NCBI RefSeq assembly: GCF_003428335.1 | Contig: NZ_CP031704.1 | Location: 3,844,001 to 3,908,000, forward strand | DNA from: Solimonas sp. K1W22B-7 | GTDB lineage: Bacteria; Pseudomonadota; Gammaproteobacteria; Nevskiales; Nevskiaceae | DNA: 64,000 bases | Direction: 5' to 3' | In this document: positions 1 to 64,000 of the stretch, one piece after another | Layout: the number at the start of each line of letters is the position of its first letter | Position numbering within the stretch: position 1 is the stretch's first letter | Position numbers and translations under genes: made by a program | Notes under the pieces: generated by a model | Seen by the model: only the letters and a program-made list of their open reading frames with translations | Told to the model about the DNA's origin: nothing | The model's database searches: none

Positions 1-195
1 ACGCTGGAAACCCTGCTGCAGACGCCGCGCCTGCGCTGGCCCGACGGGTTCAGCTTCGGCCCGGACGGCTGGCTTTATGTCAGCTGCTCCAGCCTGCACC
101 AGGTGATCGGCCTGCCGCAGTCCAGCGTCGCCGCCCATGCGCCCTACCCCGTATTCCGGTTCAAAGCCCCGGTCGCCGGCATCCCGGGGCACTGA
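1..195 (+). CDS. C-terminal end of a yellow/major royal jelly-like protein (partial)
   Basis: The frame is open from the left edge and ends at TGA 193-195, giving the last 64 residues. The text RWPDGFSFGPDGWLYVSCS followed by HAPYPVFRFK resembles the last blade of bacterial proteins related to insect yellow/major royal jelly proteins (beta-propellers, sometimes annotated L-dopachrome tautomerase-related). The repeated Asp-Gly turns and the closing PVFRFK fit a final propeller blade. The substrate and cellular location cannot be judged because the N-terminus lies outside the window. It is followed after 94 bases by opgG with no clear terminator between. Confidence 0.6.
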   Translation, partial: TLETLLQTPRLRWPDGFSFGPDGWLYVSCSSLHQVIGLPQSSVAAHAPYPVFRFKAPVAGIPGH

Positions 196-289
196 TGGCG
201 TTCAGCCGCGAGCAAGCCCAGCCCCTGCACTCTCCTGTGTTCTTTTAGAATCGCGCGCAAAATCCCGGATCCAACCGCTGCCGACCTGC

Positions 290-1807
290 ATGCCCACCCT
301 GTCCCGCTGCCTGCTGACGATGTTCTTCGCCCTGGCGCTGGCCGGCCCGGCGCAGGCCTTCAGCTTCAATGACGTCGCACGGCGCGCCCAGAGCCTGTCG
401 GAGCGCTCCTATGAGAAGCCGGACACCCGGCTGCCCAAGGAAGTGGCCGACCTGGGCTACGACCAGTACCGCGACATCCGCTTCCGCCAGGACCAGTCGC
501 TGTGGCGCAAGGCCAAACTGCCTTTCGAACTGCAGTTCTTCCACCCGGGGCTGTACTACAACCAGGAAGTGAAGATCAACCTGGTCACGGCACAGGGCGT
601 CACGCCGTTCCGCTTCAACCCCGACTACTTCGACTACGGCCGCAACAACGTCGACCGCAGCAAGCTGCGCGACCTGGGCTATGCCGGCTTTCGCGCGCAT
701 TACCCGCTCAACTCCAAGAACTACAAGGACGAGCTGATCGTCTTCCTCGGCGCCAGCTACTTCCGCGCCCTGGGCAAGGGCCAGCGCTACGGCCTGTCGG
801 CGCGGGCGCTGGCGGTGGACACCGGCCTGATGTCCGGCGAGGAGTTTCCGCACTTCAACGAGTTCTGGGTGCAGGCGCCCAAGGCCGGCGACCAGGAACT
901 GACGATCTACGCACTGCTGGATTCCAAGCGCCTCACCGGCGCCTACCAGTTCCGCATCAAGCCGGGCGACACCACGCAGATCGACGTCAGGAGCCGCGTC
1001 TACCTGCGCGAGGAGGTCGGCAAGCTCGGCGTGGCGCCGCTGACCAGCATGTACTTCTTCGGCGAGAACCAGCCCAACCAGAACGCCGACTACCGGCCCG
1101 AGGTGCACGATTCCGACGGCCTGCTGGTGCAGACCGACAAGGAATGGCTGTGGCGCCCGCTGTCCAACCCGCGCCGCCTGCTGATCACCTCGTTCTCGGC
1201 CAGCGGCCCGCGCGGCTACGGCCTGATGCAGCGCGACCGCGACTTCCGCCACTACGAGGACCTGGAAGCGCGCTACGAGCAGCGCCCCAGCGCCTGGGTG
1301 GAGCCCAAGGGCAACTGGGGGCCCGGACGCGTGGAGCTGGTGCAGATCCCCACGCCGGACGAGACCAACGACAACATCGTGGCCTACTGGGTGCCGGAGC
1401 AGCTGCCGGCGCCGGGCAAGCCGCTGGACGTGGAATACACGCTGCACTGGCAGAAGCTGCGTGAAACCCGGCCCGAGGGCCTGGCGCGGGCCGTGCAGTC
1501 GCGCTACGGCCACGGCCTGATGCGCGGCAGCGACGACAGCATCCGCTTCCACATCGACTTCGAGGGCGGCGCCCTGCCCGACCTGCCGGACGACGCCAAG
1601 CTGGTCGGCGGCGTCTGGGTGGGCGACAACGGCGAGATCCTGGAGCGCCAGACCTACCGCAACGACGTCACCGGCGGCTGGCGCATCAGCCTGCGCGTGA
1701 AGCGCCAGGACCCGGAAAAGCCGCTGGAACTGCGTGCCGTGCTGCGCAACGACAAGGACACGCTCTCCGAAACCTGGAGCTACATCCTGCCGGGCGAACC
1801 GCGCTAG
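290..1807 (+). CDS. opgG: Glucans biosynthesis protein G, periplasmic
   Basis: This 505-residue protein is the periplasmic OpgG/MdoG needed to build the backbone or branches of osmoregulated periplasmic glucans. The ATG at 290 was chosen because it opens directly into a signal peptide (MPTLSRCLLTMFFALAL, cleaved after AQA) followed by FSFNDVARRAQ, the usual mature start. The open frame extends further upstream, but that part overlaps the preceding gene and lacks signal-peptide character. Length and sequence (for example FFGENQPNQNADYRPEVHDS and WRPLSNPRRL) match the E. coli protein of about 511 residues. opgH begins 9 bases downstream, so the two form an operon as in other proteobacteria. Confidence 0.95.
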   Translation: MPTLSRCLLTMFFALALAGPAQAFSFNDVARRAQSLSERSYEKPDTRLPKEVADLGYDQYRDIRFRQDQSLWRKAKLPFELQFFHPGLYYNQEVKINLVTAQGVTPFRFNPDYFDYGRNNVDRSKLRDLGYAGFRAHYPLNSKNYKDELIVFLGASYFRALGKGQRYGLSARALAVDTGLMSGEEFPHFNEFWVQAPKAGDQELTIYALLDSKRLTGAYQFRIKPGDTTQIDVRSRVYLREEVGKLGVAPLTSMYFFGENQPNQNADYRPEVHDSDGLLVQTDKEWLWRPLSNPRRLLITSFSASGPRGYGLMQRDRDFRHYEDLEARYEQRPSAWVEPKGNWGPGRVELVQIPTPDETNDNIVAYWVPEQLPAPGKPLDVEYTLHWQKLRETRPEGLARAVQSRYGHGLMRGSDDSIRFHIDFEGGALPDLPDDAKLVGGVWVGDNGEILERQTYRNDVTGGWRISLRVKRQDPEKPLELRAVLRNDKDTLSETWSYILPGEPR

Positions 1808-1816
1808 CCTTCGCCG

Positions 1817-4336
1817 ATGAGTACCGAGCAGCTCCGCGCCCGCGTTGACGCCTACCTTGCCCGCCTGCCGCTGGAGCCGGCGCAGGCGGAGACGCTGCGC
1901 ACGCGCGCCGACGCCCTGCTGCGGCGCCACCCGACACCCGATGCCGCCGCCGTGTTCAGCGAGCTGCACGAGGCCCTGGCGGGCGAAGCACCGCCGGCCG
2001 ACGCCCCCTCGCTGGCCTCGATCGAGGCACGGCTGCAGCGCCTGACCGAGGGCACGCCGCACAAGCGCGGCGACGCCGAGCTGGAAAACGCCTTCCAGCG
2101 CGACCGCCAGGGCCGCCTGCGCCTGGTGTCGACGCCGCCGATGAAGCGTGCCTCGATGGTGCCGCGCCCCTGGGACCGCAACCCGCTGGGACGCCTGTGG
2201 CAGTGGCTGGGGGGCCTGGTAGGGCGCGAGAAACCGCACCTGCAGTCGCGCGACGAGCCCTTCGTGCCGGATTCGCCGGTAAGCCAGTCGCCCTGGCGCA
2301 ACGCCGGCCGCAACCGCCGCTTCCTGCTGCTGGGCCTGGTGCTGGCGCAGACCTATGTCGCCAGCTACTTCATGATGGCGGTGCTGCCCTACCACGGCCG
2401 CCACCACCTGGAGATGGCGCTGCTGGCGGTCTACGCCGTGCTGTTCGCCTGGATCTCGGCCGGCTTCTGGACCGCGATGATGGGCTTCTGGGTGCTCCTC
2501 CGGGGCCGCGACAAGTACGCGATCAATGCCTCTGCCGCGCCCAACCTGCCGCTGCCGCCCAAGGGCCGCACCGCGATCCTGGTGCCGATCTGCAACGAGG
2601 ACGTGGTGCGCGTGTTCGCCGGCCTGCGCGCCACCTACGACTCGCTGGCCCGCGCCGGCGTGCGCGAGCACTTCGACTTCTACATCCTCAGCGACACCTC
2701 CAAGGCCGACGTGCGCGTCGCCGAGCTGGATGCCTGGCTCAAGCTGTGCCGCGAGGTGGACGGCTTCAGCCACATCTTCTATCGCCTGCGCCGCCACCGC
2801 ATCAAGAAGAAGGCCGGCAACGTCGCCGACTGGTGCCGCCGCTGGGGCAGCCTGTACCGCTACATGATCATCCTGGACGCCGACAGCGTGATGTCCGGCG
2901 ACTGCCTCAAGCGCCTGGTGCAGCTGATGGAGGCCAATCCCGGCGCTGGCATCATCCAGACCGCGCCGCGTGCCGCCGGGCGCGAGACGCTGTATGCGCG
3001 CATCCAGCAGTTCGCCACCCGCGTCTACGGCCCGCTGTTCACCTCCGGCCTGCACTTCTGGCAGCTGGGCGAGAGCCACTACTGGGGCCACAACGCGATC
3101 ATCCGCGTGGCGCCGTTCATGAAGCACTGCGCACTCGGCAGCCTGCCGGGCAAGGGCGCCCTGTCCGGCGCGATCATGTCGCACGATTTCGTCGAGGCGG
3201 CGCTGATGCGCCGCGCCGGCTGGTCGGTATGGATCGCCTACGACCTGGCCGGCTCCTACGAGGAAATGCCGCCGGCGCTGCTGGACGAACTCAAGCGCGA
3301 CCAGCGCTGGTGCCAGGGCAACCTGCAGAATTTCCGCCTGTTCTTCACCTCGGGCCTGCACCCGGCGCATCGCGCGGTGTTCATGACCGGCGTGATGGCC
3401 TACCTCTCTGCGCCGCTGTGGTTCCTGCTGCTGATCCTGTCCACCGCGGCACTGGCGCTCAGCGTGCACGTGGAACCGCAGTACTTCACCGAGCCCTACC
3501 AGCTGTTCCCCAACTGGCCGGAATGGCACCCCGAATGGGCGCTGCGCCTGTTCGGCGCCACCATGACCCTGCTGTTCCTGCCCAAGGTCCTCAGCGCGGT
3601 GCTGATCCTGTTCCGGCGCCAGGACCTGAAGCTGCACGGCGGCCCCGGCCGCCTCGCCGCCAGCCTGCTGCTGGAGATGCTGTTCTCGGCGGTGCTGGCC
3701 CCGGTGCGCATGCTGTTCCACGCGCGCTACGTGACGGGCGCCCTGCTGGGCTTCGCGGTGCAGTGGAAGTCGCCGCCGCGCGACGACGCCGCCACCCCCT
3801 GGAGCGAGGCGATCAAGCGCCATGGCCTCGGCACGCTGCTGGGCCTGGGCTGGGGCGCCTACGTCTACACGCTGGACAAGGAATTCCTGTGGTGGCTGCT
3901 GCCGGTGGCCGGCAGCCTGGTGATCGCGATCCCGGTGTCGGTATGGAGCTCGCGCGCCGGCATCGGCCGCTGGTTCCGCCAGCGCCGCCTGTTCCTGATC
4001 CCCGAGGAATCCTTCCCGCCGCGCGAACTGCGCTGGCTGCGCGCCGGCCTGCGCCGCAACCGCGCCGAGCCGCCCGATTTCCGCGCCGCGGTGACCGACC
4101 CCCTGGTCAATGCCCTGTCCTGCGCCGCCGGCGTGCCGCGCGAGATGCAGCCGGAGCCGATGCGCCGCACCCGTTCCCTGCTCGTGCAAAAAGCACTGGC
4201 GCGCGGTCCCTCGGGCCTGGGCGACGCCGAGCGCAACCTGCTGCTGGCCGACCCGGTCTGCCTGTCGCGCCTGCACGGCCTGGCCTGGACCGCACCCGAA
4301 GCCTCGCCCGAGTGGAAGCCTTCGTCACCGAACTGA
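1817..4336 (+). CDS. opgH: Glucans biosynthesis glucosyltransferase H
   Basis: This is the inner-membrane family 2 glycosyltransferase that polymerises UDP-glucose into the linear beta-glucan backbone and moves it to the periplasm for OpgG. At 839 residues it is close to E. coli MdoH (847). The catalytic domain shows the DAD metal/nucleotide motif at residues 354-356 (ILDADSVMSGDCL), MSHDFVEAALMRRAGW, and the QRW acceptor motif at 496-498 (QRWCQGNLQN). Membrane segments flank it, for example FLLLGLVLAQTYVASYFMMA before the catalytic domain and several hydrophobic stretches after it. Translation is probably coupled to opgG, which ends 9 bases upstream. Confidence 0.96.
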   Translation: MSTEQLRARVDAYLARLPLEPAQAETLRTRADALLRRHPTPDAAAVFSELHEALAGEAPPADAPSLASIEARLQRLTEGTPHKRGDAELENAFQRDRQGRLRLVSTPPMKRASMVPRPWDRNPLGRLWQWLGGLVGREKPHLQSRDEPFVPDSPVSQSPWRNAGRNRRFLLLGLVLAQTYVASYFMMAVLPYHGRHHLEMALLAVYAVLFAWISAGFWTAMMGFWVLLRGRDKYAINASAAPNLPLPPKGRTAILVPICNEDVVRVFAGLRATYDSLARAGVREHFDFYILSDTSKADVRVAELDAWLKLCREVDGFSHIFYRLRRHRIKKKAGNVADWCRRWGSLYRYMIILDADSVMSGDCLKRLVQLMEANPGAGIIQTAPRAAGRETLYARIQQFATRVYGPLFTSGLHFWQLGESHYWGHNAIIRVAPFMKHCALGSLPGKGALSGAIMSHDFVEAALMRRAGWSVWIAYDLAGSYEEMPPALLDELKRDQRWCQGNLQNFRLFFTSGLHPAHRAVFMTGVMAYLSAPLWFLLLILSTAALALSVHVEPQYFTEPYQLFPNWPEWHPEWALRLFGATMTLLFLPKVLSAVLILFRRQDLKLHGGPGRLAASLLLEMLFSAVLAPVRMLFHARYVTGALLGFAVQWKSPPRDDAATPWSEAIKRHGLGTLLGLGWGAYVYTLDKEFLWWLLPVAGSLVIAIPVSVWSSRAGIGRWFRQRRLFLIPEESFPPRELRWLRAGLRRNRAEPPDFRAAVTDPLVNALSCAAGVPREMQPEPMRRTRSLLVQKALARGPSGLGDAERNLLLADPVCLSRLHGLAWTAPEASPEWKPSSPN

Positions 4337-4375
4337 CATGACGACGTAATACGCCTTCAACGCGCGGTTCATACA

Positions 4376-4402
4376 GTTCGCTCCGTCAAAATAGGAGCGA
4401 AC
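4376..4402 (+). promoter_or_regulatory. Hairpin enclosing the olsB ribosome binding site
   Basis: GTTCGCTCC (4376-4384) and GGAGCGAAC (4394-4402) are perfect 9-base inverted repeats around a 9-base loop. The right arm contains the only plausible Shine-Dalgarno sequence (AGGAG, 4393-4397) for the ATG at 4407. In mRNA the stem would hide the ribosome binding site. There is no T-run, so it is not a standard terminator. A translational control role is inferred. Confidence 0.55.
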
Positions 4403-4406
4403 GCAT

Positions 4407-5195
4407 ATGTCCGCAATCATCGATGGCGATCTTCCGCGCAAGCCGCGCTTCGAACTCGGCTTCGCCGAGACCGCTGCAGAAGTGCTGGAAACCCAGCAGC
4501 TGCGCTACCGCATCTTCGCCGGCGAACTCGGCGCACAGATCGACAGCGGCGCCGAAGGCGTCGACCGCGACCGCTACGACGAATACTGCCGTCACCTGTT
4601 CGTCCGCGAAATGGAATCGGGCCGCATCATTGCCTGCACGCGCATCCTCACCGACGACCGCGCCGCGCTGGCGGGCGGCTTCTACTCCGCCGGCGAGTTC
4701 GACCTGGACATGATCAACGGCCTGCCGGGCCGCGTGATGGAAATCGGCCGCACCTGCGTCGACGCGGAGTACCGCAGCGGCGCCGTGATCGCGACCCTGT
4801 GGCAGGGCATCGCCGCCTACGTCACCAACGAGGGCTACGACTACCTGTTCGGCTGCGCCTCGATCGGCCTGGAAGACGGCGGCGTCGCCGCTCACGCGAT
4901 CCTCGACCAGATCCGCGGCAAGTACCTGGCCCCGGCCTCGCAGCACGTGCGTCCGTACGTGACGCTGCCGGCCGCCGATGCCCGCGCCACCGAAAAGCCG
5001 AAGCTGCCGCCGCTGCTGAAGGCCTACCTGAGCCTGGGCGCCAAGGCCTGCGGCGAACCCTACTGGGACCAGGACTTCAACTGCGCCGACGTGTTCATGC
5101 TGCTCAACGTCTCCGACCTGCACCCGCGCTACGCGCGCCACTTCCTCGGCAAGGGTGCCGAGGAAACCGCGCCGCTCGCTGCGGGCCACGCCTGA
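4407..5195 (+). CDS. olsB: Ornithine lipid N-acyltransferase (OlsB-like, GNAT fold)
   Basis: This 262-residue protein belongs to the haemolysin-like acetyltransferase group that includes OlsB, which transfers a 3-hydroxyacyl chain from acyl carrier protein to the alpha-amino group of ornithine. Supporting text is LRYRIFAGELGAQ near the N-terminus, EYCRHLFVRE, VMEIGRTCVDAEYRSGAVI in the acyl-binding core, and GCASIGLEDGG. The next gene is a PlsC-type acyltransferase, 11 bases downstream, which is the expected OlsA partner. It is a cytosolic, membrane-associated enzyme. The ribosome binding site lies in a hairpin, suggesting regulated translation. An N-acyl amino acid synthase of another specificity remains possible. 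Confidence 0.8.
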   Translation: MSAIIDGDLPRKPRFELGFAETAAEVLETQQLRYRIFAGELGAQIDSGAEGVDRDRYDEYCRHLFVREMESGRIIACTRILTDDRAALAGGFYSAGEFDLDMINGLPGRVMEIGRTCVDAEYRSGAVIATLWQGIAAYVTNEGYDYLFGCASIGLEDGGVAAHAILDQIRGKYLAPASQHVRPYVTLPAADARATEKPKLPPLLKAYLSLGAKACGEPYWDQDFNCADVFMLLNVSDLHPRYARHFLGKGAEETAPLAAGHA

Positions 5196-5206
5196 GGCTC
5201 CGGCGC

Positions 5207-5986
5207 ATGAACACCGCCATCGCCTGGCTGCGCGGCCTGCGCCTGGTCATCCACCTGGCGGTGGGCCTGGGCCTGGCGCTGGCCGTGCGCGTGGACTTCA
5301 CGCGCCGGCTCAGCGGCCCGCGCCTGATGCACTGGTGGACCGGGATGCTGCTGGAGATCCTCAACATCCGCCTGTTCGTCAGCGGCCAGCCGGCCAGCGG
5401 CGCGCGCTTCACGGTGTCCAACCACGTGTCCTGGCTGGACATCCCGCTGATCGGCGCCTGCGAACCCACGCACTTCCTGTCCAAGTCCGAGGTACGCGAC
5501 TGGCCGGTGGCAGGCATGCTGGCCGAGGCCTGCGGCACCTTCTACATCCGCCGCGGCAAGGGTGGCTCGCGGCCGCTGCTGAACCTGCTGGTGCCGCACC
5601 TGCGCGCCGGCGGCAACGTCGTGGTGTTCCCCGAGGGCACCACCACCGACGGCCGCGACGTGCTGCCGTTCCATTCGCGCCTGTTCGCGGGCGCGATCGA
5701 GGCCGGCTGCCCGGTGCAGCCGGTGGCGATCCGCTACGGCCGTGCGCGGGACGGTGCCGCCGTGGCGCCCTTCATCGGCGACGACGACCTGGTGAGCCAT
5801 GTGCTGCGCATCCTGCGCACCCCGGAGCTGGTGGCCGAGGTGACCTACTGCCGGCCGATCCCGGTCCAGTCGATGGACCGCGATACCCTCTGCGCCGCCG
5901 CCCAGGCCGCTGTCCGCGGCGTGCTGGGTCCTGCGGCCTCGGCGGCCATCGCCGAACTGCCGGTGGAGCAGCCCCTGGCCGCCTGA
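5207..5986 (+). CDS. olsA: Lyso-ornithine lipid O-acyltransferase (PlsC family)
   Basis: This 259-residue membrane acyltransferase would esterify the hydroxyl of the lyso-ornithine lipid made by the upstream gene. It has a hydrophobic N-terminal segment (LVIHLAVGLGLALAV, about residues 13-27), the catalytic HX4D motif in NHVSWLD (residues 72-78), and FPEGTTT (141-147) for phosphate or acyl-acceptor binding. Family members that acylate lysophosphatidic acid (PlsC) share these motifs, so the ornithine-lipid assignment rests on the OlsB-like neighbour. The ATG at 5207 lies 11 bases after the olsB stop. Confidence 0.75.
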   Translation: MNTAIAWLRGLRLVIHLAVGLGLALAVRVDFTRRLSGPRLMHWWTGMLLEILNIRLFVSGQPASGARFTVSNHVSWLDIPLIGACEPTHFLSKSEVRDWPVAGMLAEACGTFYIRRGKGGSRPLLNLLVPHLRAGGNVVVFPEGTTTDGRDVLPFHSRLFAGAIEAGCPVQPVAIRYGRARDGAAVAPFIGDDDLVSHVLRILRTPELVAEVTYCRPIPVQSMDRDTLCAAAQAAVRGVLGPAASAAIAELPVEQPLAA

Positions 5987-6054
5987 AGCGGCATGGGGTG
6001 GCCTGCTGCAGGCCCAAAGGGTAGTAAAATGGGCGCAGGTCATACCGAGCAGCC

Positions 6055-7020
6055 ATGAGCACCACCCCTCCTTCCGCAATCAAGCCCATCATCCAGGGCG
6101 AAAAGCTGCGTGGCGCCGACAAGATGGCGCGCATCCCGGTCAAGATCGAGGCCTCCACCACCCTGCTGCGCAAGCCCGAGTGGATCCGCGCCAGGCTGGG
6201 TGAGTCCTCGGAAGTGGCGCGCATCAAAAAAGCCTTGCGCGACAACGACCTGCACACGGTCTGCGAGGAAGCCAGCTGCCCCAACCTGGGCGAGTGCTTC
6301 GGCAAGGGCACGGCCACTTTCATGATCATGGGCGCCATCTGCACGCGGCGCTGCCCGTTCTGCGACGTCGCCCATGGCCGCCCCAACCCGCTGGACCTGG
6401 ACGAGCCGGCCAAGCTGGCGAAAACCATCCGCGACATGCGCCTGCGCTATGTCGTCATCACCAGCGTCGACCGCGACGATCTCAGGGACGGCGGTGCCGC
6501 CCACTTCGCCAACTGCATTCGCGAGAGCCGCGCGCTGTCGCCGACGCTGCAGATCGAGGTGCTGGTGCCCGACTTCCGCGGCCGCATGGACCCGGCGCTG
6601 GCGATCTTCAAGGACACGCCGCCGGACGTGTTCAACCACAACCTCGAAACCGTGCCGCGCCTCTACAAGCAGGCCCGCCCCGGCTCCGACTACGACTGGT
6701 CGCTGGACCTGCTGGAACGCTTCAAGGGCCTGCACCCCGAAGTGCCGACCAAGTCGGGCCTGATGCTGGGCCTGGGCGAGGAGATCGACGAGATCGAGCA
6801 GGTCATGCGCGACCTGCGCGCGCACAAGGTCGACATGCTGACCCTGGGCCAGTACCTGCAGCCCTCGCGCAGCCACCTGCCGGTGGCGCGCTACGTACAC
6901 CCCACCGAATTCGAGCGCCTGCGCGTGATCGGCGAGGAGATGGGTTTCAAGCACGTCGCCAGCGGCCCGATGGTGCGCAGCAGCTACCACGCCGACCAGC
7001 AGGCGCACGGCGTCATCTGA
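6055..7020 (+). CDS. lipA: Lipoyl synthase
   Basis: This 321-residue radical SAM enzyme inserts two sulfur atoms into octanoyl groups on lipoyl domains of dehydrogenase complexes. The auxiliary cluster cysteines are Cys70, Cys75 and Cys81 ([12 protein letters not shown]) and the SAM cluster is CTRRCPFC (Cys96, Cys100, Cys103). The C-terminal [13 protein letters not shown] includes the RSSY serine that ligates the auxiliary cluster. lipB, the usual partner, is not adjacent. The gene is complete and ordinary, and is followed after 8 bases by a small acidic gene that is probably co-transcribed. Confidence 0.97.
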
Positions 7021-7028
7021 AGATCTGC

Positions 7029-7424
7029 ATGGAAATCGAAGACAGCCACGTCGAGAAATTTGCCGCCGTCTGCGCCGAGGCGATCCTCACCTACCTGGAT
7101 TCCGGCGAGCCGCAGTGGGTGACCTGGGACGGCTACTCGCACCGCTTCGACTTCCTGTCGGTGGAGCTGGACCCGCCGGTCCTGCCGGTGGTGCTCAGCA
7201 TCGAGGAAGGCTGGGACCGCATCGGCGACTTCGGCGAGATCACCGACCCGCAGCACGAGCACTTCGACGCCGACGCGCTGCGCGAGGCGATCCAGCAGCT
7301 CCTCACCGACGAGGGCGTGGGCGAGCGCATCCTCAAGCGCTTCCTGGCCAAGCTGGAGAAGCTGGAGGAAGAGCTGGACGAGGATGAAGGGCCCGCCGGC
7401 GTGGCCGGGCCCGACGAGGACTGA
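7029..7424 (+). CDS. Small acidic protein of unknown function
   Basis: This 131-residue protein starts 8 bases after the lipA stop codon. It begins MEIEDSHVEKFAAVCAEAIL and ends in a very acidic tail (EKLEEELDEDEGP). It has no signal peptide or membrane segment, so it is predicted to be cytosolic. The region WVTWDGYSHRFDFLSVELD looks like a small folded domain and the C-terminal third is helical and charged. I do not recognise a family. Its position suggests co-expression with lipA, but that gives no direct clue to its job. Confidence 0.7.
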   Translation: MEIEDSHVEKFAAVCAEAILTYLDSGEPQWVTWDGYSHRFDFLSVELDPPVLPVVLSIEEGWDRIGDFGEITDPQHEHFDADALREAIQQLLTDEGVGERILKRFLAKLEKLEEELDEDEGPAGVAGPDED

Positions 7425-7436
7425 GATGCATCTCCC

Positions 7437-7554
7437 GTGGGAGCGGGCCGTTGGCTTAACTCGGGATGACATGAAGTCATCCCTCGCCAGGGCCAACAGC
7501 AGCCGCGATCTTATTCTGGGGCTACCAAAAGATCGCGGCTAAAGCCGCTCCCAC
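7437..7554. repeat. Composite REP-type palindromic element
   Basis: The outer arms are GTGGGAGCGG (7437-7446) and CCGCTCCCAC (7545-7554). Nested inside are GTTGGC/GCCAAC (7450-7455, 7492-7497), GGGATGAC/GTCATCCC (7463-7470, 7476-7483), and AGCCGCGATC paired with GATCGCGGCT near 7501-7540. The outer arm sequence recurs at 30204-30277 and, in a variant, at 16202-16253. It lies between convergent genes, a typical REP position. Confidence 0.8.
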
Positions 7555-7563
7555 AAAAGCACG

Positions 7564-7595
7564 AAAAAAGGGCCGGCTATTGCCGGCCCTTTTTC
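7564..7595. terminator. Bidirectional rho-independent terminator
   Basis: An 8-base GC stem, GGGCCGGC (7570-7577) and GCCGGCCC (7582-7589), has a 4-base loop and is flanked by six A on the left and five T on the right. It would end the lipA transcript on + and the DUF4394 gene on -. Confidence 0.9.
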
Positions 7596-7609
7596 CTTCT
7601 GCCCCTTTG

Positions 7610-10141
7610 CTACTGCACGCGCACCGCGATGCCGCGCACGGTCGGCCCGCCGGTGGCGATCGTGCCCAGCGAGGTCGCCGTGCCGGTCGCCAGGTTGATG
7701 CGCACCAGCGTGGACAGGCCACCCGCGACCGGAACCACCGCCGCCAGCGCATAGCCGTTGCGGCCGCCGACGATGTCCATGTCGCCCAGTGTGCCCAACG
7801 GCGGCGGCGCCGCCACGCCGAGCGCGCCGACCAGGGTCCCGACACCGCAGTTCGGATTGCCGGTATCGCCGGGGCAGGCACCGCCGGTGGCCGGATCGGC
7901 GCCGATCCGCACCAGGCTGGCGGTGACCGCACTGATGCCATACAGCGTCGTGGCCGTGGTGCCGACGAAGTTGTTGGCGTAGGCGACGGCGACCAGGTCG
8001 TTGGCCGCACCGCTCAGCGTGCTGTCCGCTGTGGCCCCGTTATCCACGTCCGGGTTGATGCGGAAGTTCTGCCCTGTGGTGCTGACCAGGCGCAGCAGGT
8101 CCGGCACCGGGTTGAAGTCGATCCCGGTGGTGCCGGCGATGATCACGTCGGCCCCCGCTCCGGTCCTCAGCACGCGGCCGCCGGTGGCCGCTCCGGTCGT
8201 CGGGTTGATGACGTAGATACGGTTCTGGTTGCTGAGGCCCACCAGCTGGCGGTTGCGCTGACCGTTGCCGGTGACGCGGAAGTCGATGTCGACCAGGAAC
8301 TCGCCGCCGGCCAGCCCGGTGATCGCGACCGCTGCCGAGGGCGTGGCCGCAGCCGAGGGCAGGAAGTTCACCAGGTCGGTACCGTTCTGCAGCAGCGCGA
8401 ACACCGTCACCGCCGGCCCTGGCGCCGTGGCCGGCACCAGGCTCATGCCGCGGACATGCTCGCCGGTGGCGCCGCCCACGGTGCTGGAAGCGGCCGCACC
8501 GGTAACAAGCGCGGCCGCGCCGGTGGCCAGATTCACCGTGTACAGCTGCGAGGTGGTGGAGCCCGCCGAGAAAGCCGCCAGCAGGGCCTGGCCGTTGAGG
8601 CCGTCGATCTCCAGGGCATTGGTGCCTTCGATCGCCACGCCCAGCGCGCCGACGTTGTTGACGACGCCGCTGTTGGGATTGCCCGGATCGGCGGCGACGC
8701 CGCTGGCCGGGTCGCTGCCGATGCGCACCAGCGAGTCGGTGGCGTTGTTGATGCCGAACAGCGTGGTGCTGCCGCCATTGCTGGCGGCCAGCGCCGCGGC
8801 GCTGCGCAGGCTGTTGCTGTAGGCCGCGCCGCTGACGTCGGTGGCGGACAGCGCCGTGTCGGTGGTGGTGTCGCCGGTCTCGGGGTTCACGCGCAGGTTG
8901 AGTCCGTTGGCGGCGGTGATGCGCAGGCGGTCCGGCACCGGGTTGAAGTCGACTCCGAAGGAGAAGACCGTGGTCGGCAGCGCAGTGCTCATGGTGGCAC
9001 GCGCGGTGGCGGCGGCGGTGTCCGGGTTGAGGATCATCAGGCGGCTGCCGCTGGTGACGGCATACAGCTCACCGGTGGCCGGGCGCGTGTCGATGCCGAC
9101 GATGTTCTCGCCGCCCAGGCCGGTGACCGCGGTCGGCCCGGTGCAGAGCTTGGCGGGCGAGCCGCGGTTGAAACTGGCCAGCTTGTCGCCGGTGGCGCCG
9201 GTCATCAGCGCGACCAGTTCGCCGCGTGCCTGCCGTGTCGGCGAGGCCGCGATCGGTGTCAGCAGCGACACCACCTGTTCGCCGGCATTGACGCCGATCG
9301 CTCCGATCGCGGTCGCCGCACCGGTGGTGAGGTCGATGGTGTGCAGGGTCGGCGCGCCGGCACCGCTGGACAGCACGGCGACGCCGGTGTTGGTCGGCAG
9401 GCCATCGCCCGCCGTGCCGGTGAGCACGTCGAAGCCGTTGACCGCAGCCGGTGCTGCCAGGCCCAGGCTGCCGACGTTGAACAGCGTACCGCCATTGGGA
9501 TCGGCCGAAGTCATCAGCATGCCGCTGGTGCTGTTGAGGTAGAACAGCGTGGTGCGGCAGGCCTGCGGGAAGCTCATGGTGTAGGCCGCTGCGCTGACGC
9601 CGGCGATGTCCGCCGTGGTCGCCGTGCGGCGGTCCTGCTTCAGCGTGCCGTCGACCGTGGTAGCACCGTCGGTGACGTTGATACGCAGGTTCTGTCCCGT
9701 ATCGCTGATCACGCGCAGGCGGTCCGGCACCGGGTTGAAATCGACGCCGAAATTGGTGCCGGCCAAGGCCGTGGCGAGTGTCACTGGCGCCGAGGCCACG
9801 CCGGTCGCGCGATCGAGCCGCATGATGCGGCTGGTGCTGGTCACGGCATAGAGGTTGCCGTCGGCCGGCCTGAAGTCGGCGCCGACGATGCGCTCGCCGC
9901 CGGCGAGACCGGTGACCGACATCGCGGTGCGGATGCTGCCGGGTGTGGCGCGGTTGAAGCTGAGCAGACGCTGGCCGGCGGCGCTGGAGGTGAGGACGAA
10001 GGTATCGCCCGGCGTCATCGGCACAACCGGACCACCGCCCGGGCCATCAGGCCCGCCGTCATCGGAATCATCGCAGGCCACCAGGCCCGCCATGGCCATC
10101 GACAGCATTGCCGCACGCAACACGAATCCTGGATTCCGCAT
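7610..10141 (-). CDS. Lipoprotein with three tandem DUF4394 domains
   Basis: This 843-residue protein begins with a lipoprotein signal ending in GLVAC followed by an Asp/Gly-rich spacer, so it should be lipid-anchored in the cell envelope. The rest is three diverged copies of a roughly 200-260-residue unit. Each has an entry such as LLSFNRATPGS, LASFNRGSPAK or LVNFLPSAAAT, a central GxDFNPVPDxLR, and a following GQNLRIN, GLNLRVN or GQNFRIN. This matches DUF4394, a predicted beta-propeller-like family of unknown function. Sequence repeats of the type LVRIGADPATGG also recur. Function unknown. It is transcribed alone on the minus strand, upstream of mpl by about 120 bases. Confidence 0.85.
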   Translation of the reverse strand: MRNPGFVLRAAMLSMAMAGLVACDDSDDGGPDGPGGGPVVPMTPGDTFVLTSSAAGQRLLSFNRATPGSIRTAMSVTGLAGGERIVGADFRPADGNLYAVTSTSRIMRLDRATGVASAPVTLATALAGTNFGVDFNPVPDRLRVISDTGQNLRINVTDGATTVDGTLKQDRRTATTADIAGVSAAAYTMSFPQACRTTLFYLNSTSGMLMTSADPNGGTLFNVGSLGLAAPAAVNGFDVLTGTAGDGLPTNTGVAVLSSGAGAPTLHTIDLTTGAATAIGAIGVNAGEQVVSLLTPIAASPTRQARGELVALMTGATGDKLASFNRGSPAKLCTGPTAVTGLGGENIVGIDTRPATGELYAVTSGSRLMILNPDTAAATARATMSTALPTTVFSFGVDFNPVPDRLRITAANGLNLRVNPETGDTTTDTALSATDVSGAAYSNSLRSAAALAASNGGSTTLFGINNATDSLVRIGSDPASGVAADPGNPNSGVVNNVGALGVAIEGTNALEIDGLNGQALLAAFSAGSTTSQLYTVNLATGAAALVTGAAASSTVGGATGEHVRGMSLVPATAPGPAVTVFALLQNGTDLVNFLPSAAATPSAAVAITGLAGGEFLVDIDFRVTGNGQRNRQLVGLSNQNRIYVINPTTGAATGGRVLRTGAGADVIIAGTTGIDFNPVPDLLRLVSTTGQNFRINPDVDNGATADSTLSGAANDLVAVAYANNFVGTTATTLYGISAVTASLVRIGADPATGGACPGDTGNPNCGVGTLVGALGVAAPPPLGTLGDMDIVGGRNGYALAAVVPVAGGLSTLVRINLATGTATSLGTIATGGPTVRGIAVRVQ

Positions 10142-10261
10142 GGTCCGCCTCCCTGCTCGCGCCCGGCGGAACCGCTCTGTCCGGGGCTGGACAGCGCTGG
10201 CCGGGGCTCAGAGTCTACGCCCCGCCCCGGCCTATGGATGCAGACCAGTTCTCAATAGGCC

Positions 10262-11605
10262 CTAGCTCGCCAGTTCTTTCACTAGCTTGCTATGGATGCC
10301 GCCGAAATCACCGTTGGACATCACCAGCACGCGGTCGCCCTCCTGGGCCTCGGTGGCGATCGCCGCCACCAGCATGGCGAGGTCGTTGTGCACATGCAGG
10401 CGCGGGCCGACTTCCTGCAGCGCTGCCGCGGCATCCCATTTGAGATCCGGCCGGGCGTAGACGAAGACCTTGTCCGCGGCCTGCAGGCTGTGCGCCAGTT
10501 CCGCGGCGTGCGAGCCCATGCGCATGGTGTTGGAGCGCGGCTCCAGCACCGCCAGGATGCGGCCGCTGCCCGGCTGCTGGCGCAGCGCGTCCACCGTCAC
10601 GGCGATCGCGGTGGGGTGATGGGCGAAATCGTCGTAGACCTTCACACCGCGCGCCTCGCCGACCAGTTCCAGGCGCCGCTTGACGCTCTGGAAGGCGGCG
10701 ATGCCCTCGATCAGGGTCGCCACCGGTACGCCGACATGATGCGCGGCGGCGAAGGCCGCCAGCGTGTTGGAGCGGTTGTGCGTGCCGGCCAGGGGCGTGG
10801 CGACCAGGCCCTGGTCCTCGCCGCGGACGAACAGGCGGAAGCCCTCCGCAGTGGGCTCGGCGCGCCAGCCCTGCTCGCTGTCGAACCAGTCGCGCTCGCT
10901 CCAGCAGCCCTGCTCCAGCACCCGCGCCAGCACGGCGTCGGCGCCGTTGACCACCAGGCGGCCCTGCCCCGGCACGGTACGCACCAGGTGATGGAACTGG
11001 CGCTCGATCGCGGCCAGGTCCGGGAAGATGTCGGCGTGGTCGAACTCGAGGTTGTTGAGGATGCAGGTGCGCGGGTGGTAGTGGACGAACTTGCTGCGCT
11101 TGTCGAAGAAGGCCGTGTCGTACTCATCGGCCTCGATCACGAAAGTCTTGCCCTTGCCCAGGCGCGCCGACAGGCCGAAATTCATCGGCATGCCGCCGAC
11201 CAGGAAGCCGGGCTCCAGCCCCGCATGTTCCAGCAGCCAGGCGAGGATGCCGCTGGTGGTGGTCTTGCCGTGGGTACCGGCCACCGCCAGCACATGGCGG
11301 CCCTGCAGCACGTTCTCGGCCAGCCACTGCGGACCGGAGACATAGGGCAGGCCTTCGTTGAGTACGTACTCCATCGCCGGGTTGCCGCGCGTGACGACGT
11401 TGCCGACCACGACCATGTCCGGACGCGGCATCAAATGGTCCGGCTCGTAGCCGCGCATCACCGCGATGCCGAGCTGCTCCAGCTGCGTGGACATCGGCGG
11501 CCAGGCATTGGCGTCGGAGCCGGTGACGGTGTGGCCCGCCTCGCGCGCGATCGCCGCGATGCCGGCCATGAAGGTGCCGCAGATGCCGAGGATATGGATG
11601 TGCAT
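10262..11605 (-). CDS. mpl: UDP-MurNAc:L-Ala-gamma-D-Glu-meso-DAP ligase (murein recycling)
   Basis: This 447-residue Mur-ligase-family enzyme reattaches recycled murein tripeptide to UDP-N-acetylmuramate, saving cell-wall material in the cytosol. It opens with MHIHILGICGTFMAGIA, the Mpl version of the UDP-binding loop. The ATP-binding AGTHGKTTT is at residues 109-117, followed by FVIEADEYDTAFFDKRSKF and LNNLEFDHADIF, all typical of Mpl rather than MurC. Its start lies 7 bases after the stop of an upstream membrane-protein gene on the same strand, so they are probably one transcript. Confidence 0.95.
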   Translation of the reverse strand: MHIHILGICGTFMAGIAAIAREAGHTVTGSDANAWPPMSTQLEQLGIAVMRGYEPDHLMPRPDMVVVGNVVTRGNPAMEYVLNEGLPYVSGPQWLAENVLQGRHVLAVAGTHGKTTTSGILAWLLEHAGLEPGFLVGGMPMNFGLSARLGKGKTFVIEADEYDTAFFDKRSKFVHYHPRTCILNNLEFDHADIFPDLAAIERQFHHLVRTVPGQGRLVVNGADAVLARVLEQGCWSERDWFDSEQGWRAEPTAEGFRLFVRGEDQGLVATPLAGTHNRSNTLAAFAAAHHVGVPVATLIEGIAAFQSVKRRLELVGEARGVKVYDDFAHHPTAIAVTVDALRQQPGSGRILAVLEPRSNTMRMGSHAAELAHSLQAADKVFVYARPDLKWDAAAALQEVGPRLHVHNDLAMLVAAIATEAQEGDRVLVMSNGDFGGIHSKLVKELAS

Positions 11606-11612
11606 GGGTCGC

Positions 11613-12176
11613 TCAGGCCCCGCCGAGGCTGAGCTGCATGCCGATCATCAGGAACAGGACCGACAGGAAGGCCAGCAGCGCCCAGACGCCGCCCGCCAGC
11701 AGGAAGATGCGGGAGATCACCGCGATCTGCCAGGTACCCAGCATCATCAGCACCATGATCGGCATCGATGGCGGCGACGGCAGCTTCTCGGGATGCTTGG
11801 CCAGTTCCGGGTTCTTGGCGATCAGGTCGGCGATCTGCGCCAGCACCGGCGCCAGCTTGGCGAAGAACGGCACCATCAGCAGGGTCAGCACCGCGCCGCT
11901 GACGACCAGGGCGTTGAAGGTCTGCTGGAAGCGGTTGTCGAGCTTGCGCGCGGCCAGGGTCAGGCGCGTGAACAGCGCCAGGAAGCCGACGTTGACGAAG
12001 CCACCGAACAGGGCGGCCAGCGGCGGCATCAGGAACATCAGCAGTGCGGCATTGGCCAGCACGCCGAAGCCCAGGCAGGCCAGGGTCAGGTTGCGGCCCG
12101 GGTCATAGGGAAACTCCTCCGGACCGGCACGGAACAGCAGGATCTTGAGGGTCGCACTGGAGACGGAAGCGAGCAT
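11613..12176 (-). CDS. Multi-pass membrane protein of unknown function
   Basis: This 187-residue protein starts at ATG 12174-12176. It opens with SATLKILLFRAGPEEFPYDP, followed by hydrophobic stretches near LTLACLGFGVLANAALLMF, LFGGFVNVGFLALF, a third helix around FNALVVSGAVLTLLMVPF, and two more at the C-terminus (IMVLMMLGTWQIAVISRIF and GVWALLAFLSVLFLMIG). I read four to five membrane helices. The N-terminal phrase resembles small conserved membrane proteins of Xanthomonadales, but I cannot name a function. It precedes mpl by 7 bases. The divergent rnd gene starts 58 bases away. Confidence 0.7.
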   Translation of the reverse strand: MLASVSSATLKILLFRAGPEEFPYDPGRNLTLACLGFGVLANAALLMFLMPPLAALFGGFVNVGFLALFTRLTLAARKLDNRFQQTFNALVVSGAVLTLLMVPFFAKLAPVLAQIADLIAKNPELAKHPEKLPSPPSMPIMVLMMLGTWQIAVISRIFLLAGGVWALLAFLSVLFLMIGMQLSLGGA

Positions 12177-12234
12177 TGTCGGTGGTCTGGGGCCTAAAGC
12201 CGGTATTCTAATGGGAATATTCCCCATAACTCCC

Positions 12235-13323
12235 ATGCCGACCCCTTTCATCAATACCCCCGCCCCGCTGGCGGAGCTGGCCCAGGGCTGGGCCGGCCGC
12301 GAATGGCTCGCGATCGACACCGAGTTCGTCCGCGTCGATACGTACAACGCGAAGCTCTGCCTGATCCAGGTCGGCGACGGCCGTTCCTCGGTCTGTGTCG
12401 ACCCGCTGGCGATCAGGGAACTGCAGCCGCTGCTGGCGGTGCTGGCGCAGCCGCAGACCACCAAGGTGCTGCACTCCGCCAGCCAGGACTACGAGATCTT
12501 CGTGCAGCTCACCGGCGCCGCGCCGGCGCCGCTGTTCGACACCCAGATCGCCGCCACGCTGCTGGGCTACGGCGACCAGATCGGCTACGCCGGCCTGATC
12601 GAGAAGCTCTGCGGCGTGACCCTGGACAAGAGCCTGTCGCGCACCGACTGGTCGCGGCGCCCGCTGAGCGAGGCCGAGCTGGCCTATGCCGCGGCCGACG
12701 TGCAATACCTGGCCCAGATCTACCCGCGCCTGCGCGAGGAGCTGGTGCAGGCCGGCCGCCTGGCCTGGCTGGAAGAGGACTGTGCCCGTCTCTGTGACCC
12801 GGAGCGCTACCGCACCGCGCCGGAGGACGCCTGGCAGCGCCTCAAGGGCCTGGCGCGGCTGTCGGCGCGCGACCAGCAGGTGGCCGCCGCACTCACGGCC
12901 TGGCGCGAGACCGAGGCACAGGCGCGCAACCGGCCGCGCAAGTGGATCCTGGAAGACGACCCGATCTACCGCATGGCCGAGCGCAAGCCGCAGACGCTGG
13001 CGCAGCTCGAAGCGCTGCAGGTGCTGCAGCCCAAGACCCTGCAGCGCCACGGCGAGCGCCTGCTGGCCCTGGTGACCCAGGGCCTCGCGGCGCCGGCCGA
13101 GGTGCTGGCCACCGACGACCAGCTGGAGCCGGAGCAGAAGGCGCGGCTCAAGGCGCTGCAGGCGAAACTGACCGACATCGCCGCCGCACTGAAGCTGCCG
13201 GCCACCTTCATCGCGCCGCGCGCCGACATGCAGGCGCTGCTGCTGCAGGGCGAGAAGGCAAAGGTGCCGCTGCTGCAGGGCTGGCGGCGGCAGGTGGCGG
13301 GGGAGGAGTTGCTGAAGCTTTGA
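12235..13323 (+). CDS. rnd: Ribonuclease D
   Basis: This 362-residue 3'-5' exoribonuclease trims tRNA precursors and other small RNAs. The DEDDy catalytic set is visible: Asp28 and Glu30 (AIDTEF), Asp85 (SASQDYEIF), and Tyr151 with Asp155 (YAAADVQYLAQIY). An HRDC nucleic-acid-binding domain follows at about residues 200-290 (WQRLKGLARL to YRMAERKPQTLAQLE). The ATG at 12235 fits the family N-terminus. An in-frame ATG at 12211 would add eight residues. The protein is close to the usual family length. Confidence 0.93.
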   Translation: MPTPFINTPAPLAELAQGWAGREWLAIDTEFVRVDTYNAKLCLIQVGDGRSSVCVDPLAIRELQPLLAVLAQPQTTKVLHSASQDYEIFVQLTGAAPAPLFDTQIAATLLGYGDQIGYAGLIEKLCGVTLDKSLSRTDWSRRPLSEAELAYAAADVQYLAQIYPRLREELVQAGRLAWLEEDCARLCDPERYRTAPEDAWQRLKGLARLSARDQQVAAALTAWRETEAQARNRPRKWILEDDPIYRMAERKPQTLAQLEALQVLQPKTLQRHGERLLALVTQGLAAPAEVLATDDQLEPEQKARLKALQAKLTDIAAALKLPATFIAPRADMQALLLQGEKAKVPLLQGWRRQVAGEELLKL

Positions 13324-13330
13324 TTCCGCT

Positions 13331-13356
13331 CCCCTCTCCCGCAAGCGGGAGAGGGG
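13331..13356. repeat. Perfect 12-base palindrome after rnd
   Basis: CCCCTCTCCCGC (13331-13342) and GCGGGAGAGGGG (13345-13356) form a 12-base stem with a two-base loop. Palindromes of this sequence are widespread intergenic elements in xanthomonads. It may also help stop rnd transcription, but no T-run follows. Confidence 0.7.
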
Positions 13357-13374
13357 AAACAGCAGCACAAAACA

Positions 13375-13401
13375 AAACGGGCCCGCATTGCGGGCCCGTT
13401 T
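13375..13401. terminator. Bidirectional terminator between rnd and adk
   Basis: AAACGGGCCCGC (13375-13386) and GCGGGCCCGTTT (13390-13401) form a perfect 12-base stem with a 3-base loop between two convergent genes. Short A and T tracts lie at the two ends. Confidence 0.85.
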
Positions 13402-13415
13402 CACATCCGAACAGC

Positions 13416-13979
13416 TCAGCGCGCGACTGCGAGGATGCGGTTGAAGATGTCCTCGAGGCTGCCGATGCCTTCCACCGTGACTACCTTGCCCTGCTTGCTG
13501 TAGTAGTCCAGCAGCGGGCGGGTCTCGGCGTTGTACACCTCGATACGCTTGCGGATGACGTCTTCCTTGTCGTCCTCGCGGCCTTCCTTCACGGCGCGGT
13601 CGAGCAGGCGCTTGACGATCTCCTCGTCGGTTACGTGCAGGTGCACGGCCTTGTCGATGCCCGGCTGGCCCAGGCGCTTGAGCATGCCGTCCAGCACCTC
13701 GGCCTGCGCGGTGTTGCGCGGGAAGCCGTCGAGGATGAAGCCCTTCTGCGCGTCGGCCTGGCCGAGGCGTTCCTCGACGATGCCGATGACGATTTCATTG
13801 GCCACCAGGCCGCCGGCGTCCATCACCGCCTTGGCCTTCTTGCCCAACTCCGTACCGGCCTTGACGGCGGCGCGCAGGGCGTCGCCGGTGGAAATCTTGG
13901 GGATGCCGAAGTGGGACACCAGCTTCTCACCCTGGGTGCCCTTGCCCGAGCCGGGCGCACCCAGCAATATGAGTCTCAT
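13416..13979 (-). CDS. adk: Adenylate kinase, short (lid-reduced) type
   Basis: This 187-residue enzyme interconverts ATP + AMP and 2 ADP. The P-loop GAPGSGKGT is at residues 7-15, ISTGDALRAAV binds AMP, and GFILDGFPRNTAQAE is the adenylate kinase signature. The lid is the short form (DRAVKEGREDDKEDVIRKR), without the four zinc-type cysteines or the long lid of the 214-residue E. coli enzyme. Xanthomonas enzymes are similarly short. It is transcribed divergently from ppa across a 229-base gap. Confidence 0.96.
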   Translation of the reverse strand: MRLILLGAPGSGKGTQGEKLVSHFGIPKISTGDALRAAVKAGTELGKKAKAVMDAGGLVANEIVIGIVEERLGQADAQKGFILDGFPRNTAQAEVLDGMLKRLGQPGIDKAVHLHVTDEEIVKRLLDRAVKEGREDDKEDVIRKRIEVYNAETRPLLDYYSKQGKVVTVEGIGSLEDIFNRILAVAR

Positions 13980-14208
13980 TGTGTTGTCAGCCTCTTTCTA
14001 TGTGTACCCGCGGCGTCCTTGGAGTCCCCCGCCGGGGTTGAAACGGCCACCGGCGCTGCGGCCGGTGGAAATGCGTGGCTGCGGCCAGTTTATTAAACTA
14101 TGCGGCTCTAGCCTAGGGGCAAGGGATGGAACAGCTGTGCACCACCCCCTCCCCCGGGTCTGACCGCACTCCCCTGCCAGCCGGCAACTACTGAGGTTAA
14201 TCAAGAAC
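13980..14208. other. Divergent intergenic region between adk and ppa
   Basis: This gap must hold the promoters of adk (-) and ppa (+). An AT-rich patch, GTTTATTAAACTA, lies near 14088-14100. In the adk leader there is a hairpin, CCACCGGC (14047-14054) with GCCGGTGG (14061-14068). I see no open reading frame with family features. The ppa Shine-Dalgarno is probably GAGG near 14193-14196, which is rather distant from the ATG. Confidence 0.5.
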
Positions 14209-14739
14209 ATGGGCATCGAAGCACTGGGTCCGGGCGACAAGGCCCCGAACGAGTTTTACGTCGTCATCGAAATCCCGGCCTATGGCCCGCCGGTCAAGTA
14301 TGAAGTGGACAAGGACACCGGCCTGCTGATGGTCGACCGTTTCATGAACGTGGCCATGTCCTACCCGGCCAACTACGGCTACGTGCCCAAGACCCTGGCC
14401 GGCGACGGCGATCCGGTGGACGTGCTGGTGATCACCCCGCACCCGGTGGTGGCCGGTTCCATCATCAAGTGCCGCGCGCTCTGCGTGCTCGACACCGAGG
14501 ACGAGAAGGGCACCGACGCCAAGCTGCTCGCCGTGCCGGTGGACAAGGTCAGCAACGGCGCCTACGACCACCTCCAGGACCTGGCCGACGTGCCGGAGCG
14601 CGTCAAGAACGAGATCCACCACTTCTACAGCTCCTACAAGCTGCTCGAGAAGGGCAAGTGGGTCAAGATCTCCGGCTGGCGCGACGCCGCCGCCGCGCGC
14701 GAGGAAATCGCCAAGGGCATCCGCGACTACAAGGGCTGA
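14209..14739 (+). CDS. ppa: Inorganic pyrophosphatase (family I, soluble)
   Basis: This 176-residue cytosolic enzyme hydrolyses pyrophosphate released by biosynthetic reactions. The catalytic metal-binding aspartates are in AGDGDPVDVLV (Asp66, Asp68, Asp71). Other hallmarks are YEVDKDTGLLMVDRF, YPANYGYVPKTL and the C-terminal KWVKISGW. Its length equals that of the E. coli enzyme. A clean terminator follows 19 bases after the stop codon, so the gene is monocistronic. Confidence 0.97.
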   Translation: MGIEALGPGDKAPNEFYVVIEIPAYGPPVKYEVDKDTGLLMVDRFMNVAMSYPANYGYVPKTLAGDGDPVDVLVITPHPVVAGSIIKCRALCVLDTEDEKGTDAKLLAVPVDKVSNGAYDHLQDLADVPERVKNEIHHFYSSYKLLEKGKWVKISGWRDAAAAREEIAKGIRDYKG

Positions 14740-14758
14740 TTCCGCAGCCCGTTGCAGG

Positions 14759-14786
14759 AAAAGGCAGGCTTGAAGCCTGCCTTTTT
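14759..14786 (+). terminator. Rho-independent terminator of ppa
   Basis: GGCAGGCT (14763-14770) pairs with AGCCTGCC (14774-14781) and is followed by five T. A-residues on the left mean it could also work in the other direction. Confidence 0.9.
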
Positions 14787-14843
14787 CATTTTGCACGACC
14801 GCCTGCCTATACTCGCCGCACCAGGGATGGGGGAGAGTTTTCG

Positions 14844-15743
14844 ATGCGGGGGCATTGGGGCATGCAGGCATTCGCCTGCGCGGTTTTGCTGCTGGCCGGT
14901 GACGTGCGGGCGCAAGCGCCGGAGTTGGCGCGGGCGATGCTGCTGCAGCCGCCGGCCTGGGTCGAACGCGGCGACAGCCGCCTGCCGCTCTACCCCGGTG
15001 CCGCGATCCTGCCTGGCGATCGCGTCGTCACCGGTCTCAACGGCCGCGTGCAGCTGGAACTGGAAGACAGCAGCACGATCAAGCTGGGCGAATCCGCGCA
15101 GTTCGAGCTGCCGGCGCTGGAAGTGGTCGACGACGGCAGCGAAACCGGATTGCTCAAGGGCGCGCTGAAGATCCTCAAGGGTGCGTTCCGCTACACCACC
15201 GGCGCGTTCTCCGAGCTGCGCAAGCGCGAGCTGGACGTCTACGCCGGCCCCACGGTCACCGCCGGCATCCGCGGCACCGATATCTTCGCCAAGAGCGACG
15301 ACAGCCAGGACCTGCTGTGCCTGCTGGAAGGCACGGTGCAGGTCTCCAGCCCGGACGCGCCGCTGCAGACCATGGACCAGCCCAATACCTTCTACGTGGT
15401 GCCGCGCGGCCAGCCGCCGAGGCCGATCGGGCCGACCCCGCCGCAGAAACTCGCGACCTGGCTGCCCTCCACCGAGATGCGGCCGCAGGAGCCGGCGCTC
15501 AAGTCCGGCGGCCGCTTCCGCCTGGTGCTGCTGTCGGTGGGTACCGAGGAACAGGCCGCCGGCGAAGCGGGCCGGCTCGGCGCGCTGGGCTACCCGGTGG
15601 AAACGCTCGCCAGCCAGACACCCGCCGGCCTGCGCCACCGCGTGCTGCTGGGCGGCTTCGCCAGCTACGGCGACGCGCTGCAGTACCGGCAGCTCGCCGC
15701 CCAGCGGCTCAAGATCAAGGGCGCCTGGGTGATGCGTCCATGA
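14844..15743 (+). CDS. FecR-domain periplasmic protein with SPOR-like C-terminus
   Basis: This 299-residue protein starts at ATG 14844 behind a GGGGGAGAG ribosome binding site and has a signal peptide cleaved after VRA (VLLLAGDVRAQAPE). Residues of about 55-200 are a FecR-type beta domain (LPGDRVVTGLNGRVQLELED, STIKLGESAQFELP, VTAGIRGTDIFAKS). The last 75 residues (RFRLVLLSVGTEEQAAGEAG, then GYPVETLA and RVLLGGFASYGDALQYRQLA) look like a SPOR peptidoglycan-binding fold. Unlike iron-regulating FecR proteins it has no cytoplasmic anti-sigma region, and no sigma factor or TonB receptor is adjacent. A structural or peptidoglycan-associated role is inferred. Confidence 0.75.
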   Translation: MRGHWGMQAFACAVLLLAGDVRAQAPELARAMLLQPPAWVERGDSRLPLYPGAAILPGDRVVTGLNGRVQLELEDSSTIKLGESAQFELPALEVVDDGSETGLLKGALKILKGAFRYTTGAFSELRKRELDVYAGPTVTAGIRGTDIFAKSDDSQDLLCLLEGTVQVSSPDAPLQTMDQPNTFYVVPRGQPPRPIGPTPPQKLATWLPSTEMRPQEPALKSGGRFRLVLLSVGTEEQAAGEAGRLGALGYPVETLASQTPAGLRHRVLLGGFASYGDALQYRQLAAQRLKIKGAWVMRP

Positions 15744-15844
15744 GCCCCTGCACCAGGGCCTGTTGACGCGATTGCAGTATCCGCACACGGAATCCTGCAA
15801 GAATGATCGTGTAGAAAGAACAAACCCCTTCTGGAAATCGCACC

Positions 15845-16189
15845 ATGAACCAGCCCCCCATCGGCAGCTCGCCCGAAGCGGAACGCAACACCCTGCTGAT
15901 CGCCTACGTGCTGCACATCATCGCGCCGTTCACGTTCTGGACCGCGGCGATCGCCGGCGTGATCATCGACCACATCAAGATCAACGAGACCAGCAGCGAG
16001 TTCATCCGCAGCCATCACCGCTGGCTGATCCACACCTTCTGGTGGGGCCTGCTGTGGCTGGTGATCGCCAGCGTGCTGGTATGGTTTCTGGTGGGCTTCG
16101 TGATCTACGCCGTGGTGGCGATCTGGTGGCTGTACCGCGTCGTGCGCGGCGGGCTGTCGTTCATGGAGAACCGGCCGATCGTGATGTGA
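15845..16189 (+). CDS. DUF4870-family membrane protein
   Basis: This 114-residue protein has three hydrophobic helices: LLIAYVLHIIAPFTFWTAAIAG, LIHTFWWGLLWLVIASVLVW and FVIYAVVAIWWLYRVVRG. A short loop (DHIKINETSSEFIRSHHRW) lies between the first two. This matches the small DUF4870/Tic20-like membrane proteins of proteobacteria, whose function is not established. It sits alone 101 bases after the FecR-domain gene and is followed directly by a REP palindrome. Confidence 0.75.
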   Translation: MNQPPIGSSPEAERNTLLIAYVLHIIAPFTFWTAAIAGVIIDHIKINETSSEFIRSHHRWLIHTFWWGLLWLVIASVLVWFLVGFVIYAVVAIWWLYRVVRGGLSFMENRPIVM

Positions 16190-16201
16190 TCCGGCTCCCG
16201 C

Positions 16202-16253
16202 AGGAGCGGCTGTTAGCCGCGATGGAGCTGTATCGCGGCTAACAGCCGCTCCT
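16202..16253. repeat. REP-type perfect palindrome (22-base arms)
   Basis: The left arm 16202-16223 (begins AGGAGCGGCTGTTAGCCGC) and right arm 16232-16253 are perfectly complementary around an 8-base loop. It lies between the convergent DUF4870 and ROK genes. It shares the GGAGCGGCT-AGCCGCGAT core with the elements at 7437-7554 and 30204-30277. Confidence 0.88.
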
Positions 16254-16262
16254 ACGGAAAAC

Positions 16263-17174
16263 CTAGCCTTGGGGCGACCAGAGCCACGCCGCGCCCCGCA
16301 CGCCGCTGCTGTCCCCATGCACCGCCGGCACCAGCCGCGTCTCCACGCGGTCCGAGAACACCCACGGGTCCCATAGTACCGGCACGTGCCGGTAGAGCCG
16401 CGGCAGCCGCGACACGCCGCCGCCGAGCACGATCACGTCGGGGTCGATGACGTTGATCACATGGGCCAGTGCACGTCCGAGGCGGTCCTCGTAGCGCGCC
16501 AGCGTCGCCGCGCAGGCCTCGTCGCCGGCCTCGGCGCGCCGCGCGATCTCTTCACCGCGCAGTCGCTCGCCGACGCTGCGCAGGTGATCGTCCGCCATGC
16601 CTTCGCCGGACAGCCAGCTCTCGATCGCACCATGGCGGCCGTCGTAGTTGAGCGGCCCGGGAATCTCGCCCCACTCCGGCCGCGCCCAGGGCAAGGGATT
16701 GTGGCCCCACTCGCCGGCGATGCCGTTGGGGCCCTGCAGCAGGCGCCCGTGGACAACGATGCCGCCGCCGACCCCGGTGCCGAGGATCACGCCGAACACC
16801 ACCGCCGCGCCCGCGGCAGCACCATCGCTGGCCTCGGACAGCGCCAGGCAGTCGGCGTCGTTGGCGATGCGCACTTCGCGCCCCAGCCGGCGCTCCAGGT
16901 CCTGCTTCAGCGGCTGGCCATTGAGGCAGGTGGAGTTGCAGTTCTTCATGCGGCCGCTGGCACGCGAGATCGATCCAGGCGTGCCGAAGCCCACGCGCAG
17001 TTCGCTGCGGCCCACCTCCCGCTCCAGGCTCGCCACCAGGCCGGCGCAGGCCTGCAGCGTCGCGGTGTAGTCGCCGGCGGGCGTGGCGATACGCTGGCGG
17101 CAGAGGATGTTCGATGCCGCATCCATGACAATGCCTTCGATCTTGGTGCCGCCGAGGTCGATGCCGATTCTCAT
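16263..17174 (-). CDS. ROK-family sugar kinase lacking the zinc-site cysteines
   Basis: This 303-residue protein starts MRIGIDLGGTKIEGIVMD, the ROK ATP-binding motif. Other hallmarks are IANDADCLALSEA, ILGTGVGGGIVVHG and EWGHNPLPW with the zinc-ligand histidine. In fructokinase/N-acylhexosamine kinase relatives this is followed by a CxCGxxGC zinc motif. Here the corresponding text is NYDGRHGAIESWLSG, so the three cysteines are Asn, Asp and Ala. It would phosphorylate a hexose such as fructose or mannose in the cytosol. A GH92 mannosidase gene ends 31 bases upstream on the same strand, favouring mannose. The specificity is inferred. Confidence 0.85.
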   Translation of the reverse strand: MRIGIDLGGTKIEGIVMDAASNILCRQRIATPAGDYTATLQACAGLVASLEREVGRSELRVGFGTPGSISRASGRMKNCNSTCLNGQPLKQDLERRLGREVRIANDADCLALSEASDGAAAGAAVVFGVILGTGVGGGIVVHGRLLQGPNGIAGEWGHNPLPWARPEWGEIPGPLNYDGRHGAIESWLSGEGMADDHLRSVGERLRGEEIARRAEAGDEACAATLARYEDRLGRALAHVINVIDPDVIVLGGGVSRLPRLYRHVPVLWDPWVFSDRVETRLVPAVHGDSSGVRGAAWLWSPQG

Positions 17175-17205
17175 CGGCCGGATTATAGATGCAGCACCTG
17201 GCGAA

Positions 17206-19734
17206 TCATCCGCGCCGCGGGCATCCCGGCGCCTCGACACCGCCGCGGGGACTCCAGCCGGCCACCGGCAACGTGTCGCTCAGGCTCGGCGGCAGCACTC
17301 CGTCCGAGCCCCAGCTCGAGGCACGGGATCCCATGGCGAAATCCAGCGAGCCTCCTGAAGAAATGTCGGCGTACCGGATCCAGGCGCGCGGCAGCGTGCA
17401 GGAACCGAGTTGCGCCGACTGGATGTAATACGACCCCGGCGAGACGTCGCGGGCGGAGATGGTGAAGCTGCCGCCATCGACGGTCGGAAGCCTGACCTTC
17501 TCGAAGAAGGGCGATCCGATGACGTAGGTGTCGCTGCCCGGAGTCGCCGGGAACAGGCCGAGCGCCGCGGCGACGAAGATCGAGGACATGGTGCCGGCGT
17601 CGTTGTCCATCGTGATGAGGAAACCCTGCGGGTCGAGCCGGAACACCTCCATCTTCCTGGGGCGGATGTACTCGCCGTTGTTGGTGCCCTGCAGCGGGTT
17701 GCCGCCGTCGGCGATGTAGCGGTTGCAGGAGCTGCCGCCGTAAATCTGCCGCACCCAGTATTGCGCACGGCTCGGCTGTCCGGCGAAAACGAAGAGGTAG
17801 GGCCCGATCAGGTCGATCTCGTTGGCGTTGGCGTGCAGCATGCGGCCACAGTCATCGGGCGACTGCTCGCCGAAGAAGTAGCCGACCGCCTCGGCGAACT
17901 TCGCCTGACCGCCCATCAGCTGCATCATTCCGCCGAGATCGCCGGCGTTGTACCAGTTGTACTGCCACAGCGTGCCCTGGTAGAGGTTCGCATCGCCGAA
18001 AGCCTCCGGATCCGCATTGCCCCAGGAGCCGTCCGCACCCTTGGGCCACAGCAGGCCGATCTGCTCGCCGCCCGGCGAGGTCCAGCCGGCCTTGTTGAAG
18101 ATCGCCCGGTAGCGGGTCGCCCGCTGCGCCAGCGCGTCGGCATCGGCGGCGCGACCCAGCGCGCGCGCGATGATCGACATCGCCCAGTCGTCATAGGCGG
18201 TGCCCACCTGGTCACCGACATGGTCGGGGAAGTAGCCGAGCGCGGTATTGGCTTCGTCCCAGCGGCCGTTCGAGTAGGCCTTCAGGGCTGGATAGGCCTC
18301 GGCCAGCCGCGGCAGCACCACGCCCTTGGCGACCGCGTCGGCGATCACCACCGCAGAGCGCTCGAAGCGCACCGTCGGCACGCTGTGGACCCGCGCGGCG
18401 GGGTTGGTCTCGCCGGTATGGGACAGGTCGGCGAACAGGTCGACCATCGAACGCGTCATGTCGCGGTAGCGCTGCGGATCGACCAGCGCGATCACGCCGT
18501 ACTTGCGGAAGTCGTCCCAGGTGGCGAAGCCGTCGTAGTGGACGTAGCCCTCCGCGGAGCGGACCTGGCCGTCGATGCCGCGGTAGAGCCCGGTGGTGCT
18601 GGTCGCGTTCACCGGCGTGCCGAACATCTTGTAGAGGTGTGTATAGAACAGCTTCTGCAGCTTGCCGTCGGGGTCGGAATTCGCCGAGGCCGTGACCCTC
18701 ACGCGCGACAGCAGGTCGTTCCACTCGCGGTAGGCATCGGCACGGACCTCCTCGAAGCTGCGGTCGCCGAGCTCCCGGCCCATGTCGATGCGCGCCTGCT
18801 CGGCGCTGATCGGCGACAGCGTGATCCGCAGGCCTACGGCCTTGTCGCTGGCAGTATCGAACTCGAGGATCGCGCCGGCGTCGGTGCCGCTCTGGCTCGT
18901 GGCGTTGCCGAGGGCAGCATCGGCCCCCCAGGTGCGCACGGAGCGGGCCGGCAGCGTGGTCTCGGCATGGTAGTAGACCCGGTAGTCCGCACCGTTGAAG
19001 TTGCCGTCGAGCTGGCCGGAGAGGCTGGCGCGGCCGTCGGGCAGCGAGGCGACTTCCAGCGTGGCATGGAGCCGCTCGCGGAAGTTCATCGACAGGTCGA
19101 GCACCAGGGTGGCGGTGTCCGTCGTGCCGGGGAAGGTGTAGCGGTCCCAGCCGCTGCGTGTGTCCGCGGTCATCTCGGCATGGATCGCGCCCGGCAGCAG
19201 GCCCGCCAGGTTCGAGGTATCGGGATTCAGATCGAGCAGCCTGACCTCGTAGTAGCCGGGCTCCGCGCTCTCGGCGGCATGGCTGTAGAACTTCGCGTAG
19301 GGGAGATAGGAGAGCGAGCCGTTGCTGTTGGCCTCTCCCAGCAGCGGCGGCCTGCGCCCGCCGCTGTAGCGGCCCTTGATCGGCACCACCAGCAGGTCGC
19401 CGCCGCCGCCGCTACCGCCGACACCGTCGAGATTGGTGTGGGTGAAGCCGGCGATCATCGGCACCTTGTAGTCGTAGCCGCTGTGCGACTTGTAGGGCCA
19501 GGTCACCGGATTCAGCTTCGCCAGTCCGTTGGGCACGTAAGCCCCTGGCAGGTCCTGGCCGAAGTCGTCCTGGGTGGCCACGAAGGGATCGACGTAGGCC
19601 GCGGCGTCCAGAGGCTCCACGGGCCCGGCCGGCGGCGGGTCCTGCGGGGCCGGCGTGGAGCTGCCGCAGCCGGCCAGCGCAAAAACCATGGCGAGCGCGG
19701 CCAGGGCGCGGAAGCGCATCATCGTTGATGTCAT
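17206..19734 (-). CDS. GH92-family alpha-mannosidase, lipoprotein
   Basis: This 842-residue protein has a lipoprotein signal (AMVFALAGCGSS). The mature part opens YVDPFVATQDDFGQDLPGAYVPNG and continues AGFTHTNLDGVGGSGGGGDL, the N-terminal beta-sandwich of GH92 exo-alpha-mannosidases. The catalytic alpha/alpha toroid includes YDGFATWDDFRKYG, YLFVFAGQPSRAQYWVRQI, and ITMDNDAGTMSSIFVAAALG followed by YVIGSPFFEKVRL. GH92 enzymes are calcium-dependent and remove terminal mannose from N-glycan-type or mannan chains, here probably at the outer membrane. It is immediately upstream of a ROK sugar kinase on the same strand. The exact linkage cannot be read from the sequence. Confidence 0.88.
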   Translation of the reverse strand: MTSTMMRFRALAALAMVFALAGCGSSTPAPQDPPPAGPVEPLDAAAYVDPFVATQDDFGQDLPGAYVPNGLAKLNPVTWPYKSHSGYDYKVPMIAGFTHTNLDGVGGSGGGGDLLVVPIKGRYSGGRRPPLLGEANSNGSLSYLPYAKFYSHAAESAEPGYYEVRLLDLNPDTSNLAGLLPGAIHAEMTADTRSGWDRYTFPGTTDTATLVLDLSMNFRERLHATLEVASLPDGRASLSGQLDGNFNGADYRVYYHAETTLPARSVRTWGADAALGNATSQSGTDAGAILEFDTASDKAVGLRITLSPISAEQARIDMGRELGDRSFEEVRADAYREWNDLLSRVRVTASANSDPDGKLQKLFYTHLYKMFGTPVNATSTTGLYRGIDGQVRSAEGYVHYDGFATWDDFRKYGVIALVDPQRYRDMTRSMVDLFADLSHTGETNPAARVHSVPTVRFERSAVVIADAVAKGVVLPRLAEAYPALKAYSNGRWDEANTALGYFPDHVGDQVGTAYDDWAMSIIARALGRAADADALAQRATRYRAIFNKAGWTSPGGEQIGLLWPKGADGSWGNADPEAFGDANLYQGTLWQYNWYNAGDLGGMMQLMGGQAKFAEAVGYFFGEQSPDDCGRMLHANANEIDLIGPYLFVFAGQPSRAQYWVRQIYGGSSCNRYIADGGNPLQGTNNGEYIRPRKMEVFRLDPQGFLITMDNDAGTMSSIFVAAALGLFPATPGSDTYVIGSPFFEKVRLPTVDGGSFTISARDVSPGSYYIQSAQLGSCTLPRAWIRYADISSGGSLDFAMGSRASSWGSDGVLPPSLSDTLPVAGWSPRGGVEAPGCPRRG

Positions 19735-19898
19735 GGGTTTTCCCTGCGTCGATCGTCCAGCATAGGGGCCGCGCGTTGCAGCTTTTTGCCGAATGGAAAA
19801 TCACCGGGCTCGCCCGCGGGAGCAAGCGTTTTCTTCAAGACGCGGGCCCCGCCGGCGCCGAAACTGCAGCCCTGGAAGAGTTCATCGAGGATCAAGAC

Positions 19899-20552
19899 AT
19901 GGGACAGCAGGCCTACACCCCCGCCCTGGGCCGCTTCGGCGCGGGGCAGCTCTACGACGCGATCATCGCGCTGACCGGCGAACGCCGCTGGCGCGGGGCC
20001 GCCGCAGGGCAGCTGGCGCTGGCGCCGGAAGACGTGGTGGTGGACGTGGGTTGCGGCTCCGGCAGCCAGATGCTGTTGATGCACGGCCTGGAGCCGCGGG
20101 CCCGCATCGTCGGCGTGGACCCCGATGCGCGCATGCTGGGTCTGGCGCGCGCCAAGGCGCAGCGAGCAGGCGCCACCCTGGAGTTCTTCGAGGGCATGGG
20201 CGATGCGCTGGAGGCGGTGTTGCCCGTCGGCAGTGCCAGCAAGCTGGTCTCCAGCCTCGTGCTGCACCAGTGCCCGATGCCGGTGAAGCGCGCCATCCTG
20301 GCCTCGATGCACCGCCTGCTGCGGCCCGGCGGGCGCCTGGTGATCGCCGACTTCGGCCTGCAGCGGACCCGGGCGATGCGCTCGGCCTTCCGCATCGTGC
20401 AGCTGGCCGACGGCTTCGAGGACACGCAGCCCAATGCCGATGGCGTCCTGCCTTCGTTGATCACGGCGGCCGGCTTCGTCGGCGTGCGCGAGGCGGAGGT
20501 GATTCCCACCATCACCGGCTCGATCTCGATCTACGTCGCCGAGAAGACCTGA
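19899..20552 (+). CDS. Class I SAM-dependent methyltransferase
   Basis: This 217-residue protein starts at ATG 19899 (MGQQAYTPALGRFGAGQLYD). The SAM-binding motif I is VVVDVGCGSGSQ (about residues 46-57), with the acidic ribose-binding residue in RIVGVDPDARML, then LVSSLVLHQCP (motif post II) and LRPGGRLVIADF (motif III). This is a UbiE/small-molecule methyltransferase-like arrangement. The substrate is unknown. Its 3' end overlaps the end of the convergent AraC-type gene by 22 bases. The open frame extends upstream, but that part has no family features. Confidence 0.85.
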   Translation: MGQQAYTPALGRFGAGQLYDAIIALTGERRWRGAAAGQLALAPEDVVVDVGCGSGSQMLLMHGLEPRARIVGVDPDARMLGLARAKAQRAGATLEFFEGMGDALEAVLPVGSASKLVSSLVLHQCPMPVKRAILASMHRLLRPGGRLVIADFGLQRTRAMRSAFRIVQLADGFEDTQPNADGVLPSLITAAGFVGVREAEVIPTITGSISIYVAEKT

Positions 20553-21229
20553 GAGCGCAACAGGGGCAGCAGCTGCGAGGGCGGAACGCCGAACATCTCG
20601 CGCATCTGGCGACTGAGGTGCGCCTGGTCGGCAAACCCGGCAGCCAGCGCCGCATCGGCCAATCCGCCGCCGGTGGAGACCGCCTTCGCCGCCAGGCCGA
20701 AGCGCTGCCAGATGCGCCAGCGCGCCAGCGGCATGCCCAGCTGTTCCTGTGCCAGGGCGCGCAGCCGCTGCGGCGACAAGCCGGCCTGTCGCGCCAGTTC
20801 GGGCATGCTTCGATCGCCCGGCATCGACAGGGCATTCATGACCTGCTGCAGGCGCGCGTCCACGCTCAGGGATGCACTCGCGCCCAGGCTGCGGACCTGT
20901 TCCTCGCGCAGGTCGTGCAGCTGGGGCATGGCGGTGATCCCGCTGCCACAGCCCTCGCGCAGCAGGTCGGCGAAACGGCAGTGCGGCTCGATGAAGTAGT
21001 TGCGCAGCCGGGCGATCGGCTGCATCTGGTGGCGCAGTAGCGGCGGCACCACCAGCACCGGCGCGGCATGCAGCTGTGTGCCGTCGCTGATCGCCACCTC
21101 GCCCTGCGGCGCGATGGCGACCTGGAAGGCGGCATGGCGGTGCGGTGCGTTGTCGCCGGACGGGCCTTCGAACAGCGCGTAGCCCTTGCCGACGTGGAAG
21201 CGGATGGGCGGAGGTGGATCGGGGTGCAT
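20531..21229 (-). CDS. AraC-family transcription regulator
   Basis: This 232-residue protein starts at ATG 21227-21229 (MHPDPPPPIRFHVGKGYALF). The N-terminal half is a cupin-like sensing domain (HRHAAFQVAIAPQGEVAI, VLVVPPLLRHQMQ). The C-terminal half has the double helix-turn-helix: SMPELARQAGLSPQRLRALA and then LADAALAAGFADQAHLSRQM. The usual first-HTH text is somewhat diverged. Its stop lies inside the 3' end of the convergent methyltransferase gene. Ligand and targets are unknown. The genes on either side are candidates. Confidence 0.88.
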   Translation of the reverse strand: MHPDPPPPIRFHVGKGYALFEGPSGDNAPHRHAAFQVAIAPQGEVAISDGTQLHAAPVLVVPPLLRHQMQPIARLRNYFIEPHCRFADLLREGCGSGITAMPQLHDLREEQVRSLGASASLSVDARLQQVMNALSMPGDRSMPELARQAGLSPQRLRALAQEQLGMPLARWRIWQRFGLAAKAVSTGGGLADAALAAGFADQAHLSRQMREMFGVPPSQLLPLLRSQVFSAT

Positions 21230-21263
21230 ACGGGTACTGTAGCCCGATCCCAGGCTTTCACCC

Positions 21264-21289
21264 GCAGGAGCGAGCAAGCTCGCTCCTGC
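21264..21289. repeat. Small REP-like palindrome GCAGGAGCGAGC
   Basis: GCAGGAGCGAGC (21264-21275) and GCTCGCTCCTGC (21278-21289) form a perfect 12-base stem with an AA loop. It lies between the AraC gene and the hydrolase gene. The sequence is related to, but distinct from, the GTGGGAGCGG family elsewhere in the window. Confidence 0.75.
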
Positions 21290-21308
21290 AGGGCAGGCCT
21301 TGTGCTCT

Positions 21309-23099
21309 TCAGCAGGTCGTCCCCATCGCCCTGCAGGCATCGCTGCCCGGCAGCACCGGCAGCTGCAGGCGCGACGGCGTGTCGCCGCCGATGGATACGA
21401 AGTTCAGGTTCGGCGCCGGCAGGGTGTAGGTGGCGGCGCCAACCAGGTAGAGCCGCAGCTTGTGGCCGGCGGCGAAGCGGTTGCCGATGGGCCAGAACTC
21501 GACGTGGTACTCGCGCAGCTGGCCCGGCAGCGCATAACTCTTGCTGCTGAAGTCGTTGTAGGGCTGCACGATCTCGCCGCGGCTGTCGCGCACGCTGCGC
21601 TCCTCGACGATGTCCGGATAGCTGCTGCGCAGGCGGCCGACGCCCACGGCATGGGCGCTGCCGTCGGGCCAGACGTCGGTGATCACGGCGTGCAGGTCGG
21701 CCTCGGGCAAGGCGGTGGCGACGTGCACGGTCAGCGCGGCCGGACCGACCACGTCCACGTCTTCGCTGAACTCCGGCGTGGTGTAGGTCAGGGACAGCGG
21801 CTCCATCAGCGTCAGCTGCGTCAGGATCGGGAAGGCCTTGAACAGCGTGATGGCACCGCCGGCGGCGACCGTGCCGGTGGTGTTGGGATCGGTCGCGGTG
21901 GGCAGCGAGGTGAGCGCGAGATAGGGCTGCGTCGCCTGCTGCTGCGGCGCGACCGGCGACAGGCCCCCGTCATTGGACGAGTAAGCGCCATGGCCGCGCG
22001 CGGGATCGAGCCAGAAGGTCTGCCAGCGCGTGCCGGGCACCGGCCAGTCGGTGGCATCCACCCGGGTCACGGCGCCGCCGATCTGCGCCTCGTAGCTGCC
22101 GTGGCCGACCAGCAGCTGCACGCGCGGCTCGCGGTCGATGCCGTTGTTCTGCCCCAGCAGATAACGGTCGAACCAGCGCTGGTACTCGGGACGGGGACCG
22201 GGCGTGCCTTCCGGTGTGCCGTCGTGCGCGCCGAACACGCGAAGGTGCACCTGCACGCCCTGCCGGCGCAGCAGCTGGTAGCTCTCGAAGGGACCGCGCG
22301 ACTCCACGTCGTAGAAGCCGGTATCGGCCAGCACCGGGAAGCGGTTGGGCCCCGGGCGCTGCGTGCGGTCGACCCAGAATTCGTCCTCGCTGGCATGCGT
22401 CATCACCTGCAGGATGGTGCCGAGGAAGCCGGTGCCGGAGAAGATCGCGTCGATCGGCAGCTGGCCGCTGGTGAAGAAGTCGATGAAGCCGGCGGCGATC
22501 AGCGGCAGGCCGGCGCCGAAGGCCACGACGGCGCCGGGCACCAGGTTGAACATGCCGCCGGGATACAGCAGGTCGCGGTAGAGGTCGGCGGTGCCGGCCA
22601 TCAGCGCCGCGGCGTCCACGCACTCCAGCTTCAGGTGCATGGAGTTGTAGACGGCGATGGCGCTGGCGGAGAAACCGTAGAGGCCGATATGGCCGTTGCT
22701 CCAGGGCTGATGGCAGGCCCATGCGACGAATTCGGCGACGTCCTGCTGGTCGCGGGCACCGATGGCGGACCAGGTGCCGGTGCTGCTGCCGGTACCGCGC
22801 ACGTTGACGTAGACGTGGTTGTAGCCGGCGCCGAAATCCGGCAGGTCTCGGCCAATGTCGCCGTAAGGGCTGAACTGGACGATCAGGGGCCGCGCCTTGA
22901 GCTCGCCGTGGTAGGTGAGTTGCGCATGCAGGCGGGCACCATCGCTGGCCTCGAACTCCACGGCTTCCGTGGCCGGGGGCGGCGCTTCACGCGGATCGGG
23001 ATCCGGGCCGGGGCCTTGCGGCGCCTGCGCCATGGGGTCCGAGGCGCCGCCGCAGGCCGACAGCAGCAGCGCCGCCAGCAGCAGGCCGGCGCGCTTCAC
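21309..23099 (-). CDS. CocE/NonD-type hydrolase, lipoprotein (S15 family)
   Basis: This 596-residue protein begins at a GTG codon (23097-23099) overlapping the stop of the upstream dehydrogenase gene in GTGA, so translation is coupled. It has a lipoprotein signal (LLLAALLLSACGG). The alpha/beta-hydrolase domain shows an oxyanion-type Tyr in QFSPYGD (residue 79), NVRGTGSSTGTW, and the nucleophile elbow YGFSASA with Ser144. A PepX C-terminal jelly-roll domain occupies the last 200 or so residues (HKLRLYLVGAATYTLPAP). Family members hydrolyse esters or amides such as cocaine, cephalosporin esters or X-Pro peptides. The substrate is unknown. It is probably envelope-anchored. Confidence 0.85.
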   Translation of the reverse strand: MKRAGLLLAALLLSACGGASDPMAQAPQGPGPDPDPREAPPPATEAVEFEASDGARLHAQLTYHGELKARPLIVQFSPYGDIGRDLPDFGAGYNHVYVNVRGTGSSTGTWSAIGARDQQDVAEFVAWACHQPWSNGHIGLYGFSASAIAVYNSMHLKLECVDAAALMAGTADLYRDLLYPGGMFNLVPGAVVAFGAGLPLIAAGFIDFFTSGQLPIDAIFSGTGFLGTILQVMTHASEDEFWVDRTQRPGPNRFPVLADTGFYDVESRGPFESYQLLRRQGVQVHLRVFGAHDGTPEGTPGPRPEYQRWFDRYLLGQNNGIDREPRVQLLVGHGSYEAQIGGAVTRVDATDWPVPGTRWQTFWLDPARGHGAYSSNDGGLSPVAPQQQATQPYLALTSLPTATDPNTTGTVAAGGAITLFKAFPILTQLTLMEPLSLTYTTPEFSEDVDVVGPAALTVHVATALPEADLHAVITDVWPDGSAHAVGVGRLRSSYPDIVEERSVRDSRGEIVQPYNDFSSKSYALPGQLREYHVEFWPIGNRFAAGHKLRLYLVGAATYTLPAPNLNFVSIGGDTPSRLQLPVLPGSDACRAMGTTC

Positions 23100-23974
23100 C
23101 GCGTTGCCTCGCGCTCGGCCTCGGCGCGCCGCTCCTGCCGCTGCATCACCTTGTACATCACGTGGTTCATGATGCGCATGACGATGTCGTAGGTGATCGG
23201 GAACTTGCCCTGGAAGAAGTAGCCGATGCGGATATCCATCGACGTGAACACGAGGTAGCGGCGCGCACGGATGCCGGACAGGATCGCCTTGGCGGCCTTT
23301 TCAGGCGAGATGGCATGCGCCTGGAAGGCCGCCCTGAGCTTGCTCATGAAAGGGGCTCCGGTATCGATACCGGCAATCTGGATGGTCTGCACCAGCCCGG
23401 TGTCGACCCCGCCCGGGCACACCAGGCTGACGTCGATGTTGTGCCGGCGCAGGTCGAAGCGCAGCACCTCCGAGACGCCGCGCAGGCCGAACTTGCTGCC
23501 GCTGTAGGCGGCATGCCAGGGCAGCCCGAACAGGCCGGCGGCGGAAGAGACGTTGACCAGGTGGCCGCCACGGCCGGCGCGGACCATCTCGGGCACGAAA
23601 CACTCCATGACGTGGATCGGCCCCATCAGGTTGACGTCGATCACCTGGCGCCACTGCCGGTGCTCCATGTTCTCCACCGCACCCCAGATGGCGATGCCGG
23701 CGATGTTGAGCACCAGGTCCATGCTGCCGTGCTCGCGGTGGATGTCGCGGGCGTAGTCGCGCACCGCCTCGTAGCTGGCGATGTCCAGCGCGCGGCTCAC
23801 GGACACCTTGCCGCCGGCATTGACGATTTCGGCCACCACGGCCTCCAGGGCCTTGGCGTTGATGTCGGTGAGGAACAGTTCGGAACCCTCGCGCGCCATG
23901 GCGATGGCCGTGGCGCGGCCGATGCCGCTGGCGGCGCCGGTGATGAAGGCTTTCTTCTGTTTCAGGCTTTTCAT
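23096..23974 (-). CDS. Short-chain dehydrogenase/reductase
   Basis: This 292-residue classical SDR starts at ATG 23972-23974. It shows the cofactor motif TGAASGIG (residues 12-19), LNIAG in place of NNAG, active-site Ser in NVSSAAG (143/144), and Tyr157-X3-Lys161 in AAYSGSK. LFLTDIN (Asp at the end of beta-2) favours NAD(H). The C-terminal 60 residues are unusually hydrophobic and basic (RIGYFFQGKFPITYDIVMRI and KVMQRQERRAEAE), suggesting membrane association. It overlaps the downstream hydrolase start by four bases and diverges from an AraC regulator. Confidence 0.9.
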   Translation of the reverse strand: MKSLKQKKAFITGAASGIGRATAIAMAREGSELFLTDINAKALEAVVAEIVNAGGKVSVSRALDIASYEAVRDYARDIHREHGSMDLVLNIAGIAIWGAVENMEHRQWRQVIDVNLMGPIHVMECFVPEMVRAGRGGHLVNVSSAAGLFGLPWHAAYSGSKFGLRGVSEVLRFDLRRHNIDVSLVCPGGVDTGLVQTIQIAGIDTGAPFMSKLRAAFQAHAISPEKAAKAILSGIRARRYLVFTSMDIRIGYFFQGKFPITYDIVMRIMNHVMYKVMQRQERRAEAEREATR

Positions 23975-24148
23975 GGGGCTGCTCGCTGGGGTGGCATCGC
24001 GTGATTGCATGGTAGGGAGCCCCCTGCCCGGCCGACAGGCTCGAAACCGGTCATCCGATGGTCCAAAATCGGCCACGACCGCCCCGCGACAGGGGGCATG
24101 GCAGGATTTGCCACAGGAACCCCACCGCCGGATTCGTATCGCACAGCC

Positions 24149-25207
24149 ATGTCGACGACCGCCACCAAGCCGCTCTCGGGCTGGATCTCCGTACGCCATC
24201 TGCAGCACATGATCGGCCGCGGGGAGGCTGCCGGCCTGCGCTTCGACGACCTGCTGGGTGAAGCCGGCCTGTCGCGCGAGAAGCTGGTGGACGGTGAAGG
24301 CCGTGTGCCGCTTTCGGTCATCGAGTCGGTGCTGTCGGCGGTTTCCGAGAGATATCCCGATCCGTTGGTGGGCCTGCACGCGGCGCAGGACATCAAGCCC
24401 GCCGTGTTCGGTCCGCTGGGGCACATCCTGCAGGCCTGCACCACCTTTGCCGATGCGCTGGAGGTGGTGATCCGCTACCGCGGCCTGCTCAGCAATATCG
24501 GCCGCTCCTCGATGCGGCGCACGCCCGGCGAGGTGCAGCTGTGCTGGGAATGCCTGGTGGGCGGTCCGGCGCTGCGGCGCCAGGCCACGGAATACGTGCT
24601 CGCCACCTTCGCCGCGATGACGCGCGCGCTGCTGCCCGGGCCGCCGATGCTGCAGTCGGTGCATTTCGCGCATGCGCGCGCCGAGGCGCCGGAGGCGGCG
24701 CGCGAGTACTTCCAGCATTTCAACTGTCCGGTCTACTTCGACCGCGCGGAGTCCAGTCTGAACTTCCCCGACCGTGTACTGCAGATGCGCCTGCCGCATG
24801 GCGACGCGCTGATGAAGGACTTGCTGGAGCGCCACGCGCGCAGCCTGCTGGCGGAACGCGAGCAGCCGCGCGCACTGACCGACGAGGTGCGCCACCTGAT
24901 CCAGGCGATGATCATCGAGGGCGTGCCGATGCGCGACCGCGTGGCCGAGCAGCTCGGCATGAGCGGCCGCAGCCTGCACCGCAAGCTGATCGAGTCCGGC
25001 AGCGGCTACCGCGAGCTGCTCGACGAGGTGCGCCTGGACCTGGCGCGGCAGCGCCTGCGCGACAGCGAGGATTCCGTCACCGTGATCGCCGAGTTCCTCG
25101 CCTTCCACTCGCACCAGGCCTTCCTGCGCTGGTTCAAGCAGGCTTCCGGCGGGCAGACCCCGGGGCAGTACCGCAAGGCCCGGCAACAGGGAGGCACAAC
25201 CGCATGA
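24149..25207 (+). CDS. AraC-family regulator with arabinose-binding-type N-terminal domain
   Basis: This 352-residue regulator starts at ATG 24149. Residues of about 20-210 are the ligand domain of the OruR/ArgR-type branch (FDDLLGEAGLSREKLVDGEG, VGLHAAQDIKPAVFGPLGHI, FAAMTRALLP). The C-terminal HTH domain reads DRVAEQLGMSGRSLHRKLIE and VIAEFLAFHSHQAFLRWFKQ, then GQTPGQYRK. The gene overlaps the next by ATGA (25204-25207), and it diverges from the SDR-hydrolase pair across 174 bases. It probably controls both sides, but no operator could be assigned with certainty. Confidence 0.9.
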   Translation: MSTTATKPLSGWISVRHLQHMIGRGEAAGLRFDDLLGEAGLSREKLVDGEGRVPLSVIESVLSAVSERYPDPLVGLHAAQDIKPAVFGPLGHILQACTTFADALEVVIRYRGLLSNIGRSSMRRTPGEVQLCWECLVGGPALRRQATEYVLATFAAMTRALLPGPPMLQSVHFAHARAEAPEAAREYFQHFNCPVYFDRAESSLNFPDRVLQMRLPHGDALMKDLLERHARSLLAEREQPRALTDEVRHLIQAMIIEGVPMRDRVAEQLGMSGRSLHRKLIESGSGYRELLDEVRLDLARQRLRDSEDSVTVIAEFLAFHSHQAFLRWFKQASGGQTPGQYRKARQQGGTTA

Positions 25208-25827
25208 ACAGCACCCGCGAACTGCAACCCGAGCGCGGCTGGGTGCACGCGGCCGCACCGCGACTGCGGCCGCCGCCGCCCTCGGAGCGCGGCCTGCTGT
25301 TCCGCTCGGTCACCGGCGGCGCACGCCTGTTCGGCCGCAAGGAGCTGCCGGACCTGTTCCCGGTATTCCACATCAACCGCCGCCTGTTCTGGCCCTGGCT
25401 GTTCTTCGCCTCGCGGCTGATGCCCGGGGGACGGCTCAAGGCGAAGGAACGCGAGAAAATCATCCTGCGCACCGGCTGGAACTGCCGCTGCCGCTACGAA
25501 TGGGGCCAGCACGTCGAGATCGGCCTGGGCGTGGGCCTGAGCGACCAGGACATCCTGCGCGTGTCGAAAGGCCCGGCGCATGCCGCGGACGACCGCGAAC
25601 GCGCCCTGCTGCTGGCCTGCGACGACATGGCGCGCGAGCAGTGCATTTCCAGCGACAGCTGGGCGGCGCTGGCGGCGCACTACAGCGAACCCCTGCTGAT
25701 CGAGATCACGATCCTGATCGGCCACTACCAGATGGTCGCTGGCTTCCTGAACAGCACGGGTATCGCGCTGGAGCCGGCGATCGAGCAGCAGCTGCAGGAG
25801 TTTCACCGGCGCCTCGGCATGAGCTAG
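25204..25827 (+). CDS. Carboxymuconolactone-decarboxylase-family protein
   Basis: This 207-residue protein starts in the ATGA overlap with the AraC gene. The AhpD-like core shows Glu84 (KEREKIILRTGW), the CRYEWGQH signature with Cys96 and His103, and the later helix ITILIGHYQMVAGFLNSTGI. Family members are decarboxylases or hydroperoxidases. This CxYEWxxH subgroup is common in catabolic clusters and has no settled reaction. The long N-terminal extension (about 60 residues, including PELPDLFPVFHINRR-like text) is typical of the subgroup. It should be cytosolic and coexpressed with the regulator. Confidence 0.82.
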   Translation: MNSTRELQPERGWVHAAAPRLRPPPPSERGLLFRSVTGGARLFGRKELPDLFPVFHINRRLFWPWLFFASRLMPGGRLKAKEREKIILRTGWNCRCRYEWGQHVEIGLGVGLSDQDILRVSKGPAHAADDRERALLLACDDMAREQCISSDSWAALAAHYSEPLLIEITILIGHYQMVAGFLNSTGIALEPAIEQQLQEFHRRLGMS

Positions 25828-25887
25828 CTGCGCCCAGAAGAAGCCGCCCCGGCGAGGCGGCCTATACATCGAGAGGAGACAACGGCA

Positions 25888-28068
25888 ATGAACCACAATG
25901 CTGTATCGGGCGGTCGTGCCCGCGGTGCGGGCCTGCTCGCCGGCCTGCTGTCCTGCGGCCCCGCGCTGGCGCTGGACTACGAATGGCGCAACATCAACGT
26001 CTCGCTGGACGGGCGCGCGAGCCTCGGCGCCATGTGGCGCATGGAAGACCGCGACCATGCGCTGATCGGCAAGCTCAACTTACCGGGCCAGCAGGGCCTG
26101 TGCGCGCCGGACGATTGCATCGACCTGGGCGGCGACTCCGAACCCAACCAGCGCCTGGTGGATGCCGAGGGCGCCTTCCTCGGCCACGCCATCGACGACG
26201 GCAATCTCAACTACGGCCAGTACGAGATCACCTCGGCGGTGGCAAGACTGAAGACCGACCTGTCGCTGTCCTGGGAGAACTGGTTCCTGAGGGTGTCGGG
26301 CGTCGGCTTCTTCGATGCCGTCAACTACAACGCGGACGACTATCACCCCGACACCACCCATCAGCCGCGGTATACGCCACGCCCCAGGGGCGTGAACCGG
26401 GACACCGGGTCCGACATCGACCTGCTGCAGGCCTACGTGGCGGCGGACTTCGAAGTGGGAGAACACACCCTCAACGTGTCCGCTGGCCAGCAGATCCTGC
26501 GCTGGGGCGAGAGCAATCTCATCGCCCTGAACAGCCTCGCCGAGATCAACCCGCCCGACGAGAACGTCTTCTGGATGCCCGGCGCGCAGTTCCCCGACGC
26601 CTTCCAGCCGGTCCCGCTGGTGGTGATCTCGGGCGATCTCACGCCCGAGATCGACGCCGAGGTCTTCTACCAGTTCAAATGGAGGCACGCGCGGGCGGCG
26701 GCGGCCGGCAGCTTCATGTCTTCGTTCGAGGCCGCCAACGGACGCGACTACTTCCTGCTCAACCAAGGCCAGACGCCGGAAGATCCCAACGGCGAACACC
26801 ACATCGCCGGCCTCGCCACCCTGCTCACCGACAGCTCCGCGTCCGCGCAGATGATCGGCGGCGGCTACGGCGATCCCGAGGACGGCGGCCAGTATGGCCT
26901 GCGCCTGAACTGGAGGGTGGACGAGTTCCTCGGCGGTACCCAGTTCAGCTTCTACGCCGCGAACTACCACAGCCGCATCCCCTACCTGGGCATGGTCGCC
27001 GGTGACGAGTCCTGCATCCGCGACTCGACCAACATCGTCGATGCCATCATCGACTGCCCGGTGCTGGCCAGCGGCTCGCTGGACCTGGGCGGCCTGCTCT
27101 ATCACTACGCGGGCATCAACGTGACGGACCTGGTGCCCGCCATCAACATCGACCTGACCGCCGGCAAGGATGCCCTGCCCTTCGACACGCCCAAGGGCTT
27201 CCTCGACTACCCGGAGGACATCCAGCTCTACGGCATCAGCTTCAACACCAACATCGGCAGCTGGTCGCTGTCCGGCGAATATGCGTATCGCCCGAACCTG
27301 CCGCTCCAGGTCAGCCTGGTGGATGTCATCATGACCGGCGCGCAGCCGCTGTTCCCGCGGCGCGACATCGTCGTCGTCGCACCGCAGCTCGCCACCATCC
27401 CGAGCGCACGCACCTTCATTCCGGACTTTCTCAGCGTCTACCGCGGATACGACAACAGCGACCCGGACAATTCGATCCAGGCCGGCCAGGTCATCCACGG
27501 CTACGAGCGCCTGAAGGTTGGCCAGTTCAACCTGTCCGCCATCAAGGCCCTCTCGCCTTCGGATCTGCCATTCCCGCTGGGGACCGACCAGATCCTCGTG
27601 CTCATCGAGGGTGGCCTGACCCATGTCATCGACATGCCGGACCGGGACGAGCTGCAGTTCGAGGGATTCATCCTGCACAAGAACACGCACGCCAGCCCCG
27701 GCGCCGACGGCACCGGTTCGGGCGGCGTGCCGGGCCTGCGCTTTACCCCCACGCAGCAGACGGAAGGCTTCGCCGACGACTTCGCCTGGGGCTACCGGGT
27801 CAGCGTGATGATGGAATACAACGACATCTTCCTGGGCGTGAACTTCAAGCCCTGGCTGATCTGGGGACATGACGTGCAGGGCATCTCGCCGATGCCGAAG
27901 TCCGGTTACCAGGGTTTCGCGGAAGGCCGGAGGTTCTTCCAGGTCGGCTCGGAATTCTCCTTCCTGCGGGACTGGTCCGGCGGACTCTTCTACCGGGGCT
28001 CCACCGGCGACAACGACACCCTGCGCGACAGGGACAGCCTGACCGCGTTCCTGGCGTACACGTTCTGA
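25888..28068 (+). CDS. DUF1302-family outer-membrane protein
   Basis: This 726-residue protein follows a GAGAGGAG ribosome binding site and has a signal peptide (LLAGLLSCGPALALDYEW). The mature start, WRNINVSLDGRASLGAMWRME, and AGQQILRWGESNLIALNSLA, INPPDENVFWMPG, PEIDAEVFYQFKW and the final TAFLAYTF are DUF1302 landmarks. The many alternating hydrophobic strands and the terminal aromatic residue suggest an outer-membrane beta-barrel. DUF1302 genes often accompany catabolic or lipid-related genes and may act in uptake or export of hydrophobic compounds. That role is inferred. An SDR gene follows 26 bases downstream. Confidence 0.85.
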   Translation: MNHNAVSGGRARGAGLLAGLLSCGPALALDYEWRNINVSLDGRASLGAMWRMEDRDHALIGKLNLPGQQGLCAPDDCIDLGGDSEPNQRLVDAEGAFLGHAIDDGNLNYGQYEITSAVARLKTDLSLSWENWFLRVSGVGFFDAVNYNADDYHPDTTHQPRYTPRPRGVNRDTGSDIDLLQAYVAADFEVGEHTLNVSAGQQILRWGESNLIALNSLAEINPPDENVFWMPGAQFPDAFQPVPLVVISGDLTPEIDAEVFYQFKWRHARAAAAGSFMSSFEAANGRDYFLLNQGQTPEDPNGEHHIAGLATLLTDSSASAQMIGGGYGDPEDGGQYGLRLNWRVDEFLGGTQFSFYAANYHSRIPYLGMVAGDESCIRDSTNIVDAIIDCPVLASGSLDLGGLLYHYAGINVTDLVPAINIDLTAGKDALPFDTPKGFLDYPEDIQLYGISFNTNIGSWSLSGEYAYRPNLPLQVSLVDVIMTGAQPLFPRRDIVVVAPQLATIPSARTFIPDFLSVYRGYDNSDPDNSIQAGQVIHGYERLKVGQFNLSAIKALSPSDLPFPLGTDQILVLIEGGLTHVIDMPDRDELQFEGFILHKNTHASPGADGTGSGGVPGLRFTPTQQTEGFADDFAWGYRVSVMMEYNDIFLGVNFKPWLIWGHDVQGISPMPKSGYQGFAEGRRFFQVGSEFSFLRDWSGGLFYRGSTGDNDTLRDRDSLTAFLAYTF

Positions 28069-28094
28069 GCGCGATCTTCCACCCGAGACAGCCC

Positions 28095-28925
28095 ATGACC
28101 CGCAAGCCCTTCAGGATCGATGGCGTACGCATCCTCATCACCGGCGCCTCCAGCGGCATCGGCCGGGCCCTGGCCGTGGCGCTGAGCCGGGAGGGTGCGC
28201 GACTCGCGCTGGTCGCCCGCCGCAGACCCCTGCTGGAATCACTGGGCGATTCGATCGCCTCCGAGGGCCATGAACGTCCGCTGCTCCACTGCGCCGATCT
28301 CGGCGTTCCAGGGGCCGGCGTGGCAGCCGCACGGGAAGCGGAAGCCACGCTGGGCGGCATCGACGTATTGATCAACAACGCCGGCACCAGCATCACCGCT
28401 GCCCAGCACCTGATCGGAGACGGGCCGCAAGCGCGCAGGCTGTTCGAGACCAACTACTGGTCGCCGCTGGCCCTCGTGGCGGCACTGACTCCCGGAATGC
28501 GGCAGCGCAGCCAGGGCGTGGTGGTCAACGTCACCTCCACCCTGCAGTCCGTGCCGATGCCGCAGGTCGGCTACTACGTCGCGTCGAAGTCGGCGCTGGC
28601 GCGGGCCACCCAGGTCATGCGGCATGAACTCCGCGACAGCGGCATCCACGTCATCGAGATGGTTCCTGGCGGCACCGACACGGAAACGCGCGGGCAGGAC
28701 AAGGACCTGCCGCTGCGACCGGGCAAGAAGCTGCCCAAGCCCCCGCTGGTTTCACCGGAGCAGGCCGCAAGGGCCATCGTCCAGGGGCTGCGCAAGAAAA
28801 CGGATCGCGTGGTCTATCCCGCAAGCTCTCTGGTACCGCTGGAACTGCCTGCTGCGGGCAGGCTGATCGGAAACCTGGCCGCCGGCTTCATCGATGCGGG
28901 GTTTGAGAGGAAGCGCACGTCGTAG
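28095..28925 (+). CDS. Short-chain dehydrogenase/reductase with altered 3' end
   Basis: This 276-residue SDR has TGASSGIG (residues 16-23), VLINNAG (91-97), the active-site Ser148 (NVTSTL) and Tyr161-X3-Lys165 (YYVASK). LVARRR after beta-2 suggests NADP(H). Its last codons (KRTS-stop) lie exactly over the reverse complement of a truncated nucleotidyltransferase gene. The original C-terminus may therefore have been replaced when foreign DNA joined here. It is probably co-transcribed with the DUF1302 gene. The substrate is unknown. Confidence 0.88.
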   Translation: MTRKPFRIDGVRILITGASSGIGRALAVALSREGARLALVARRRPLLESLGDSIASEGHERPLLHCADLGVPGAGVAAAREAEATLGGIDVLINNAGTSITAAQHLIGDGPQARRLFETNYWSPLALVAALTPGMRQRSQGVVVNVTSTLQSVPMPQVGYYVASKSALARATQVMRHELRDSGIHVIEMVPGGTDTETRGQDKDLPLRPGKKLPKPPLVSPEQAARAIVQGLRKKTDRVVYPASSLVPLELPAAGRLIGNLAAGFIDAGFERKRTS

Positions 28926-29071
28926 CCCGAATCGGGCGAGGGAAAGCCCCAGGCGCGGCTGCCGGACTCGATCACATGCAGGATCACGATGTCGTGCTCG
29001 CGGCGCACTTCGTCCAGGCGCCGCCGGATCATGGCGACGACATGGGCGGGCAGATCATCGATGGGTTCCAC
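28910..29071 (-). pseudogene. Truncated predicted nucleotidyltransferase (RlaP-like), N-terminal fragment
   Basis: From GTG 29069-29071, with GGAGAG just upstream, the frame reads VEPIDDLPAHVVAMIRRRLD, then ILHVIESGSRAWGFPSPDSG and YDVRF (residues 50-54). ESGSRAWGFPSPDSxYDVRF is the metal/nucleotide-binding motif of the RlaP-type DNA-polymerase-beta-superfamily nucleotidyltransferases. After VRF the frame runs antisense to the end of the SDR gene and loses all similarity. About four-fifths of the gene is therefore missing. It is a remnant of a deletion or rearrangement. Confidence 0.75.
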
Positions 29072-29139
29072 GGCCTGCTCTCCACGGCATCTCGGGGAGC
29101 GGATGATCCCCGAGCCCGGAGCGGCCGGCAAGCCGAGGG

Positions 29140-30126
29140 CTACGGCAGGTTTTCCGGCTCCAGCACCATCGCTGCCGCGCCCAGCAGTCCCGCATGCGGA
29201 TGCGCGATGAGGCACGTGGGCACCGTGCGCATCAGCGCCGCGTGCCGGCCCTTGCCCTCGAAGCGCTGGCGGAAGCCGCCGCGCTGCAGGCGCGGCAGCA
29301 GCTTCTGCGCGACACCGCCGTGCAGGTACACACCCTGCCAGGCACCGAAGGCCAGGGCGACGTCGCCGGCGAAGGCTCCGAGCATGGCGCAGACGCGGTC
29401 CAGCGCCTGTGCGGCGAGGCCTGCCGGGTCGGCTTCGGCCTGCGCGGAGACTTCCTCCGGCGTCGCCGGCTGCGGCGCCAGGCCGGCGATCTCGCGCAGC
29501 GCCTGGTAGACGTTGGCGATGCCCATGCCGGAGACCAGGCGCTCGGTGGAGACACGGCCATGACGCGCGGACAGCAACCGCAGGATGTCCTCTTCGACCG
29601 CGTCGGCCGGCGCGAAGGCCAGGTGGCCGCCTTCGGATTCGATCACGCTGAAGCGCTCCCGCTCCACGATCAGTCCGCTGACGCCCAGGCCGGTACCGGG
29701 GCCGAGCACGGCGTAGGCCTGGCGCGGCCCCGCGGCCGGCACCAGGGCCGGGCCCACCGCGACCACATCGGCATCGCGCAGCAGCGGCAGCGCGCGGCTG
29801 ACGGCGGCGAAGTCGTTGACCACGCGCAGCGGCAAGCCCAGGCCAGCAGCGGTTTCGCGGACCGAGAAGGCCCAGGGATTGTTGGTGATGCGGACGCGGT
29901 CGCCAGGCACCGGCGCCGCCACCGCCAGCAGCGCACGATGCGGCCTTGCGTCCGTGTGCCGCAGGAAATGCGCCGCAGCCTCGGCCAGACCGGGAAAGTC
30001 GGCGCAGCACAGGCGGGTGACGCCCTCCAGCCGCGGCAGACCGTCAGTACCCATGGCAGCCAGCGCGAAGCGCGCATTGGTGCCGCCGATGTCGCCCACC
30101 AGCTGGTAAGCGGAAGTCACGTCCAT
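29140..30126 (-). CDS. glk: Glucokinase
   Basis: This 328-residue cytosolic enzyme of the bacterial Glk family phosphorylates glucose with ATP. It opens LVGDIGGTNARFALAA (phosphate-binding loop), followed by ITNNPWAFS (sugar-binding), VVNDFAAVSRALP with the catalytic Asp, VLGPGTGLGVSGLI, SEGGHLAFAP and LHGGVAQKLLP. Length matches the E. coli enzyme (321). The ATG at 30124-30126 fits the family start. It stands alone, flanked by a truncated nucleotidyltransferase downstream and a REP palindrome upstream. Confidence 0.93.
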   Translation of the reverse strand: MDVTSAYQLVGDIGGTNARFALAAMGTDGLPRLEGVTRLCCADFPGLAEAAAHFLRHTDARPHRALLAVAAPVPGDRVRITNNPWAFSVRETAAGLGLPLRVVNDFAAVSRALPLLRDADVVAVGPALVPAAGPRQAYAVLGPGTGLGVSGLIVERERFSVIESEGGHLAFAPADAVEEDILRLLSARHGRVSTERLVSGMGIANVYQALREIAGLAPQPATPEEVSAQAEADPAGLAAQALDRVCAMLGAFAGDVALAFGAWQGVYLHGGVAQKLLPRLQRGGFRQRFEGKGRHAALMRTVPTCLIAHPHAGLLGAAAMVLEPENLP

Positions 30127-30203
30127 GTCGTCCCGTTCAGGCCAGGGGACATGCTAACCCGGTGAAGCTGAACGGCGAATGGCCAGCCGTGGGGCAATGT
30201 GGA

Positions 30204-30277
30204 CGTGGGAGCGGCTTCAGCCGCGATGGGTCGGCGGCCATGACGGCCAGCCCATCGCGGCTGAAGCCGCTCCCACG
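30204..30277. repeat. REP-type palindrome with 27-base arms
   Basis: The left arm 30204-30230 (begins CGTGGGAGCGGCTTCAGCC) pairs perfectly with 30251-30277 (ends GCCGCTCCCACG) around a 20-base loop containing a minor GGCC hairpin. It lies between glk and the acylase gene. It is the cleanest copy of the GTGGGAGCGGCTT family in the window. Confidence 0.9.
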
Positions 30278-30297
30278 AAAGATCAGGCGAGGCCTGC

Positions 30298-33200
30298 CTA
30301 TTCGTCCCGGTGGTGATACTCCACCGCCTGCTGGAAGGTCGGGCGGTTGGTCCAGTGGATCGGCGGCACCGGCAGGAAGCTGAAGGCAGTGTGCTTCACG
30401 GCGTCGGCGTCCTCGACGCGCTGGTCGCCGGCCGGGGCCAGCGGCGAGCCTTCCCACTGTTCCTTCGCCGCCAGGCCGCCGAGGTCGGCCAGGGCCTGGT
30501 CCAGGGCCGTCAGCACGGCGCTGCGGCACCCGGCCTGGCTGCCGTCGGCGCACTTGAGCTGGCGGTAGGGCGTGCGGGTTTCGCCGAGGGCCATCTGCAG
30601 CGTGCGGCGCATGTGCTGGAACCAGCCCTCCTGGTAGGCCGAGCCCTGGGCGCGCGGGTTGTCGTAGCGGCCCTGGCCGATATACCCCTCCTGCGCCACC
30701 AGCTGCGGCAGCATGCTGTCGATCAGGCGCGGGTACCAGGCGTCCATCAGCAGGACCTGGGCGCGCATGTCGTAGCTGCCGTCATGGTCGCGGTCACGGC
30801 GGTAGGAGCCGAAGCCGGGCTTGCCGTCGATCCAGGTCTGCGAGCCGGCGTCGATCCACTGCTGCATCAGCTCCGCCGCCTGCTGCTGGTCGGCGCTGAG
30901 CGTGCCCTTCTTCATCAGCTCCAGCAGCAGCGGCAGCATCTCCTGGCCGCGCAGGTCGGTGAAGGCGGCGTCGGCCATCACCTCGATCATGCTGGCGATG
31001 TCGTGCTTGCGGCCGCTGGCCTTGAAGGCCTGCAGGCGCTTGGCCAGCATGTCGACGCGATGCGTGGGGCCGAAGGTGCCGTTGAAGTCGGCCGCCCACC
31101 AGTCGCGCGCCGGCGAGTTGTTCCAGCTCATGGTGTAACCCTTCTCCGGGTTGATCGCCTGCGGATGCGCCGACAGCGGCAGGTAGCCCGGCCATTCGAA
31201 ATAACCCCGCAGCGGATCGCCCTGCGCCACCGGCTTGGTGCGGCTGGGGAAGGCCCGCGTGCCGCCGAAGTTGGCGAAGAAGTTGCCCTTGATCTCGGGT
31301 GCGTCCACCGCCCATTCGTAAAGCCCGTTGCCCCAGCTCGGAAGTTCCGGATGCACGCCGGCGGCGCGCTGCGGGTAGAGGCCGCTGTGGATGTAGCCGA
31401 CGTCGTCGCGATCGACGTAGATCCAGTTGAAGGTGCCGGTCATGCTGTTGAACAGGCGCTGGAAATCCTGCGCGCTCTTGACCGTGGGCGTGGTCACCAG
31501 CGCGAACGGCGCGGCGGTGTCCAGCTCGGCGAAGAAGGTGCTGCGCTGGCGCGAGATCGCGACCGGCTCGCCGTTGATCAGGGCGGTGGCGAACACCGGG
31601 CCGTAGTGCGTGCGCAGCACGTAGCGCCGGACATCCTGCGGGCCGGTGGGACCACCCAGCGCGATGCTGGCGACGGTGGGGTGCGCGGTCCAGCTGTCGG
31701 TCCGGCGGAACAGCGCGCGGCAGCGCATGCCCTGCCCGTCTCCGGCATCGACCACGTAGCCGTCGGCGTCGGGGAAACCATCGCCATTGCTGTCGTCGCG
31801 CGAGGCCGGCGTGCCGTCGAGCTTGCACAGCTTCGACACGCGCACGTCGACCAGGTCGGACTCGCCGGATGTGGCGCTGAAGGAGAAGTCGCGGCCGCGG
31901 CCGAGGTTGATGTACGGCAGGTTGCCGAACACGGCGCCGCGCCCGGCGAAGTCCTGCGCGGTGCCGCCGTTGGACTTGACCGCCACCTCCCACAGCAGCT
32001 GCGGCACGAAGTAGCTGGCCTGCGGGCCCATGATGCCGATGGGGTGGCCGCTCTTGCTCTGCGCGCCGGTCACGGCGATGTAGTTGGACAGGCGCATCGG
32101 CATGGCGAAGCCGGCGCGGCCCAGCGCGGCGTGCGCGCCAGCCGAGGGCTCCAGCGAGGCGTAGTAGGTATGCGCGGGCGCGCTCCTGTGGCGGAACGGC
32201 GGACGCACCTCGTCGACCTGGCCGACGGCACCGGGAATCGGCGTCAGGCTGAACACCGGCGACAGGCTCGGCAGCAGGTCGCCGATGTCCAGCAGGTTGA
32301 GCACGGTGGCCGGCGTCGGCAGGGGCAGCGGCAGTCCGCCGCTGTTGCCGGAAGCCAGCGTGGCGCGCGGCTGGAAGCTGCCGGCGTCCCACACCGCCGT
32401 GCCGGGCGGCAGGGCCTGCGGGCAGGTCTCGCTGACGCGCGGCGGCGACTGCGTGGCGTAGGCGGTGTCGATGCTGCGCGGCGTGTCCGGATCGTTGGCA
32501 TGGCGCACGTCGCGCCAGAACTCGCAGGCCACCTTGGGGATGGCGCCGCTGGCGGGGCCGAAGGATGGGTCGAGCCGCTGCAGCAGCTGCAGCGCGACAT
32601 GCTCGCTGCCGCCGCCGCTGGCGAAGATCGACTGGATCAGGATGGCGGAGGCGACGATGTCCTCGCGCCGGAACGGCTGCGGCGGAAACTTGAGCAGCTC
32701 GTTGCCGGGCTGGATCGACAGCGCGGCGTACTCCGGCGGTACCTGGCCTATGGCACCCGGCGTCCTGAGGAATTCGATGTAGGCGTTCATGCCCGCGACC
32801 TGCGCGTCGAGGTCACGCAACACCAGGCTGCTGACCGTGCCGAACTTGGCGGCGGTGGCCTCGATCATCTGCGTCAGCTCGGCCTCGCTGTAGCCGGCGA
32901 CGTTGGCGATGTCGGTGTCGAAGCCGAAGGTGTCGGGCGCCGGGCCGAGATACTCGGAGAAGCGGCCGCGGCCGACATAGCGCAGCACGTCGTAAAGCCA
33001 CAGGCGATCCTGCGCGCCGGCATAGCCGAAGCCATACATCGCCGCCAGGCGATCCTCGCCCTCGACGAAGGGTACGCCCCAGCCGTCGCGCTTGATCGTG
33101 ACGGTCTTGCCGTTGAGCGCGGTCAGCGTGGTGGTGGACACCACGCTGTCGGGCGTGAGGCCTTCGTGCTTGAAGTAGTTGCAGGCGAGGTCGGATTTCT

Positions 33201-33558
33201 CCTCGTGCTCGTCGATGTTCGCCGGCGGCGTGCAGGGCTCGGCCTTGAGGCCCTGCCTGGCATAGGCGAGGTGGGCGTAGAGATCGAGGCCGTCGCGGAA
33301 ATTCCTGGGATAGACGAACTGTGCGCCGCCCACCGGCAGGCCGAGGCCGCCGGCGGAGTTGCCGTTGGAGCCCGGCGGCATGGCGTTGAGCAGGATGCTG
33401 TCGGCCTCGTTGCCGCCCGGCGCATGGTTGCCGCCGCCATTGCTGCCACTGCCATTGCCGCTGGAGCCCGGGACCGGGTCGCTGCGGCCACCGCAGGCCG
33501 CCAGGACGAGAATGGCCGTGAGCGCCAGCGCATGGCCGGCCGTACGCATGATCGACAT
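30298..33558 (-). CDS. Penicillin-acylase-family Ntn hydrolase, lipoprotein
   Basis: This 1086-residue protein starts at ATG 33556-33558 behind GGGGAGAG. It has a lipoprotein signal (ALTAILVLAACGG) and a Gly/Ser/Asn-rich linker. The alpha chain includes VTIKRDGWGVPFVEGEDRL and YGFGYAGAQDRLWLYDVLR. The N-terminal nucleophile of the beta chain is Ser491 in RLSNYIAVTGAQSKSGHPIG, matching the SN(A/Y)xAV-GxxSxSG pattern. Family members cleave amide bonds of beta-lactams, acyl-homoserine lactones or acyl amino acids after self-cleavage. It is longer than typical (about 800), mainly through insertions between the chains. The substrate is unknown. Confidence 0.87.
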   Translation of the reverse strand: MSIMRTAGHALALTAILVLAACGGRSDPVPGSSGNGSGSNGGGNHAPGGNEADSILLNAMPPGSNGNSAGGLGLPVGGAQFVYPRNFRDGLDLYAHLAYARQGLKAEPCTPPANIDEHEEKSDLACNYFKHEGLTPDSVVSTTTLTALNGKTVTIKRDGWGVPFVEGEDRLAAMYGFGYAGAQDRLWLYDVLRYVGRGRFSEYLGPAPDTFGFDTDIANVAGYSEAELTQMIEATAAKFGTVSSLVLRDLDAQVAGMNAYIEFLRTPGAIGQVPPEYAALSIQPGNELLKFPPQPFRREDIVASAILIQSIFASGGGSEHVALQLLQRLDPSFGPASGAIPKVACEFWRDVRHANDPDTPRSIDTAYATQSPPRVSETCPQALPPGTAVWDAGSFQPRATLASGNSGGLPLPLPTPATVLNLLDIGDLLPSLSPVFSLTPIPGAVGQVDEVRPPFRHRSAPAHTYYASLEPSAGAHAALGRAGFAMPMRLSNYIAVTGAQSKSGHPIGIMGPQASYFVPQLLWEVAVKSNGGTAQDFAGRGAVFGNLPYINLGRGRDFSFSATSGESDLVDVRVSKLCKLDGTPASRDDSNGDGFPDADGYVVDAGDGQGMRCRALFRRTDSWTAHPTVASIALGGPTGPQDVRRYVLRTHYGPVFATALINGEPVAISRQRSTFFAELDTAAPFALVTTPTVKSAQDFQRLFNSMTGTFNWIYVDRDDVGYIHSGLYPQRAAGVHPELPSWGNGLYEWAVDAPEIKGNFFANFGGTRAFPSRTKPVAQGDPLRGYFEWPGYLPLSAHPQAINPEKGYTMSWNNSPARDWWAADFNGTFGPTHRVDMLAKRLQAFKASGRKHDIASMIEVMADAAFTDLRGQEMLPLLLELMKKGTLSADQQQAAELMQQWIDAGSQTWIDGKPGFGSYRRDRDHDGSYDMRAQVLLMDAWYPRLIDSMLPQLVAQEGYIGQGRYDNPRAQGSAYQEGWFQHMRRTLQMALGETRTPYRQLKCADGSQAGCRSAVLTALDQALADLGGLAAKEQWEGSPLAPAGDQRVEDADAVKHTAFSFLPVPPIHWTNRPTFQQAVEYHHRDE

Positions 33559-33866
33559 CGTTGTCTCTCCCCTCGTGGCGGCTTCTGTCGAGTCGCCTGA
33601 TTGTCGTTCGCCGCTCAACTATAGCCCTGCGGACGAAGTGCGGCTGCATAGTAAAATGCGCTTAGGTTTTCGGCGCTTATGCGATTTTCCGCAGGGCAGG
33701 CCGGAGCGGGGACTGCGCATGCCCGCCGACAAGGTGAGACCTGACTCAGGTGCGGCAAGAACCTGACACTTTCTTCAGGTTTGATCTCTCCTCAATACTC
33801 CGCCGCGACTTGCGGCGACGGCTTCGTGCGCCGCTGTCATCTCCCCGCAGAACCCGGAGAAAACTC
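33559..33866. other. Divergent intergenic region with inverted repeats
   Basis: This 308-base gap separates the acylase gene (-) from the PPC-domain gene (+). It holds promoters for both, including AT-rich text near 33646-33690 (TAGTAAAATGCGC). Two ACCTGA/TCAGGT dyads lie at 33739-33781. I see no credible gene here. The open frame extending upstream of 33867 is arginine-rich and unlike a signal peptide. Confidence 0.5.
33739..33781. promoter_or_regulatory. Two adjacent ACCTGA/TCAGGT inverted repeats (putative operators)
   Basis: The first dyad is ACCTGA-C-TCAGGT (33739-33751), a perfect palindrome around one base. The second is AACCTGA (33760-33766) and TCAGGTT (33775-33781) separated by 8 bases. 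The four identical half-sites, 86 bases before the PPC-domain start codon, suggest binding of a dimeric repressor or activator. The second dyad could also fold as a weak hairpin. Confidence 0.45.
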
Positions 33867-35387
33867 TTGAAGAAAATCTTGAGGTACACGCTTGCCGCAG
33901 GACTCGCGGCGCTTGCCAGCGCCCTGCCTGCCCATGCCGGCGTGATCGGCGCACCCTTCAAAGCCCATGTGGCGCTGACCTTCAACGAAGGCCTTTACGA
34001 CGCCGTCGGTACCTGGAATGGCGAATCTTCCGTGCTCTGGGTGAGTAGTGACGGCAATACGCGGATGCGCCGCTTCAACGCCTCTGGCGTCGCCCTGGAC
34101 GCCGGCGACATCAATTTCGGAAACAATCCCTGGAACATCGACTTCGACCGCCTCGGCAACTACGTGACCGTCCGCAGTATCCCGGATGGCGACTCCAACG
34201 GCGTGTTCGCCACGGTCCGCAACCGCAGCGGTGTAGTCGTGGTGCCGGAGTTCCGCGTCAACCCCACGATTGCCGGCAGGCAGGACGGCAGTGCGCTGGC
34301 GGTCAGCCCTTCGGGGCAGTTTGCCGTCGCGTGGATGGATCAGACCAATGGCATCGTGACGCTGTTCGTGCGGGCCTACAACGCCAATGGCACCCCTGCC
34401 TCCCCGGCGATCTCGTTCAACACCGCCCCGGGCTTCGTCGGCGGCATCACCGACCTGGAGATGGATGCGGCCGGCAACTTCGTGATCGGCTGGATCAATT
34501 ACTCGCAGGCGACCAGTGCCGACTCCTACGTCCGTCGCTACAGCTTCGGCGGCATCGCGCAGACCTCGCATATCCTGGTCAGTGCCGGCACGGCCAATCT
34601 TCAGGATGGCCTGCGCCTGGGCATGAACGCACAGGGACAGTTCGCCGCCTGCTGGAACAGCTGGAACGTCGATGGCGACAGCTACAGCATCCATTACCAG
34701 CTGTTCACCGCCGCCGCGGCCAAGGTCGGCACCGAACAGCGCGCCAACGTCACGACGGCGGGCGCCCAGTACCAGTGCGATGTCGGCATGATGGACAACG
34801 GCAGCAGCCTGGTGATCTGGAACAACAACAACCGCGCCGCTGTGCCCAGCAGCATCCCGGATACCCGGCTGCGCCAGTACAACGCCAACGGAACGCCCTT
34901 CTCCGCCTCCGAGACGGTGCTGCCACCCGCAGCCGGCACCTTCGCCCTGGATCTGTCGCACGTCGGCGTCGATCCGGCGGGCAATGCCCTGATCGCCTGG
35001 ACCGGCCGCAGCACCACCGGTACCGACACCGACGTCTGGGTACAGCGCTTCCGCATGGACACCGCCCCGGCCACGACCGCGCTTGCCAGCGGGCAGACCG
35101 TGACCGGACTCTCCGGCGTAGCCGCCAGCTGGCGCTACTACCAGGTGAACATCCCCGCAGGCGCCGCCAGCATGACGGTCAGCAGCAACGGCCCGGGCGT
35201 CGCCAATCCGGAGCTGTACCTGCGCCTTGGCGCCCAGCCCACCACCAGCGCCTGGGACATCCGCCCGGCGATCGCGGGGCCCAACGAGACCATCATCGTC
35301 AACAACCCCCTGGTCGGCGAGTGGTACATCGGCATCTACGGCCAGACCGCCTACTCGGGCCTGAACCTGTCCTTCACGCGCAACTAG
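33867..35387 (+). CDS. Secreted protein with C-terminal PPC domain
   Basis: This 506-residue protein is read from TTG 33867, because GGAG lies 7 bases upstream and the next residues are a signal peptide (KKILRYTLAAGLAALASALP, cleaved after AHA). The middle is built of repeats of about 50 residues with the pattern DxxGNFVIGW, SGQFAVAWMD, GNALIAWTG, indicating a beta-propeller-like fold. Residues of about 405-506 form a bacterial pre-peptidase C-terminal (PPC) domain (WRYYQVNIPAGAASMTVSS, NPLVGEWYIGIYG), usually found on secreted proteases. No protease domain is present. A secreted carbohydrate- or surface-binding role is possible. Function unknown. Confidence 0.75.
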   Translation: MKKILRYTLAAGLAALASALPAHAGVIGAPFKAHVALTFNEGLYDAVGTWNGESSVLWVSSDGNTRMRRFNASGVALDAGDINFGNNPWNIDFDRLGNYVTVRSIPDGDSNGVFATVRNRSGVVVVPEFRVNPTIAGRQDGSALAVSPSGQFAVAWMDQTNGIVTLFVRAYNANGTPASPAISFNTAPGFVGGITDLEMDAAGNFVIGWINYSQATSADSYVRRYSFGGIAQTSHILVSAGTANLQDGLRLGMNAQGQFAACWNSWNVDGDSYSIHYQLFTAAAAKVGTEQRANVTTAGAQYQCDVGMMDNGSSLVIWNNNNRAAVPSSIPDTRLRQYNANGTPFSASETVLPPAAGTFALDLSHVGVDPAGNALIAWTGRSTTGTDTDVWVQRFRMDTAPATTALASGQTVTGLSGVAASWRYYQVNIPAGAASMTVSSNGPGVANPELYLRLGAQPTTSAWDIRPAIAGPNETIIVNNPLVGEWYIGIYGQTAYSGLNLSFTRN

Positions 35388-35393
35388 CGTCCA

Positions 35394-35431
35394 ACCCGCC
35401 CGCGGGCACATCGCCTGCGGGCGGGTTTTCC
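35394..35431 (+). terminator. Terminator of the PPC-domain gene
   Basis: AACCCGCCCGCGGGC (35394-35408) pairs with GCCTGCGGGCGGGTT (35414-35428) with one G-T wobble and a five-base loop. It is followed by a short T tract. Confidence 0.85.
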
Positions 35432-35453
35432 GGCCGCTGTCGTAAAATGCGCC

Positions 35454-35948
35454 ATGGACCCGGAAGTGATGCGCAGCAACGAACTGGCGGCAGGGGCGCT
35501 CGAGGCGTTGCTGTCGCCCTATGGCCTGCAGCTGCAATGGCTGGATGCCGGCACGCCGATCCCCGGCAGCTACTGGGGCGAGACCGAGGCCGGGCTGGTC
35601 GGCGACAGGCTTTACCTGCGGCCCGACACGCCGGTGCATTCGGCACTGCACGAGGCCTGTCACTACATCTGCGTGGATGCCTCGCGACGCGCGACGCTGC
35701 ACACCGACGCCAATGGCTGCGACACCGAGGAAATGGGCGTCTGCTACCTGCAGGCCCTGCTGGCCGAGCAGCTGCGCGGCTACTCGCGTGCGCGCCTGTT
35801 CGCCGACATGGACGCCTGGGGCTACAACTTCGTGCTGGGCAGCGCCGCCGCCTGGTTCGAGGGCGACAGCGCCGACGCCCTGGCCTTTCTCCAGCAATAT
35901 GGGCTGGTGGCCTCGACCGGGCGACCCGGCGGACGGTGCCGGGCTTGA
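35454..35948 (+). CDS. Small HExxH putative metallopeptidase
   Basis: This 164-residue protein has no signal peptide. It carries HEACH at residues 66-70 in PVHSALHEACHYICVDASRR, an HExxH zinc-binding motif, with Glu82/Glu83 (DTEEMGVCYLQALL) suitably placed as a third ligand. The helix after it (LLAEQLRGYSRARLFADMDA) completes a minimal gluzincin-like core. I do not recognise a characterised family. Similar short conserved proteins occur in gammaproteobacteria without assigned function. A cytosolic metal-dependent peptidase is inferred, or a degenerate one. It is followed by the TPR/NTF2 gene after 103 bases. Confidence 0.65.
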   Translation: MDPEVMRSNELAAGALEALLSPYGLQLQWLDAGTPIPGSYWGETEAGLVGDRLYLRPDTPVHSALHEACHYICVDASRRATLHTDANGCDTEEMGVCYLQALLAEQLRGYSRARLFADMDAWGYNFVLGSAAAWFEGDSADALAFLQQYGLVASTGRPGGRCRA

Positions 35949-36051
35949 GGCACGGACGGCGACACCGTCCTGCAACAAGACTGCGCTAGCGTGGTCCTTT
36001 GGTGCGCCTTGCGGCCGCCGAACCTTCAGCCGTCTCCGCCAGTCCGCCCCG

Positions 36052-37989
36052 ATGAAACTCAAGTTTGCCGCCATAGCCCTGGGCCTCGCCCTGTCCACCA
36101 CCGCCTCGGCCACGGTCGTCACCGACGCCCGCCAGCTGCTCGCCTCCGGCGATGCCGGCATCGCCCTGGTGCAGCTGGACGCCTGGCTAGCCGAGCATCC
36201 CAAAGATGCCGAAGCGCGCTTCATGCGCGCCATGGCCCTGTCGCGGCTCGACCGCAAGCCCGAGGCGATCCGCGCCTTCACCGAGCTGATCAAGGACGTG
36301 CCGCAGTACCCGGAGCCCTACAACAACCTCGGCGTGCTGCTGGCCGGCATGGGCGACTACGCCAAGGCGCGAACCGCCTTCGAGAGCGCCATAGCAAAAA
36401 ACCCGCAATACACGGCGGCGCTGCAGAACCTGGAAAATGTCAATGTGGCGATGGCAATGCAGGCCGATCAGCAGGTGCTGGCCAAGGACCCGGCCAACTC
36501 CATAGCCCAGGCCAAGGTCGACCTGCTGCGCAGCGGGCACGGCGCCGCACCGCAGCCCGCCCCCGCAGCCGTAGCCGCGCAACCGGCCCTGGCATCCGCT
36601 GCCGCAACAGCCACAGCTGCTCCGGTCGAGGGCGCCAAGGCCGCGCCGCCTGTACCTGCCGCCTCTCCGGCGCCAGCAGCGAACGCCGAAGTCGGGGCGG
36701 CTGCCAAGGCCGTCGCCTCTGTGCTGCGCGACTGGGCGGATGCCTGGATCAAGCAGGACGTCAAACGCTTTTTCGACCACTACGCCAAGAACTTCGTCCC
36801 CGCAGGGGGGGGCTCGGCCGTGCAGTGGCTGGAGGATCGTCGCCACAAGATCCTGGCACCCAAGAAGATCGACTTGAGGATCGAGGACCTCAAAATCACG
36901 ATGACGGGAACACGGCAGGCCCGTATCAGCTTCCGGGAGCTGTATCGGTCCAACCTTTCCTCGAAGGGCCGGACACGCACCATGGAAATGAGCAACGTCG
37001 ACGGCAACTGGATGATTTCTTCAGAGCATGTTTCGAAGGAAACGGCTCTTTCCAGGTCGGAGCTCGCGTCGCTGACGCCTGCCGCTACCCCTGTGGAAAG
37101 CCCGAAGCCCGCAGGTGTTGCATCGGCAAATGCTGCCGCCAATCAGGCCGGAGACGCGATCACGGCCACACTGGAAGATTGGGCCGATGCCTGGACCAAG
37201 CAGGACGTGAAACGCTTCCTCGGCCATTACGCCAACGATTTCACCCCCGCGAACGGTATCCCAGCGCAGCAGTGGCGCGAGGACCGTCGTCGGAAAATCC
37301 TGGCCCCCAAGAAAATCGACCTGAAGATCGAGGACCTGAAGCTGTCGATGTCCGGTGCAGAGCAGGTGCGCATCAGTTTCCATGAGGTCTACCGCTCCAA
37401 TCTGTCGACAAGGGTTCGCAATCGGACCATGGAGCTGCGAAACAGCGGCGACAGTTGGAAGATCGTCTCCGAGAAAGTCGAGGGTGAGATCGTTCAGGCG
37501 CCTTCGGATGATTTGCCGGGCACTTCTCCGTCCGTGGAGGGCGCCACGACGGCCGCCACCGCGCCAACGAAGGCGGAAGCCGCAGCAGCGGCCGACTCGA
37601 TTACCGCTTCCGTACGCGACTGGGCCGATGCCTGGACCAAGCAGGACGTGCAGCGTTTCCTCAACCACTATTCCGAGAGCTTCACTCCGCCGGATGGATT
37701 GTCGCTGGAGCAATGGCGGGCGCAGCGCCGCAGCAGTATCGCCCGCGCCAAGAAGATCAACCTGACGATCGAAGACGTCAAACTGGCAATGCTCGATGAG
37801 CGGCATGCGCGCGTCAGTTTCCGGCAAACCTACCAGTCCGACCTGCTGTCGGATGTTCTGATCAGGACACTGGACTTGCGCAATGTCGATAGCCGTTGGC
37901 TGATCGAGTCTGAGAAAAAAGCCAAGCCTTCTCAGTCCAAGCAGGTACCTGGGGACACGGCCGGAAAGCGAACCGCTGCCAACCCCTGA
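36052..37989 (+). CDS. Exported TPR protein with three tandem NTF2-like modules
   Basis: This 645-residue protein has a signal peptide (MKLKFAAIALGLALSTTASA), TPR repeats over about residues 25-150 (AIALVQLDAWLAEHPKDAEA, PEPYNNLGVLLAGMGDYAKA) and an Ala/Pro-rich linker. Three NTF2-like domains follow. Each opens DWADAWxKQDV (residues about 227, 376 and 523) and contains APKKIDLRIEDLK or AKKINLTIEDVK, then ARISF and a closing W-x-I-x-SE. This domain type is found at the C-terminus of Cds6-like periplasmic proteins. Modules 1 and 2 are closest to each other, and module 3 is closest to the single module of the next gene. A periplasmic envelope or scaffold role is inferred. Confidence 0.8.
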   Translation: MKLKFAAIALGLALSTTASATVVTDARQLLASGDAGIALVQLDAWLAEHPKDAEARFMRAMALSRLDRKPEAIRAFTELIKDVPQYPEPYNNLGVLLAGMGDYAKARTAFESAIAKNPQYTAALQNLENVNVAMAMQADQQVLAKDPANSIAQAKVDLLRSGHGAAPQPAPAAVAAQPALASAAATATAAPVEGAKAAPPVPAASPAPAANAEVGAAAKAVASVLRDWADAWIKQDVKRFFDHYAKNFVPAGGGSAVQWLEDRRHKILAPKKIDLRIEDLKITMTGTRQARISFRELYRSNLSSKGRTRTMEMSNVDGNWMISSEHVSKETALSRSELASLTPAATPVESPKPAGVASANAAANQAGDAITATLEDWADAWTKQDVKRFLGHYANDFTPANGIPAQQWREDRRRKILAPKKIDLKIEDLKLSMSGAEQVRISFHEVYRSNLSTRVRNRTMELRNSGDSWKIVSEKVEGEIVQAPSDDLPGTSPSVEGATTAATAPTKAEAAAAADSITASVRDWADAWTKQDVQRFLNHYSESFTPPDGLSLEQWRAQRRSSIARAKKINLTIEDVKLAMLDERHARVSFRQTYQSDLLSDVLIRTLDLRNVDSRWLIESEKKAKPSQSKQVPGDTAGKRTAANP

Positions 37990-38271
37990 TCGGGGCACCG
38001 CTCGGTCTCCGTCGCAGGAGGTGCCGGCCTGCTCGTCTGCCGCCAATCACGTGGTCACGGGCGGAGATCGGCTGCGACAGTGCTCTCCTGCGCTTTCAGA
38101 CGCCGCCGTGGTGCATGGCCGGCCAGTCAAAAGGACGCTGCCGCGGCTGAGCGCAGCCGCAGCGCGACACGATCCTGCAATACGCCTGCCTTATCGTGAC
38201 CGGTCGACGGCGTTCCGCGAGTTGCGGCGGGCGCCCGGCGCTTTTTCCATCGCTCCCGCCAGATCGTCCCG
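37990..38271 (+). other. Spacer carrying a duplicated leader sequence
   Basis: The 282 bases between the TPR paralogues hold no gene I can support. The last 110 or so resemble the leader of the first paralogue. CGACACGATCCTGCAATACG (about 38166) parallels CGACACCGTCCTGCAACAAG (about 35959), and GCCAGATCGTCCCGATGAAA (about 38257) parallels CCAGTCCGCCCCGATGAAA (about 36039). The duplication therefore included upstream sequence. Confidence 0.6.
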
Positions 38272-39240
38272 ATGAAATTCAAGCTCGCTGCCGTCTTCCT
38301 GGGCATTGCCCTCAGTTCATCCGCAGGGGCGGCGACCGTCGTCCAGGACGCCCGGCAGCTGATCGCCTCCGGCGACGCGGGCATCGCCCTGGTGCAGCTC
38401 GATACCTGGCTTGCGGGCAACCCGAAGGATGCCGAGGCGCGCTTCATGCGCGCCATGGCGCTGTCGCGGCTCGACCGCAAGCCCGAGGCGATCCGCGCCT
38501 TCACCGACCTGATCAAGGACCAGCCGCGCTACCCGGAGCCCTACAACAACCTCGGCGTATTGCTGGCCGGCATGGGCGACTACGCCAAGGCGCGCACCGC
38601 CTTCGAAACCGCCCTGTCGAAGAATCCGCAGTACAGCTCGGCGCAGCAGAACCTCGCCGACGTCAACCTGGCGCTGGCCGGCGAGGCCTACCAGAAGCTG
38701 CTGGCGATGGACCCGGGCAATACCGTCGCGCAGGCCAAGCTGGAACTGTTGCGCAGCCTGCAGGGTAGCGCGCCGGCGAGCCCGGTTGCCGCCGCCACTC
38801 CCGCCGCCGCCACGGAGCCCGCCGCCGCCGAGGCGAGCGCATCTCCCGCAGCGACGCCGCCCGTGGCCGCGCCCTCGCAGGCCGATCTCCAGGCCGCGGG
38901 CAAGGACGTGGCGGCTTCCGTGCGCGACTGGGCCGACGCCTGGATCAAGCAGGACGTGAAGCGCCACCTGGGCCACTACGCCGGGGATTTCACGCCGCCG
39001 GGCGGCATGCCCCTGACGAAGTGGATCGAACAGCGCCGCTCCAGCATGGTCAAGCCCAAGAAGATCAACCTGAAGATCGAAGAGGTGAAGCTGGCCATGC
39101 TCAACGAACAGCAGGCGCGCATCAGCTTCCGCCAGAGCTATCAGTCCGACCTGTCCAAGGAGGTCGTGATCAAGACCCTGGACATGCGCAAGATCGCGGG
39201 CAGCTGGATGATCGCCGCCGAGCGCAACACGAACCCCTGA
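38272..39240 (+). CDS. Exported TPR protein with one NTF2-like module (paralogue)
   Basis: This 322-residue paralogue of the preceding gene has the same signal peptide type (MKFKLAAVFLGIALSSSAGA) and a nearly identical TPR region (DAEARFMRAMALSRLDRKPE is shared exactly). After an Ala/Pro linker comes one NTF2-like module (DWADAWIKQDVKRHLGHYAG, PKKINLKIEEVKLAMLNEQQ). That module best matches module 3 of the neighbour. This is probably the ancestral one-module form. It is predicted to be periplasmic. It ends at a strong bidirectional terminator facing the curli operon. Confidence 0.8.
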   Translation: MKFKLAAVFLGIALSSSAGAATVVQDARQLIASGDAGIALVQLDTWLAGNPKDAEARFMRAMALSRLDRKPEAIRAFTDLIKDQPRYPEPYNNLGVLLAGMGDYAKARTAFETALSKNPQYSSAQQNLADVNLALAGEAYQKLLAMDPGNTVAQAKLELLRSLQGSAPASPVAAATPAAATEPAAAEASASPAATPPVAAPSQADLQAAGKDVAASVRDWADAWIKQDVKRHLGHYAGDFTPPGGMPLTKWIEQRRSSMVKPKKINLKIEEVKLAMLNEQQARISFRQSYQSDLSKEVVIKTLDMRKIAGSWMIAAERNTNP

Positions 39241-39254
39241 AGTACGCCGTGACA

Positions 39255-39302
39255 AACGGCAAGGCCGCTGGGCAGGAGAAGCTGCCCAGCGGCCTTGCCG
39301 TT
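39255..39302. terminator. Strong bidirectional terminator, 21-base stem
   Basis: The left arm 39255-39275 (begins AACGGCAAGGCCGCTGGGC) and right arm 39282-39302 are perfectly complementary around a 6-base loop. It separates the TPR paralogue (+) from the end of the curli operon (-). Confidence 0.85.
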
Positions 39303-39315
39303 ACAACGGGATCGG

Positions 39316-40392
39316 TCAGCAGCCGCCGTCGGCGAGCGCGCTTTCGAATTCTTCGGCGGACACGGTCTGCGCCGCGCCATCGCCGATACGGATATCGACC
39401 CCGCCGTCTTCCCTGAACTTCAGGCGGGCGCTCACGTTCAAGGAACTCAGTACGATTTCGCCGGCGACAATCCCGGCGTCGCCCTGCAAGGGCGACCGGG
39501 TTTCGACTTCCAGTTCCCCGCCGACGCAGCCCTGCCGCGTGGACGTGAACGTCAGGGGGCCTTCGATGCGAACGCCGCCCTCCTCGTCGCGCTTCAGGGA
39601 AAACGAGCGGGCCGGTGTGCCGAGCCTGGCTTGCAGCGTTTGCGTCGCGGCCGCGCCGCGTCTCTCGGCGAAGCTCAGCGACAGGTTGCGGAAACGGCTT
39701 TCGATGTACGCCTCGACGACCTCGCCCTCTTCGTCGAAGCGCAGGATATCGCCGTTCTCGATCACGCCGGAGGCGGTGTAGCGGGAACGGCCGACCGGCG
39801 TCCCGGATTCGTCCAGTTCATCGAACCGTACCGAATAGGGGCGACTGTCGCGGCCCAGCACCACCCAGGCATAGCTGTCCGCCTGGTCGTCGAGCCCCGA
39901 GCCGGTTTCCAGGAACCCGTCGCGCGTCAGGTTTCCGCTCGAAAAGTCACTGGCGGCATATTCCTCCTGGCAATCGGCGAACAGGGTTTCCGCGCCACTG
40001 CCGTCGACCGGCAACTCTGCGCCGGCCGTTCCGCGAAACAGCGTGAAGTTGCGGACTCCCGTCGTGTCGCGATCGACGCGCTTGCCGTTGAGGTCGCATT
40101 CGCTGACCTCCGGCTCGCTCCGCGCCATGGCCTTGGCGGTGCTGCGCGCCGAGACCCGCGGCTCCGGAAAGGGAACCAGATCGCCGGAGCTGGGATCCAG
40201 CACCGCATGAAGACCCAGGACCACGCTGGCGGCGCGCAGTGCATCGTCGCGCGTGGCCACGGGGCCCGCCGCCGGAGCATCGTCTCCTCCACCGCAGCCC
40301 GCGACGATGGCGACTGCGGTGCAGGCCGCCAGGCGCAGCATCCGCACCGGACCGCCGGACCGCAGGATTCCCGCTCGCTGGATATCCGCCAT
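39316..40392 (-). CDS. Putative lipoprotein at the end of the curli operon
   Basis: This 358-residue protein is read from ATG 40390-40392, 14 bases after the curlin stop. ATG 40339-40341 would give 341 residues. Both lead into a lipobox (TAVAIVAGCGGGDD). The mature protein is beta-rich and charged, with text such as SECDLNGKRVDRDTTGVRNF, LFADCQEEYAASDFSSG and VIENGDILRFDEEGEVVEAY, and ends GGC. Six or more cysteines could form disulfides. I recognise no family. Its position suggests a curli-associated outer-membrane protein, but that is inference. Confidence 0.7.
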   Translation of the reverse strand: MADIQRAGILRSGGPVRMLRLAACTAVAIVAGCGGGDDAPAAGPVATRDDALRAASVVLGLHAVLDPSSGDLVPFPEPRVSARSTAKAMARSEPEVSECDLNGKRVDRDTTGVRNFTLFRGTAGAELPVDGSGAETLFADCQEEYAASDFSSGNLTRDGFLETGSGLDDQADSYAWVVLGRDSRPYSVRFDELDESGTPVGRSRYTASGVIENGDILRFDEEGEVVEAYIESRFRNLSLSFAERRGAAATQTLQARLGTPARSFSLKRDEEGGVRIEGPLTFTSTRQGCVGGELEVETRSPLQGDAGIVAGEIVLSSLNVSARLKFREDGGVDIRIGDGAAQTVSAEEFESALADGGC

Positions 40393-40406
40393 TGCCGTCG
40401 CGGCCT

Positions 40407-41111
40407 TCAATACTGCGCGCAATAGGCAGCGCTGCCGCTGCACAGCGTCATCGCCGTCTGGCCCGCACCGTCGAGCACGATGGGACCGAAGTTCGAGGTG
40501 TAGCCCGGCTCGACGTGGGCTGCCACCGACAACTCGTTGACCGAGGCTCCCGAACCACCGGGGTTGGTCTGCGTGATGGTCAGGTCGGTGTCGCCGTACT
40601 GGTTGACCAGTGCGTTGTTGTAGCCGTCCAGCTGCTGCAGCGTCAGGATGTTGCGGTCGTTGTACTGGTTGACCTGCGCCAGGTTGCCGCTGCCTTCCTG
40701 CAGCATCCGGGCGATGTTGTCGTTGCCGAGCTGGTCCAGCAAAGTGACCTGGTTCTGGCTGCCGCTCTGCGTCAGCAGGGCGAAGTTGCCGTTGCCGGTC
40801 TGGCCGATGCGGGCCTGGTTGTCGTCGCCGAAACCCTGGAACACCGCGACGATGTTCTGGACGCCACCCTGCTGCTCGATCTCGGCGCGGTTGCCGCTGC
40901 CCTCCACCTGGTTGATCAGTGCCAGCGTGATGCTGGGCGACTGGCTCAACAGGAAGGATTCCAGGTCCCGCGGCTCCGGCGGATCGACCTGGATCGGCGC
41001 GTTGTCGATGAACTGGTTGCGCGCCGCGAGAATCTCGGCGAACGGGTCGGCCTGTGCCGCGCCCGTGGCAGCCAGCAATGCCAGTCCCGCCAGGATCCTG
41101 TGCGCATTCAT
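40407..41111 (-). CDS. Curlin-repeat protein (CsgB/CsgA-like)
   Basis: This 234-residue protein follows a GAGAGGAG ribosome binding site, with a signal peptide cleaved after AQA. Residues of about 65-190 contain curlin repeats of the form Q-x(2)-G-x-x-N-x-A-x-x-x-Q, including QVEGSGNRAEIEQQGG, DDNQARIGQTGNGNFALLTQ, QNQVTLLDQLGNDNIARMLQ and GNLAQVNQYNDRNILTLQQL. These build a beta-solenoid amyloid subunit. The non-repetitive N- and C-terminal flanks suggest a nucleator (CsgB) rather than the main fibre subunit, but the sequence cannot settle this. It is secreted through the CsgG encoded 20 bases upstream. Confidence 0.85.
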   Translation of the reverse strand: MNAHRILAGLALLAATGAAQADPFAEILAARNQFIDNAPIQVDPPEPRDLESFLLSQSPSITLALINQVEGSGNRAEIEQQGGVQNIVAVFQGFGDDNQARIGQTGNGNFALLTQSGSQNQVTLLDQLGNDNIARMLQEGSGNLAQVNQYNDRNILTLQQLDGYNNALVNQYGDTDLTITQTNPGGSGASVNELSVAAHVEPGYTSNFGPIVLDGAGQTAMTLCSGSAAYCAQY

Positions 41112-41131
41112 GTGGCGACTCCTCTCGGGCT

Positions 41132-42286
41132 TCATTCGCGTCCGGCGTCGACGAAACTGTCCTGCGGCCGTGACGGCCTGGCGGCCGGCTGCGCCGCCGC
41201 TGCGGGACTGGCGTCACCCTTGCGCTTGCGCACGATCGCGCCGATCGCCTCGTCGGCGCTGGCTGCCTTCGGCACCGGTGCCACGACCGGTTCGACCCTG
41301 GGCGCGATTGCCACCGGCGCAGCGGCCGGCACGGCGGCGCGGGGCTCCGGCTTCGGCTCCGGCAGCTTCATCGGCATGTCCAGGTCGGAACCCAGGAAGC
41401 TCGGCACTTCCGGCGCGGGGGCCTTCTGCAGCGCCGCAACGTCGCGGTTGCGCAGCTTGGCGTAGACGCTCTGGATCACCGGGTTCTGGATATCCCCGGG
41501 GTTGGCCAGGACCCAGGATTTCTTCATGATGCCGTCGACCACCAGCGAGATCACCGCGGCCTCGATCGCTTCCTGGATCGCCAGCTGTACCGGCTCGTTG
41601 CTGGTGTAGCCGGCTTCCATCTCCAGCAATTCCTTGTAGGCGACGAAGCGGTAGACGCCCGGCTGGATCAGGGTGGAGTAGATCGTCTTGGTGGTGCTGA
41701 CGCTGTGCAGCACGCGGCCATTGCTGGTGTCGATGGCACGCAGGTTCACCGTCACCTGGTCCTTGCGGAACTGGTGCGAGGCGCCGATGCCGAGATACTT
41801 GACGCCGATGCCGCCGGTGGCGACGTTGAAGTCATAGCCGATCACCGAACCCTGGATGATCAGGTTGGCCGGCACCAGCGTCGGCAGCCCGCCGTTGCCG
41901 TTGCCCGCCGGGGGGGTCGACTCGCCGGACTTGATGATCTTGCGCTCGGTGAGCAGGTCGTTGAGACCTTCGCGCTCGACCGGGGCGAACCAGCCGGAGT
42001 CGGCCAGTGCCTGGATCAGGTAAGCGGCACCGCCCTGCGAAACGGCGGTGGAGAAAGAACTGTCGGGGGCCTGCTTGTACTGGCCGGTCTGGTCGCGAAA
42101 GCCGTACACCGCCACGCTGATCGGTCCCTTCGGCTGCGGCAGATGGCGCAGCTCGTCGGTCTTCTGCGTACGCGGCGCAACGTCCGCCGCAAGCTTGGTG
42201 CCTTCCGGCGCCTTGCTGAGATAGGCGGCACAGCCACTGGTCGCGCCGAGCGCGACAAGGGCCAGAATCTGGAGAATTCGTTTCAT
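41132..42286 (-). CDS. csgG: Curli secretion channel CsgG with C-terminal extension
   Basis: This 384-residue lipoprotein (lipobox ATSGC) forms the nonameric outer-membrane channel for curli subunits. Landmarks are HLPQPKGPISVAVYGFRDQT, GLNDLLTERKIIKSGE, LIIQGSVIGYDFNVATGGIG and EAGYTSNEPVQLAIQEAIEA. The constriction loop reads QAPDSSFSTAV. Aligned to E. coli, Tyr51, Asn55 and Phe56 become Ala73, Ser77 and Phe78. E. coli CsgG is 277 residues, whereas this one has an additional Pro/Ala/Lys-rich periplasmic tail of about 100 residues. It is preceded by a hairpin that may lower its expression relative to the upstream curlin. Confidence 0.95.
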   Translation of the reverse strand: MKRILQILALVALGATSGCAAYLSKAPEGTKLAADVAPRTQKTDELRHLPQPKGPISVAVYGFRDQTGQYKQAPDSSFSTAVSQGGAAYLIQALADSGWFAPVEREGLNDLLTERKIIKSGESTPPAGNGNGGLPTLVPANLIIQGSVIGYDFNVATGGIGVKYLGIGASHQFRKDQVTVNLRAIDTSNGRVLHSVSTTKTIYSTLIQPGVYRFVAYKELLEMEAGYTSNEPVQLAIQEAIEAAVISLVVDGIMKKSWVLANPGDIQNPVIQSVYAKLRNRDVAALQKAPAPEVPSFLGSDLDMPMKLPEPKPEPRAAVPAAAPVAIAPRVEPVVAPVPKAASADEAIGAIVRKRKGDASPAAAAQPAARPSRPQDSFVDAGRE

Positions 42287-42302
42287 TGGCTTTGAGACAT
42301 GT

Positions 42303-42335
42303 AAACCTCCCCGGCCTTTCCGGCCGGGGAGGTTT
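42303..42335 (-). terminator. Intra-operon hairpin between the large curlin gene and csgG
   Basis: AAACCTCCCCGGCC (42303-42316) and GGCCGGGGAGGTTT (42322-42335) form a perfect 14-base stem with a 5-base loop, but on the minus strand only three T follow. It would act as a partial terminator or as a 3'-end stabiliser of the curlin message. Confidence 0.7.
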
Positions 42336-42368
42336 GTTTACTGCAGCTTTTACGAGACGGAGAACTTC

Positions 42369-43610
42369 TTACAGCGGCGACACGTGCTGGTAGACGCTGG
42401 CGTAGTTGCCCAGGCCGAAGTCGCCACCGGCGGCGTTGTTGCTCTGGTAGACGAACGACACCGCCTGCTGGCCGAGCTGGTCGACGTTGGCGATGTTGCC
42501 GTCGCCGAACTGGAACAGGTACGACGAGTTGAAGGTGTCTTCCAGGCCAGCCTGGTAGACCTGCGCGATGTTGAAGTTGCCCGACTGCGCGATCAACGAG
42601 TAGCTGTCGGTCACGATGTCGCCATCGGCGTCGGTGTACTGGTAGGACTCGGCCACGTTGTTGCCGTCGCCATCGCTGTTCTGCACGATGATCGAGTTGT
42701 TGCGCTGACCGTGCTGGCCGATGAAGGCGTAGGAGTTGACCGTGGCCTGGATCACCAGCGCCTTGTTCAGCGCGTCGTCGCCGCCGGTGAAGGCGTCTTC
42801 GAGGTCGGCGAAGTCGTCGGTGCCCTCGTTCAGGGTGTTGAAGGTCAGCAGGGCGCCCTGCGTGACGAACGCCAGGTTGCCGCTGACGTTGTCCGGCTCG
42901 ACGTAGGCGGCTTCGCCCAGCAGCAGGTCGTTGGCACCGTCATAGTTCACCAGCAGCTCGCCGGCGGTGTAGGTCACGATGGTGTCGTTGCCCGAGGACG
43001 GGTTCTGCAGGGTGGCCAGCACCGTGCCGTCGACCGTCGGCGAACCGTCGTTGGCGACGATGTCGGCGCTGATCAGCGAAGCCTGGTTCGGGATGATGGC
43101 GTCGGTCTCGTCGCTGCGGGCCTGCACGACCAGCGCCTGCGAAGCCTGCTGGTGGTCCTGGAAGACCAGGCCGTAGTTGTTCGAGTCCACGCCCAGGAAG
43201 GTGTAGGCGTACGGCGCCACACCGCTGCGCTCGTCGACGTAGTCGGCCAGGCTGGAAACCAGCGGCGGCAGCACTTCGGCGGCGCCAGCGATGGCGGCGG
43301 CGCCGTCGGTGGCGGCGTTGCTCGCGGTGGTGCCGTCGTCGGCGATGGTCACGCCGGCGTCGCCGCTGCCGATGCCCTGCAGCACGGCGGCATAGTTGTT
43401 GTTGTCGGTGGTACCGTTGACGTTCAGGTCGGTCTGGATGATCGCGGCGGCCTGCGGCACGCCCTCGGTCACGATCTGGTTGATAGACGCGGTATTGCCG
43501 GTCTGGTCAGCCTGGTAGATGACGCCCTCGGTCGAGGTTTCGTCGGCGAATGCAACCGGGGCCACGAACATCGCCCCCAGCACAAGCGCCATGGAATGCT
43601 TCTTGAACAT
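42369..43610 (-). CDS. Large curlin-like amyloid subunit
   Basis: This 413-residue protein has a signal peptide (MALVLGAMFVAPVAFADE). Curlin-type repeats occur at the N-terminus (YQADQTGNTASINQI) and over the last 140 residues (AFIGQHGQRNNSIIVQNSDG, LIAQSGNFNIAQVYQAG, FGDGNIANVDQLGQQAVSFV, FGLGNYASVYQ). Between them is an acidic, repeat-poor region of about 200 residues. E. coli CsgA has 151 residues. It is encoded between csgF and csgG, so it is probably the main fibre subunit, secreted through CsgG. Low Lys/Arg and high Asp/Asn are typical of curlins. Confidence 0.8.
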   Translation of the reverse strand: MFKKHSMALVLGAMFVAPVAFADETSTEGVIYQADQTGNTASINQIVTEGVPQAAAIIQTDLNVNGTTDNNNYAAVLQGIGSGDAGVTIADDGTTASNAATDGAAAIAGAAEVLPPLVSSLADYVDERSGVAPYAYTFLGVDSNNYGLVFQDHQQASQALVVQARSDETDAIIPNQASLISADIVANDGSPTVDGTVLATLQNPSSGNDTIVTYTAGELLVNYDGANDLLLGEAAYVEPDNVSGNLAFVTQGALLTFNTLNEGTDDFADLEDAFTGGDDALNKALVIQATVNSYAFIGQHGQRNNSIIVQNSDGDGNNVAESYQYTDADGDIVTDSYSLIAQSGNFNIAQVYQAGLEDTFNSSYLFQFGDGNIANVDQLGQQAVSFVYQSNNAAGGDFGLGNYASVYQHVSPL

Positions 43611-43670
43611 GGATAAGCTCCTGGTAATTCAAACACTCAAGGTGTGGGAGGGTGCCGCCGGGGTTCTGTC

Positions 43671-44096
43671 TTAAAGCGCTTCAGTCTTTTCGAGAGTGAA
43701 GCTGGTCGTCTGACCGGTATTCCTGTCGGTGGTGGTGACCTTGATGCTCTCGCCCAGGTCCTCCACCGTGATGATGAAATCCTCCGTGGTCACCGTGCCC
43801 GGGATCAGGCCACCGTCGACACCGACGATCTGGCGGATCACCGCGGACTGGACACGGGTGAGCACGGCGTTCTGCAGTGCCTGGTTGAAAGCCTCCAGGC
43901 GATCCGCGGTGCTGCGGCGGGCAACCGGCGCCTTGTAGTCGTTCTGCGACTGGGCCTCGTTGAGCAGCACCGAGCCGTTGAGCGGATTGCCGCCGAAGCT
44001 GGGGTTGACCGGCACGTAGACCAGGGGTGCCGCCAGTGCGGCGGACACAGGCAGCGCGCAGAGCGCGGCAAAGGTCAGGCGTATCGTTCGTTTCAT
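43671..44096 (-). CDS. csgF: Curli assembly protein CsgF
   Basis: This 141-residue exported protein has a signal peptide ending near AALAA and the CsgF hallmark VNPSFGGNPLNGSVLLNEAQ followed by SQNDYKAP. The C-terminal part (DFIITVEDLGESIKVTTTDR, NTGQTTSFTL) also aligns with E. coli CsgF. CsgF inserts its N-terminus into the CsgG pore and positions the nucleator at the cell surface. It lies between csgE and the large curlin gene on the minus strand. Confidence 0.95.
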   Translation of the reverse strand: MKRTIRLTFAALCALPVSAALAAPLVYVPVNPSFGGNPLNGSVLLNEAQSQNDYKAPVARRSTADRLEAFNQALQNAVLTRVQSAVIRQIVGVDGGLIPGTVTTEDFIITVEDLGESIKVTTTDRNTGQTTSFTLEKTEAL

Positions 44097-44114
44097 GCTG
44101 TCCGCTCAAAAATT

Positions 44115-44507
44115 CTATAAACCGTCGCCACGCAGTTCGGAATCACCCGCCATGCTGTCAAGCTCGCTAGCCATCACGGACTGGTGGACGCGCCGCGCCG
44201 CATCGAGGGCGGCGGCGCGGGCAACGCGGCCGTTGAAGCCGATGAAGCGCTGGTACAACAGGGAGCCCCGGTAGCTGACGCTCATCTGGCACCCCAACCG
44301 GGCCGCCGGCTTCTCGCTGACGACCAGGCCGTACTGGCCGTCCGGATCGAGGGCCTGCCAGGATTCGACGAAGGCGTCATAGAACTCGCGGCCGGCGAAG
44401 GTCCGCGTTTCGTTGGTCAGCACGCCGGGAATGTCGATGTCCGCGGCCTGTGCCGGCGACAGCAACAGACCGGCGCACAGCAACGCCGCGAGCAAGCCTT
44501 TCCCCAT
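44115..44507 (-). CDS. csgE: Curli assembly protein CsgE
   Basis: This 130-residue periplasmic protein starts at ATG 44505-44507, chosen because it gives a clean signal peptide (LLAALLCAGLLLSPAQA). The mature text DIDIPGVLTNETRTFAGREF and YDAFVESWQAL, followed by GLVVSEKPAARLG, aligns with E. coli CsgE, the periplasmic adaptor that caps CsgG and delivers CsgA. It is the first gene of the curli operon. The 108 bases upstream separate it from the end of the giant exoprotein gene, and no strong terminator is visible there. Confidence 0.92.
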   Translation of the reverse strand: MGKGLLAALLCAGLLLSPAQAADIDIPGVLTNETRTFAGREFYDAFVESWQALDPDGQYGLVVSEKPAARLGCQMSVSYRGSLLYQRFIGFNGRVARAAALDAARRVHQSVMASELDSMAGDSELRGDGL

Positions 44508-44615
44508 GTTCCGGTTCCCCTGCCCGACCTGTACGCGGCCGAGCAGCGGCAATGTAGAAGGCTCATGTTGCATGGGCATGGCAAACAGAAGAATCTGGTG
44601 GCGCCGAATCGATCC

Positions 44616-47600
44616 TCAGAGGCAGTCCTTGCCCGGTTTGCCCGCCTCGCACTCCGAAGAGGCCGCTGGCGTCAGGATTTCCACGAACAGCTCCAGTTCG
44701 CCATCACGCTTGCGCCCCCCGGTGGCCTGTTCGGCGGAAGCCGCCACCGCTGCCGCCGCCGCGTTGGCCGCCGCGGCCGTGCCGGCGTCGGCAGCGGGAG
44801 CCTGTCCGGAGAAGCTGCCGCTGTCGGTCTGGATATTGTCGGCGTTGGCCACCTGCTGGGCCGCCACGTTGAGGTTGCCGGAGACCCGGATGCCGGCGTC
44901 GCCGGCGTCGACCGTGCCGGCCGGCGCCACCAGGTTGGCATTGCCGGCCGGCAGGCCCGGCTTGCTCTGCAGCGCGGCGATGCCGGCACCGCTGACCTGC
45001 GACTGGGTATCGACCGTGCAGAACAGGTTGTCGTCGCAGCTGAACGCCAGCGGCGGGATCGAGGAGCTGGTCTTGGCGCCCTTGCCGGCGTTGATGTCGC
45101 CGTTGGAGCTCCACATCAGCAGATCGCCGCCCTGCTGGGTGAAGACGCGGCTCTGCGCCAGCAGCACGCTCTGGTCGATGAACAGCCGCACCGCGCCTTC
45201 CTGCAGCGCCAGGATGCCCTGCGAGCTGGGGCCCACCGCCGCGGTATTGCCGGTCTCCGCGGTGAACGGCGGCGCGCTGGTGCTGCCGATCAGGAGCGGG
45301 CCACCCGGCCCGAGGATGTCGATGTCGCCGCCGAAGCGGGTCTGCACGGTCGAACCGCGCATGTCCAGGGTGCCGGTGCTGCGGGTGACGAGGGCACCGT
45401 TGCGGCTGCCGTCCAGGGCATTCTGGGTGTAGCCGAGGCTCGCCGGGAACAGGTTCTCGATGGCCTGGTAGCCGCGGCGATACTGGCCGGCGTAAAGGAT
45501 GTTGTCGGCGTTGTACTCCACACCCTGCGGGTGATTGCGGTCCACCACGCGGCGGGTCACGGCGTTGTAGTCCAGGCCCACCTGGTTGAGGATGTCGAGG
45601 AACACGGTGCCGACGAACTTCTGCCGCTGCTCCAGCGCCAGGCCCTTGAACACGGTCCAGGCCGCGGCCGGATTCAGCGCCGCGATCTGGGCACTGCGGT
45701 CCTGGCCGTCGCGCCGCTGCGCGTCGAGCAGCTGCTGGCGCACGAACGCCAGCAGCGCGCCGCTGTAGTCCGGCGTGCCGAGCAGGTCCTTTTCGTTCAG
45801 CGGGTCATGGTTGACCGCCGGGTTGATGTAGGTCTCGGCGAACGCCTCCAGCTTCATCCCCGGCCCGATGCCGTAGGACACCGAGATGTCGGCGCCGCTG
45901 CGGTCGAGGTAGAGGTTGTTGCTGTTGCCGACGGTGCGGATGCCGGGGAACTGCTCGCTGCCCTTGAACAGGTAGCCGGCGTCGCGTGCGTCGCCCGCCG
46001 AGGTGATCGGGCCAATATTGCGCCCCGCCGACACCGCCAGCGTGCCCGGGCCACCGAGTTCGATCAGCGGCACGAAGCGCGTGCGCTGCAGCGCCGGATC
46101 GAGCAGGTCGCGGCCGGCGGCGATGGTGGTGATGTCACTGTCGTAGAAGTTCTGGCCGGAGAAGTACAGGTTGACGATGTCCAGGCCGGCGCGGATCGAC
46201 GCCGGCTTGTCCAGCAGCAGGCGCAGGCCGCTGCCGCTGCCGACGTACTGCGGCACGCCGTCGGGATCGGCGGCCACGGCGGCATCGGTGGCGCGGTAGC
46301 CGTTGAGCAGGCTGCCGGCGACGCTGTAGATGCGCACCGGTTCGGTGTCGTGCGCATGCAGCAGCGCCGGGTCGCGCAGCAGGAAGTTGGACTGCGGGCC
46401 CTGGTCGATGTAGCTGCCGGTGGCGGGCAGCGCGGCCGGGGGCAAGGGGTTGTCGATCGACGGCAGCAGGCTCGCCAGCGCATCGATCAGGCCGAGGCGC
46501 TCGCCGCTGTTGCTGCGGCCCTGCAGCGTGATGTTGCGCTGGGCCAGCAGTTCGAGTTGGCCGTCGGCCGAGGGGAACAGTTCACCGCCGCGGCTCAGGA
46601 TCAGGTTGCCGCTGGCCGCCGCCACCGACAGGTGGGCGGGCAGCACGTAGAAGGCGCCATCCTGCACCAGGCTGCGGCTGACACCCGGCACCGAACCGTA
46701 GCGGCTGCCGGGCAGCACGGCCGCCGTGCCCAGGCGCGCATCGCCGGCCGCCGTCACCAGGCGCACCGCCGACGCAGCGCTGTAGGCGTTGGCGTCGAAG
46801 TTGGTGAACAGGTAGGAAGGGTTGAAGACGCCGCCGATACTGATCCCCTGCGCTGCCTCCGCACCGATCTTCGCGTCCTGCAGGGCAATCACCGAATCGG
46901 CGATCACGCCGAGCGCGCGCAATTCGCCGCCGCCGCTGGAGACGAAGTAGGAGCCGCCGCGGATGTCCCCGCCGGCCGTCACCTCGAGCTCGCCGCCACC
47001 GCCGATGCTGTCTTCGCGCTGGCCGCCGGCACGGGTCCAGGTGGTGGGCATCGAGACCGACAGCGAGTTGACGTCGCGGCCGGCCTGGATGCTGACGTCG
47101 CCGCCCATGCTGAGCAGGCCCTGCGCGAACATGCCGAAGTTGATCGAGCTGGAATCGGGCCGCGCGCCGCAACCCACCGCGGTGGTGAAGCAGGACGACT
47201 GCATCCACGGCCACCAGGCCTGGCTCAGGTCGGTACCGGCAGCGCCGGTGCGCGAACCGTCGGAGTCCGTGACCGTGGTCACCGCGACGATGTCGCGGCC
47301 GGCGCTCAGTCGCAGGTCGCCGGCGTCACGCGGCTGCACGTTGCCGGTGTCCAGCACCGGCGCCTGGCCGCCGGCCGCCGCCTGCAGCGCGGTCTGCGAC
47401 GGGCGCACCACGCCCTCGATGCCGGCGTGGCCGGCGGTGTAGATCACGCCCGGCGCCTGGGTGTCGGTGATCAGGATGTCGCGCGCGGCCACCACGTCGA
47501 TGCTGCCGATGCCGGTGCGCACCATGGTCGGCGTAACGATCTGCCGCCCCTCGTTGCCGGGGGCGTTGGAACTCGCGGTCTGGTGGCCGCTGAGGATCAC

Positions 47601-50600
47601 GTTGCCCTTGTTCGGGGCGCGGTTGGCGGCCAGCGCCAGCGGATCGGCGCTGCCGGTGTCGGCACCGGCGACGATGCGCAGCGAGGCCGAGTCGTAGGCC
47701 TTGCCGCCCTGGGTGCCGAGCAGCGAGGCGGTGGCCAGGGGCAGCGGGTTGCTGCCGCTGGCCACCGGCGCCAGCGAGTTGTCGACGTCGCTGGCGGCCG
47801 CGGCGGGATTGAAGGGGTTGACGGTCTGGTAGAAGCCGTCGCTGATCGAGGCGCCGATGCGCACGTCCCCGGCGGCGCGCAGGCTGATCGTCGGCGCGAG
47901 CCCGTCGGTACGGAAGTCCAGCACCGGATTGCCGTCGGCGCCGAGGTGGCCGGCCGCGAGGTTCCAGTCGCTGGCCACGTCGATGTCGCCGCCGCTGTTG
48001 CTCAGGTCGATGCCGGCGCGACGCTGCCAGCCGGCGGCCTGGCCCAGCGTGCTGTCGATCTGCCAGCCGGGCGAGCGCACGTAGTCCATCAGGGTTTCGG
48101 TGATGAAGCGGGCGTTGTCGCCGGTGCCACCACCCCCCGCGACACCGGAGGGATCGATCACGCCGCTGAAGTGCCGGGCACCGGTGCTGGTGTCGGCCGC
48201 ATCCCAGCGCGCATAGATCTCCAGTTCGGGGTCGGCATCGCCGCGGATCGTTGCACCCGCGGCCACGGTGACCGGTACGCGATGATCGTCGAGTACCGGC
48301 GCCCGCAGCTTGATCTCGCCGTCTTCACCGCTGACATCCAGCACCGCGCCGGCGGCGATGTCGATGCGCCCGGCCTGGTCCGCGCCCACCGCGCGATAGC
48401 CATGGTCGGCATCGGTCGCGGAGGAGTTGCCGGTGCCGACGCCGATCTCGATACGGCCGCCATCCGCCGCCGCCGTCGCGGCCTGCGCCAGCAGCTGGCC
48501 GTTGATCTCGACCGCGCGCTGGCCGTAGAGCGCGATGTCGCCGCCCTCGGCGCCGGCAGCGTCGATGGTGCCGTCGATGCGCACGCGGCCGCCATCGGCC
48601 ACCAGCTGCACCCGGTCGGCCGACAGGGTCCTGCCGGCGGAGAGATCGAGGTTGCCGCTGCCGCTGCGCAGGGCGATGCTGCCGTCGATGCCGCCCGCGG
48701 CGGCGCGCGTGGCAAGGTCGTCCAGGGCAATGGCGCTGCGCGAGTCCACCTGCAGCGACGCGCCATCGAAGCCGGCGGCACGATTGCCGCGCAGCTCGCC
48801 GGCCAGCGTGACGGAGCTGGCGTCGCTGCGCAGGATGATCTGGCCGGCGTCGCCGCCGGCCGCGCCGGCGGAAACGTCGAGGCGCGAACCGGCGCCCAGC
48901 TGTACCTGGCCCTGGCCGCTGTGCAGCTCGATCTGGCCGGCCGCCAGTGCCACTTTGCGGTCGTAGGCAGAGAACACGGCCCCGCCCGCCTCCAGGCGCG
49001 CGGCGGCGCCCAGCAGGATGTCGCCGCCGGCGTCGAAGCGGATGCTGCCGGCGCTGGCGCGCGCCGTGGTGTTCCAGTCGATGCTGTCGGCCTCCAGCGA
49101 CACCGAGCCGCCCAGGCCCTCGCTGGCGCTGCCGGCCGGGTTGGCCTGCGCGCCGCGGCCCTGCAGGCGGGAGATGTCGGACAGCGCCAGGTCGGCGCCG
49201 GCCACGGTGCCGAATACCGGCGTGTCCAGCGTCAGGTTGGCGCCGCCGAACAGCAGCGTGCCCTTGCCGGCGGCGAGCACCGCGCGGCGCGCCTGCAGGT
49301 CGATCTGGCCGAAACCGTCGAAACCGAAGCTGGAACCCGGGGTGCTGCGATCGCCCAGCAGTTCGATCTCGTCGGCCTTGACCGTCATCGTGCCGAGGCC
49401 GCCGGCACCGTAGGCGAAGGCACCCTGCTGGTTGCTGAAGACCACGCGTCCGGCCTCGATCACGGCGTCGCCGCCGTCGCTGATGACCTGGCCGCCGATG
49501 ATCTCCACCAGCTGGCGCGCGCGCAGGTCGACGTCGCCGAGCAAGGTCACGCCCTCGCTGGCCTGCAGGTAGACCTCGTTGATGCCGGCCAGCTGCTGCA
49601 GCAGGGTGCTGCCCAGCAGCAGGTCGCCGGCGCCGGAGGCCGCGTCGCCCGCGGACAGGGTGATGTTGCGGGTGCTGGCCGAGAACGCGTTGCCCTCGAT
49701 GTCGGCGCTCGATGCCAGGATCACGCCGCCGGTGGCGTCGAGGCTGACCGAGCCGCTGCCGGACAGCAGCGCGCCGGCACCGATGGTGACGGCGCCGAAG
49801 GCGACCTCGTCCTCGGGCCCGTCGATGCCGGAGACGACATTGCGGCCCGGCGTGACCTGGCGGTCGGCCGAGAGCCGCAGGAAGCCGCCATTGCCGCTGA
49901 CGTTCGCCTCATCGGGGTCGATGTCGATGACGGCACCGCTGGCGGGATCGTCGGGATCCAGCGCCTGGTGCTGGCGCGTGCCTTCGCCGCCGATGGAGAT
50001 TTCGTTGCCGCGACGGCCGGTCGCGGTGCCGTCGGCAACCAGCCTTGCACCCTGTTGCACCACCACGCCGTCGCCGCTGCTGTCGCCGCTGGCGACCAGG
50101 ACGATCTCGCCTGCGCGCAGGGCCGTGCTGTTGGCCGCGACCACCGTGTCGGCGCCGACGTAGAGTTCTTCGATGCCGTCGTCGGTGGGGCCGCCGGTGG
50201 CGCCCAGCAGCAGGCGGCTGGCGCCCAGTGCGTTGAGGCGATCCACGTCCAGCGTCAGGATGCCTGCGCCCGCGTCGCCGCTGTCGACGATCTGGATGCG
50301 CGGCGCGGACAGCTGCAGCTCCGGCCCGCTGAAGCCCTGCGGGGCCTTGCCGATGATGCTGCCGTCGAGGGTCAGGCGATTGACGCCGGCCAGCGCCAGC
50401 GTGCCGCCATCGGCGGGAGCACGCAGGGCGCGCTCGCTGGCCGCTTCCTGGGCGGTGAAGTAGCTGTTGAGGCTGCTGACGTCGTACTGCGAGTACTGCG
50501 ACCACACCGGCCGCGACTGCACCAGGAAGGTCGTGGTGTGCGCGTCGCGGGCGCCGCTGAGGTTGTCGGTGTAGTGGCCGGCGACCTGCAGCGTGCCGTC

Positions 50601-53600
50601 CGGCAGCTTCTGGTTGGTGGTGGAGGCGATGACGTCCTGGGCGCCGGCGCGGGTGTCCTGCACCAGGCGGAAAGCGCCCGGCAGGTTGGCGTAGGCACCG
50701 GGCAGCAGGGTGTAGACACCCTCGGGCAGGCCGGGAATGCCGCTGAGGAACACGGCGCGGCCGACCAGCGGGGCACGCGTCGATTCGCTGGCCGAAATCT
50801 GCGTGCCGCCGGCACCGTCCGGATCGCGCCGCGTGAACTCCGGATCGAAGGGCGCGACGCCGTCGTAGCCGGGAACGATCGCGTAGACGTCGCGGCCGTC
50901 CGGGTAGAGCGAGGCCAGCCGCTCCTCGCCACCGGTGAAGGAGACGTTGGTGGTCGACAGCACGTCGCGCGAGCCGCCGGTGCCGGCGACGAACTCGGTG
51001 GCCAGCAGGTCGCCGCCACCGCTGATGTCGATGCGGGCACCGTCCTTGACGTCCACATTGGCGCCGACCGCGCCGATGCGCTTGTTCGGGGACTGCGCCA
51101 GGTCGTCGACGCTGGCCTTGTAGTCGCCGGTGCCGTTGTAGACCAGGTTGAGGCCGTCGACGGTGCGGCCGTAGGGCACGACCAGGCCGGCCAGCGAGAC
51201 CGAGGTCAGGCTGTTGGCGCCGAACTGCACCTTGCGCGTGATGGTCTCGATGCCGGCCTGGGTCTTCACCGGGCCGTCGTAGGCGGTGATGTCGCCGGTG
51301 TCGTCCGGGTCGGCGAACACCAGGTCCTCGTAGCTGTCGGCGGCAGTCTCGCCCGCGCGCAGTTCGTAGTGGTAGGCGTTGTCCAGCGTCACCGTCGGCA
51401 GCGCGAAGCGGAAGTACGGCAGCAGGTCGTAGTTGAATACCTGCGAATCGTCGTTGACGCCCTCGAGGATTTCGTCGCCGGCGATGCCGAGCTGGATCTG
51501 CCCGCCCGGCGCGTAGAGCGCGCCGTTCTGCAGGATGTCCACGGCCGTGACGATCAGGCGGCCGCCGACCGACAGCGGCTTGTCGCCGCTGGTGGCGCCG
51601 GCGATGCGCTCGAATCGCACCACGGCGGTCGAAGGTTCGTAGATCGTGGCCAGGGTGGTCAGCGGCTCGCCGGTGTCGGGATCGCGCTGGGTCGGCTTGA
51701 TCACCAGTTCCAGGTCGCTGCGCCGCAGGTGGTTGTCGGCGATGATGATCTGGGTCTGCCCGGTGGCCGGGTAGATGCGGCTGGCGGTCATGGTCAGATT
51801 GCCGCCCACCAGCAGCACGCCCGGCAGGCTGCTGTACTCGCCGCTGCCGCCGGTGGCGAAGCTGCTGTACTGCGGCGGCGTCAGGAAGCGGATGTCCTCG
51901 CGGCCGGTCATCGAGACATCCTTGAAGTTCTCGATGGCCATCTGGCCACCGATATCGAGGATGCGCGAGTCGATCGTCAGCTCCGACAGCGGCTGGCGTG
52001 TTTCCGCCAGCCCCGGTGCGAGGATGTCCTCGAAGTCGTTGTAGACGCCGATGTCCTCGCTGTAGCCGTGGATCGCGACATAGGTCGCGGCCAGGTTGAC
52101 CTCGATCGGCTTCATGCGGCCGGTATCGGGTACCGCCGGCCGCGCGGTCAGCTGCATCGTGTTGATCTGCAGCGCGCGACCCAAGTTCAGGTCCAGCGAG
52201 CTGATGATGTCGATCGGCACCGGCTCCTTGGACAGGCTGGGGTCGCTGCCCAGCGACAGCGTCTCGATCCCGGAACCCTTGAGCACGTCGGTGGCGAAGG
52301 CGATAACGCCGCGCGGTGCCGTCGTCACGTTGCCGCCGGGTTCCTGGAACAGTTCCGGCACGCCAACGCTCAGGGCGGCGAGCGTCATGCGGCGCGCGCC
52401 GACGTAGCCGTTCTCCGGCTCCGCCAGCGGGTTCAGCGGCGTGACCGCCAGCGAGCCGCCCTGCGAAGTGCTGCCACCGCCACGCGCGTCGATGATGCCG
52501 TTGAAGTACAGGCCCGAGCCGGCGCCGATGCGCAGGCGCCCGGCGTCGCTGTACAGCAGGGTCGCTTCCTCGATGCGCGGACAGGGCGCCAGCAGGCCGA
52601 CGATGCCGCTGCTGCCGGAGATGTTGATGCGCGCGCCGTGGTTGCCGCGTGCCGGGTTCTCGTCGTCGTCGTCGGGCGTGCCGCCGCTGCCGCCGGTGTT
52701 GTCGCCGAACTTGGGCACGTTGTCGCCGGCCGCGGCGACGGCCTTGGCCGCCGCGTCCGCGGAGTCCTCGCAGTCGCCGGTGTCGGCGCAGTTGCGCGCG
52801 ACGATGTAGCCGGTATCGGCGCTCAGGGTGACGCTGCCGCCGTCGATGACGTCGCCGATGGGGATGTCGGTGGAGCCGGCGGGCACCGAACTGGTGTCGA
52901 GCAGCCGGGTGCCCGACACGTCGATCAGGCTGTCGACGCCGAGGAACACCGACTTGTTGTTGGAGGTATAGGGGTTGGCGATGACGCCGGGGTTGTTGAG
53001 GTAGCCGCCGCGCGCGGTATCGACCGTCAGCGTGACGTCGCCGCCATGGCTGACGATGCTGCCGAGCAGGGTCACCTGGTTGTGCGAGCCCAGCACGACG
53101 CGCGAGCGCGCGTCGGCCAGGATGCTGGCGCCCTCGTCGACCAGGGTGGTGCCGGTCACGCCGAAATCGCTGAGGTCGGGCGGCACCAGCAGGCCGTTGC
53201 GCTCGCCCGCCACCCAGTTGAGATAGTCGCCGGAATACAGCTCGAAGCTCACCGGACGGCGGTGCATCTCGTCGAGCTGGCCGACGCCGACGATACCGGC
53301 CTTGACCGCATCCTCCAGGTCGGTCCCGGTAGGACCGTAGGGCAGCAGGTCGGGTGCGCCCGGCCCGAAGTTGCGGATCACCAGGTTGCGCTGGCTGACC
53401 ACCACCTCCATGCCGGCAGCGACCGTGGCGTCGAATACGCCGTCGAGGCGGAACGCGCTGAAGCCGCCGGTGGTGAGATTGCCCTGCCCGTCGAAACCGC
53501 CGGCGCTGAACAGCGCGGGATCCAGGCCGAGGAAGCCCTGGGCGTCGCTGCCGCTGGAGCCGTCGATCAGGATGCCGGGGGCACGCAGCGACAGGCGGCC

Positions 53601-56600
53601 GCCGCGCTCGAAACCGTAGCCCAGCAGGGTGGCGCCCAGTTCGATGCTGCCGACGCCGTCGAGCAGCTCGGTGGGGGTCGCCAGTTCCAGGTTGCGGCCG
53701 AAGGCGGTGCCGTTGACGACGTAGGTGGCCAGTTCGATGGCACCGCCGACGCCGCGCACGACGTTGTCGCCGGTCCGCTGCACCTTGCCGTTGGGCGCGA
53801 CACGCACGCCGCTGATGGCGTCGAGCACGCTGCCGCTGTCGAGCAGGATCGAGCCGGTGAGGTTCTGCACGGTCGGCGGGATCGCCGGGAGGTCGATGAC
53901 GCCGTCGCCATCGACGTCCTGTTCCTCCTGGCCGGGATCGGTGAGCAGCGAGGACTGCAGGGTGCGCAGCGAGATCGAGCCGCCGTTGATGTAGGTGGCG
54001 CCGGTGGCCTCGTCGTCGCCCAGTCCTGCGTCGTTGACGAACTGGCCGCGCACGCTCAGCGTGCTGTCGCCGCTGACGGCGATGTCGCCCGTCACCGGAC
54101 CCTCGTCCTCCTGGGTGGTGGAGCCGTCCAGGAACGTGCGGCCGGTGGCGGTGATGCTGATGCGGCCGGCGGGCGCCGTGAGGTCGCCGTCGATCGACAC
54201 ACGCGAACCGACCAGCTCGATGACGGCACCGCTGATGCTGGCGCCGTTGTCGCCGGTGGCGCGGCCACCCGGAGTGACCTGGACCTGGGCGCCATCCACC
54301 ACGCGCACCTCGCCCCCCATGGTACCGGCGTCGGGCAGGTCGCCGTAGACGCGCAGCACGCTGGCTCCGGACTCGCGCACCATGCTGGCGTCCACCGGCG
54401 TCCACCAGGCCGGGTCGGCCAGGTCGGCGGCGTCGCCGCCACGCTCGAAGACATCCGAAGTGGCATCGACCCCGCGCAGCAGCGACGGATCCAGCGACTC
54501 GACGACCACGAAGCTCGGACCGGCGGCGGCGTTGGGCTGGTCGGGGAAGATCTGCGACAGGAAGTTGCCGCCGAACTGCAGGGTGCCGCCGATCGTGGGC
54601 TGCCCCGACTTGACCTGGCGGCGGCCGGACACCGCATGGGCGTCGACATCGGCCGCGATCAGGCTGGTGGTCTGGCCGAACACGGTCAGCGTGCCGCCGC
54701 GCCCGCCGGCGATGTCCTCGGGCTCGAACACCGTGGCGGAACCGGCCGCCAGCACCGGGTCGCGGTAGGTGTCGTTGATGTTCCAGCGCTCATGGCGCTC
54801 GATGGTATGGCCGGCAAAGCCGACGTAGCGCACGTTGGGATCGGCATCGGCGATGTCGACGATGCTGCCCGAGGCCGTCACCAGCCGCGTGGCATTGCTC
54901 ATGCCGCTGCCGTAGCGCAGGTAGCCGCCGGCAAGGTTCAGGGCCGAGCCCTGGTCGGCAATCACTTCGTTGCCCACCAGCTTGATGCTGCCGCCGTCGG
55001 TCAGCAGCTCGCGCACGCCGCGCGAGACCTGCTCGACGTAGCCGGCCAGGTTGGCCAGAGGCGTGCCGACCCACTGCACGCCGTCCTCGCGGGTGCCGAA
55101 GTCGCGGCTGTCGAAAACGATCGGCGCGCGGAACAGCACGCCGTCGCGCTGCAGCGGCGAATCGGCCAGTTCGTTCAGGCCCAGACGCGGCACGGTGATC
55201 AGCACGTTGGCCAGCGGCACGAAGACATCGGCCAGGCCGGCGACGTCGATGGTGGCGTCCGGCGCGATGTAGACGCGGCCGGCGACCCCCTCGTCGGGAT
55301 CCACCACCGGCACGACGGTACCGCTGTCCTCGGCGACGGCCTGCAGGCTGACGCTGTGGCCGGGCGCGACGATCATGGCGCCGCTGTCGAGCACGATGGC
55401 AGCGCCGCCGACGGTGACGCCCAGCGGCTTGAACTGTTCGTCGGCCGAGGCGGAGGAATTGGTCTGCGACTTGTCCGCGTCGGGCAGGATCGTGGTCAGC
55501 GAGTCGCCGCTGAAGCTGACCAGGCCATTGCGTCGCTGCAGCTCGGTGCTGTCGCTGGCCTTGAGGTCGATGAAGCCCTGGCGCGAGACGCTGGTGGTGG
55601 CCTGGATCACACCGTCCTGCTCGATGCGCGTGCCGATCAGCGACACGCCGCCGCGCTGCGAGCTGATCAGGCCATTGTTCTCGATGCTGAACACCGGCGT
55701 GATGTCGGCATTGCCCTGGCTGGCGTCGGTGATGCGCCCGGCCGAGGCCACGGTGTAGCGCGAGCCGCTGGCGGTGGCCCGCTGCAGCTGCACGCCGACG
55801 CCAGCGACCAGCGCCAGCTGGCTGTCCTTGCCCTCGACGGTGCCGTCGATGCGGATGTTGGGCGCCGCCAGCAGGCCGAAGCCCTCGTCCTTGACCGACA
55901 GGCGCGCGCCGGCCGCGACCACGATGCTGCCGGGCAGCGCCTCGTCCAGCAGTTCCTCGCTGGCGATGCTCAGCAGCGCACTGCCGCTGCGCTGCGACAG
56001 GCCCAGCACCGAACCCTGCGCGGTGCCCGGCGCCTGCGAGGTCAGGCCGCTGGTCAGGAACAGCTTGTTGCTGAAATCCAGGTCCGCGGCAGACGACTGG
56101 CGCAGGCCCTGCGAGCCGTCGCGCAGGTACAGCGGCAGGGTGGAGGCGACCAGCGAGTGCGTGTCGACGACGCTGCCGCCGTCGAACAGGATGCCGTTCT
56201 GGTTGATGATGTAGACCGCGCCCTCGGCCTTGATCGCACCCTGCACCACCGAGGGCTGCACGCCGGCCTTGACGCGGTTGAGCGCCACCCAGTCGTTCTG
56301 GCCGTCGGCCTGGGTGCCTTCGCGCTGGTCGATGTGCAGCGTGGTGTTGGCGCCGATGTTGAAGGTCTCCCAGGTCAGGATCGCCTTCTCCGCGGTCTGC
56401 TTCACCTCGACCGTGGTCTTGCCCTGCGCCACCGACTCGGTGGGCAGCTCGGCATTGACCCAGAGGCACTGCGAGGCGGTGAGGCAGGCATTGGCATTGC
56501 CGGCCTGCGCAGCCGCCTCGATCGCCGGCACCAGGCCGCCCGCGGCCATGCCGTCGGGCACCACGCCGCCCTGGTACTGCGGGTTCAGCGCGGCGGCGCG

Positions 56601-56942
56601 CTGGCGCACCATCTCCGCATCGATCTTCTGCAGCGACGTCTGCAGGCTGCGGATCGAGCGCTGTGCACGCTCCGCGGCGGCCTGGGGCGAGGAGGCGCCG
56701 TTGGGCAGCGTCGGCTGCGTCGGCGACCCCGGCGTCGGTGCCGAGGGCTGCGCCGCCTGCGCCGCACGCGCGGCATTGAAGTATTGCGGCGAGCCGAAGC
56801 CGGCCCCCGCCTGCACCGCCGGCGCGGACACCAGCGCCGGCATGCCGATCACGCTGAGCAGCGCCAGCCGCCGCAACTGGCCGCCGGCCGACAGCCGCCA
56901 CACCGGGTCACGCGGGTTCGTGAGGTTCTGCGGACGAGTCAT
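44616..56942 (-). CDS. Giant filamentous-haemagglutinin-type exoprotein (TpsA), 4108 residues
   Basis: This protein starts at ATG 56940-56942 with an extended signal peptide (RRLALLSVIGMPALVSAPAV, cleaved near VQA). A Pro/Ala and helical spacer leads to the TPS secretion domain, about residues 150-380, with NQNGILFDGGSVVDTHSLVA around residue 247. The next 3500 residues are a beta-helix of haemagglutinin-type repeats with many ISITATG-, GGDILL- and ARLEAGG-like strands. A DUF3739 domain (LLMWSSNGDINAGKGAKTSS, near residue 3942) precedes the C-terminus. The last 11 residues form Cys4098-X8-Cys4107, comparable to the surface anchor of Haemophilus HMW1. No toxin domain is visible. It should be exported by the TpsB encoded upstream and act as an adhesin. 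Confidence 0.93.
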   Translation of the reverse strand: MTRPQNLTNPRDPVWRLSAGGQLRRLALLSVIGMPALVSAPAVQAGAGFGSPQYFNAARAAQAAQPSAPTPGSPTQPTLPNGASSPQAAAERAQRSIRSLQTSLQKIDAEMVRQRAAALNPQYQGGVVPDGMAAGGLVPAIEAAAQAGNANACLTASQCLWVNAELPTESVAQGKTTVEVKQTAEKAILTWETFNIGANTTLHIDQREGTQADGQNDWVALNRVKAGVQPSVVQGAIKAEGAVYIINQNGILFDGGSVVDTHSLVASTLPLYLRDGSQGLRQSSAADLDFSNKLFLTSGLTSQAPGTAQGSVLGLSQRSGSALLSIASEELLDEALPGSIVVAAGARLSVKDEGFGLLAAPNIRIDGTVEGKDSQLALVAGVGVQLQRATASGSRYTVASAGRITDASQGNADITPVFSIENNGLISSQRGGVSLIGTRIEQDGVIQATTSVSRQGFIDLKASDSTELQRRNGLVSFSGDSLTTILPDADKSQTNSSASADEQFKPLGVTVGGAAIVLDSGAMIVAPGHSVSLQAVAEDSGTVVPVVDPDEGVAGRVYIAPDATIDVAGLADVFVPLANVLITVPRLGLNELADSPLQRDGVLFRAPIVFDSRDFGTREDGVQWVGTPLANLAGYVEQVSRGVRELLTDGGSIKLVGNEVIADQGSALNLAGGYLRYGSGMSNATRLVTASGSIVDIADADPNVRYVGFAGHTIERHERWNINDTYRDPVLAAGSATVFEPEDIAGGRGGTLTVFGQTTSLIAADVDAHAVSGRRQVKSGQPTIGGTLQFGGNFLSQIFPDQPNAAAGPSFVVVESLDPSLLRGVDATSDVFERGGDAADLADPAWWTPVDASMVRESGASVLRVYGDLPDAGTMGGEVRVVDGAQVQVTPGGRATGDNGASISGAVIELVGSRVSIDGDLTAPAGRISITATGRTFLDGSTTQEDEGPVTGDIAVSGDSTLSVRGQFVNDAGLGDDEATGATYINGGSISLRTLQSSLLTDPGQEEQDVDGDGVIDLPAIPPTVQNLTGSILLDSGSVLDAISGVRVAPNGKVQRTGDNVVRGVGGAIELATYVVNGTAFGRNLELATPTELLDGVGSIELGATLLGYGFERGGRLSLRAPGILIDGSSGSDAQGFLGLDPALFSAGGFDGQGNLTTGGFSAFRLDGVFDATVAAGMEVVVSQRNLVIRNFGPGAPDLLPYGPTGTDLEDAVKAGIVGVGQLDEMHRRPVSFELYSGDYLNWVAGERNGLLVPPDLSDFGVTGTTLVDEGASILADARSRVVLGSHNQVTLLGSIVSHGGDVTLTVDTARGGYLNNPGVIANPYTSNNKSVFLGVDSLIDVSGTRLLDTSSVPAGSTDIPIGDVIDGGSVTLSADTGYIVARNCADTGDCEDSADAAAKAVAAAGDNVPKFGDNTGGSGGTPDDDDENPARGNHGARINISGSSGIVGLLAPCPRIEEATLLYSDAGRLRIGAGSGLYFNGIIDARGGGSTSQGGSLAVTPLNPLAEPENGYVGARRMTLAALSVGVPELFQEPGGNVTTAPRGVIAFATDVLKGSGIETLSLGSDPSLSKEPVPIDIISSLDLNLGRALQINTMQLTARPAVPDTGRMKPIEVNLAATYVAIHGYSEDIGVYNDFEDILAPGLAETRQPLSELTIDSRILDIGGQMAIENFKDVSMTGREDIRFLTPPQYSSFATGGSGEYSSLPGVLLVGGNLTMTASRIYPATGQTQIIIADNHLRRSDLELVIKPTQRDPDTGEPLTTLATIYEPSTAVVRFERIAGATSGDKPLSVGGRLIVTAVDILQNGALYAPGGQIQLGIAGDEILEGVNDDSQVFNYDLLPYFRFALPTVTLDNAYHYELRAGETAADSYEDLVFADPDDTGDITAYDGPVKTQAGIETITRKVQFGANSLTSVSLAGLVVPYGRTVDGLNLVYNGTGDYKASVDDLAQSPNKRIGAVGANVDVKDGARIDISGGGDLLATEFVAGTGGSRDVLSTTNVSFTGGEERLASLYPDGRDVYAIVPGYDGVAPFDPEFTRRDPDGAGGTQISASESTRAPLVGRAVFLSGIPGLPEGVYTLLPGAYANLPGAFRLVQDTRAGAQDVIASTTNQKLPDGTLQVAGHYTDNLSGARDAHTTTFLVQSRPVWSQYSQYDVSSLNSYFTAQEAASERALRAPADGGTLALAGVNRLTLDGSIIGKAPQGFSGPELQLSAPRIQIVDSGDAGAGILTLDVDRLNALGASRLLLGATGGPTDDGIEELYVGADTVVAANSTALRAGEIVLVASGDSSGDGVVVQQGARLVADGTATGRRGNEISIGGEGTRQHQALDPDDPASGAVIDIDPDEANVSGNGGFLRLSADRQVTPGRNVVSGIDGPEDEVAFGAVTIGAGALLSGSGSVSLDATGGVILASSADIEGNAFSASTRNITLSAGDAASGAGDLLLGSTLLQQLAGINEVYLQASEGVTLLGDVDLRARQLVEIIGGQVISDGGDAVIEAGRVVFSNQQGAFAYGAGGLGTMTVKADEIELLGDRSTPGSSFGFDGFGQIDLQARRAVLAAGKGTLLFGGANLTLDTPVFGTVAGADLALSDISRLQGRGAQANPAGSASEGLGGSVSLEADSIDWNTTARASAGSIRFDAGGDILLGAAARLEAGGAVFSAYDRKVALAAGQIELHSGQGQVQLGAGSRLDVSAGAAGGDAGQIILRSDASSVTLAGELRGNRAAGFDGASLQVDSRSAIALDDLATRAAAGGIDGSIALRSGSGNLDLSAGRTLSADRVQLVADGGRVRIDGTIDAAGAEGGDIALYGQRAVEINGQLLAQAATAAADGGRIEIGVGTGNSSATDADHGYRAVGADQAGRIDIAAGAVLDVSGEDGEIKLRAPVLDDHRVPVTVAAGATIRGDADPELEIYARWDAADTSTGARHFSGVIDPSGVAGGGGTGDNARFITETLMDYVRSPGWQIDSTLGQAAGWQRRAGIDLSNSGGDIDVASDWNLAAGHLGADGNPVLDFRTDGLAPTISLRAAGDVRIGASISDGFYQTVNPFNPAAAASDVDNSLAPVASGSNPLPLATASLLGTQGGKAYDSASLRIVAGADTGSADPLALAANRAPNKGNVILSGHQTASSNAPGNEGRQIVTPTMVRTGIGSIDVVAARDILITDTQAPGVIYTAGHAGIEGVVRPSQTALQAAAGGQAPVLDTGNVQPRDAGDLRLSAGRDIVAVTTVTDSDGSRTGAAGTDLSQAWWPWMQSSCFTTAVGCGARPDSSSINFGMFAQGLLSMGGDVSIQAGRDVNSLSVSMPTTWTRAGGQREDSIGGGGELEVTAGGDIRGGSYFVSSGGGELRALGVIADSVIALQDAKIGAEAAQGISIGGVFNPSYLFTNFDANAYSAASAVRLVTAAGDARLGTAAVLPGSRYGSVPGVSRSLVQDGAFYVLPAHLSVAAASGNLILSRGGELFPSADGQLELLAQRNITLQGRSNSGERLGLIDALASLLPSIDNPLPPAALPATGSYIDQGPQSNFLLRDPALLHAHDTEPVRIYSVAGSLLNGYRATDAAVAADPDGVPQYVGSGSGLRLLLDKPASIRAGLDIVNLYFSGQNFYDSDITTIAAGRDLLDPALQRTRFVPLIELGGPGTLAVSAGRNIGPITSAGDARDAGYLFKGSEQFPGIRTVGNSNNLYLDRSGADISVSYGIGPGMKLEAFAETYINPAVNHDPLNEKDLLGTPDYSGALLAFVRQQLLDAQRRDGQDRSAQIAALNPAAAWTVFKGLALEQRQKFVGTVFLDILNQVGLDYNAVTRRVVDRNHPQGVEYNADNILYAGQYRRGYQAIENLFPASLGYTQNALDGSRNGALVTRSTGTLDMRGSTVQTRFGGDIDILGPGGPLLIGSTSAPPFTAETGNTAAVGPSSQGILALQEGAVRLFIDQSVLLAQSRVFTQQGGDLLMWSSNGDINAGKGAKTSSSIPPLAFSCDDNLFCTVDTQSQVSGAGIAALQSKPGLPAGNANLVAPAGTVDAGDAGIRVSGNLNVAAQQVANADNIQTDSGSFSGQAPAADAGTAAAANAAAAAVAASAEQATGGRKRDGELELFVEILTPAASSECEAGKPGKDCL

Positions 56943-56976
56943 GGTCAGGCTCCTGCGGCGTGTCGGGATGCGAAGC

Positions 56977-57423
56977 TCAGGCGACGGCGGGCACCGCTGC
57001 CGGCGCATGCACCGGCAGGGTCCGAAGGTAGGTGATGAATTCGTGCAGCACGCGGTCCCACAGCTCGCAGTAGCCGCGCAGGCACAGCGGCGCGTCGCCG
57101 GCACCGATGAAGACGTCCATCGCCAGCACCAGGGTCTGCTGCGTGGTGTAGAGGCGCGCAAAGCGCTTGCTTTCGTTCCAGCGGCCGACCTGCGCGGGGC
57201 TCACCTGCCCCTCGACGTGGATCAGACAGCTGAAGGTGAAGTCGATGTAGCGGTCGGCCTGGTCCGGCGCGCGATTGCCCGGCATGAGGATGAAGCCCAG
57301 GCCCTGCACGGCGCTCTGCAGCATCGGCCGGCCATCCTGTTCCGCCAGCTGCGCACGCAGGCCGCTGGCGCGCAGGGTCTCGGCGGCTTCTTCGAGGGTG
57401 AGGCTGGAAATGAGGGGATTCAT
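56977..57423 (-). CDS. YbjN-family protein
   Basis: This 148-residue cytosolic protein has YbjN-domain features: SLTLEEAAETLRASGLRAQL, GLGFILMPGNR, YIDFTFSCLI, RFARLYTTQQTLVLAMDVFI and a C-terminal helical pair. The YbjN fold resembles type III secretion chaperones (shown for AmyR of Erwinia). It overlaps the upstream coiled-coil gene by ATGA (57420-57423) and lies 34 bases before the giant exoprotein gene. A chaperone role for that exoprotein is suggested by this position but is not proven. Confidence 0.82.
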   Translation of the reverse strand: MNPLISSLTLEEAAETLRASGLRAQLAEQDGRPMLQSAVQGLGFILMPGNRAPDQADRYIDFTFSCLIHVEGQVSPAQVGRWNESKRFARLYTTQQTLVLAMDVFIGAGDAPLCLRGYCELWDRVLHEFITYLRTLPVHAPAAVPAVA

Positions 57424-58061
57424 GGGTTCCCGTCCTTGCTGCTGTCGTCGGCGGCGGCCGGCGCTTGGCGCACGGTCAGGTCGCCGACGCGGATTTCATA
57501 GGCCTGCGCCTGGCGTTCGAGCTGGGCACCGCGCAGGCCGGTGATCGGCTCTTTGGCCAGCATGGCGTCGGCCACCCCGCGGTCGCGGTAGCGCACGATC
57601 AGCTCATTGCTGATCGACACCAGGGCCTGGTTGCTGGCGGTGCACTGCTGCAGCGCCTGGCCGTTGCGCTCGGCGTTGCGGTGCTCGGCGAGCAGCTTCT
57701 GCAGTGCATCGAGCCGGCCGCGGCGCTCGGTCTCGGCACTGGCCCGCTGCGCGGCCAGCGCGGTCCTGTGCTCGGCGGCCTGCTGTTCGAGCTGCTGGCG
57801 CAGCTGCCCCTGCTCGCCGCGCAGGCGGCGCAGGTCCTTCTCCGCCCGCTGGGTCTTCTCGGGATCTTCCGCCGGCTTGGCGCTGGCCTGGGCCAGCTGC
57901 GCCTTGAGGCTGGCGTTCTCGTCGGCCAGCGTACGCATCTGCAGGATCGTGCTGCGCAACTGCTCGCGCAGGCGGTCGTCCATCTTCTCGGCCTGCGCCG
58001 GCAGCACGGCCACAAGGCCGAGCATTCCCGCGATCCATGCAGCGTTGCGTCGGGCGATCAT
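57420..58061 (-). CDS. Periplasmic coiled-coil protein
   Basis: This 213-residue protein is read from ATG 58059-58061, which is 8 bases from an AGGGG site. A TTG two codons upstream is less well placed. It has a signal peptide (WIAGMLGLVAVLPAQA). Residues of about 25-140 form a continuous coiled coil rich in Gln, Arg, Glu and Ala (LREQLRSTILQMRTLADENA, KDLRRLRGEQGQLRQQLEQQ). A short C-terminal domain follows (YEIRVGDLTVRQAP). No family is recognised. In this operon it may be a periplasmic spacer or scaffold linking the TonB/porin module to the secretion system. The stop overlaps the YbjN gene start. Confidence 0.72.
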   Translation of the reverse strand: MIARRNAAWIAGMLGLVAVLPAQAEKMDDRLREQLRSTILQMRTLADENASLKAQLAQASAKPAEDPEKTQRAEKDLRRLRGEQGQLRQQLEQQAAEHRTALAAQRASAETERRGRLDALQKLLAEHRNAERNGQALQQCTASNQALVSISNELIVRYRDRGVADAMLAKEPITGLRGAQLERQAQAYEIRVGDLTVRQAPAAADDSSKDGNP

Positions 58062-58073
58062 GTGCAATCCCCT

Positions 58074-59969
58074 TCAGAACTTGACGGTGACGTCGGCCTG
58101 CCAGACGTCGATGGCGAGCTTCTGCGAGCTGATCTCGTTGGCACCGAAGTAGCGCAGGCCCAGCACCGCCGAACGCGAGAAGGCCCAGCTGCCGCCAAGG
58201 TAATAGCCCTTGGCATTGGTGCCGCCGAGGTGGAAATCGGAGTCGGTGAAGGCGTCCAGCACCGCGTCGCTCTCGATGCGGCGGTAGCCCCCCAGCAACT
58301 GCCAGTCGCCCCGCATGCTCACCACCGGCCGGCCAACGCGCAGCTGTGCCTGCCAGGCATCGCCGCCGCCCTCCCAGGGGCAGACCACGGTCGTGGGGCT
58401 GGTCGGACGGCAGGGGCCGAGGTTGTTGTCGGGCGACAATGCCCGCACCTCGTCCTCGTCCAGCGCCAGGTTCTTCGCGGCGTCGAAATCCACGGCCAGG
58501 CGCACGTTGTTGTCCAGCGGCATCTCCCAGGTGGCGGACAGGGCCAGCACCGTGAACTCGGTGGCCAGGCCGAAGAACTGGAAATCCGGATCGCCCGGAT
58601 TGATCGGCTGGGTGTTGCGGATCTGGAAGACCGTGTTGCCCTTCTGCATGAAGCCCGGGCGCGAATCGTCGGTGTCGCAGGCTACCGAGGCGCTCACGGC
58701 GTTGCAGGGGCTGGACAGCTCGCCCTCGACGTCGAAGAACTTGTAGAACCCGGCGCCGGCACGCAGCAGCTGCTTGTCGATGAAGTCGGTGCGCAGCTCG
58801 ACCTGCGTCCCCCACATCCACTTGTTGTGGCCTTCGTCCTTGACCAGGCTGCTGGACGGATAGTTGGGATCGGTGTTCTCCACCGAGTAGAAGCCGCTGG
58901 CGATACGGAGTACGCGCTCGGAGGTGAGCGGGTAGCGATAGCGCAGGCCGATGCCGTCGAAGCTCAGGTCGCGGTCCCAGATCAGGTCGGTGCCGGTGGC
59001 GAACTGGTTGGGGCTGCGGCCGATGTCCACCGCCAGGCGGCTGGTCGGCTTGTAGCGGATGTAGGCGCGGTCCAGCACCAGGCTGGGCTTGTTGAAGCTG
59101 GTGCCCGCGGTCTGGTTGTTGCTGACCGGGTTGATGGTGTTGCCGGTGGTCAGGCGGATGCTGAGATCGACTTCCTCGGACACCGCATAGCCCAGGCCGA
59201 GCTTCGCACGCAGCTTGGGGATGTCGCGGTCCTCGCTGGTGTTGAGCGTCGGCACCGTCAGCGGCTGGCCCTGCGGCGGCAGCGTGGTGTTGATCGGCCC
59301 GGTACGGTTGGCTTCCTGGTAGTTGACGAACAGGCCGTTGAGATCGCCGAAGCTGCTGTGCTCGTAGCGCATCATCACCTCGCCCTCGAGGCGTACCTTG
59401 CGCACCCACTCGGGCACGGACTCGGGCTGCGCCCAGTTCTCGCGCCGCGCCTGGTCGAGGATTTCGGCGCGCAGTTCGTCCTTGATCTGGCCGCGCTGCG
59501 TCTCCGACAGGTAGGGCACGCGCACCTTGCCGCCCTTGGCATTGCGGTCGGCGGCGGCCGGCGCGACGGGCGCGGCGGCCTTGGGAACCGGCGGCGCCGG
59601 CGGCGGCAGCGACTCGCCCAGACCCGGGGTCATCTGCATCTCGACGGGCACCAGCGGCGGCTGCGCCACCGGCGGCACCGGTGCCGAGGCCGCTTCGGCC
59701 GGCGTCAGGCCCGGTGTGGGTTCCGCGGGCAGCGCGCCGGCAGGCAGCGCGGAATCCACCACCGGTTCCGCGGCGGGTTCGACCGGCGCGGGCTTGACCA
59801 GCGCTTCCGGCGCGGCCTGCGCCACGGCCGTTTCGGCAGAAGATCCGGCAGGCTCGGCGGCGGCCGCGACCAGCGGCAGCAGCAGCATGAGGGCCGCCAG
59901 CGGCTGCATTCCAGGCTTGCGGCCGGGCTGCGAGGCAGCGATAGCTTCGGATTTCATTGTGATGCCCAT
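58074..59969 (-). CDS. Putative porin, outer-membrane beta-barrel
   Basis: This 631-residue protein starts at ATG 59967-59969, with a second ATG four codons later. A signal peptide (LAALMLLLPLVAAAAEPA) is followed by a Pro/Ala-rich region of about 120 residues. Residues of about 170-631 are a beta-barrel of the putative-porin type: RLEGEVMMRYEHSSFGDLNG, LRAKLGLGYAVSEEVDLSIR, LVLDRAYIRYKPTSRLAVDI, GLRYRYPLTSERVLRIASGF, and a last strand QADVTVKF ending in Phe. It begins 12 bases after tonB and ends 12 bases before the coiled-coil gene. It may be the outer-membrane partner of the TonB encoded upstream. No TonB box is obvious. Confidence 0.8.
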   Translation of the reverse strand: MGITMKSEAIAASQPGRKPGMQPLAALMLLLPLVAAAAEPAGSSAETAVAQAAPEALVKPAPVEPAAEPVVDSALPAGALPAEPTPGLTPAEAASAPVPPVAQPPLVPVEMQMTPGLGESLPPPAPPVPKAAAPVAPAAADRNAKGGKVRVPYLSETQRGQIKDELRAEILDQARRENWAQPESVPEWVRKVRLEGEVMMRYEHSSFGDLNGLFVNYQEANRTGPINTTLPPQGQPLTVPTLNTSEDRDIPKLRAKLGLGYAVSEEVDLSIRLTTGNTINPVSNNQTAGTSFNKPSLVLDRAYIRYKPTSRLAVDIGRSPNQFATGTDLIWDRDLSFDGIGLRYRYPLTSERVLRIASGFYSVENTDPNYPSSSLVKDEGHNKWMWGTQVELRTDFIDKQLLRAGAGFYKFFDVEGELSSPCNAVSASVACDTDDSRPGFMQKGNTVFQIRNTQPINPGDPDFQFFGLATEFTVLALSATWEMPLDNNVRLAVDFDAAKNLALDEDEVRALSPDNNLGPCRPTSPTTVVCPWEGGGDAWQAQLRVGRPVVSMRGDWQLLGGYRRIESDAVLDAFTDSDFHLGGTNAKGYYLGGSWAFSRSAVLGLRYFGANEISSQKLAIDVWQADVTVKF

Positions 59970-59981
59970 GGTGTGTACTGG

Positions 59982-60695
59982 TTAACCTTTGAATCGGATC
60001 GCGCGGTTGCGTGCGCCCAGGCGCACGTTGACCGGCTGCGGCATGTCGCCCGGCGGTGGCTCGTCGATCTGCGCCATCGAGCGAAGGGTGTCGAGAATCA
60101 TCTGGTCCAGGTCGCTCTCGCCGGTGGAACCCACCAGCTTGACGCGCTCGACGCGGCCGGCAGCGTCGAGCCAGACCTGGGCGGTCACGTCGTGCTTCTT
60201 GTCCTTCAGGCGATTGCGCCGCTCCATCGCCTGGAGAACGCGGTCATGGACCTTGCTGTAGTACCAGCCGAAACGCGTGCCGCCGCCACCGCCGCCATTG
60301 CCGTAGCCGCTGCCGCCGGGCTTTCCGGCCAGGCCGAAGCCGTCGCCGGCACCCTCACCCACCGCGTCCAGCGCCGGCGGGCCGGGCGGTTCGTCGGAAG
60401 GCGGATCTTCGGACGGCGGCTTGGTGTCGAGTTCCTCGACCTTCATCTCCGGCTGCGGCGTCTTCTCCTCGACCACCTTCTCTTCCGGCTTGGGCGGAGG
60501 CGGCGGGGGTGGCGGCGGCGGAGGCGTCAGCAGCTTGAGCTGCACCACCGAGGACACGGCTTTCTTCGGCGTATCCTTCTTGCCGGTCAGCATCAGCACG
60601 ACACCGACCAACAGCGCCAGGCCGACCGCGCCGACCAGCCAGACGGCCAGGGGGCGCCGGCGTTTTTTGCCCTTGCGGTGGTCGGCGCTGGCCAT
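59982..60695 (-). CDS. Energy transducer TonB
   Basis: This 237-residue protein has an N-terminal basic segment and one membrane helix (AVWLVGAVGLALLVGVVLML). The periplasmic spacer has 11 consecutive prolines and a Lys/Glu/Pro-rich stretch, then a Gly-rich hinge (GSGYGNGGGGGG). A TonB C-terminal domain follows (YYSKVHDRVLQAMERRNRLK, VTAQVWLDAAGRVERVKLVG and MILDTLRSM). It transmits energy from ExbB-ExbD to an outer-membrane partner. It begins 10 bases after exbD, with the porin gene 12 bases downstream. It is a second TonB by context rather than the housekeeping one, since it sits inside the secretion operon. Confidence 0.92.
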   Translation of the reverse strand: MASADHRKGKKRRRPLAVWLVGAVGLALLVGVVLMLTGKKDTPKKAVSSVVQLKLLTPPPPPPPPPPPKPEEKVVEEKTPQPEMKVEELDTKPPSEDPPSDEPPGPPALDAVGEGAGDGFGLAGKPGGSGYGNGGGGGGTRFGWYYSKVHDRVLQAMERRNRLKDKKHDVTAQVWLDAAGRVERVKLVGSTGESDLDQMILDTLRSMAQIDEPPPGDMPQPVNVRLGARNRAIRFKG

Positions 60696-60705
60696 GGACC
60701 GGGCG

Positions 60706-61107
60706 TTACTTGACCAGGCGCTGGGTCACCAGGCCCAGCTGCGTGATGTCGAGTTCGCCGAGCAGGGCAAGCACGTCCACCACGTTCTGGTACTGGGTCT
60801 CGCTGTCACCGCGCACGATCACCGGCAGGTCCGGCGTTTCGGCCTTCTTCTGCTGCAGCCGCGTCTTGAGCTCCTCGCGGGTCACTGGGATGGCATCCAT
60901 GAAGATGGCACCCTGGTTGTTGATGGTGATCGCCACGGTCTTGGACTTGGCCAGGCTGGGCTGGGCGCTGGCCTTGGGCAGGTTGACCTTGACGCCCTGC
61001 ACCGCGGCGGTGGTCATGACGATGAAGATCACCAGCAGCACGTACGCCAGGTCCAGCATCGGCGTGACGTTGATGTCGTCGTAGGGTTTGTCTTCCTGCA
61101 TCTGCAT
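60706..61107 (-). CDS. exbD: ExbD/TolR-family proton-channel subunit
   Basis: This 133-residue protein has one membrane helix, with the conserved proton-carrying aspartate in NVTPMLDLAYVLLVIFIVMT (Asp19). The periplasmic domain includes LPKASAQPSLAKSKTVAITI and the ExbD-typical LPVIVRGDSETQYQNVVDVL. It pairs with the ExbB domain encoded 15 bases upstream and TonB encoded 10 bases downstream. It is complete. Confidence 0.95.
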   Translation of the reverse strand: MQMQEDKPYDDINVTPMLDLAYVLLVIFIVMTTAAVQGVKVNLPKASAQPSLAKSKTVAITINNQGAIFMDAIPVTREELKTRLQQKKAETPDLPVIVRGDSETQYQNVVDVLALLGELDITQLGLVTQRLVK

Positions 61108-61122
61108 GGCGATGTCTCCCGA

Positions 61123-62973
61123 TCAATCCGCGATCGCGTGAAGCGCCGCGGGATCGTTGTAGTTCTCGGCCATGCTGGTGACGAAGGCGTCGATGAACAC
61201 GTGCATTTCCGCCACGCATTCCTTGATCCGCACCGTCAGGTAGTTGTAGCCGAACAGCGCCGGGATGGCGACGGCCATGCCGGCCACGGTGGCGGCCAGT
61301 GCCGCCGAGATGCCGGGTGCGATGGCGTTGACGTTGACCTCGCCCGCCGCGGCGACGCCGGCGAAGGTGATCATGACGCCGACCACGGTGCCGAGCAGGC
61401 CGATGAAGGGGCCGCCGGAGATCGCGATGGTCAGCAGCACCATGCGCTTGTTGAGCGCCTGCATCTCGCGCACCAGGGTCGAATCGAGCTTGGCGCGGAT
61501 CGCATGGATCGACTGCTCGGAGAGCGTGTCGCTGTAGCGCCCGTGGCGCTTCTCGCTGCTCAGGCGGCGGTGCAGTTCGCCGATGCCGGTATTGAACATG
61601 TGCGTCAGCGGCGAATCACGCATGCGCTCCAGTGCTTCGTCTTCCAGCTTCAGCCGGACGCTGGCCTTGCCGTCGGGTACCGTGGCCTGGTGCAGCACGG
61701 CGAAGTCGCCGTCGGCCAGTTCGTAGGCGTCGAGGAACACGCGGTTGGCCTTGGACACCTGGCCGACCTGGCTGGCCTTGACGGCCATCAGGTACCAGCT
61801 GTAGACCATCATCAGCATCAGGATGATGATCACGATCCAGCCGTCGAGCGTGACCGAACCCATGATGATGCCGACGTAGCCGGTGCTCCAGGACGACTGC
61901 ACCTCGTCGGCGCCCAGCGTCACCAGCTTGTCGGCGACACCCTGGTTCTTGGCCTCCAGGCGCAGCATCGCGACATCGCGCGCGCTGCTGGCCAGCTTCA
62001 TTTCGTCGATCTCGCCGCGGAACGGCATTTCCACCGGGGCACCGTTGACGCCGCCCTGGCCGCCCAGCGTGGCGGCGCCGGCGATCACCGGCAGGCCGCG
62101 CGCCAGCTGTCCGCGCGCCTCGCCGTCGACGTAGAGCGTCGACTGCGCCGCGGTCGCCACCACCGCGAGGTGATGCCACTCGCTGTCGGCGATCGATGCC
62201 GCCGGGGCGGATTCCTGCAACGGGCCGGGGCCGTCGGCGAAGCCGAAGTACGGCGCGCCGCTGCGCAGGGCGACGACGAAGGAGCGCCCGGCGTCGCGCT
62301 GCGCGTAGATCACCGCCTCGGGGTCGGTGGCGCCGGTCTTGATCCAGGCCGACCAGGTCAGCGAGCCGCCCGCCGGCAGGGCCAGCGAGGGCGTGGCGGG
62401 CAGTGCCAGCACGGCGCTGCCGTCGAACTTGGCGGAGCCACCGATCAGGCCGCCGTCGTTGCCGGCCACGGCGCTGACGGCGTGATGCTGGAACGAGGTC
62501 GCATCCTGTGCCGGAGTACCGTTCTCGCCGAAGTGGTAGACCAGCTTCTGGTCGGCGTCGTAGCTGCCCTTGGCGTCGCCTTCGCCGGCGGCGTTGGTGT
62601 TGCCCCAGTACAGCCACAGCTTGACCGGCGTGCCGGCGGCCAGCTTCGGCACCTGCACCCAGATGAAGCCGAGGTTGAACACCGGGTCGAGCTTTTCGAT
62701 GTGGAACTTCAGCGTGGTCTTGTCGTCCTCCGCCACGATGCGCAGGTCGGAACCGTCGGCATTGGCGTCGGCGAAGGGGAACACGCCCTCGTGCAGGCGC
62801 AGCAGCACGACGCCGTTGTTCAGCTCGCCGCTGACGCCGGCCGCGGCCGGGTCCAGCGTGATCTGCTTGCGGAAGGACCAGTCATGATTCCACCAGGCGC
62901 TGGCTGGCTGCGACCAGGGCAGCAGCACGGCGGCGGCCAGTGCTGCGCGCTTCAAGACTTGACGTACGGACAT
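61123..62973 (-). CDS. ExbB-type proton channel fused to an exported DUF2341-LamG domain
   Basis: This 616-residue protein has AAGGGAG before ATG 62971-62973 and a signal peptide (LAAAVLLPWSQPASA). It continues WWNHDWSFRKQITLDP (DUF2341), a LamG/concanavalin-like lectin fold over about residues 150-350 (LVYHFGENGTP, LTWSAWIKTGATDPEAVIYA, EWHHLAVVATAAQSTLYVDG), then a membrane helix at about 376-397 (GWIVIIILMLMMVYSWYLMA). An ExbB/TolQ core (GGPFIGLLGTVVGVMITFAG, ISAALAATVAGMAVAIPALF) ends it. Normal ExbB has about 240 residues and no periplasmic domain of this kind. The fusion may sense or bind polysaccharide or protein in the periplasm. Confidence 0.9.
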   Translation of the reverse strand: MSVRQVLKRAALAAAVLLPWSQPASAWWNHDWSFRKQITLDPAAAGVSGELNNGVVLLRLHEGVFPFADANADGSDLRIVAEDDKTTLKFHIEKLDPVFNLGFIWVQVPKLAAGTPVKLWLYWGNTNAAGEGDAKGSYDADQKLVYHFGENGTPAQDATSFQHHAVSAVAGNDGGLIGGSAKFDGSAVLALPATPSLALPAGGSLTWSAWIKTGATDPEAVIYAQRDAGRSFVVALRSGAPYFGFADGPGPLQESAPAASIADSEWHHLAVVATAAQSTLYVDGEARGQLARGLPVIAGAATLGGQGGVNGAPVEMPFRGEIDEMKLASSARDVAMLRLEAKNQGVADKLVTLGADEVQSSWSTGYVGIIMGSVTLDGWIVIIILMLMMVYSWYLMAVKASQVGQVSKANRVFLDAYELADGDFAVLHQATVPDGKASVRLKLEDEALERMRDSPLTHMFNTGIGELHRRLSSEKRHGRYSDTLSEQSIHAIRAKLDSTLVREMQALNKRMVLLTIAISGGPFIGLLGTVVGVMITFAGVAAAGEVNVNAIAPGISAALAATVAGMAVAIPALFGYNYLTVRIKECVAEMHVFIDAFVTSMAENYNDPAALHAIAD

Positions 62974-62995
62974 CGCGGGTGACTCCCTTTGATTC

Positions 62996-64000
62996 TCAGA
63001 AACTGCCGAGGAGGCGGAACAGCACGCGGTCGTCACCGCTGGCCGTCGGTGCGCCACCGCCACTCGGCGTGTCGGTATTTAGTTCGAGCGTGAACGGCAC
63101 GTCCTGCAGGGCCTTGGCCCAGACCAGGTCCAGGCTGACGTACTCGCGCAGGCGCGCGCTCAGGCCGGCACCGGCGCTGAACAGCGTGAAATCGCGCGGA
63201 GCGTCGCCATCGGGAAACGGCCCGTGGTCGATCAGGCGCGCGGCGTCGGTGAACAGGTAGGGCTGCAGCTCGGTCAGGTAGCTGGCCCACTTGTGCGAGG
63301 CGAAGTAGTCGGGCAGCGAGGGCAGGCGCAGTTCGAGGTTGCCGACCAGGCCGCGGTCGGCCGAGGCCTCGGAGTCGAAGTAGCCGCGCACCGTGTCGAT
63401 GCCGCCAGCCGAGAGCTTTTCCGCCGGCAGCAGGGCCTGGCCGGTGATCTGGCCGGTCAGCCGGGCATTGATGGAAAAGCCCCTGGGCAGCGAGATCTGG
63501 TCGCCCAGCGAGGCGCGCAGGTAGATCGACTGGCCCTCGGCGCCGTAGCGGGTGAAATCGAGCTCGGTGTCCTGGCTGCCGACCACGCCGCTGGTGAAGA
63601 TCGCCGCCAGGCTGCTGTCGATGCGATGGCTGCTGCTGGCGTAGGTCTGCGAGAAGGTCAGGTTGATCGGCAGGTAGTCCACCGGCGCCAGTTCCACCAG
63701 GGACCCCTGGGCGCTGCGAACGATGAGCGTGGACTTGTAGCTCTTGTAGTCGGCGCCGAAGCTCAGCGAGGGGTACCAGTTCTCGATCGACGTGCTGAAG
63801 CGCTTGCTGGCGCTGAAGCCCACCGTCAGGTTGTCGGTGACCGAATTGACGCCGGGCCGCAGCGCAATGTCGCTGTCGGTCTTGAGCACGGTGAAGTCCA
63901 TGCTCCAGGACGGATCCGGCATCAGGGCCTGGTAGGTCGCCGACAAGGTGGTACCGTCGTCGGTACGCTCCGGCGCCGTCATGTACAGCAGCTTGAAGCT
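62996..64000 (-). CDS. Two-partner secretion transporter TpsB (ShlB/FhaC-like), partial
   Basis: The frame runs off the right edge. The 334 visible C-terminal residues are outer-membrane beta-strands (WSMDFTVLKTDSDIALRPGV, LSFGADYKSYKSTLIVRS, RLREYVSLDLVWAKALQDVP) ending in Phe. The Omp85/TpsB loop-6 motif is present as VRGYFDSEASADRGLVGNLE. The N-terminal plug and POTRA domains must lie beyond 64000. It is the first visible gene of the operon, 22 bases before the ExbB-fusion gene, and is the expected exporter of the 4108-residue exoprotein. Confidence 0.9.
   Translation of the reverse strand, partial: SFKLLYMTAPERTDDGTTLSATYQALMPDPSWSMDFTVLKTDSDIALRPGVNSVTDNLTVGFSASKRFSTSIENWYPSLSFGADYKSYKSTLIVRSAQGSLVELAPVDYLPINLTFSQTYASSSHRIDSSLAAIFTSGVVGSQDTELDFTRYGAEGQSIYLRASLGDQISLPRGFSINARLTGQITGQALLPAEKLSAGGIDTVRGYFDSEASADRGLVGNLELRLPSLPDYFASHKWASYLTELQPYLFTDAARLIDHGPFPDGDAPRDFTLFSAGAGLSARLREYVSLDLVWAKALQDVPFTLELNTDTPSGGGAPTASGDDRVLFRLLGSF

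Follow-up and report, generated by a model that had tools for sequence, protein, structure and literature searches.

The window analyzed here, a stretch of 64,000 nucleotides from Solimonas sp. K1W22B-7 (contig NZ_CP031704.1, positions 3,844,001 to 3,908,000), carries two adjacent genes, here named L and S, each behind a copy of a common leader and followed by a convergent lipoprotein-like gene and a curli (type VIII secretion) cluster:

35950..36051, plus strand: leader of L, with an 18-nt conserved core at 35960-35977
36052-37989, plus strand: gene L, 645 aa, with a signal-peptide-like start, a TPR part (about residues 20-163), an Ala/Pro linker, three Cds6_C NTF2-like modules and a tail
36697..37038, plus strand: module M1 of L, residues 216-329
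37144..37485, plus strand: module M2 of L, residues 365-478
37585..37926, plus strand: module M3 of L, residues 512-625, the closest in identity to the module of S
38160..38271, plus strand: second leader copy, upstream of S, core at 38165-38182
38272-39240, plus strand: gene S, 322 aa, with a signal-peptide-like start, a TPR part and one NTF2-like module
38893..39234, plus strand: single module of S, residues 208-321
39316..40398, minus strand: convergent lipoprotein-like gene of no known family, which adjoins the TPR-NTF2 gene in genomes G002 and G074 too
40407..44579, minus strand: curli cluster encoding a curlin-repeat protein, CsgG, a second, weakly matching curlin-repeat protein, CsgF and CsgE

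L and S are tandem paralogues that have the leader, signal-peptide-like start and TPR part in common. Within the TPR part, 123/160 amino acids (77%) and 390/480 bases are identical, and the 130 nt upstream of the two genes align with a score of 61, a value reached by 0/2000 single-base shuffles (best 57), confirming the whole-gene tandem duplication proposed in an initial annotation of this DNA. The start set in that annotation, 35950, includes the leader of L. TPR families (TPR_2, TPR_17 and others) score above cut-off in both proteins, and a TPR fold is also present in the predicted structure of S. One module had been counted in S and three in L, at a spacing of about 148 residues, and both points hold: Pfam recognizes the corresponding Cds6_C stretches, the spacing inside L is 149 and 147 aa, and the DNA copies of the module are offset, start to start, by 447, 441 and 1308 nt. 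The predicted model of L is weak (pLDDT 59.8) and conveys the three-module fold as a rough order of elements at most. YkuD is absent from L among the best 25 of 28 families listed and from S among the best 25 of 26 (E up to 1), and no Csg or curlin family appears for either protein among the Pfam matches listed, where the neighbours alone match. Both proteins are apparently exported, with a probable location in the periplasm.

The module belongs to Pfam family PF24125 (Cds6_C), which has a curated cut-off of 27 bits. L matches it in three stretches with 156.6 bits (E 3.4e-46), each module exceeding the cut-off on its own (47.3, 61.7 and 61.3 bits), and S matches with 51.2 bits (E 1.7e-13). The predicted fold of the S module resembles H. 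pylori Csd6 (4xzz; Z 16.9, rmsd 1.9, 118 aligned), Pgp2 (6xj7; Z 16.0) and Bd1075 (7o21; Z 15.2), and other NTF2-like folds score similarly to these three (Z 15.2-16.9), including the CaMKII association domains, or hubs (Z 15.7). By sequence and predicted S fold, this is the same NTF2-like module as in the Csd6, Pgp2 and Bd1075 LD-carboxypeptidases of Helicobacter, Campylobacter and Bdellovibrio; however, those proteins have YkuD, whereas in L and S a TPR part takes its place, and the module count in L is three. Research on this domain has treated it as an accessory to cell-shape enzymes; here it appears on a TPR scaffold, as a unit of its own that can be repeated.

A further paralogue, A (5189768-5190727 of the genome), consists of a signal-peptide-like start, TPR, a linker and one Cds6_C module, also above the Pfam cut-off, and lies beside an L,D-transpeptidase (LDT) gene that carries YkuD. 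In a census of loci from 61 genomes, out of 85 in the order, plus H74 (described below), a TPR-NTF2 gene stands beside a second Cds6_C frame at 48 loci, with a single module in 48/48, and the multi-module TPR genes, which represent about two events, are unlinked to such a partner in 7/7 cases (Fisher p 5.8e-5, or 4.1e-5 without H74). The census left out L087 and L088, whose modules score below 80 bits, and L072, at a contig edge; H74 (35 bits), L and S were entered manually; and the linked gene L095 is truncated at the start of its contig. Modules are called linked (n = 45) where the partner has a YkuD-like motif, and the census figure of 48 adds L065, L073 and L081, which have a Cds6_C partner without the motif. 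Four more families of the class also have the pair of TPR-NTF2 gene and LDT. The inferred ancestral form is a TPR-NTF2 gene beside an LDT ending in Cds6_C, in a place kept across the order, and it points to a partner of LD-carboxypeptidases that has yet to be studied.

L and S, their counterpart G2 in Solimonas sp. BWSM_106 (G002, a MAG given as 93% complete) and H74 in G074 all adjoin a csgEFG cluster, and gene order at this spot is identical in G000, G002 and G074. Since L and S are convergent to the csg genes, they form no operon with them. A csg cluster without a TPR-NTF2 gene is found in G032 and G066 (17 kb read); weaker CsgG matches in G006 and G034 lie outside the csg-locus comparison. 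H74 is a diverged single-module relative whose module is unlisted by Pfam Cds6_C and scores 35 bits with a custom profile. It was missed by the strict family search and seen by reading the csg locus, so other csg loci may hold diverged copies that escaped detection. In the tree H74 sits on a long branch within {H74,S,L,G2} (98/87); L074 falls near this curli clade (96/97, long branch) and has no csg neighbour within 7 kb. The ancestral type, with its signal-peptide-like start, TPR, linker and one Cds6_C, is built of the same parts but is LDT-linked, whereas L, S and G2 have no LDT link, differ in pocket residues and lie beside the curli cluster, with the module tripled in L.

Sequence identity is 57% for M1-M2 (72/126) and for M3-S (68/119), and 47-49% for the four cross pairs. 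The initial annotation had paired the modules in this way, quoting the motifs APKKIDL and YRSNLS for M1 and M2 and KKINL and FRQTYQSDL for M3 and S, all of which are present. The M1+M2 clade (98/88 in the 35-row tree and, more weakly, 100/65 in the 75-row tree) bears out the first of these pairs and supports module copying inside L. For M3 and S the likeness stands by identity; as a clade it survives testing in the 35-row tree (p 0.42), but the 75-row tree is against it, joining S to G2, M1 and M2 with M3 outside (100/86, with a long-branch warning; 76/42 in the 35-row tree). KKIN and YQSDL are confined to M3 and S among 75 modules. However, F-x-Q-x-Y-x-[S/A] is found in 44/45 LDT-linked modules and is ancestral, so that part of the likeness is no evidence of kinship. 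In the 35-row tree the topology that the initial annotation named as its refutation, with M1, M2 and M3 together and S outside, is rejected (lnL 28.4 lower, AU p 0.022). A pairing of M3 with M1 is rejected too (p 0.0003).

Comparison with the congener gave a mixed answer. G2 is the one gene at the syntenic spot and has a single module; its TPR part groups with L and not S (97/88; 100/99 for L+G2 versus S on TPR plus first module) and its module with M1 and M2 ({M1,M2,G2} 99/99, 35-row tree), but a sister relation of L and S in the TPR tree survives testing (AU p 0.106). Given the M1/M2-type module of G2 and its L-like TPR part, both the separation of L from S and the existence of two module types seem to predate the split between the window species and G002. 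On that reading, L either took M3 over from S or had it from an ancestor with two modules. On the TPR part Ks is 0.50 for L-S, 0.43 for S-G2 and 0.32 for L-G2, and between the window species and G002 it is 0.31 for orthologous A, 0.34 for LDT and 0.52 for CsgG; the L-S value is above 4/6 such pairs (0.25, 0.31, 0.32, 0.34) and level with the other two (0.49 and 0.52), the lipoprotein-like pair having no Ks value. Codons 55-80 of the TPR part have more sites at which L matches S than sites at which it matches G2, which hints at gene conversion there (runs test P 0.15). Both M1+G2 and M2+G2 survive testing (AU p 0.27 and 0.11); the trees favour, without proving, an M1-M2 duplication that postdates the split from G2. 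Because the M1-M2 Ks of 1.44 is near saturation, codon-level dating of this pair is not possible.

The NTF2 pocket of Pgp2 is described as binding peptidoglycan (PMC8038945). We transferred its positions W225, Y233, F242, K257, K307 and E324 onto the modules by alignment. The W, F and E residues are kept in M1, M2, M3, S and G2, and position 257 is R in the modules of L, S and G2, as in 45/45 linked modules, preserving its basic character. Position 233 is Y in 45/45 linked modules, whereas S has H there and the three L modules and G2 have F; position 307 is R in M1-M3 and G2 and K in S, basic throughout. All six positions are identical among M1, M2 and M3. The H74 module also shows W225 to Q and K257 to E (by eye). 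Given the changes at Y233 and K307, and at W225 and K257 in H74, ligand binding could be changed or lost, and on residue comparison the changes suggest an altered ligand preference. With one or two otherwise invariant residues altered specifically at the curli cluster, ligand preference could be tested by substituting single residues.

For L and S, homology, architecture, gene order, residue changes and the predicted S fold are established, and phylogeny to the extent of its support values. We propose that a copy of an exported TPR gene with one module left its two-gene unit beside a YkuD L,D-transpeptidase/carboxypeptidase and settled at the end of the curli cluster. There gene and leader would have been duplicated together, most probably ahead of the split from G002, which would then have lost S. 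M1 and M2 would have arisen by internal tandem duplication of a G2-type module, while M3 would come from an exchange with S or from an ancestor that already had two modules. This account of a departed LDT-linked unit, duplicated at the curli spot and with modules gained by L, has in our judgement about an even chance of being right as a whole. L and S are likely TPR scaffolds with three or one peptidoglycan-binding-type pockets. The TPR part may dock a partner in the periplasm, and each NTF2 cone would hold a pocket homologous to the peptidoglycan-binding one of Pgp2; three such pockets on flexible Ala/Pro linkers could make L a multivalent, cross-bridging wall attachment with added avidity, and S a monovalent one. 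A more specific and decidedly speculative version, which we think improbable, is that a wall-binding module left the transpeptidase operon, had its pocket retuned and was multiplied into a trivalent periplasmic clamp anchoring the curli/TPS export site or assembly partners to peptidoglycan, with S as monovalent partner or competitor.

Other histories of the modules can be weighed against this one. The initial annotation had the gene duplicate first in this lineage, with M1 and M2 then copied from an M3-like module in L. The single G002 gene between leader and lipoprotein gene is consistent with a duplication in this lineage only, as are the surviving L+S sister relation on the TPR part and an L-S Ks no higher than that of interspecies CsgG. 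This order of events is nevertheless contradicted by the M1/M2-type module of G2, by the rejection of {M1,M2,M3,S} without G2 (AU p 0.026, 35-row tree) and of M3+M1, and by an L-S Ks clearly above four of the six window-G002 pairs, and we consider it very unlikely. A possible, though still unlikely, alternative is a two-module ancestor at the curli spot, with one M1/M2-type and one M3-type module before both the L/S and species splits. S would then have dropped either of the two and G2 the M3-type one, and the M1/M2-type module would have been copied later in L. Here the module Ks of M3-S (0.67; 58% aa) about equals that of S-G2 (0.70; 53% aa), and M3 lies outside {S,G2,M1,M2} in the larger tree. 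However, two independent losses are needed, the diverged H74 has one module, and M3 and S alone have KKIN and YQSDL.

As for function, peptidoglycan binding may have been lost from the L and S modules, which might now act as hubs for oligomerisation or recognize a ligand from the exoprotein cluster (curli/TPS). Pointing this way are the substitutions at the invariant Y and K positions, with more in H74, the csg-side spot common to three genomes and the CaMKII match. The retained W, F, E and basic residue at 257 argue against it, as does Pgp2 Y233F, described as still pulled down with sacculi (PMC8038945), and structural resemblance to a hub does not establish a function; we rate this reading as doubtful, though possible. 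Finally, L might be under relaxed constraint, its module array drifting without selected function, as its GC3 of 0.57-0.81 in linkers and modules, versus 0.91-0.95 in the G2 and S modules, and module Ks of up to 1.44 could indicate. However, the 645-codon frame is open, Ka/Ks is 0.20-0.53 for every module and TPR pair, and the pocket residues are the same in all three modules, which makes drift quite improbable.

Tandem module repetition as in L is also seen in the two-module TPR-NTF2 genes of family f6 in the same order and in two-module LDTs of G204 and G224. The f6 modules form their own clades, however, with two modules versus three, and the three loci scanned of six all lie beside a chorismate synthase gene and not csg. 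The COG4875/4337 domain of iota carbonic anhydrase is NTF2-like. It is described as occurring in one to several repeats (PMC8395977), a likeness in domain layout; that protein is an enzyme and not a wall-binding module. Proteins with one, two and three modules form a natural set in which the importance of multivalent wall binding could be tested.

A scan for sigma-70 promoters and terminators gave nothing above shuffles. The leader was also considered as a regulon site: across five genomes, the exact core occurs only upstream of L, S and G2 (two matches in the window genome and one in G002). With one or two mismatches it is found elsewhere 6, 3, 5, 3 and 3 times in G000, G001, G002, G003 and G074, versus 5, 1, 0, 2 and 1 for the reversed core. 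Near-core matches are thus in excess of the control in G002 (5 versus 0), and one near-core site is common to G000-G003.

The two adjacent paralogues that combine a TPR part with NTF2-like modules, L and S, lie on the same strand, 282 bases apart.

36052-37989, + strand: L, 645 aa
38272-39240, + strand: S, 322 aa

Both N-termini carry a stretch that, judged by eye, resembles a signal peptide and has no lipobox, followed by the TPR part, an Ala/Pro-rich linker and the NTF2-like module, which is Pfam Cds6_C (E 3.4e-46 in L, 1.7e-13 in S) and is present once in S and three times in L (M1, M2 and M3, in order). Between the TPR parts, 123 of 160 residues agree, as do 390 of 480 bases, and the upstream 130 bases align with a score of 61, against a best of 57 among 2000 shuffles; therefore, gene and leader were duplicated as one, in line with the whole-gene duplication that the initial annotation had proposed. 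The module repetition it reported is likewise real, with DNA copies starting 447 and 441 bases apart. An 18-nt leader core (35960-35977 and 38165-38182, + strand) has five two-mismatch near matches elsewhere in the genome of Solimonas sp. MAG BWSM_106 (G002), and the reversed control has 0. GC3 within L (36532-37989, + strand) is 0.57-0.81 in linkers and modules, compared with 0.91 and 0.95 in the modules of G2, the single-module gene of G002 at the syntenic spot, and of S.

The same annotation had whole-gene duplication followed by copying of M1 and M2 inside L. Its module grouping is right in outline, but its order of events needs revision. With 30 modules of A, the single-module TPR-NTF2 paralogue adjoining an L,D-transpeptidase (LDT), as outgroup, M1 and M2 group together (branch supports 98/88); a clade of M1, M2 and M3 without S, run as a check, is rejected (AU p 0.022), and the pairing of M3 with S is not rejected (AU p 0.42). 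G2 joins M1 and M2 at 99/99, all five modules together receive 100/100, and in the TPR-part tree L groups with G2 (97/88; alternatives L with S, p 0.106, and S with G2, p 0.086). A clade of M1, M2, M3 and S without G2 was also rejected (AU p 0.026). A 75-row tree lowers M1 with M2 to 100/65, retains M1, M2 and G2 at 100/98, and places S with G2, M1 and M2, M3 excluded, at 100/86, under the program's long-branch warning.

Shared sites in the TPR part number 49 for L and G2, 30 for S and G2, and 22 for L and S. Ks is 0.50 for L-S, 0.43 for S-G2 and 0.32 for L-G2, an argument that is weak by itself because the gene-to-gene spread against G002 is wide (A 0.31, LDT 0.34, CsgG 0.52, curlin genes 0.49 and 0.25). 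Given the topology and module types, we conclude that the separation of L and S would precede the split of the two species, with S lost in G002, a MAG. M3 may have been captured from S or have descended from a two-module ancestor.

Scanning genome contigs with L returned one locus, in G002, and S is matched at E <= 1e-75 in two of the 85 genomes searched for the order, G002 and its own, a single 5.37-Mb contig. The latter encodes six Cds6_C domains (E <= 0.001): three in L and one each in S, A and the LDT directly downstream of A. Congeners G001, G003 and G002 have two, two and three. The TPR-NTF2 gene of the conserved pair is a candidate partner for LD-carboxypeptidases.

L007 5769-8068 (own genome 5189768-5192067), + strand: conserved pair of TPR-NTF2 gene and Cds6_C LDT
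L122 2144-3463, + strand: two-module (Cds6_C) LDT, other family of the class
L123 1941-3425, + strand: two-module (Cds6_C) LDT, second other family of the class

Of the 61 near genomes, 57 have a match to S (E <= 0.001), a count that includes weak matches confined to the TPR part. Among fetched loci, 48 TPR-NTF2 genes adjoin a second Cds6_C reading frame, 45 of these with a YkuD-like motif, and all 48 have one module. More than one is found in seven of 19 genes without such a neighbour, a set into which L, S and H74 (a diverged single-module TPR gene) were put by hand: six two-module genes from one family of the order, and L. Fisher's test gives p 5.8e-5 (4.1e-5 without H74), a value that ignores relatedness and is limited by the multi-module genes representing about two events by tree. 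Across the class, Cds6_C occurs in 24 of 143 genomes drawn; four of six loci read have a TPR gene with one Cds6_C adjoining an LDT, and in the other two, picked for this trait, the LDT itself has two modules. Cds6_C repetition is therefore recurrent, LDTs included, with three modules the highest number seen.

The predicted structure of S (pLDDT 77.6) is a TPR superhelix with an NTF2 cone, whose matches include Csd6 (highest Z, 16.9), Pgp2 (16.0) and Bd1075 (15.2), many further NTF2-like folds scoring similarly; the L model (pLDDT 59.8) roughly repeats the element order three times. The peptidoglycan-pocket residues of Pgp2 were established by mutation or NMR (PMC8038945). We transferred them through an alignment of 6xj6 with the LDT of the genome that carries L and S, and counted by hand how far chain positions are shifted from residue numbers. 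In all 45 modules of TPR genes next to a partner with the YkuD-like motif, equivalents of W225, Y233 and E324 are kept, K257 is R and K307 is K; at F242, 42 of them have F and 3 have Y. Across W225-Y233-F242-K257-K307-E324, the residues are W F F R R E in M1, M2, M3 and G2 and W H F R K E in S; for H74, inspection by eye gives Q F Y E R D. Most of the substitutions in L are conservative and would be compatible with peptidoglycan binding; what L and S may do we infer from relatives.

Convergent to S are a lipoprotein-like gene, two curlin-repeat genes (the second a weak match, E 0.0069), csgG, csgF, csgE and a TPS/filamentous-haemagglutinin gene, so that the arrangement is synteny and not an operon. 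The locus mixes curli with two-partner secretion genes.

44616-57008, - strand: exoprotein gene, 4130 aa, TPS secretion domain and DUF3739, directly adjoining csgE

In G002, G074, G032 and G066, the csg locus likewise has a relative of this exoprotein. A CsgG relative (E <= 1e-20) is present in 7/58 family genomes and, within four genomes of the genus, only in the two with L, S or G2. G074, of a different genus, has csg genes, the lipoprotein gene and H74 in the gene order of the window, and H74, whose branch is long, joins L, S and G2 with support 98/87. G032 and G066 speak against a fixed link to csg: both carry csg genes, and the 17 kb read there showed neither the lipoprotein gene nor one of TPR-NTF2 type.

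The initial annotation did not include the module family, the link to an LDT, the neighbouring curli genes or the pocket changes. Among the titles and abstract openings listed from open-access PMC, none dealt with TPR-NTF2 proteins as partners of LD-carboxypeptidases or with a form that has three modules, which does not prove absence. Further reading frames lie upstream of L.

35454-35948, + strand: 164-aa gene upstream of L, HExxH-like motif (HEACH)
30310-33600, + strand: 1096-aa open frame, antisense to a 1106-aa frame (30298-33618, - strand)

The 164-aa gene has no Pfam or NCBIfam match above cut-off, and no homologue was found in the 18-kb G002 locus. The 1096-aa frame is probably a high-GC shadow frame, and the 1106-aa frame is presumably acylase-like.

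Follow-up and report, generated by a model that had tools for sequence, protein, structure and literature searches.

The window, by which we mean the whole stretch of 64,000 nucleotides of Solimonas sp. K1W22B-7 DNA that was analyzed, carries a minus-strand gene cluster in the order TpsB, an ExbB fusion protein, ExbD, TonB, Porin_5, a coiled-coil protein, YbjN and a giant TpsA with DUF3739 (Table 1). The fusion is encoded by a single open reading frame with no internal stop codon, which begins with an ATG at 62973, preceded by AGGGAG (a good ribosome site), and ends at 61123. It is separated from the TpsB stop by 22 bp and from the ExbD start by 15 bp, and the adjoining ExbD is a cognate B subunit with a conserved transmembrane aspartate. 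Thus, the full set of genes of the Pdt type (TpsB, ExbB, ExbD, TonB, Porin_5, a PA0697-like protein, YbjN and TpsA) is present in the window. A frame of 4283 codons on the plus strand (44184-57035), antisense to tpsA (44616-57161, minus strand), is a by-product of high GC content and not a gene.

Table 1. Genes of the cluster and features of the ExbB fusion protein (positions in the window)
Feature	Position	Strand	Evidence
TpsB (ShlB/FhaC) transporter; runs past the window end, full gene 572 aa, 62996-64714 (L032)	62996..64000	-	PF03865 2.4e-10 on the part inside the window
ExbB/TolQ-type motor subunit with exported DUF2341-LamG head, 616 aa	61123..62973	-	ORF, Pfam, AlphaFold model
Predicted signal peptide, residues 1-26, cleavage between AxA and WW	62896..62973	-	sequence; model helix 2-20; invariant A26 W27 W28
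DUF2341 with its N-terminal strand, residues 27-137	62563..62895	-	PF10102 4.2e-12; domain model
LamG / ConA-like jelly roll, residues 140-345	61939..62556	-	PF13385 1.2e-16; Z 24.6 to AbnA 5hp6
Short juxtamembrane helix and TM1, residues 366-398	61780..61878	-	model helices 366-372, 376-420
TM2-TM3 core, residues 486-604; Ala557 at the TM3 Glu position of TolQ/ExbB	61162..61518	-	PF01618; comparison
ExbD/TolR, 133 aa, TM Asp kept (TPMLD)	60706..61107	-	PF02472 4.4e-29
TonB-family transducer, proline-rich, without SHLS motif or TM His	59982..60695	-	PF13103 2.4e-8
Porin_5 outer-membrane protein, proline-rich N-terminus	58074..59969	-	PF16930 1.2e-142
Exported coiled-coil-like protein, PA0697 position	57420..58067	-	no Pfam family; neighbor in 64/66 loci
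YbjN family protein, PA0698 position	56977..57423	-	PF10722 6e-5
TpsA, 4108 aa, TPS secretion domain and C-terminal DUF3739	44616..56942	-	PF05860 1.2e-15, PF12545 1.1e-33

The fusion protein consists of a signal peptide, DUF2341, a LamG/ConA-like jelly roll, TM1 and a TolQ/ExbB core, in this order. DUF2341 (residues 73-137) scored over its curated cut-off, as did Laminin_G_3 (residues 194-333; 61.6 bits with a cut-off of 27.6), and MotA_ExbB was detected at residues 484-590 (3.4e-27; 95.2 bits with a gathering score of 22.9). The signal peptide, its cleavage site and hence the periplasmic location of the head are predicted from sequence. A single-chain AlphaFold2 model, built from an alignment of 59 sequences, had a mean pLDDT of 86 and contained an N-terminal helix (residues 2-20), two beta domains (34-147 and about 140-345) and helices at 366-372, 376-420 (TM1), 486-543 and 548-604. 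The first-pass annotation of this DNA had described the gene, with no strand given, as an ExbB proton channel with an exported DUF2341-LamG head; Pfam, AlphaFold2 and fold searches agreed in placing these parts on one chain, and the periplasmic position of the head was likewise supported as a prediction. The annotation had also considered that the LamG fold might prove absent. It was predicted confidently: the jelly roll (residues 140-345) matched the arabinanase AbnA (5hp6) with a Z score of 24.6 and an rmsd of 2.1 Å over 189 residues; domain 4 of AbnA was crystallized with a sugar. In the fold search the core matched E. coli TolQ in the TolAQR complex (9ddm_D; TMt 0.80). DUF2341 modeled alone (mean pLDDT 84.5) formed a beta-sandwich whose best Z score against the PDB was 6.0, with no Foldseek match at E<0.001, which does not imply a new fold. 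Matches of the jelly roll to clostridial neurotoxin binding domains reflected only the common ConA-like fold, with nothing toxin-like in them.

It had further been proposed that the head is a sensor, in which LamG or DUF2341 gates the passage of protons on binding cargo or a glycan. The likeness of the jelly roll to sugar-binding modules (AbnA domain 4, Z about 24) agrees with this idea, and the short helix that joins the head to TM1 could provide a conformational link. However, the jelly roll was less conserved than DUF2341 (mean KL 2.19 compared with 2.8-2.9, and with 3.44 for TM2-TM3), and in the alignment no strictly kept LamG binding site was seen besides motifs general to the fold. In addition, plug or gate elements of the known motors of this class sit on the B subunit, which counts against a valve on the A subunit. 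We consider a sensor role improbable. The lower conservation of the jelly roll, which is among the less conserved parts of the head, also makes it slightly less probable that the head has one small ligand under strict conservation. The stronger conservation of DUF2341 and TM1 would be more in keeping with contacts between proteins close to the membrane than with a fixed sugar as the ligand.

Full-length relatives of the fusion were found in 8 of 60 sampled relatives of the source genome. A scan of GTDB genomes yielded 410 relatives, and the best 80 of the 410 were examined as loci; these are the best-scoring ones and include many from Bradyrhizobium, so that counts among them are not independent. 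In 79 of these 80 loci the whole fusion lay in a single frame, and the remaining one ended at a contig edge. The loci came from gamma-, alpha- and beta-proteobacteria and from Verrucomicrobia, and copies occurred on plasmids of Klebsiella, Burkholderia, Cupriavidus, Variovorax, Methylosinus and others. The possibility that a sequencing error or a missed stop had merged two genes, which the first-pass annotation had named as one way in which its reading could fail, was therefore excluded, as homologs with 43-85% identity from many genera share the same open fusion; nearly all relatives do so, and an artefact now has practically no probability left. The gene is not an unusual one-off. A widespread operon has the fusion as its ExbB without variation, and RefSeq uses two labels for such products, "MotA/TolQ/ExbB proton channel family protein" and "DUF2341 domain-containing protein". 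A 2025 paper, in the part that concerns these proteins, describes DUF2341 as an N-terminal appendage of MotA/ExbB-like A subunits and gives no function for it there (PMC12505986). The fusion is thus an established and widespread family that is already in databases. In a midpoint-rooted tree of cores, all 92 fusion cores formed one clade (support 0.72) apart from 24 non-fused cores, which were mostly from one order; a single origin of the fusion is likely on these sequences.

The neighbors of the fusion and their order were highly constant. Wherever the contig reached far enough in the best 80 of the 410 loci, we found ExbD (76/76), TonB (73/73), Porin_5 (70/70), TpsB (68/69), the coiled-coil protein (64/66), TpsA (49/70) and YbjN (40/66). 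TpsB seemed to be missing from several clusters, but this was ruled out: where the two genes did not adjoin, the contig of the fusion also carried TpsB, in most cases upstream of TpsA. At one locus (L187, G307:C1:2226000-2240000) TpsB was divergent from the fusion operon, unlike in most loci, and on another contig (L182/L183, G070:C49) the porin and coiled-coil genes were about 27 kb from the fusion, ExbD and TonB genes, with TpsA and TpsB between them. When 369 gammaproteobacterial genomes were sampled independently, 22 had the fusion, 23 had DUF3739 TpsA and 21 had both (Fisher P 6e-31); full-length Porin_5 occurred in 24 genomes, which included all 22 with the fusion (Fisher P 2e-33), both P values being inflated by shared ancestry among the genomes. 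Two genomes had Porin_5/DUF3739 and lacked a full fusion. One (G160) had an assembly break, with the C-terminus of the fusion visible at the start of a contig, and the other (G258) was a metagenome-assembled genome that is 64% complete. The fusion, Porin_5 and DUF3739 TpsA are therefore near-obligate operon partners. The fusion itself is very probably the ExbB (A) subunit of a dedicated motor, belonging to a class of two-partner secretion (TPS) systems that have a DUF3739 TpsA and a Porin_5 protein.

The trio of fusion, ExbD and TonB was also found without an adjoining TPS cluster (L183, L189, L191, L192 and L203). These copies were near T2SS genes or had nothing in common in their surroundings. 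For example, in L191 (G178:C3:147000-161000; region 808-10558) the trio was located directly behind gspC-D-E-F and a DsbC-like gene. The opposite strand encoded a protein of 216 residues that contains part of a TPS secretion domain, and after it came apparent further T2SS genes. On a Methylomagnum plasmid (L203, NZ_AP019784.1, 11602-22293) the trio was accompanied by a homolog of the coiled-coil protein, with no TPS or porin genes, and its neighbors included two alkaline phosphatases, PhoX and Alk_phosphatase. Because the trio exists apart from TPS clusters, the partner of the head need not be TpsA.

What the motor does at the outer membrane can be read in two directions. In one, it serves uptake: TpsA or TpsB would capture a phosphate-related nutrient that Porin_5 imports with TonB energy, in the manner of HxuA-HxuC. 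The P. aeruginosa copy is controlled by phosphate starvation (PMC5422565, PMC7035377), the TpsB gene of the window is divergent from a gene for a PstS-like PBP_like_2 protein (L032, 15568-17277, beyond the window end), and the Methylomagnum copy with its phosphatases would also agree. However, the cluster contains no TonB-dependent receptor, a search for Pho boxes in 20 kb around the operon gave nothing better than chance, and the TPS-free copies have T2SS genes or no shared genes around them. We consider uptake unlikely. Our preference, held with slightly less than even confidence, is that the motor drives export or display of TpsA; TpsA as a cargo fits the operon.

To compare the motor residues, we aligned the cores of fused and non-fused proteins. 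The glutamate of TM3, which we take to be E176 of E. coli ExbB, was absent from all 90 fusion cores (Ala in 85, Gly in 3 and Ser in 2) and present in 22 of 24 true non-fused ExbB/TolQ cores; two proteins that appeared to be non-fused exceptions at this position (L009 and L171) were themselves fusions. The partner TonB proteins, whose reading frames were counted with a hydrophobicity filter in this high-GC DNA, lacked the SHLS motif in 75 of 75 cases, with a histidine only at the edge of the TM segment in four, whereas readable TonB/TolA paralogs of the same genome kept the TM histidine. The ExbD aspartate was retained in all 68 family members in which the motif was found. The fusion scored below the NCBIfam equivalog cut-offs of all models tried (TIGR02797, TIGR02805 and TIGR02796), with 121 bits for tolQ, the best (cut-off 221), 59.9 for exbB (206.2) and 62.9 for exbB2 (135.35). 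As judged by these alignments, the proton site of the fusion systems is kept while two elements of TonB coupling are lost together, and this combination (90 cores with no TM3 glutamate, partner TonB without SHLS, ExbD with its aspartate) is new in this analysis. The double loss could mean that coupling differs from that of ExbB and TonB.

The head might also be an anchor to peptidoglycan or another glycan, which would fix the ring of A subunits to the wall and thus enable the motor to exert a pull on TonB. Its fold is of a carbohydrate-binding type, the MotAB stator must be anchored, and ExbD of the window, with 133 residues, has no long OmpA-like anchor. In the accepted picture, however, the A ring turns and the B subunits are fixed, so that an anchored A ring would invert the motor, and TolQ and ExbB work without such heads. 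An anchor is, in our opinion, about as doubtful as uptake.

The explanation that we prefer is a dedicated TonB-ExbB-ExbD motor for one class of TPS systems, with the heads forming a docking crown; taken as a whole, we think it has an even chance of being correct. By analogy with the known structures of TolQ, ExbB and MotA, five A subunits would surround two ExbD chains and place five DUF2341-LamG heads as a periplasmic crown around ExbD and TonB. Protons would pass via the ExbD aspartate and TonB would transmit force to the outer membrane. Less certainly, the crown may be a docking platform for periplasmic or outer-membrane partners and not a proton valve, a view that we hold at somewhat under even chance. 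Candidates that it could hold near the motor are TpsA in transit, the N-terminus of Porin_5, which is rich in proline, the coiled-coil protein and the cell wall. At the outer membrane, the motor would then power the secretion, release or display of TpsA through TpsB and Porin_5.

A bolder form of this proposal is that the DUF3739-TpsA class of TPS is proton-driven by a motor of its own, that the lectin-like heads are the receiving site for the giant passenger or for the machinery in the outer membrane, and that the coupling represents a third mode besides those of TonB and Tol. The third mode is suggested because the TM3 glutamate and SHLS are both missing; we regard the bolder form as speculative and rather unlikely, albeit less so than an anchor or uptake. 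The fusion was already in databases, and the locus was on record in P. aeruginosa without characterization. The point worth noting is that a motor, a TPS transporter, a porin and a giant TpsA almost invariably occur together, in several classes and in a second phylum. TPS secretion is regarded as independent of an electrochemical gradient (PMC5422565), and if the motor powers secretion or display, a large group of systems departs from this textbook rule. That the TM3 glutamate and SHLS are missing together also offers a natural experiment on the coupling between motor and transducer.

Several known systems share parts of this arrangement. TolQ and ExbB of the Tol-Pal and TonB systems have the same core fold and an operon with ExbD and TonB, and tolQ was the best NCBIfam model; the ExbB of the window differs from them in its exported head of 340 residues, in Ala, Gly or Ser at the TM3 Glu position and in its scores below the cut-offs. 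TtpC of the Vibrio TonB2 system resembles ExbB and has a long N-terminal part that is exported. TtpC works beside a separate ExbB, whereas the fusion is the sole ExbB of its cluster and has a different head (DUF2341-LamG). TonB2 function requires TtpC (PMC6957404). Haem piracy by HxuCBA is similar in that a TPS pair has a TonB-dependent function; however, HxuC is a TonB-dependent receptor, of which the cluster in the window has none, and hxuCBA has no dedicated motor. Among the "generic ion transporters" of PMC12505986 are A subunits with an N-terminal DUF2341; LamG is not mentioned in that paper, and its section on the appendage makes no link to two-partner secretion. The closest counterpart is found in P. 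aeruginosa, where the order is pdtA, phdA, pdtB, exbB2 (PA0693), exbD2, tonB4, PA0696 (putative porin), PA0697, PA0698 (YbjN), PA0699 (PpiC) and, further on, PA0701 (LysR) (PMC7035377, PMC2729926), and where a 2020 paper lists the trio as a putative, uncharacterized TonB system (PMC7035377). TpsA follows YbjN in the window and precedes TpsB in P. aeruginosa, and no ECF sigma/FecR pair adjoins TpsB in the window, whereas some relatives, such as that on a Methylosinus plasmid, have sigma/FecR next door. An annotated K. quasipneumoniae plasmid, with the order TpsA, TpsB, ExbB (the fusion), ExbD, TonB, porin, hypothetical protein, YbjN, PPIase, hypothetical protein and LysR, ties the fusion to the P. 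aeruginosa locus gene by gene. Thus, the PdtA/PdtB-ExbB2-ExbD2-TonB4-PA0696-PA0699 locus of the PUMA3/VreI regulon has the same gene order and gene types as the fusion operon, the head being matched through gene order only.
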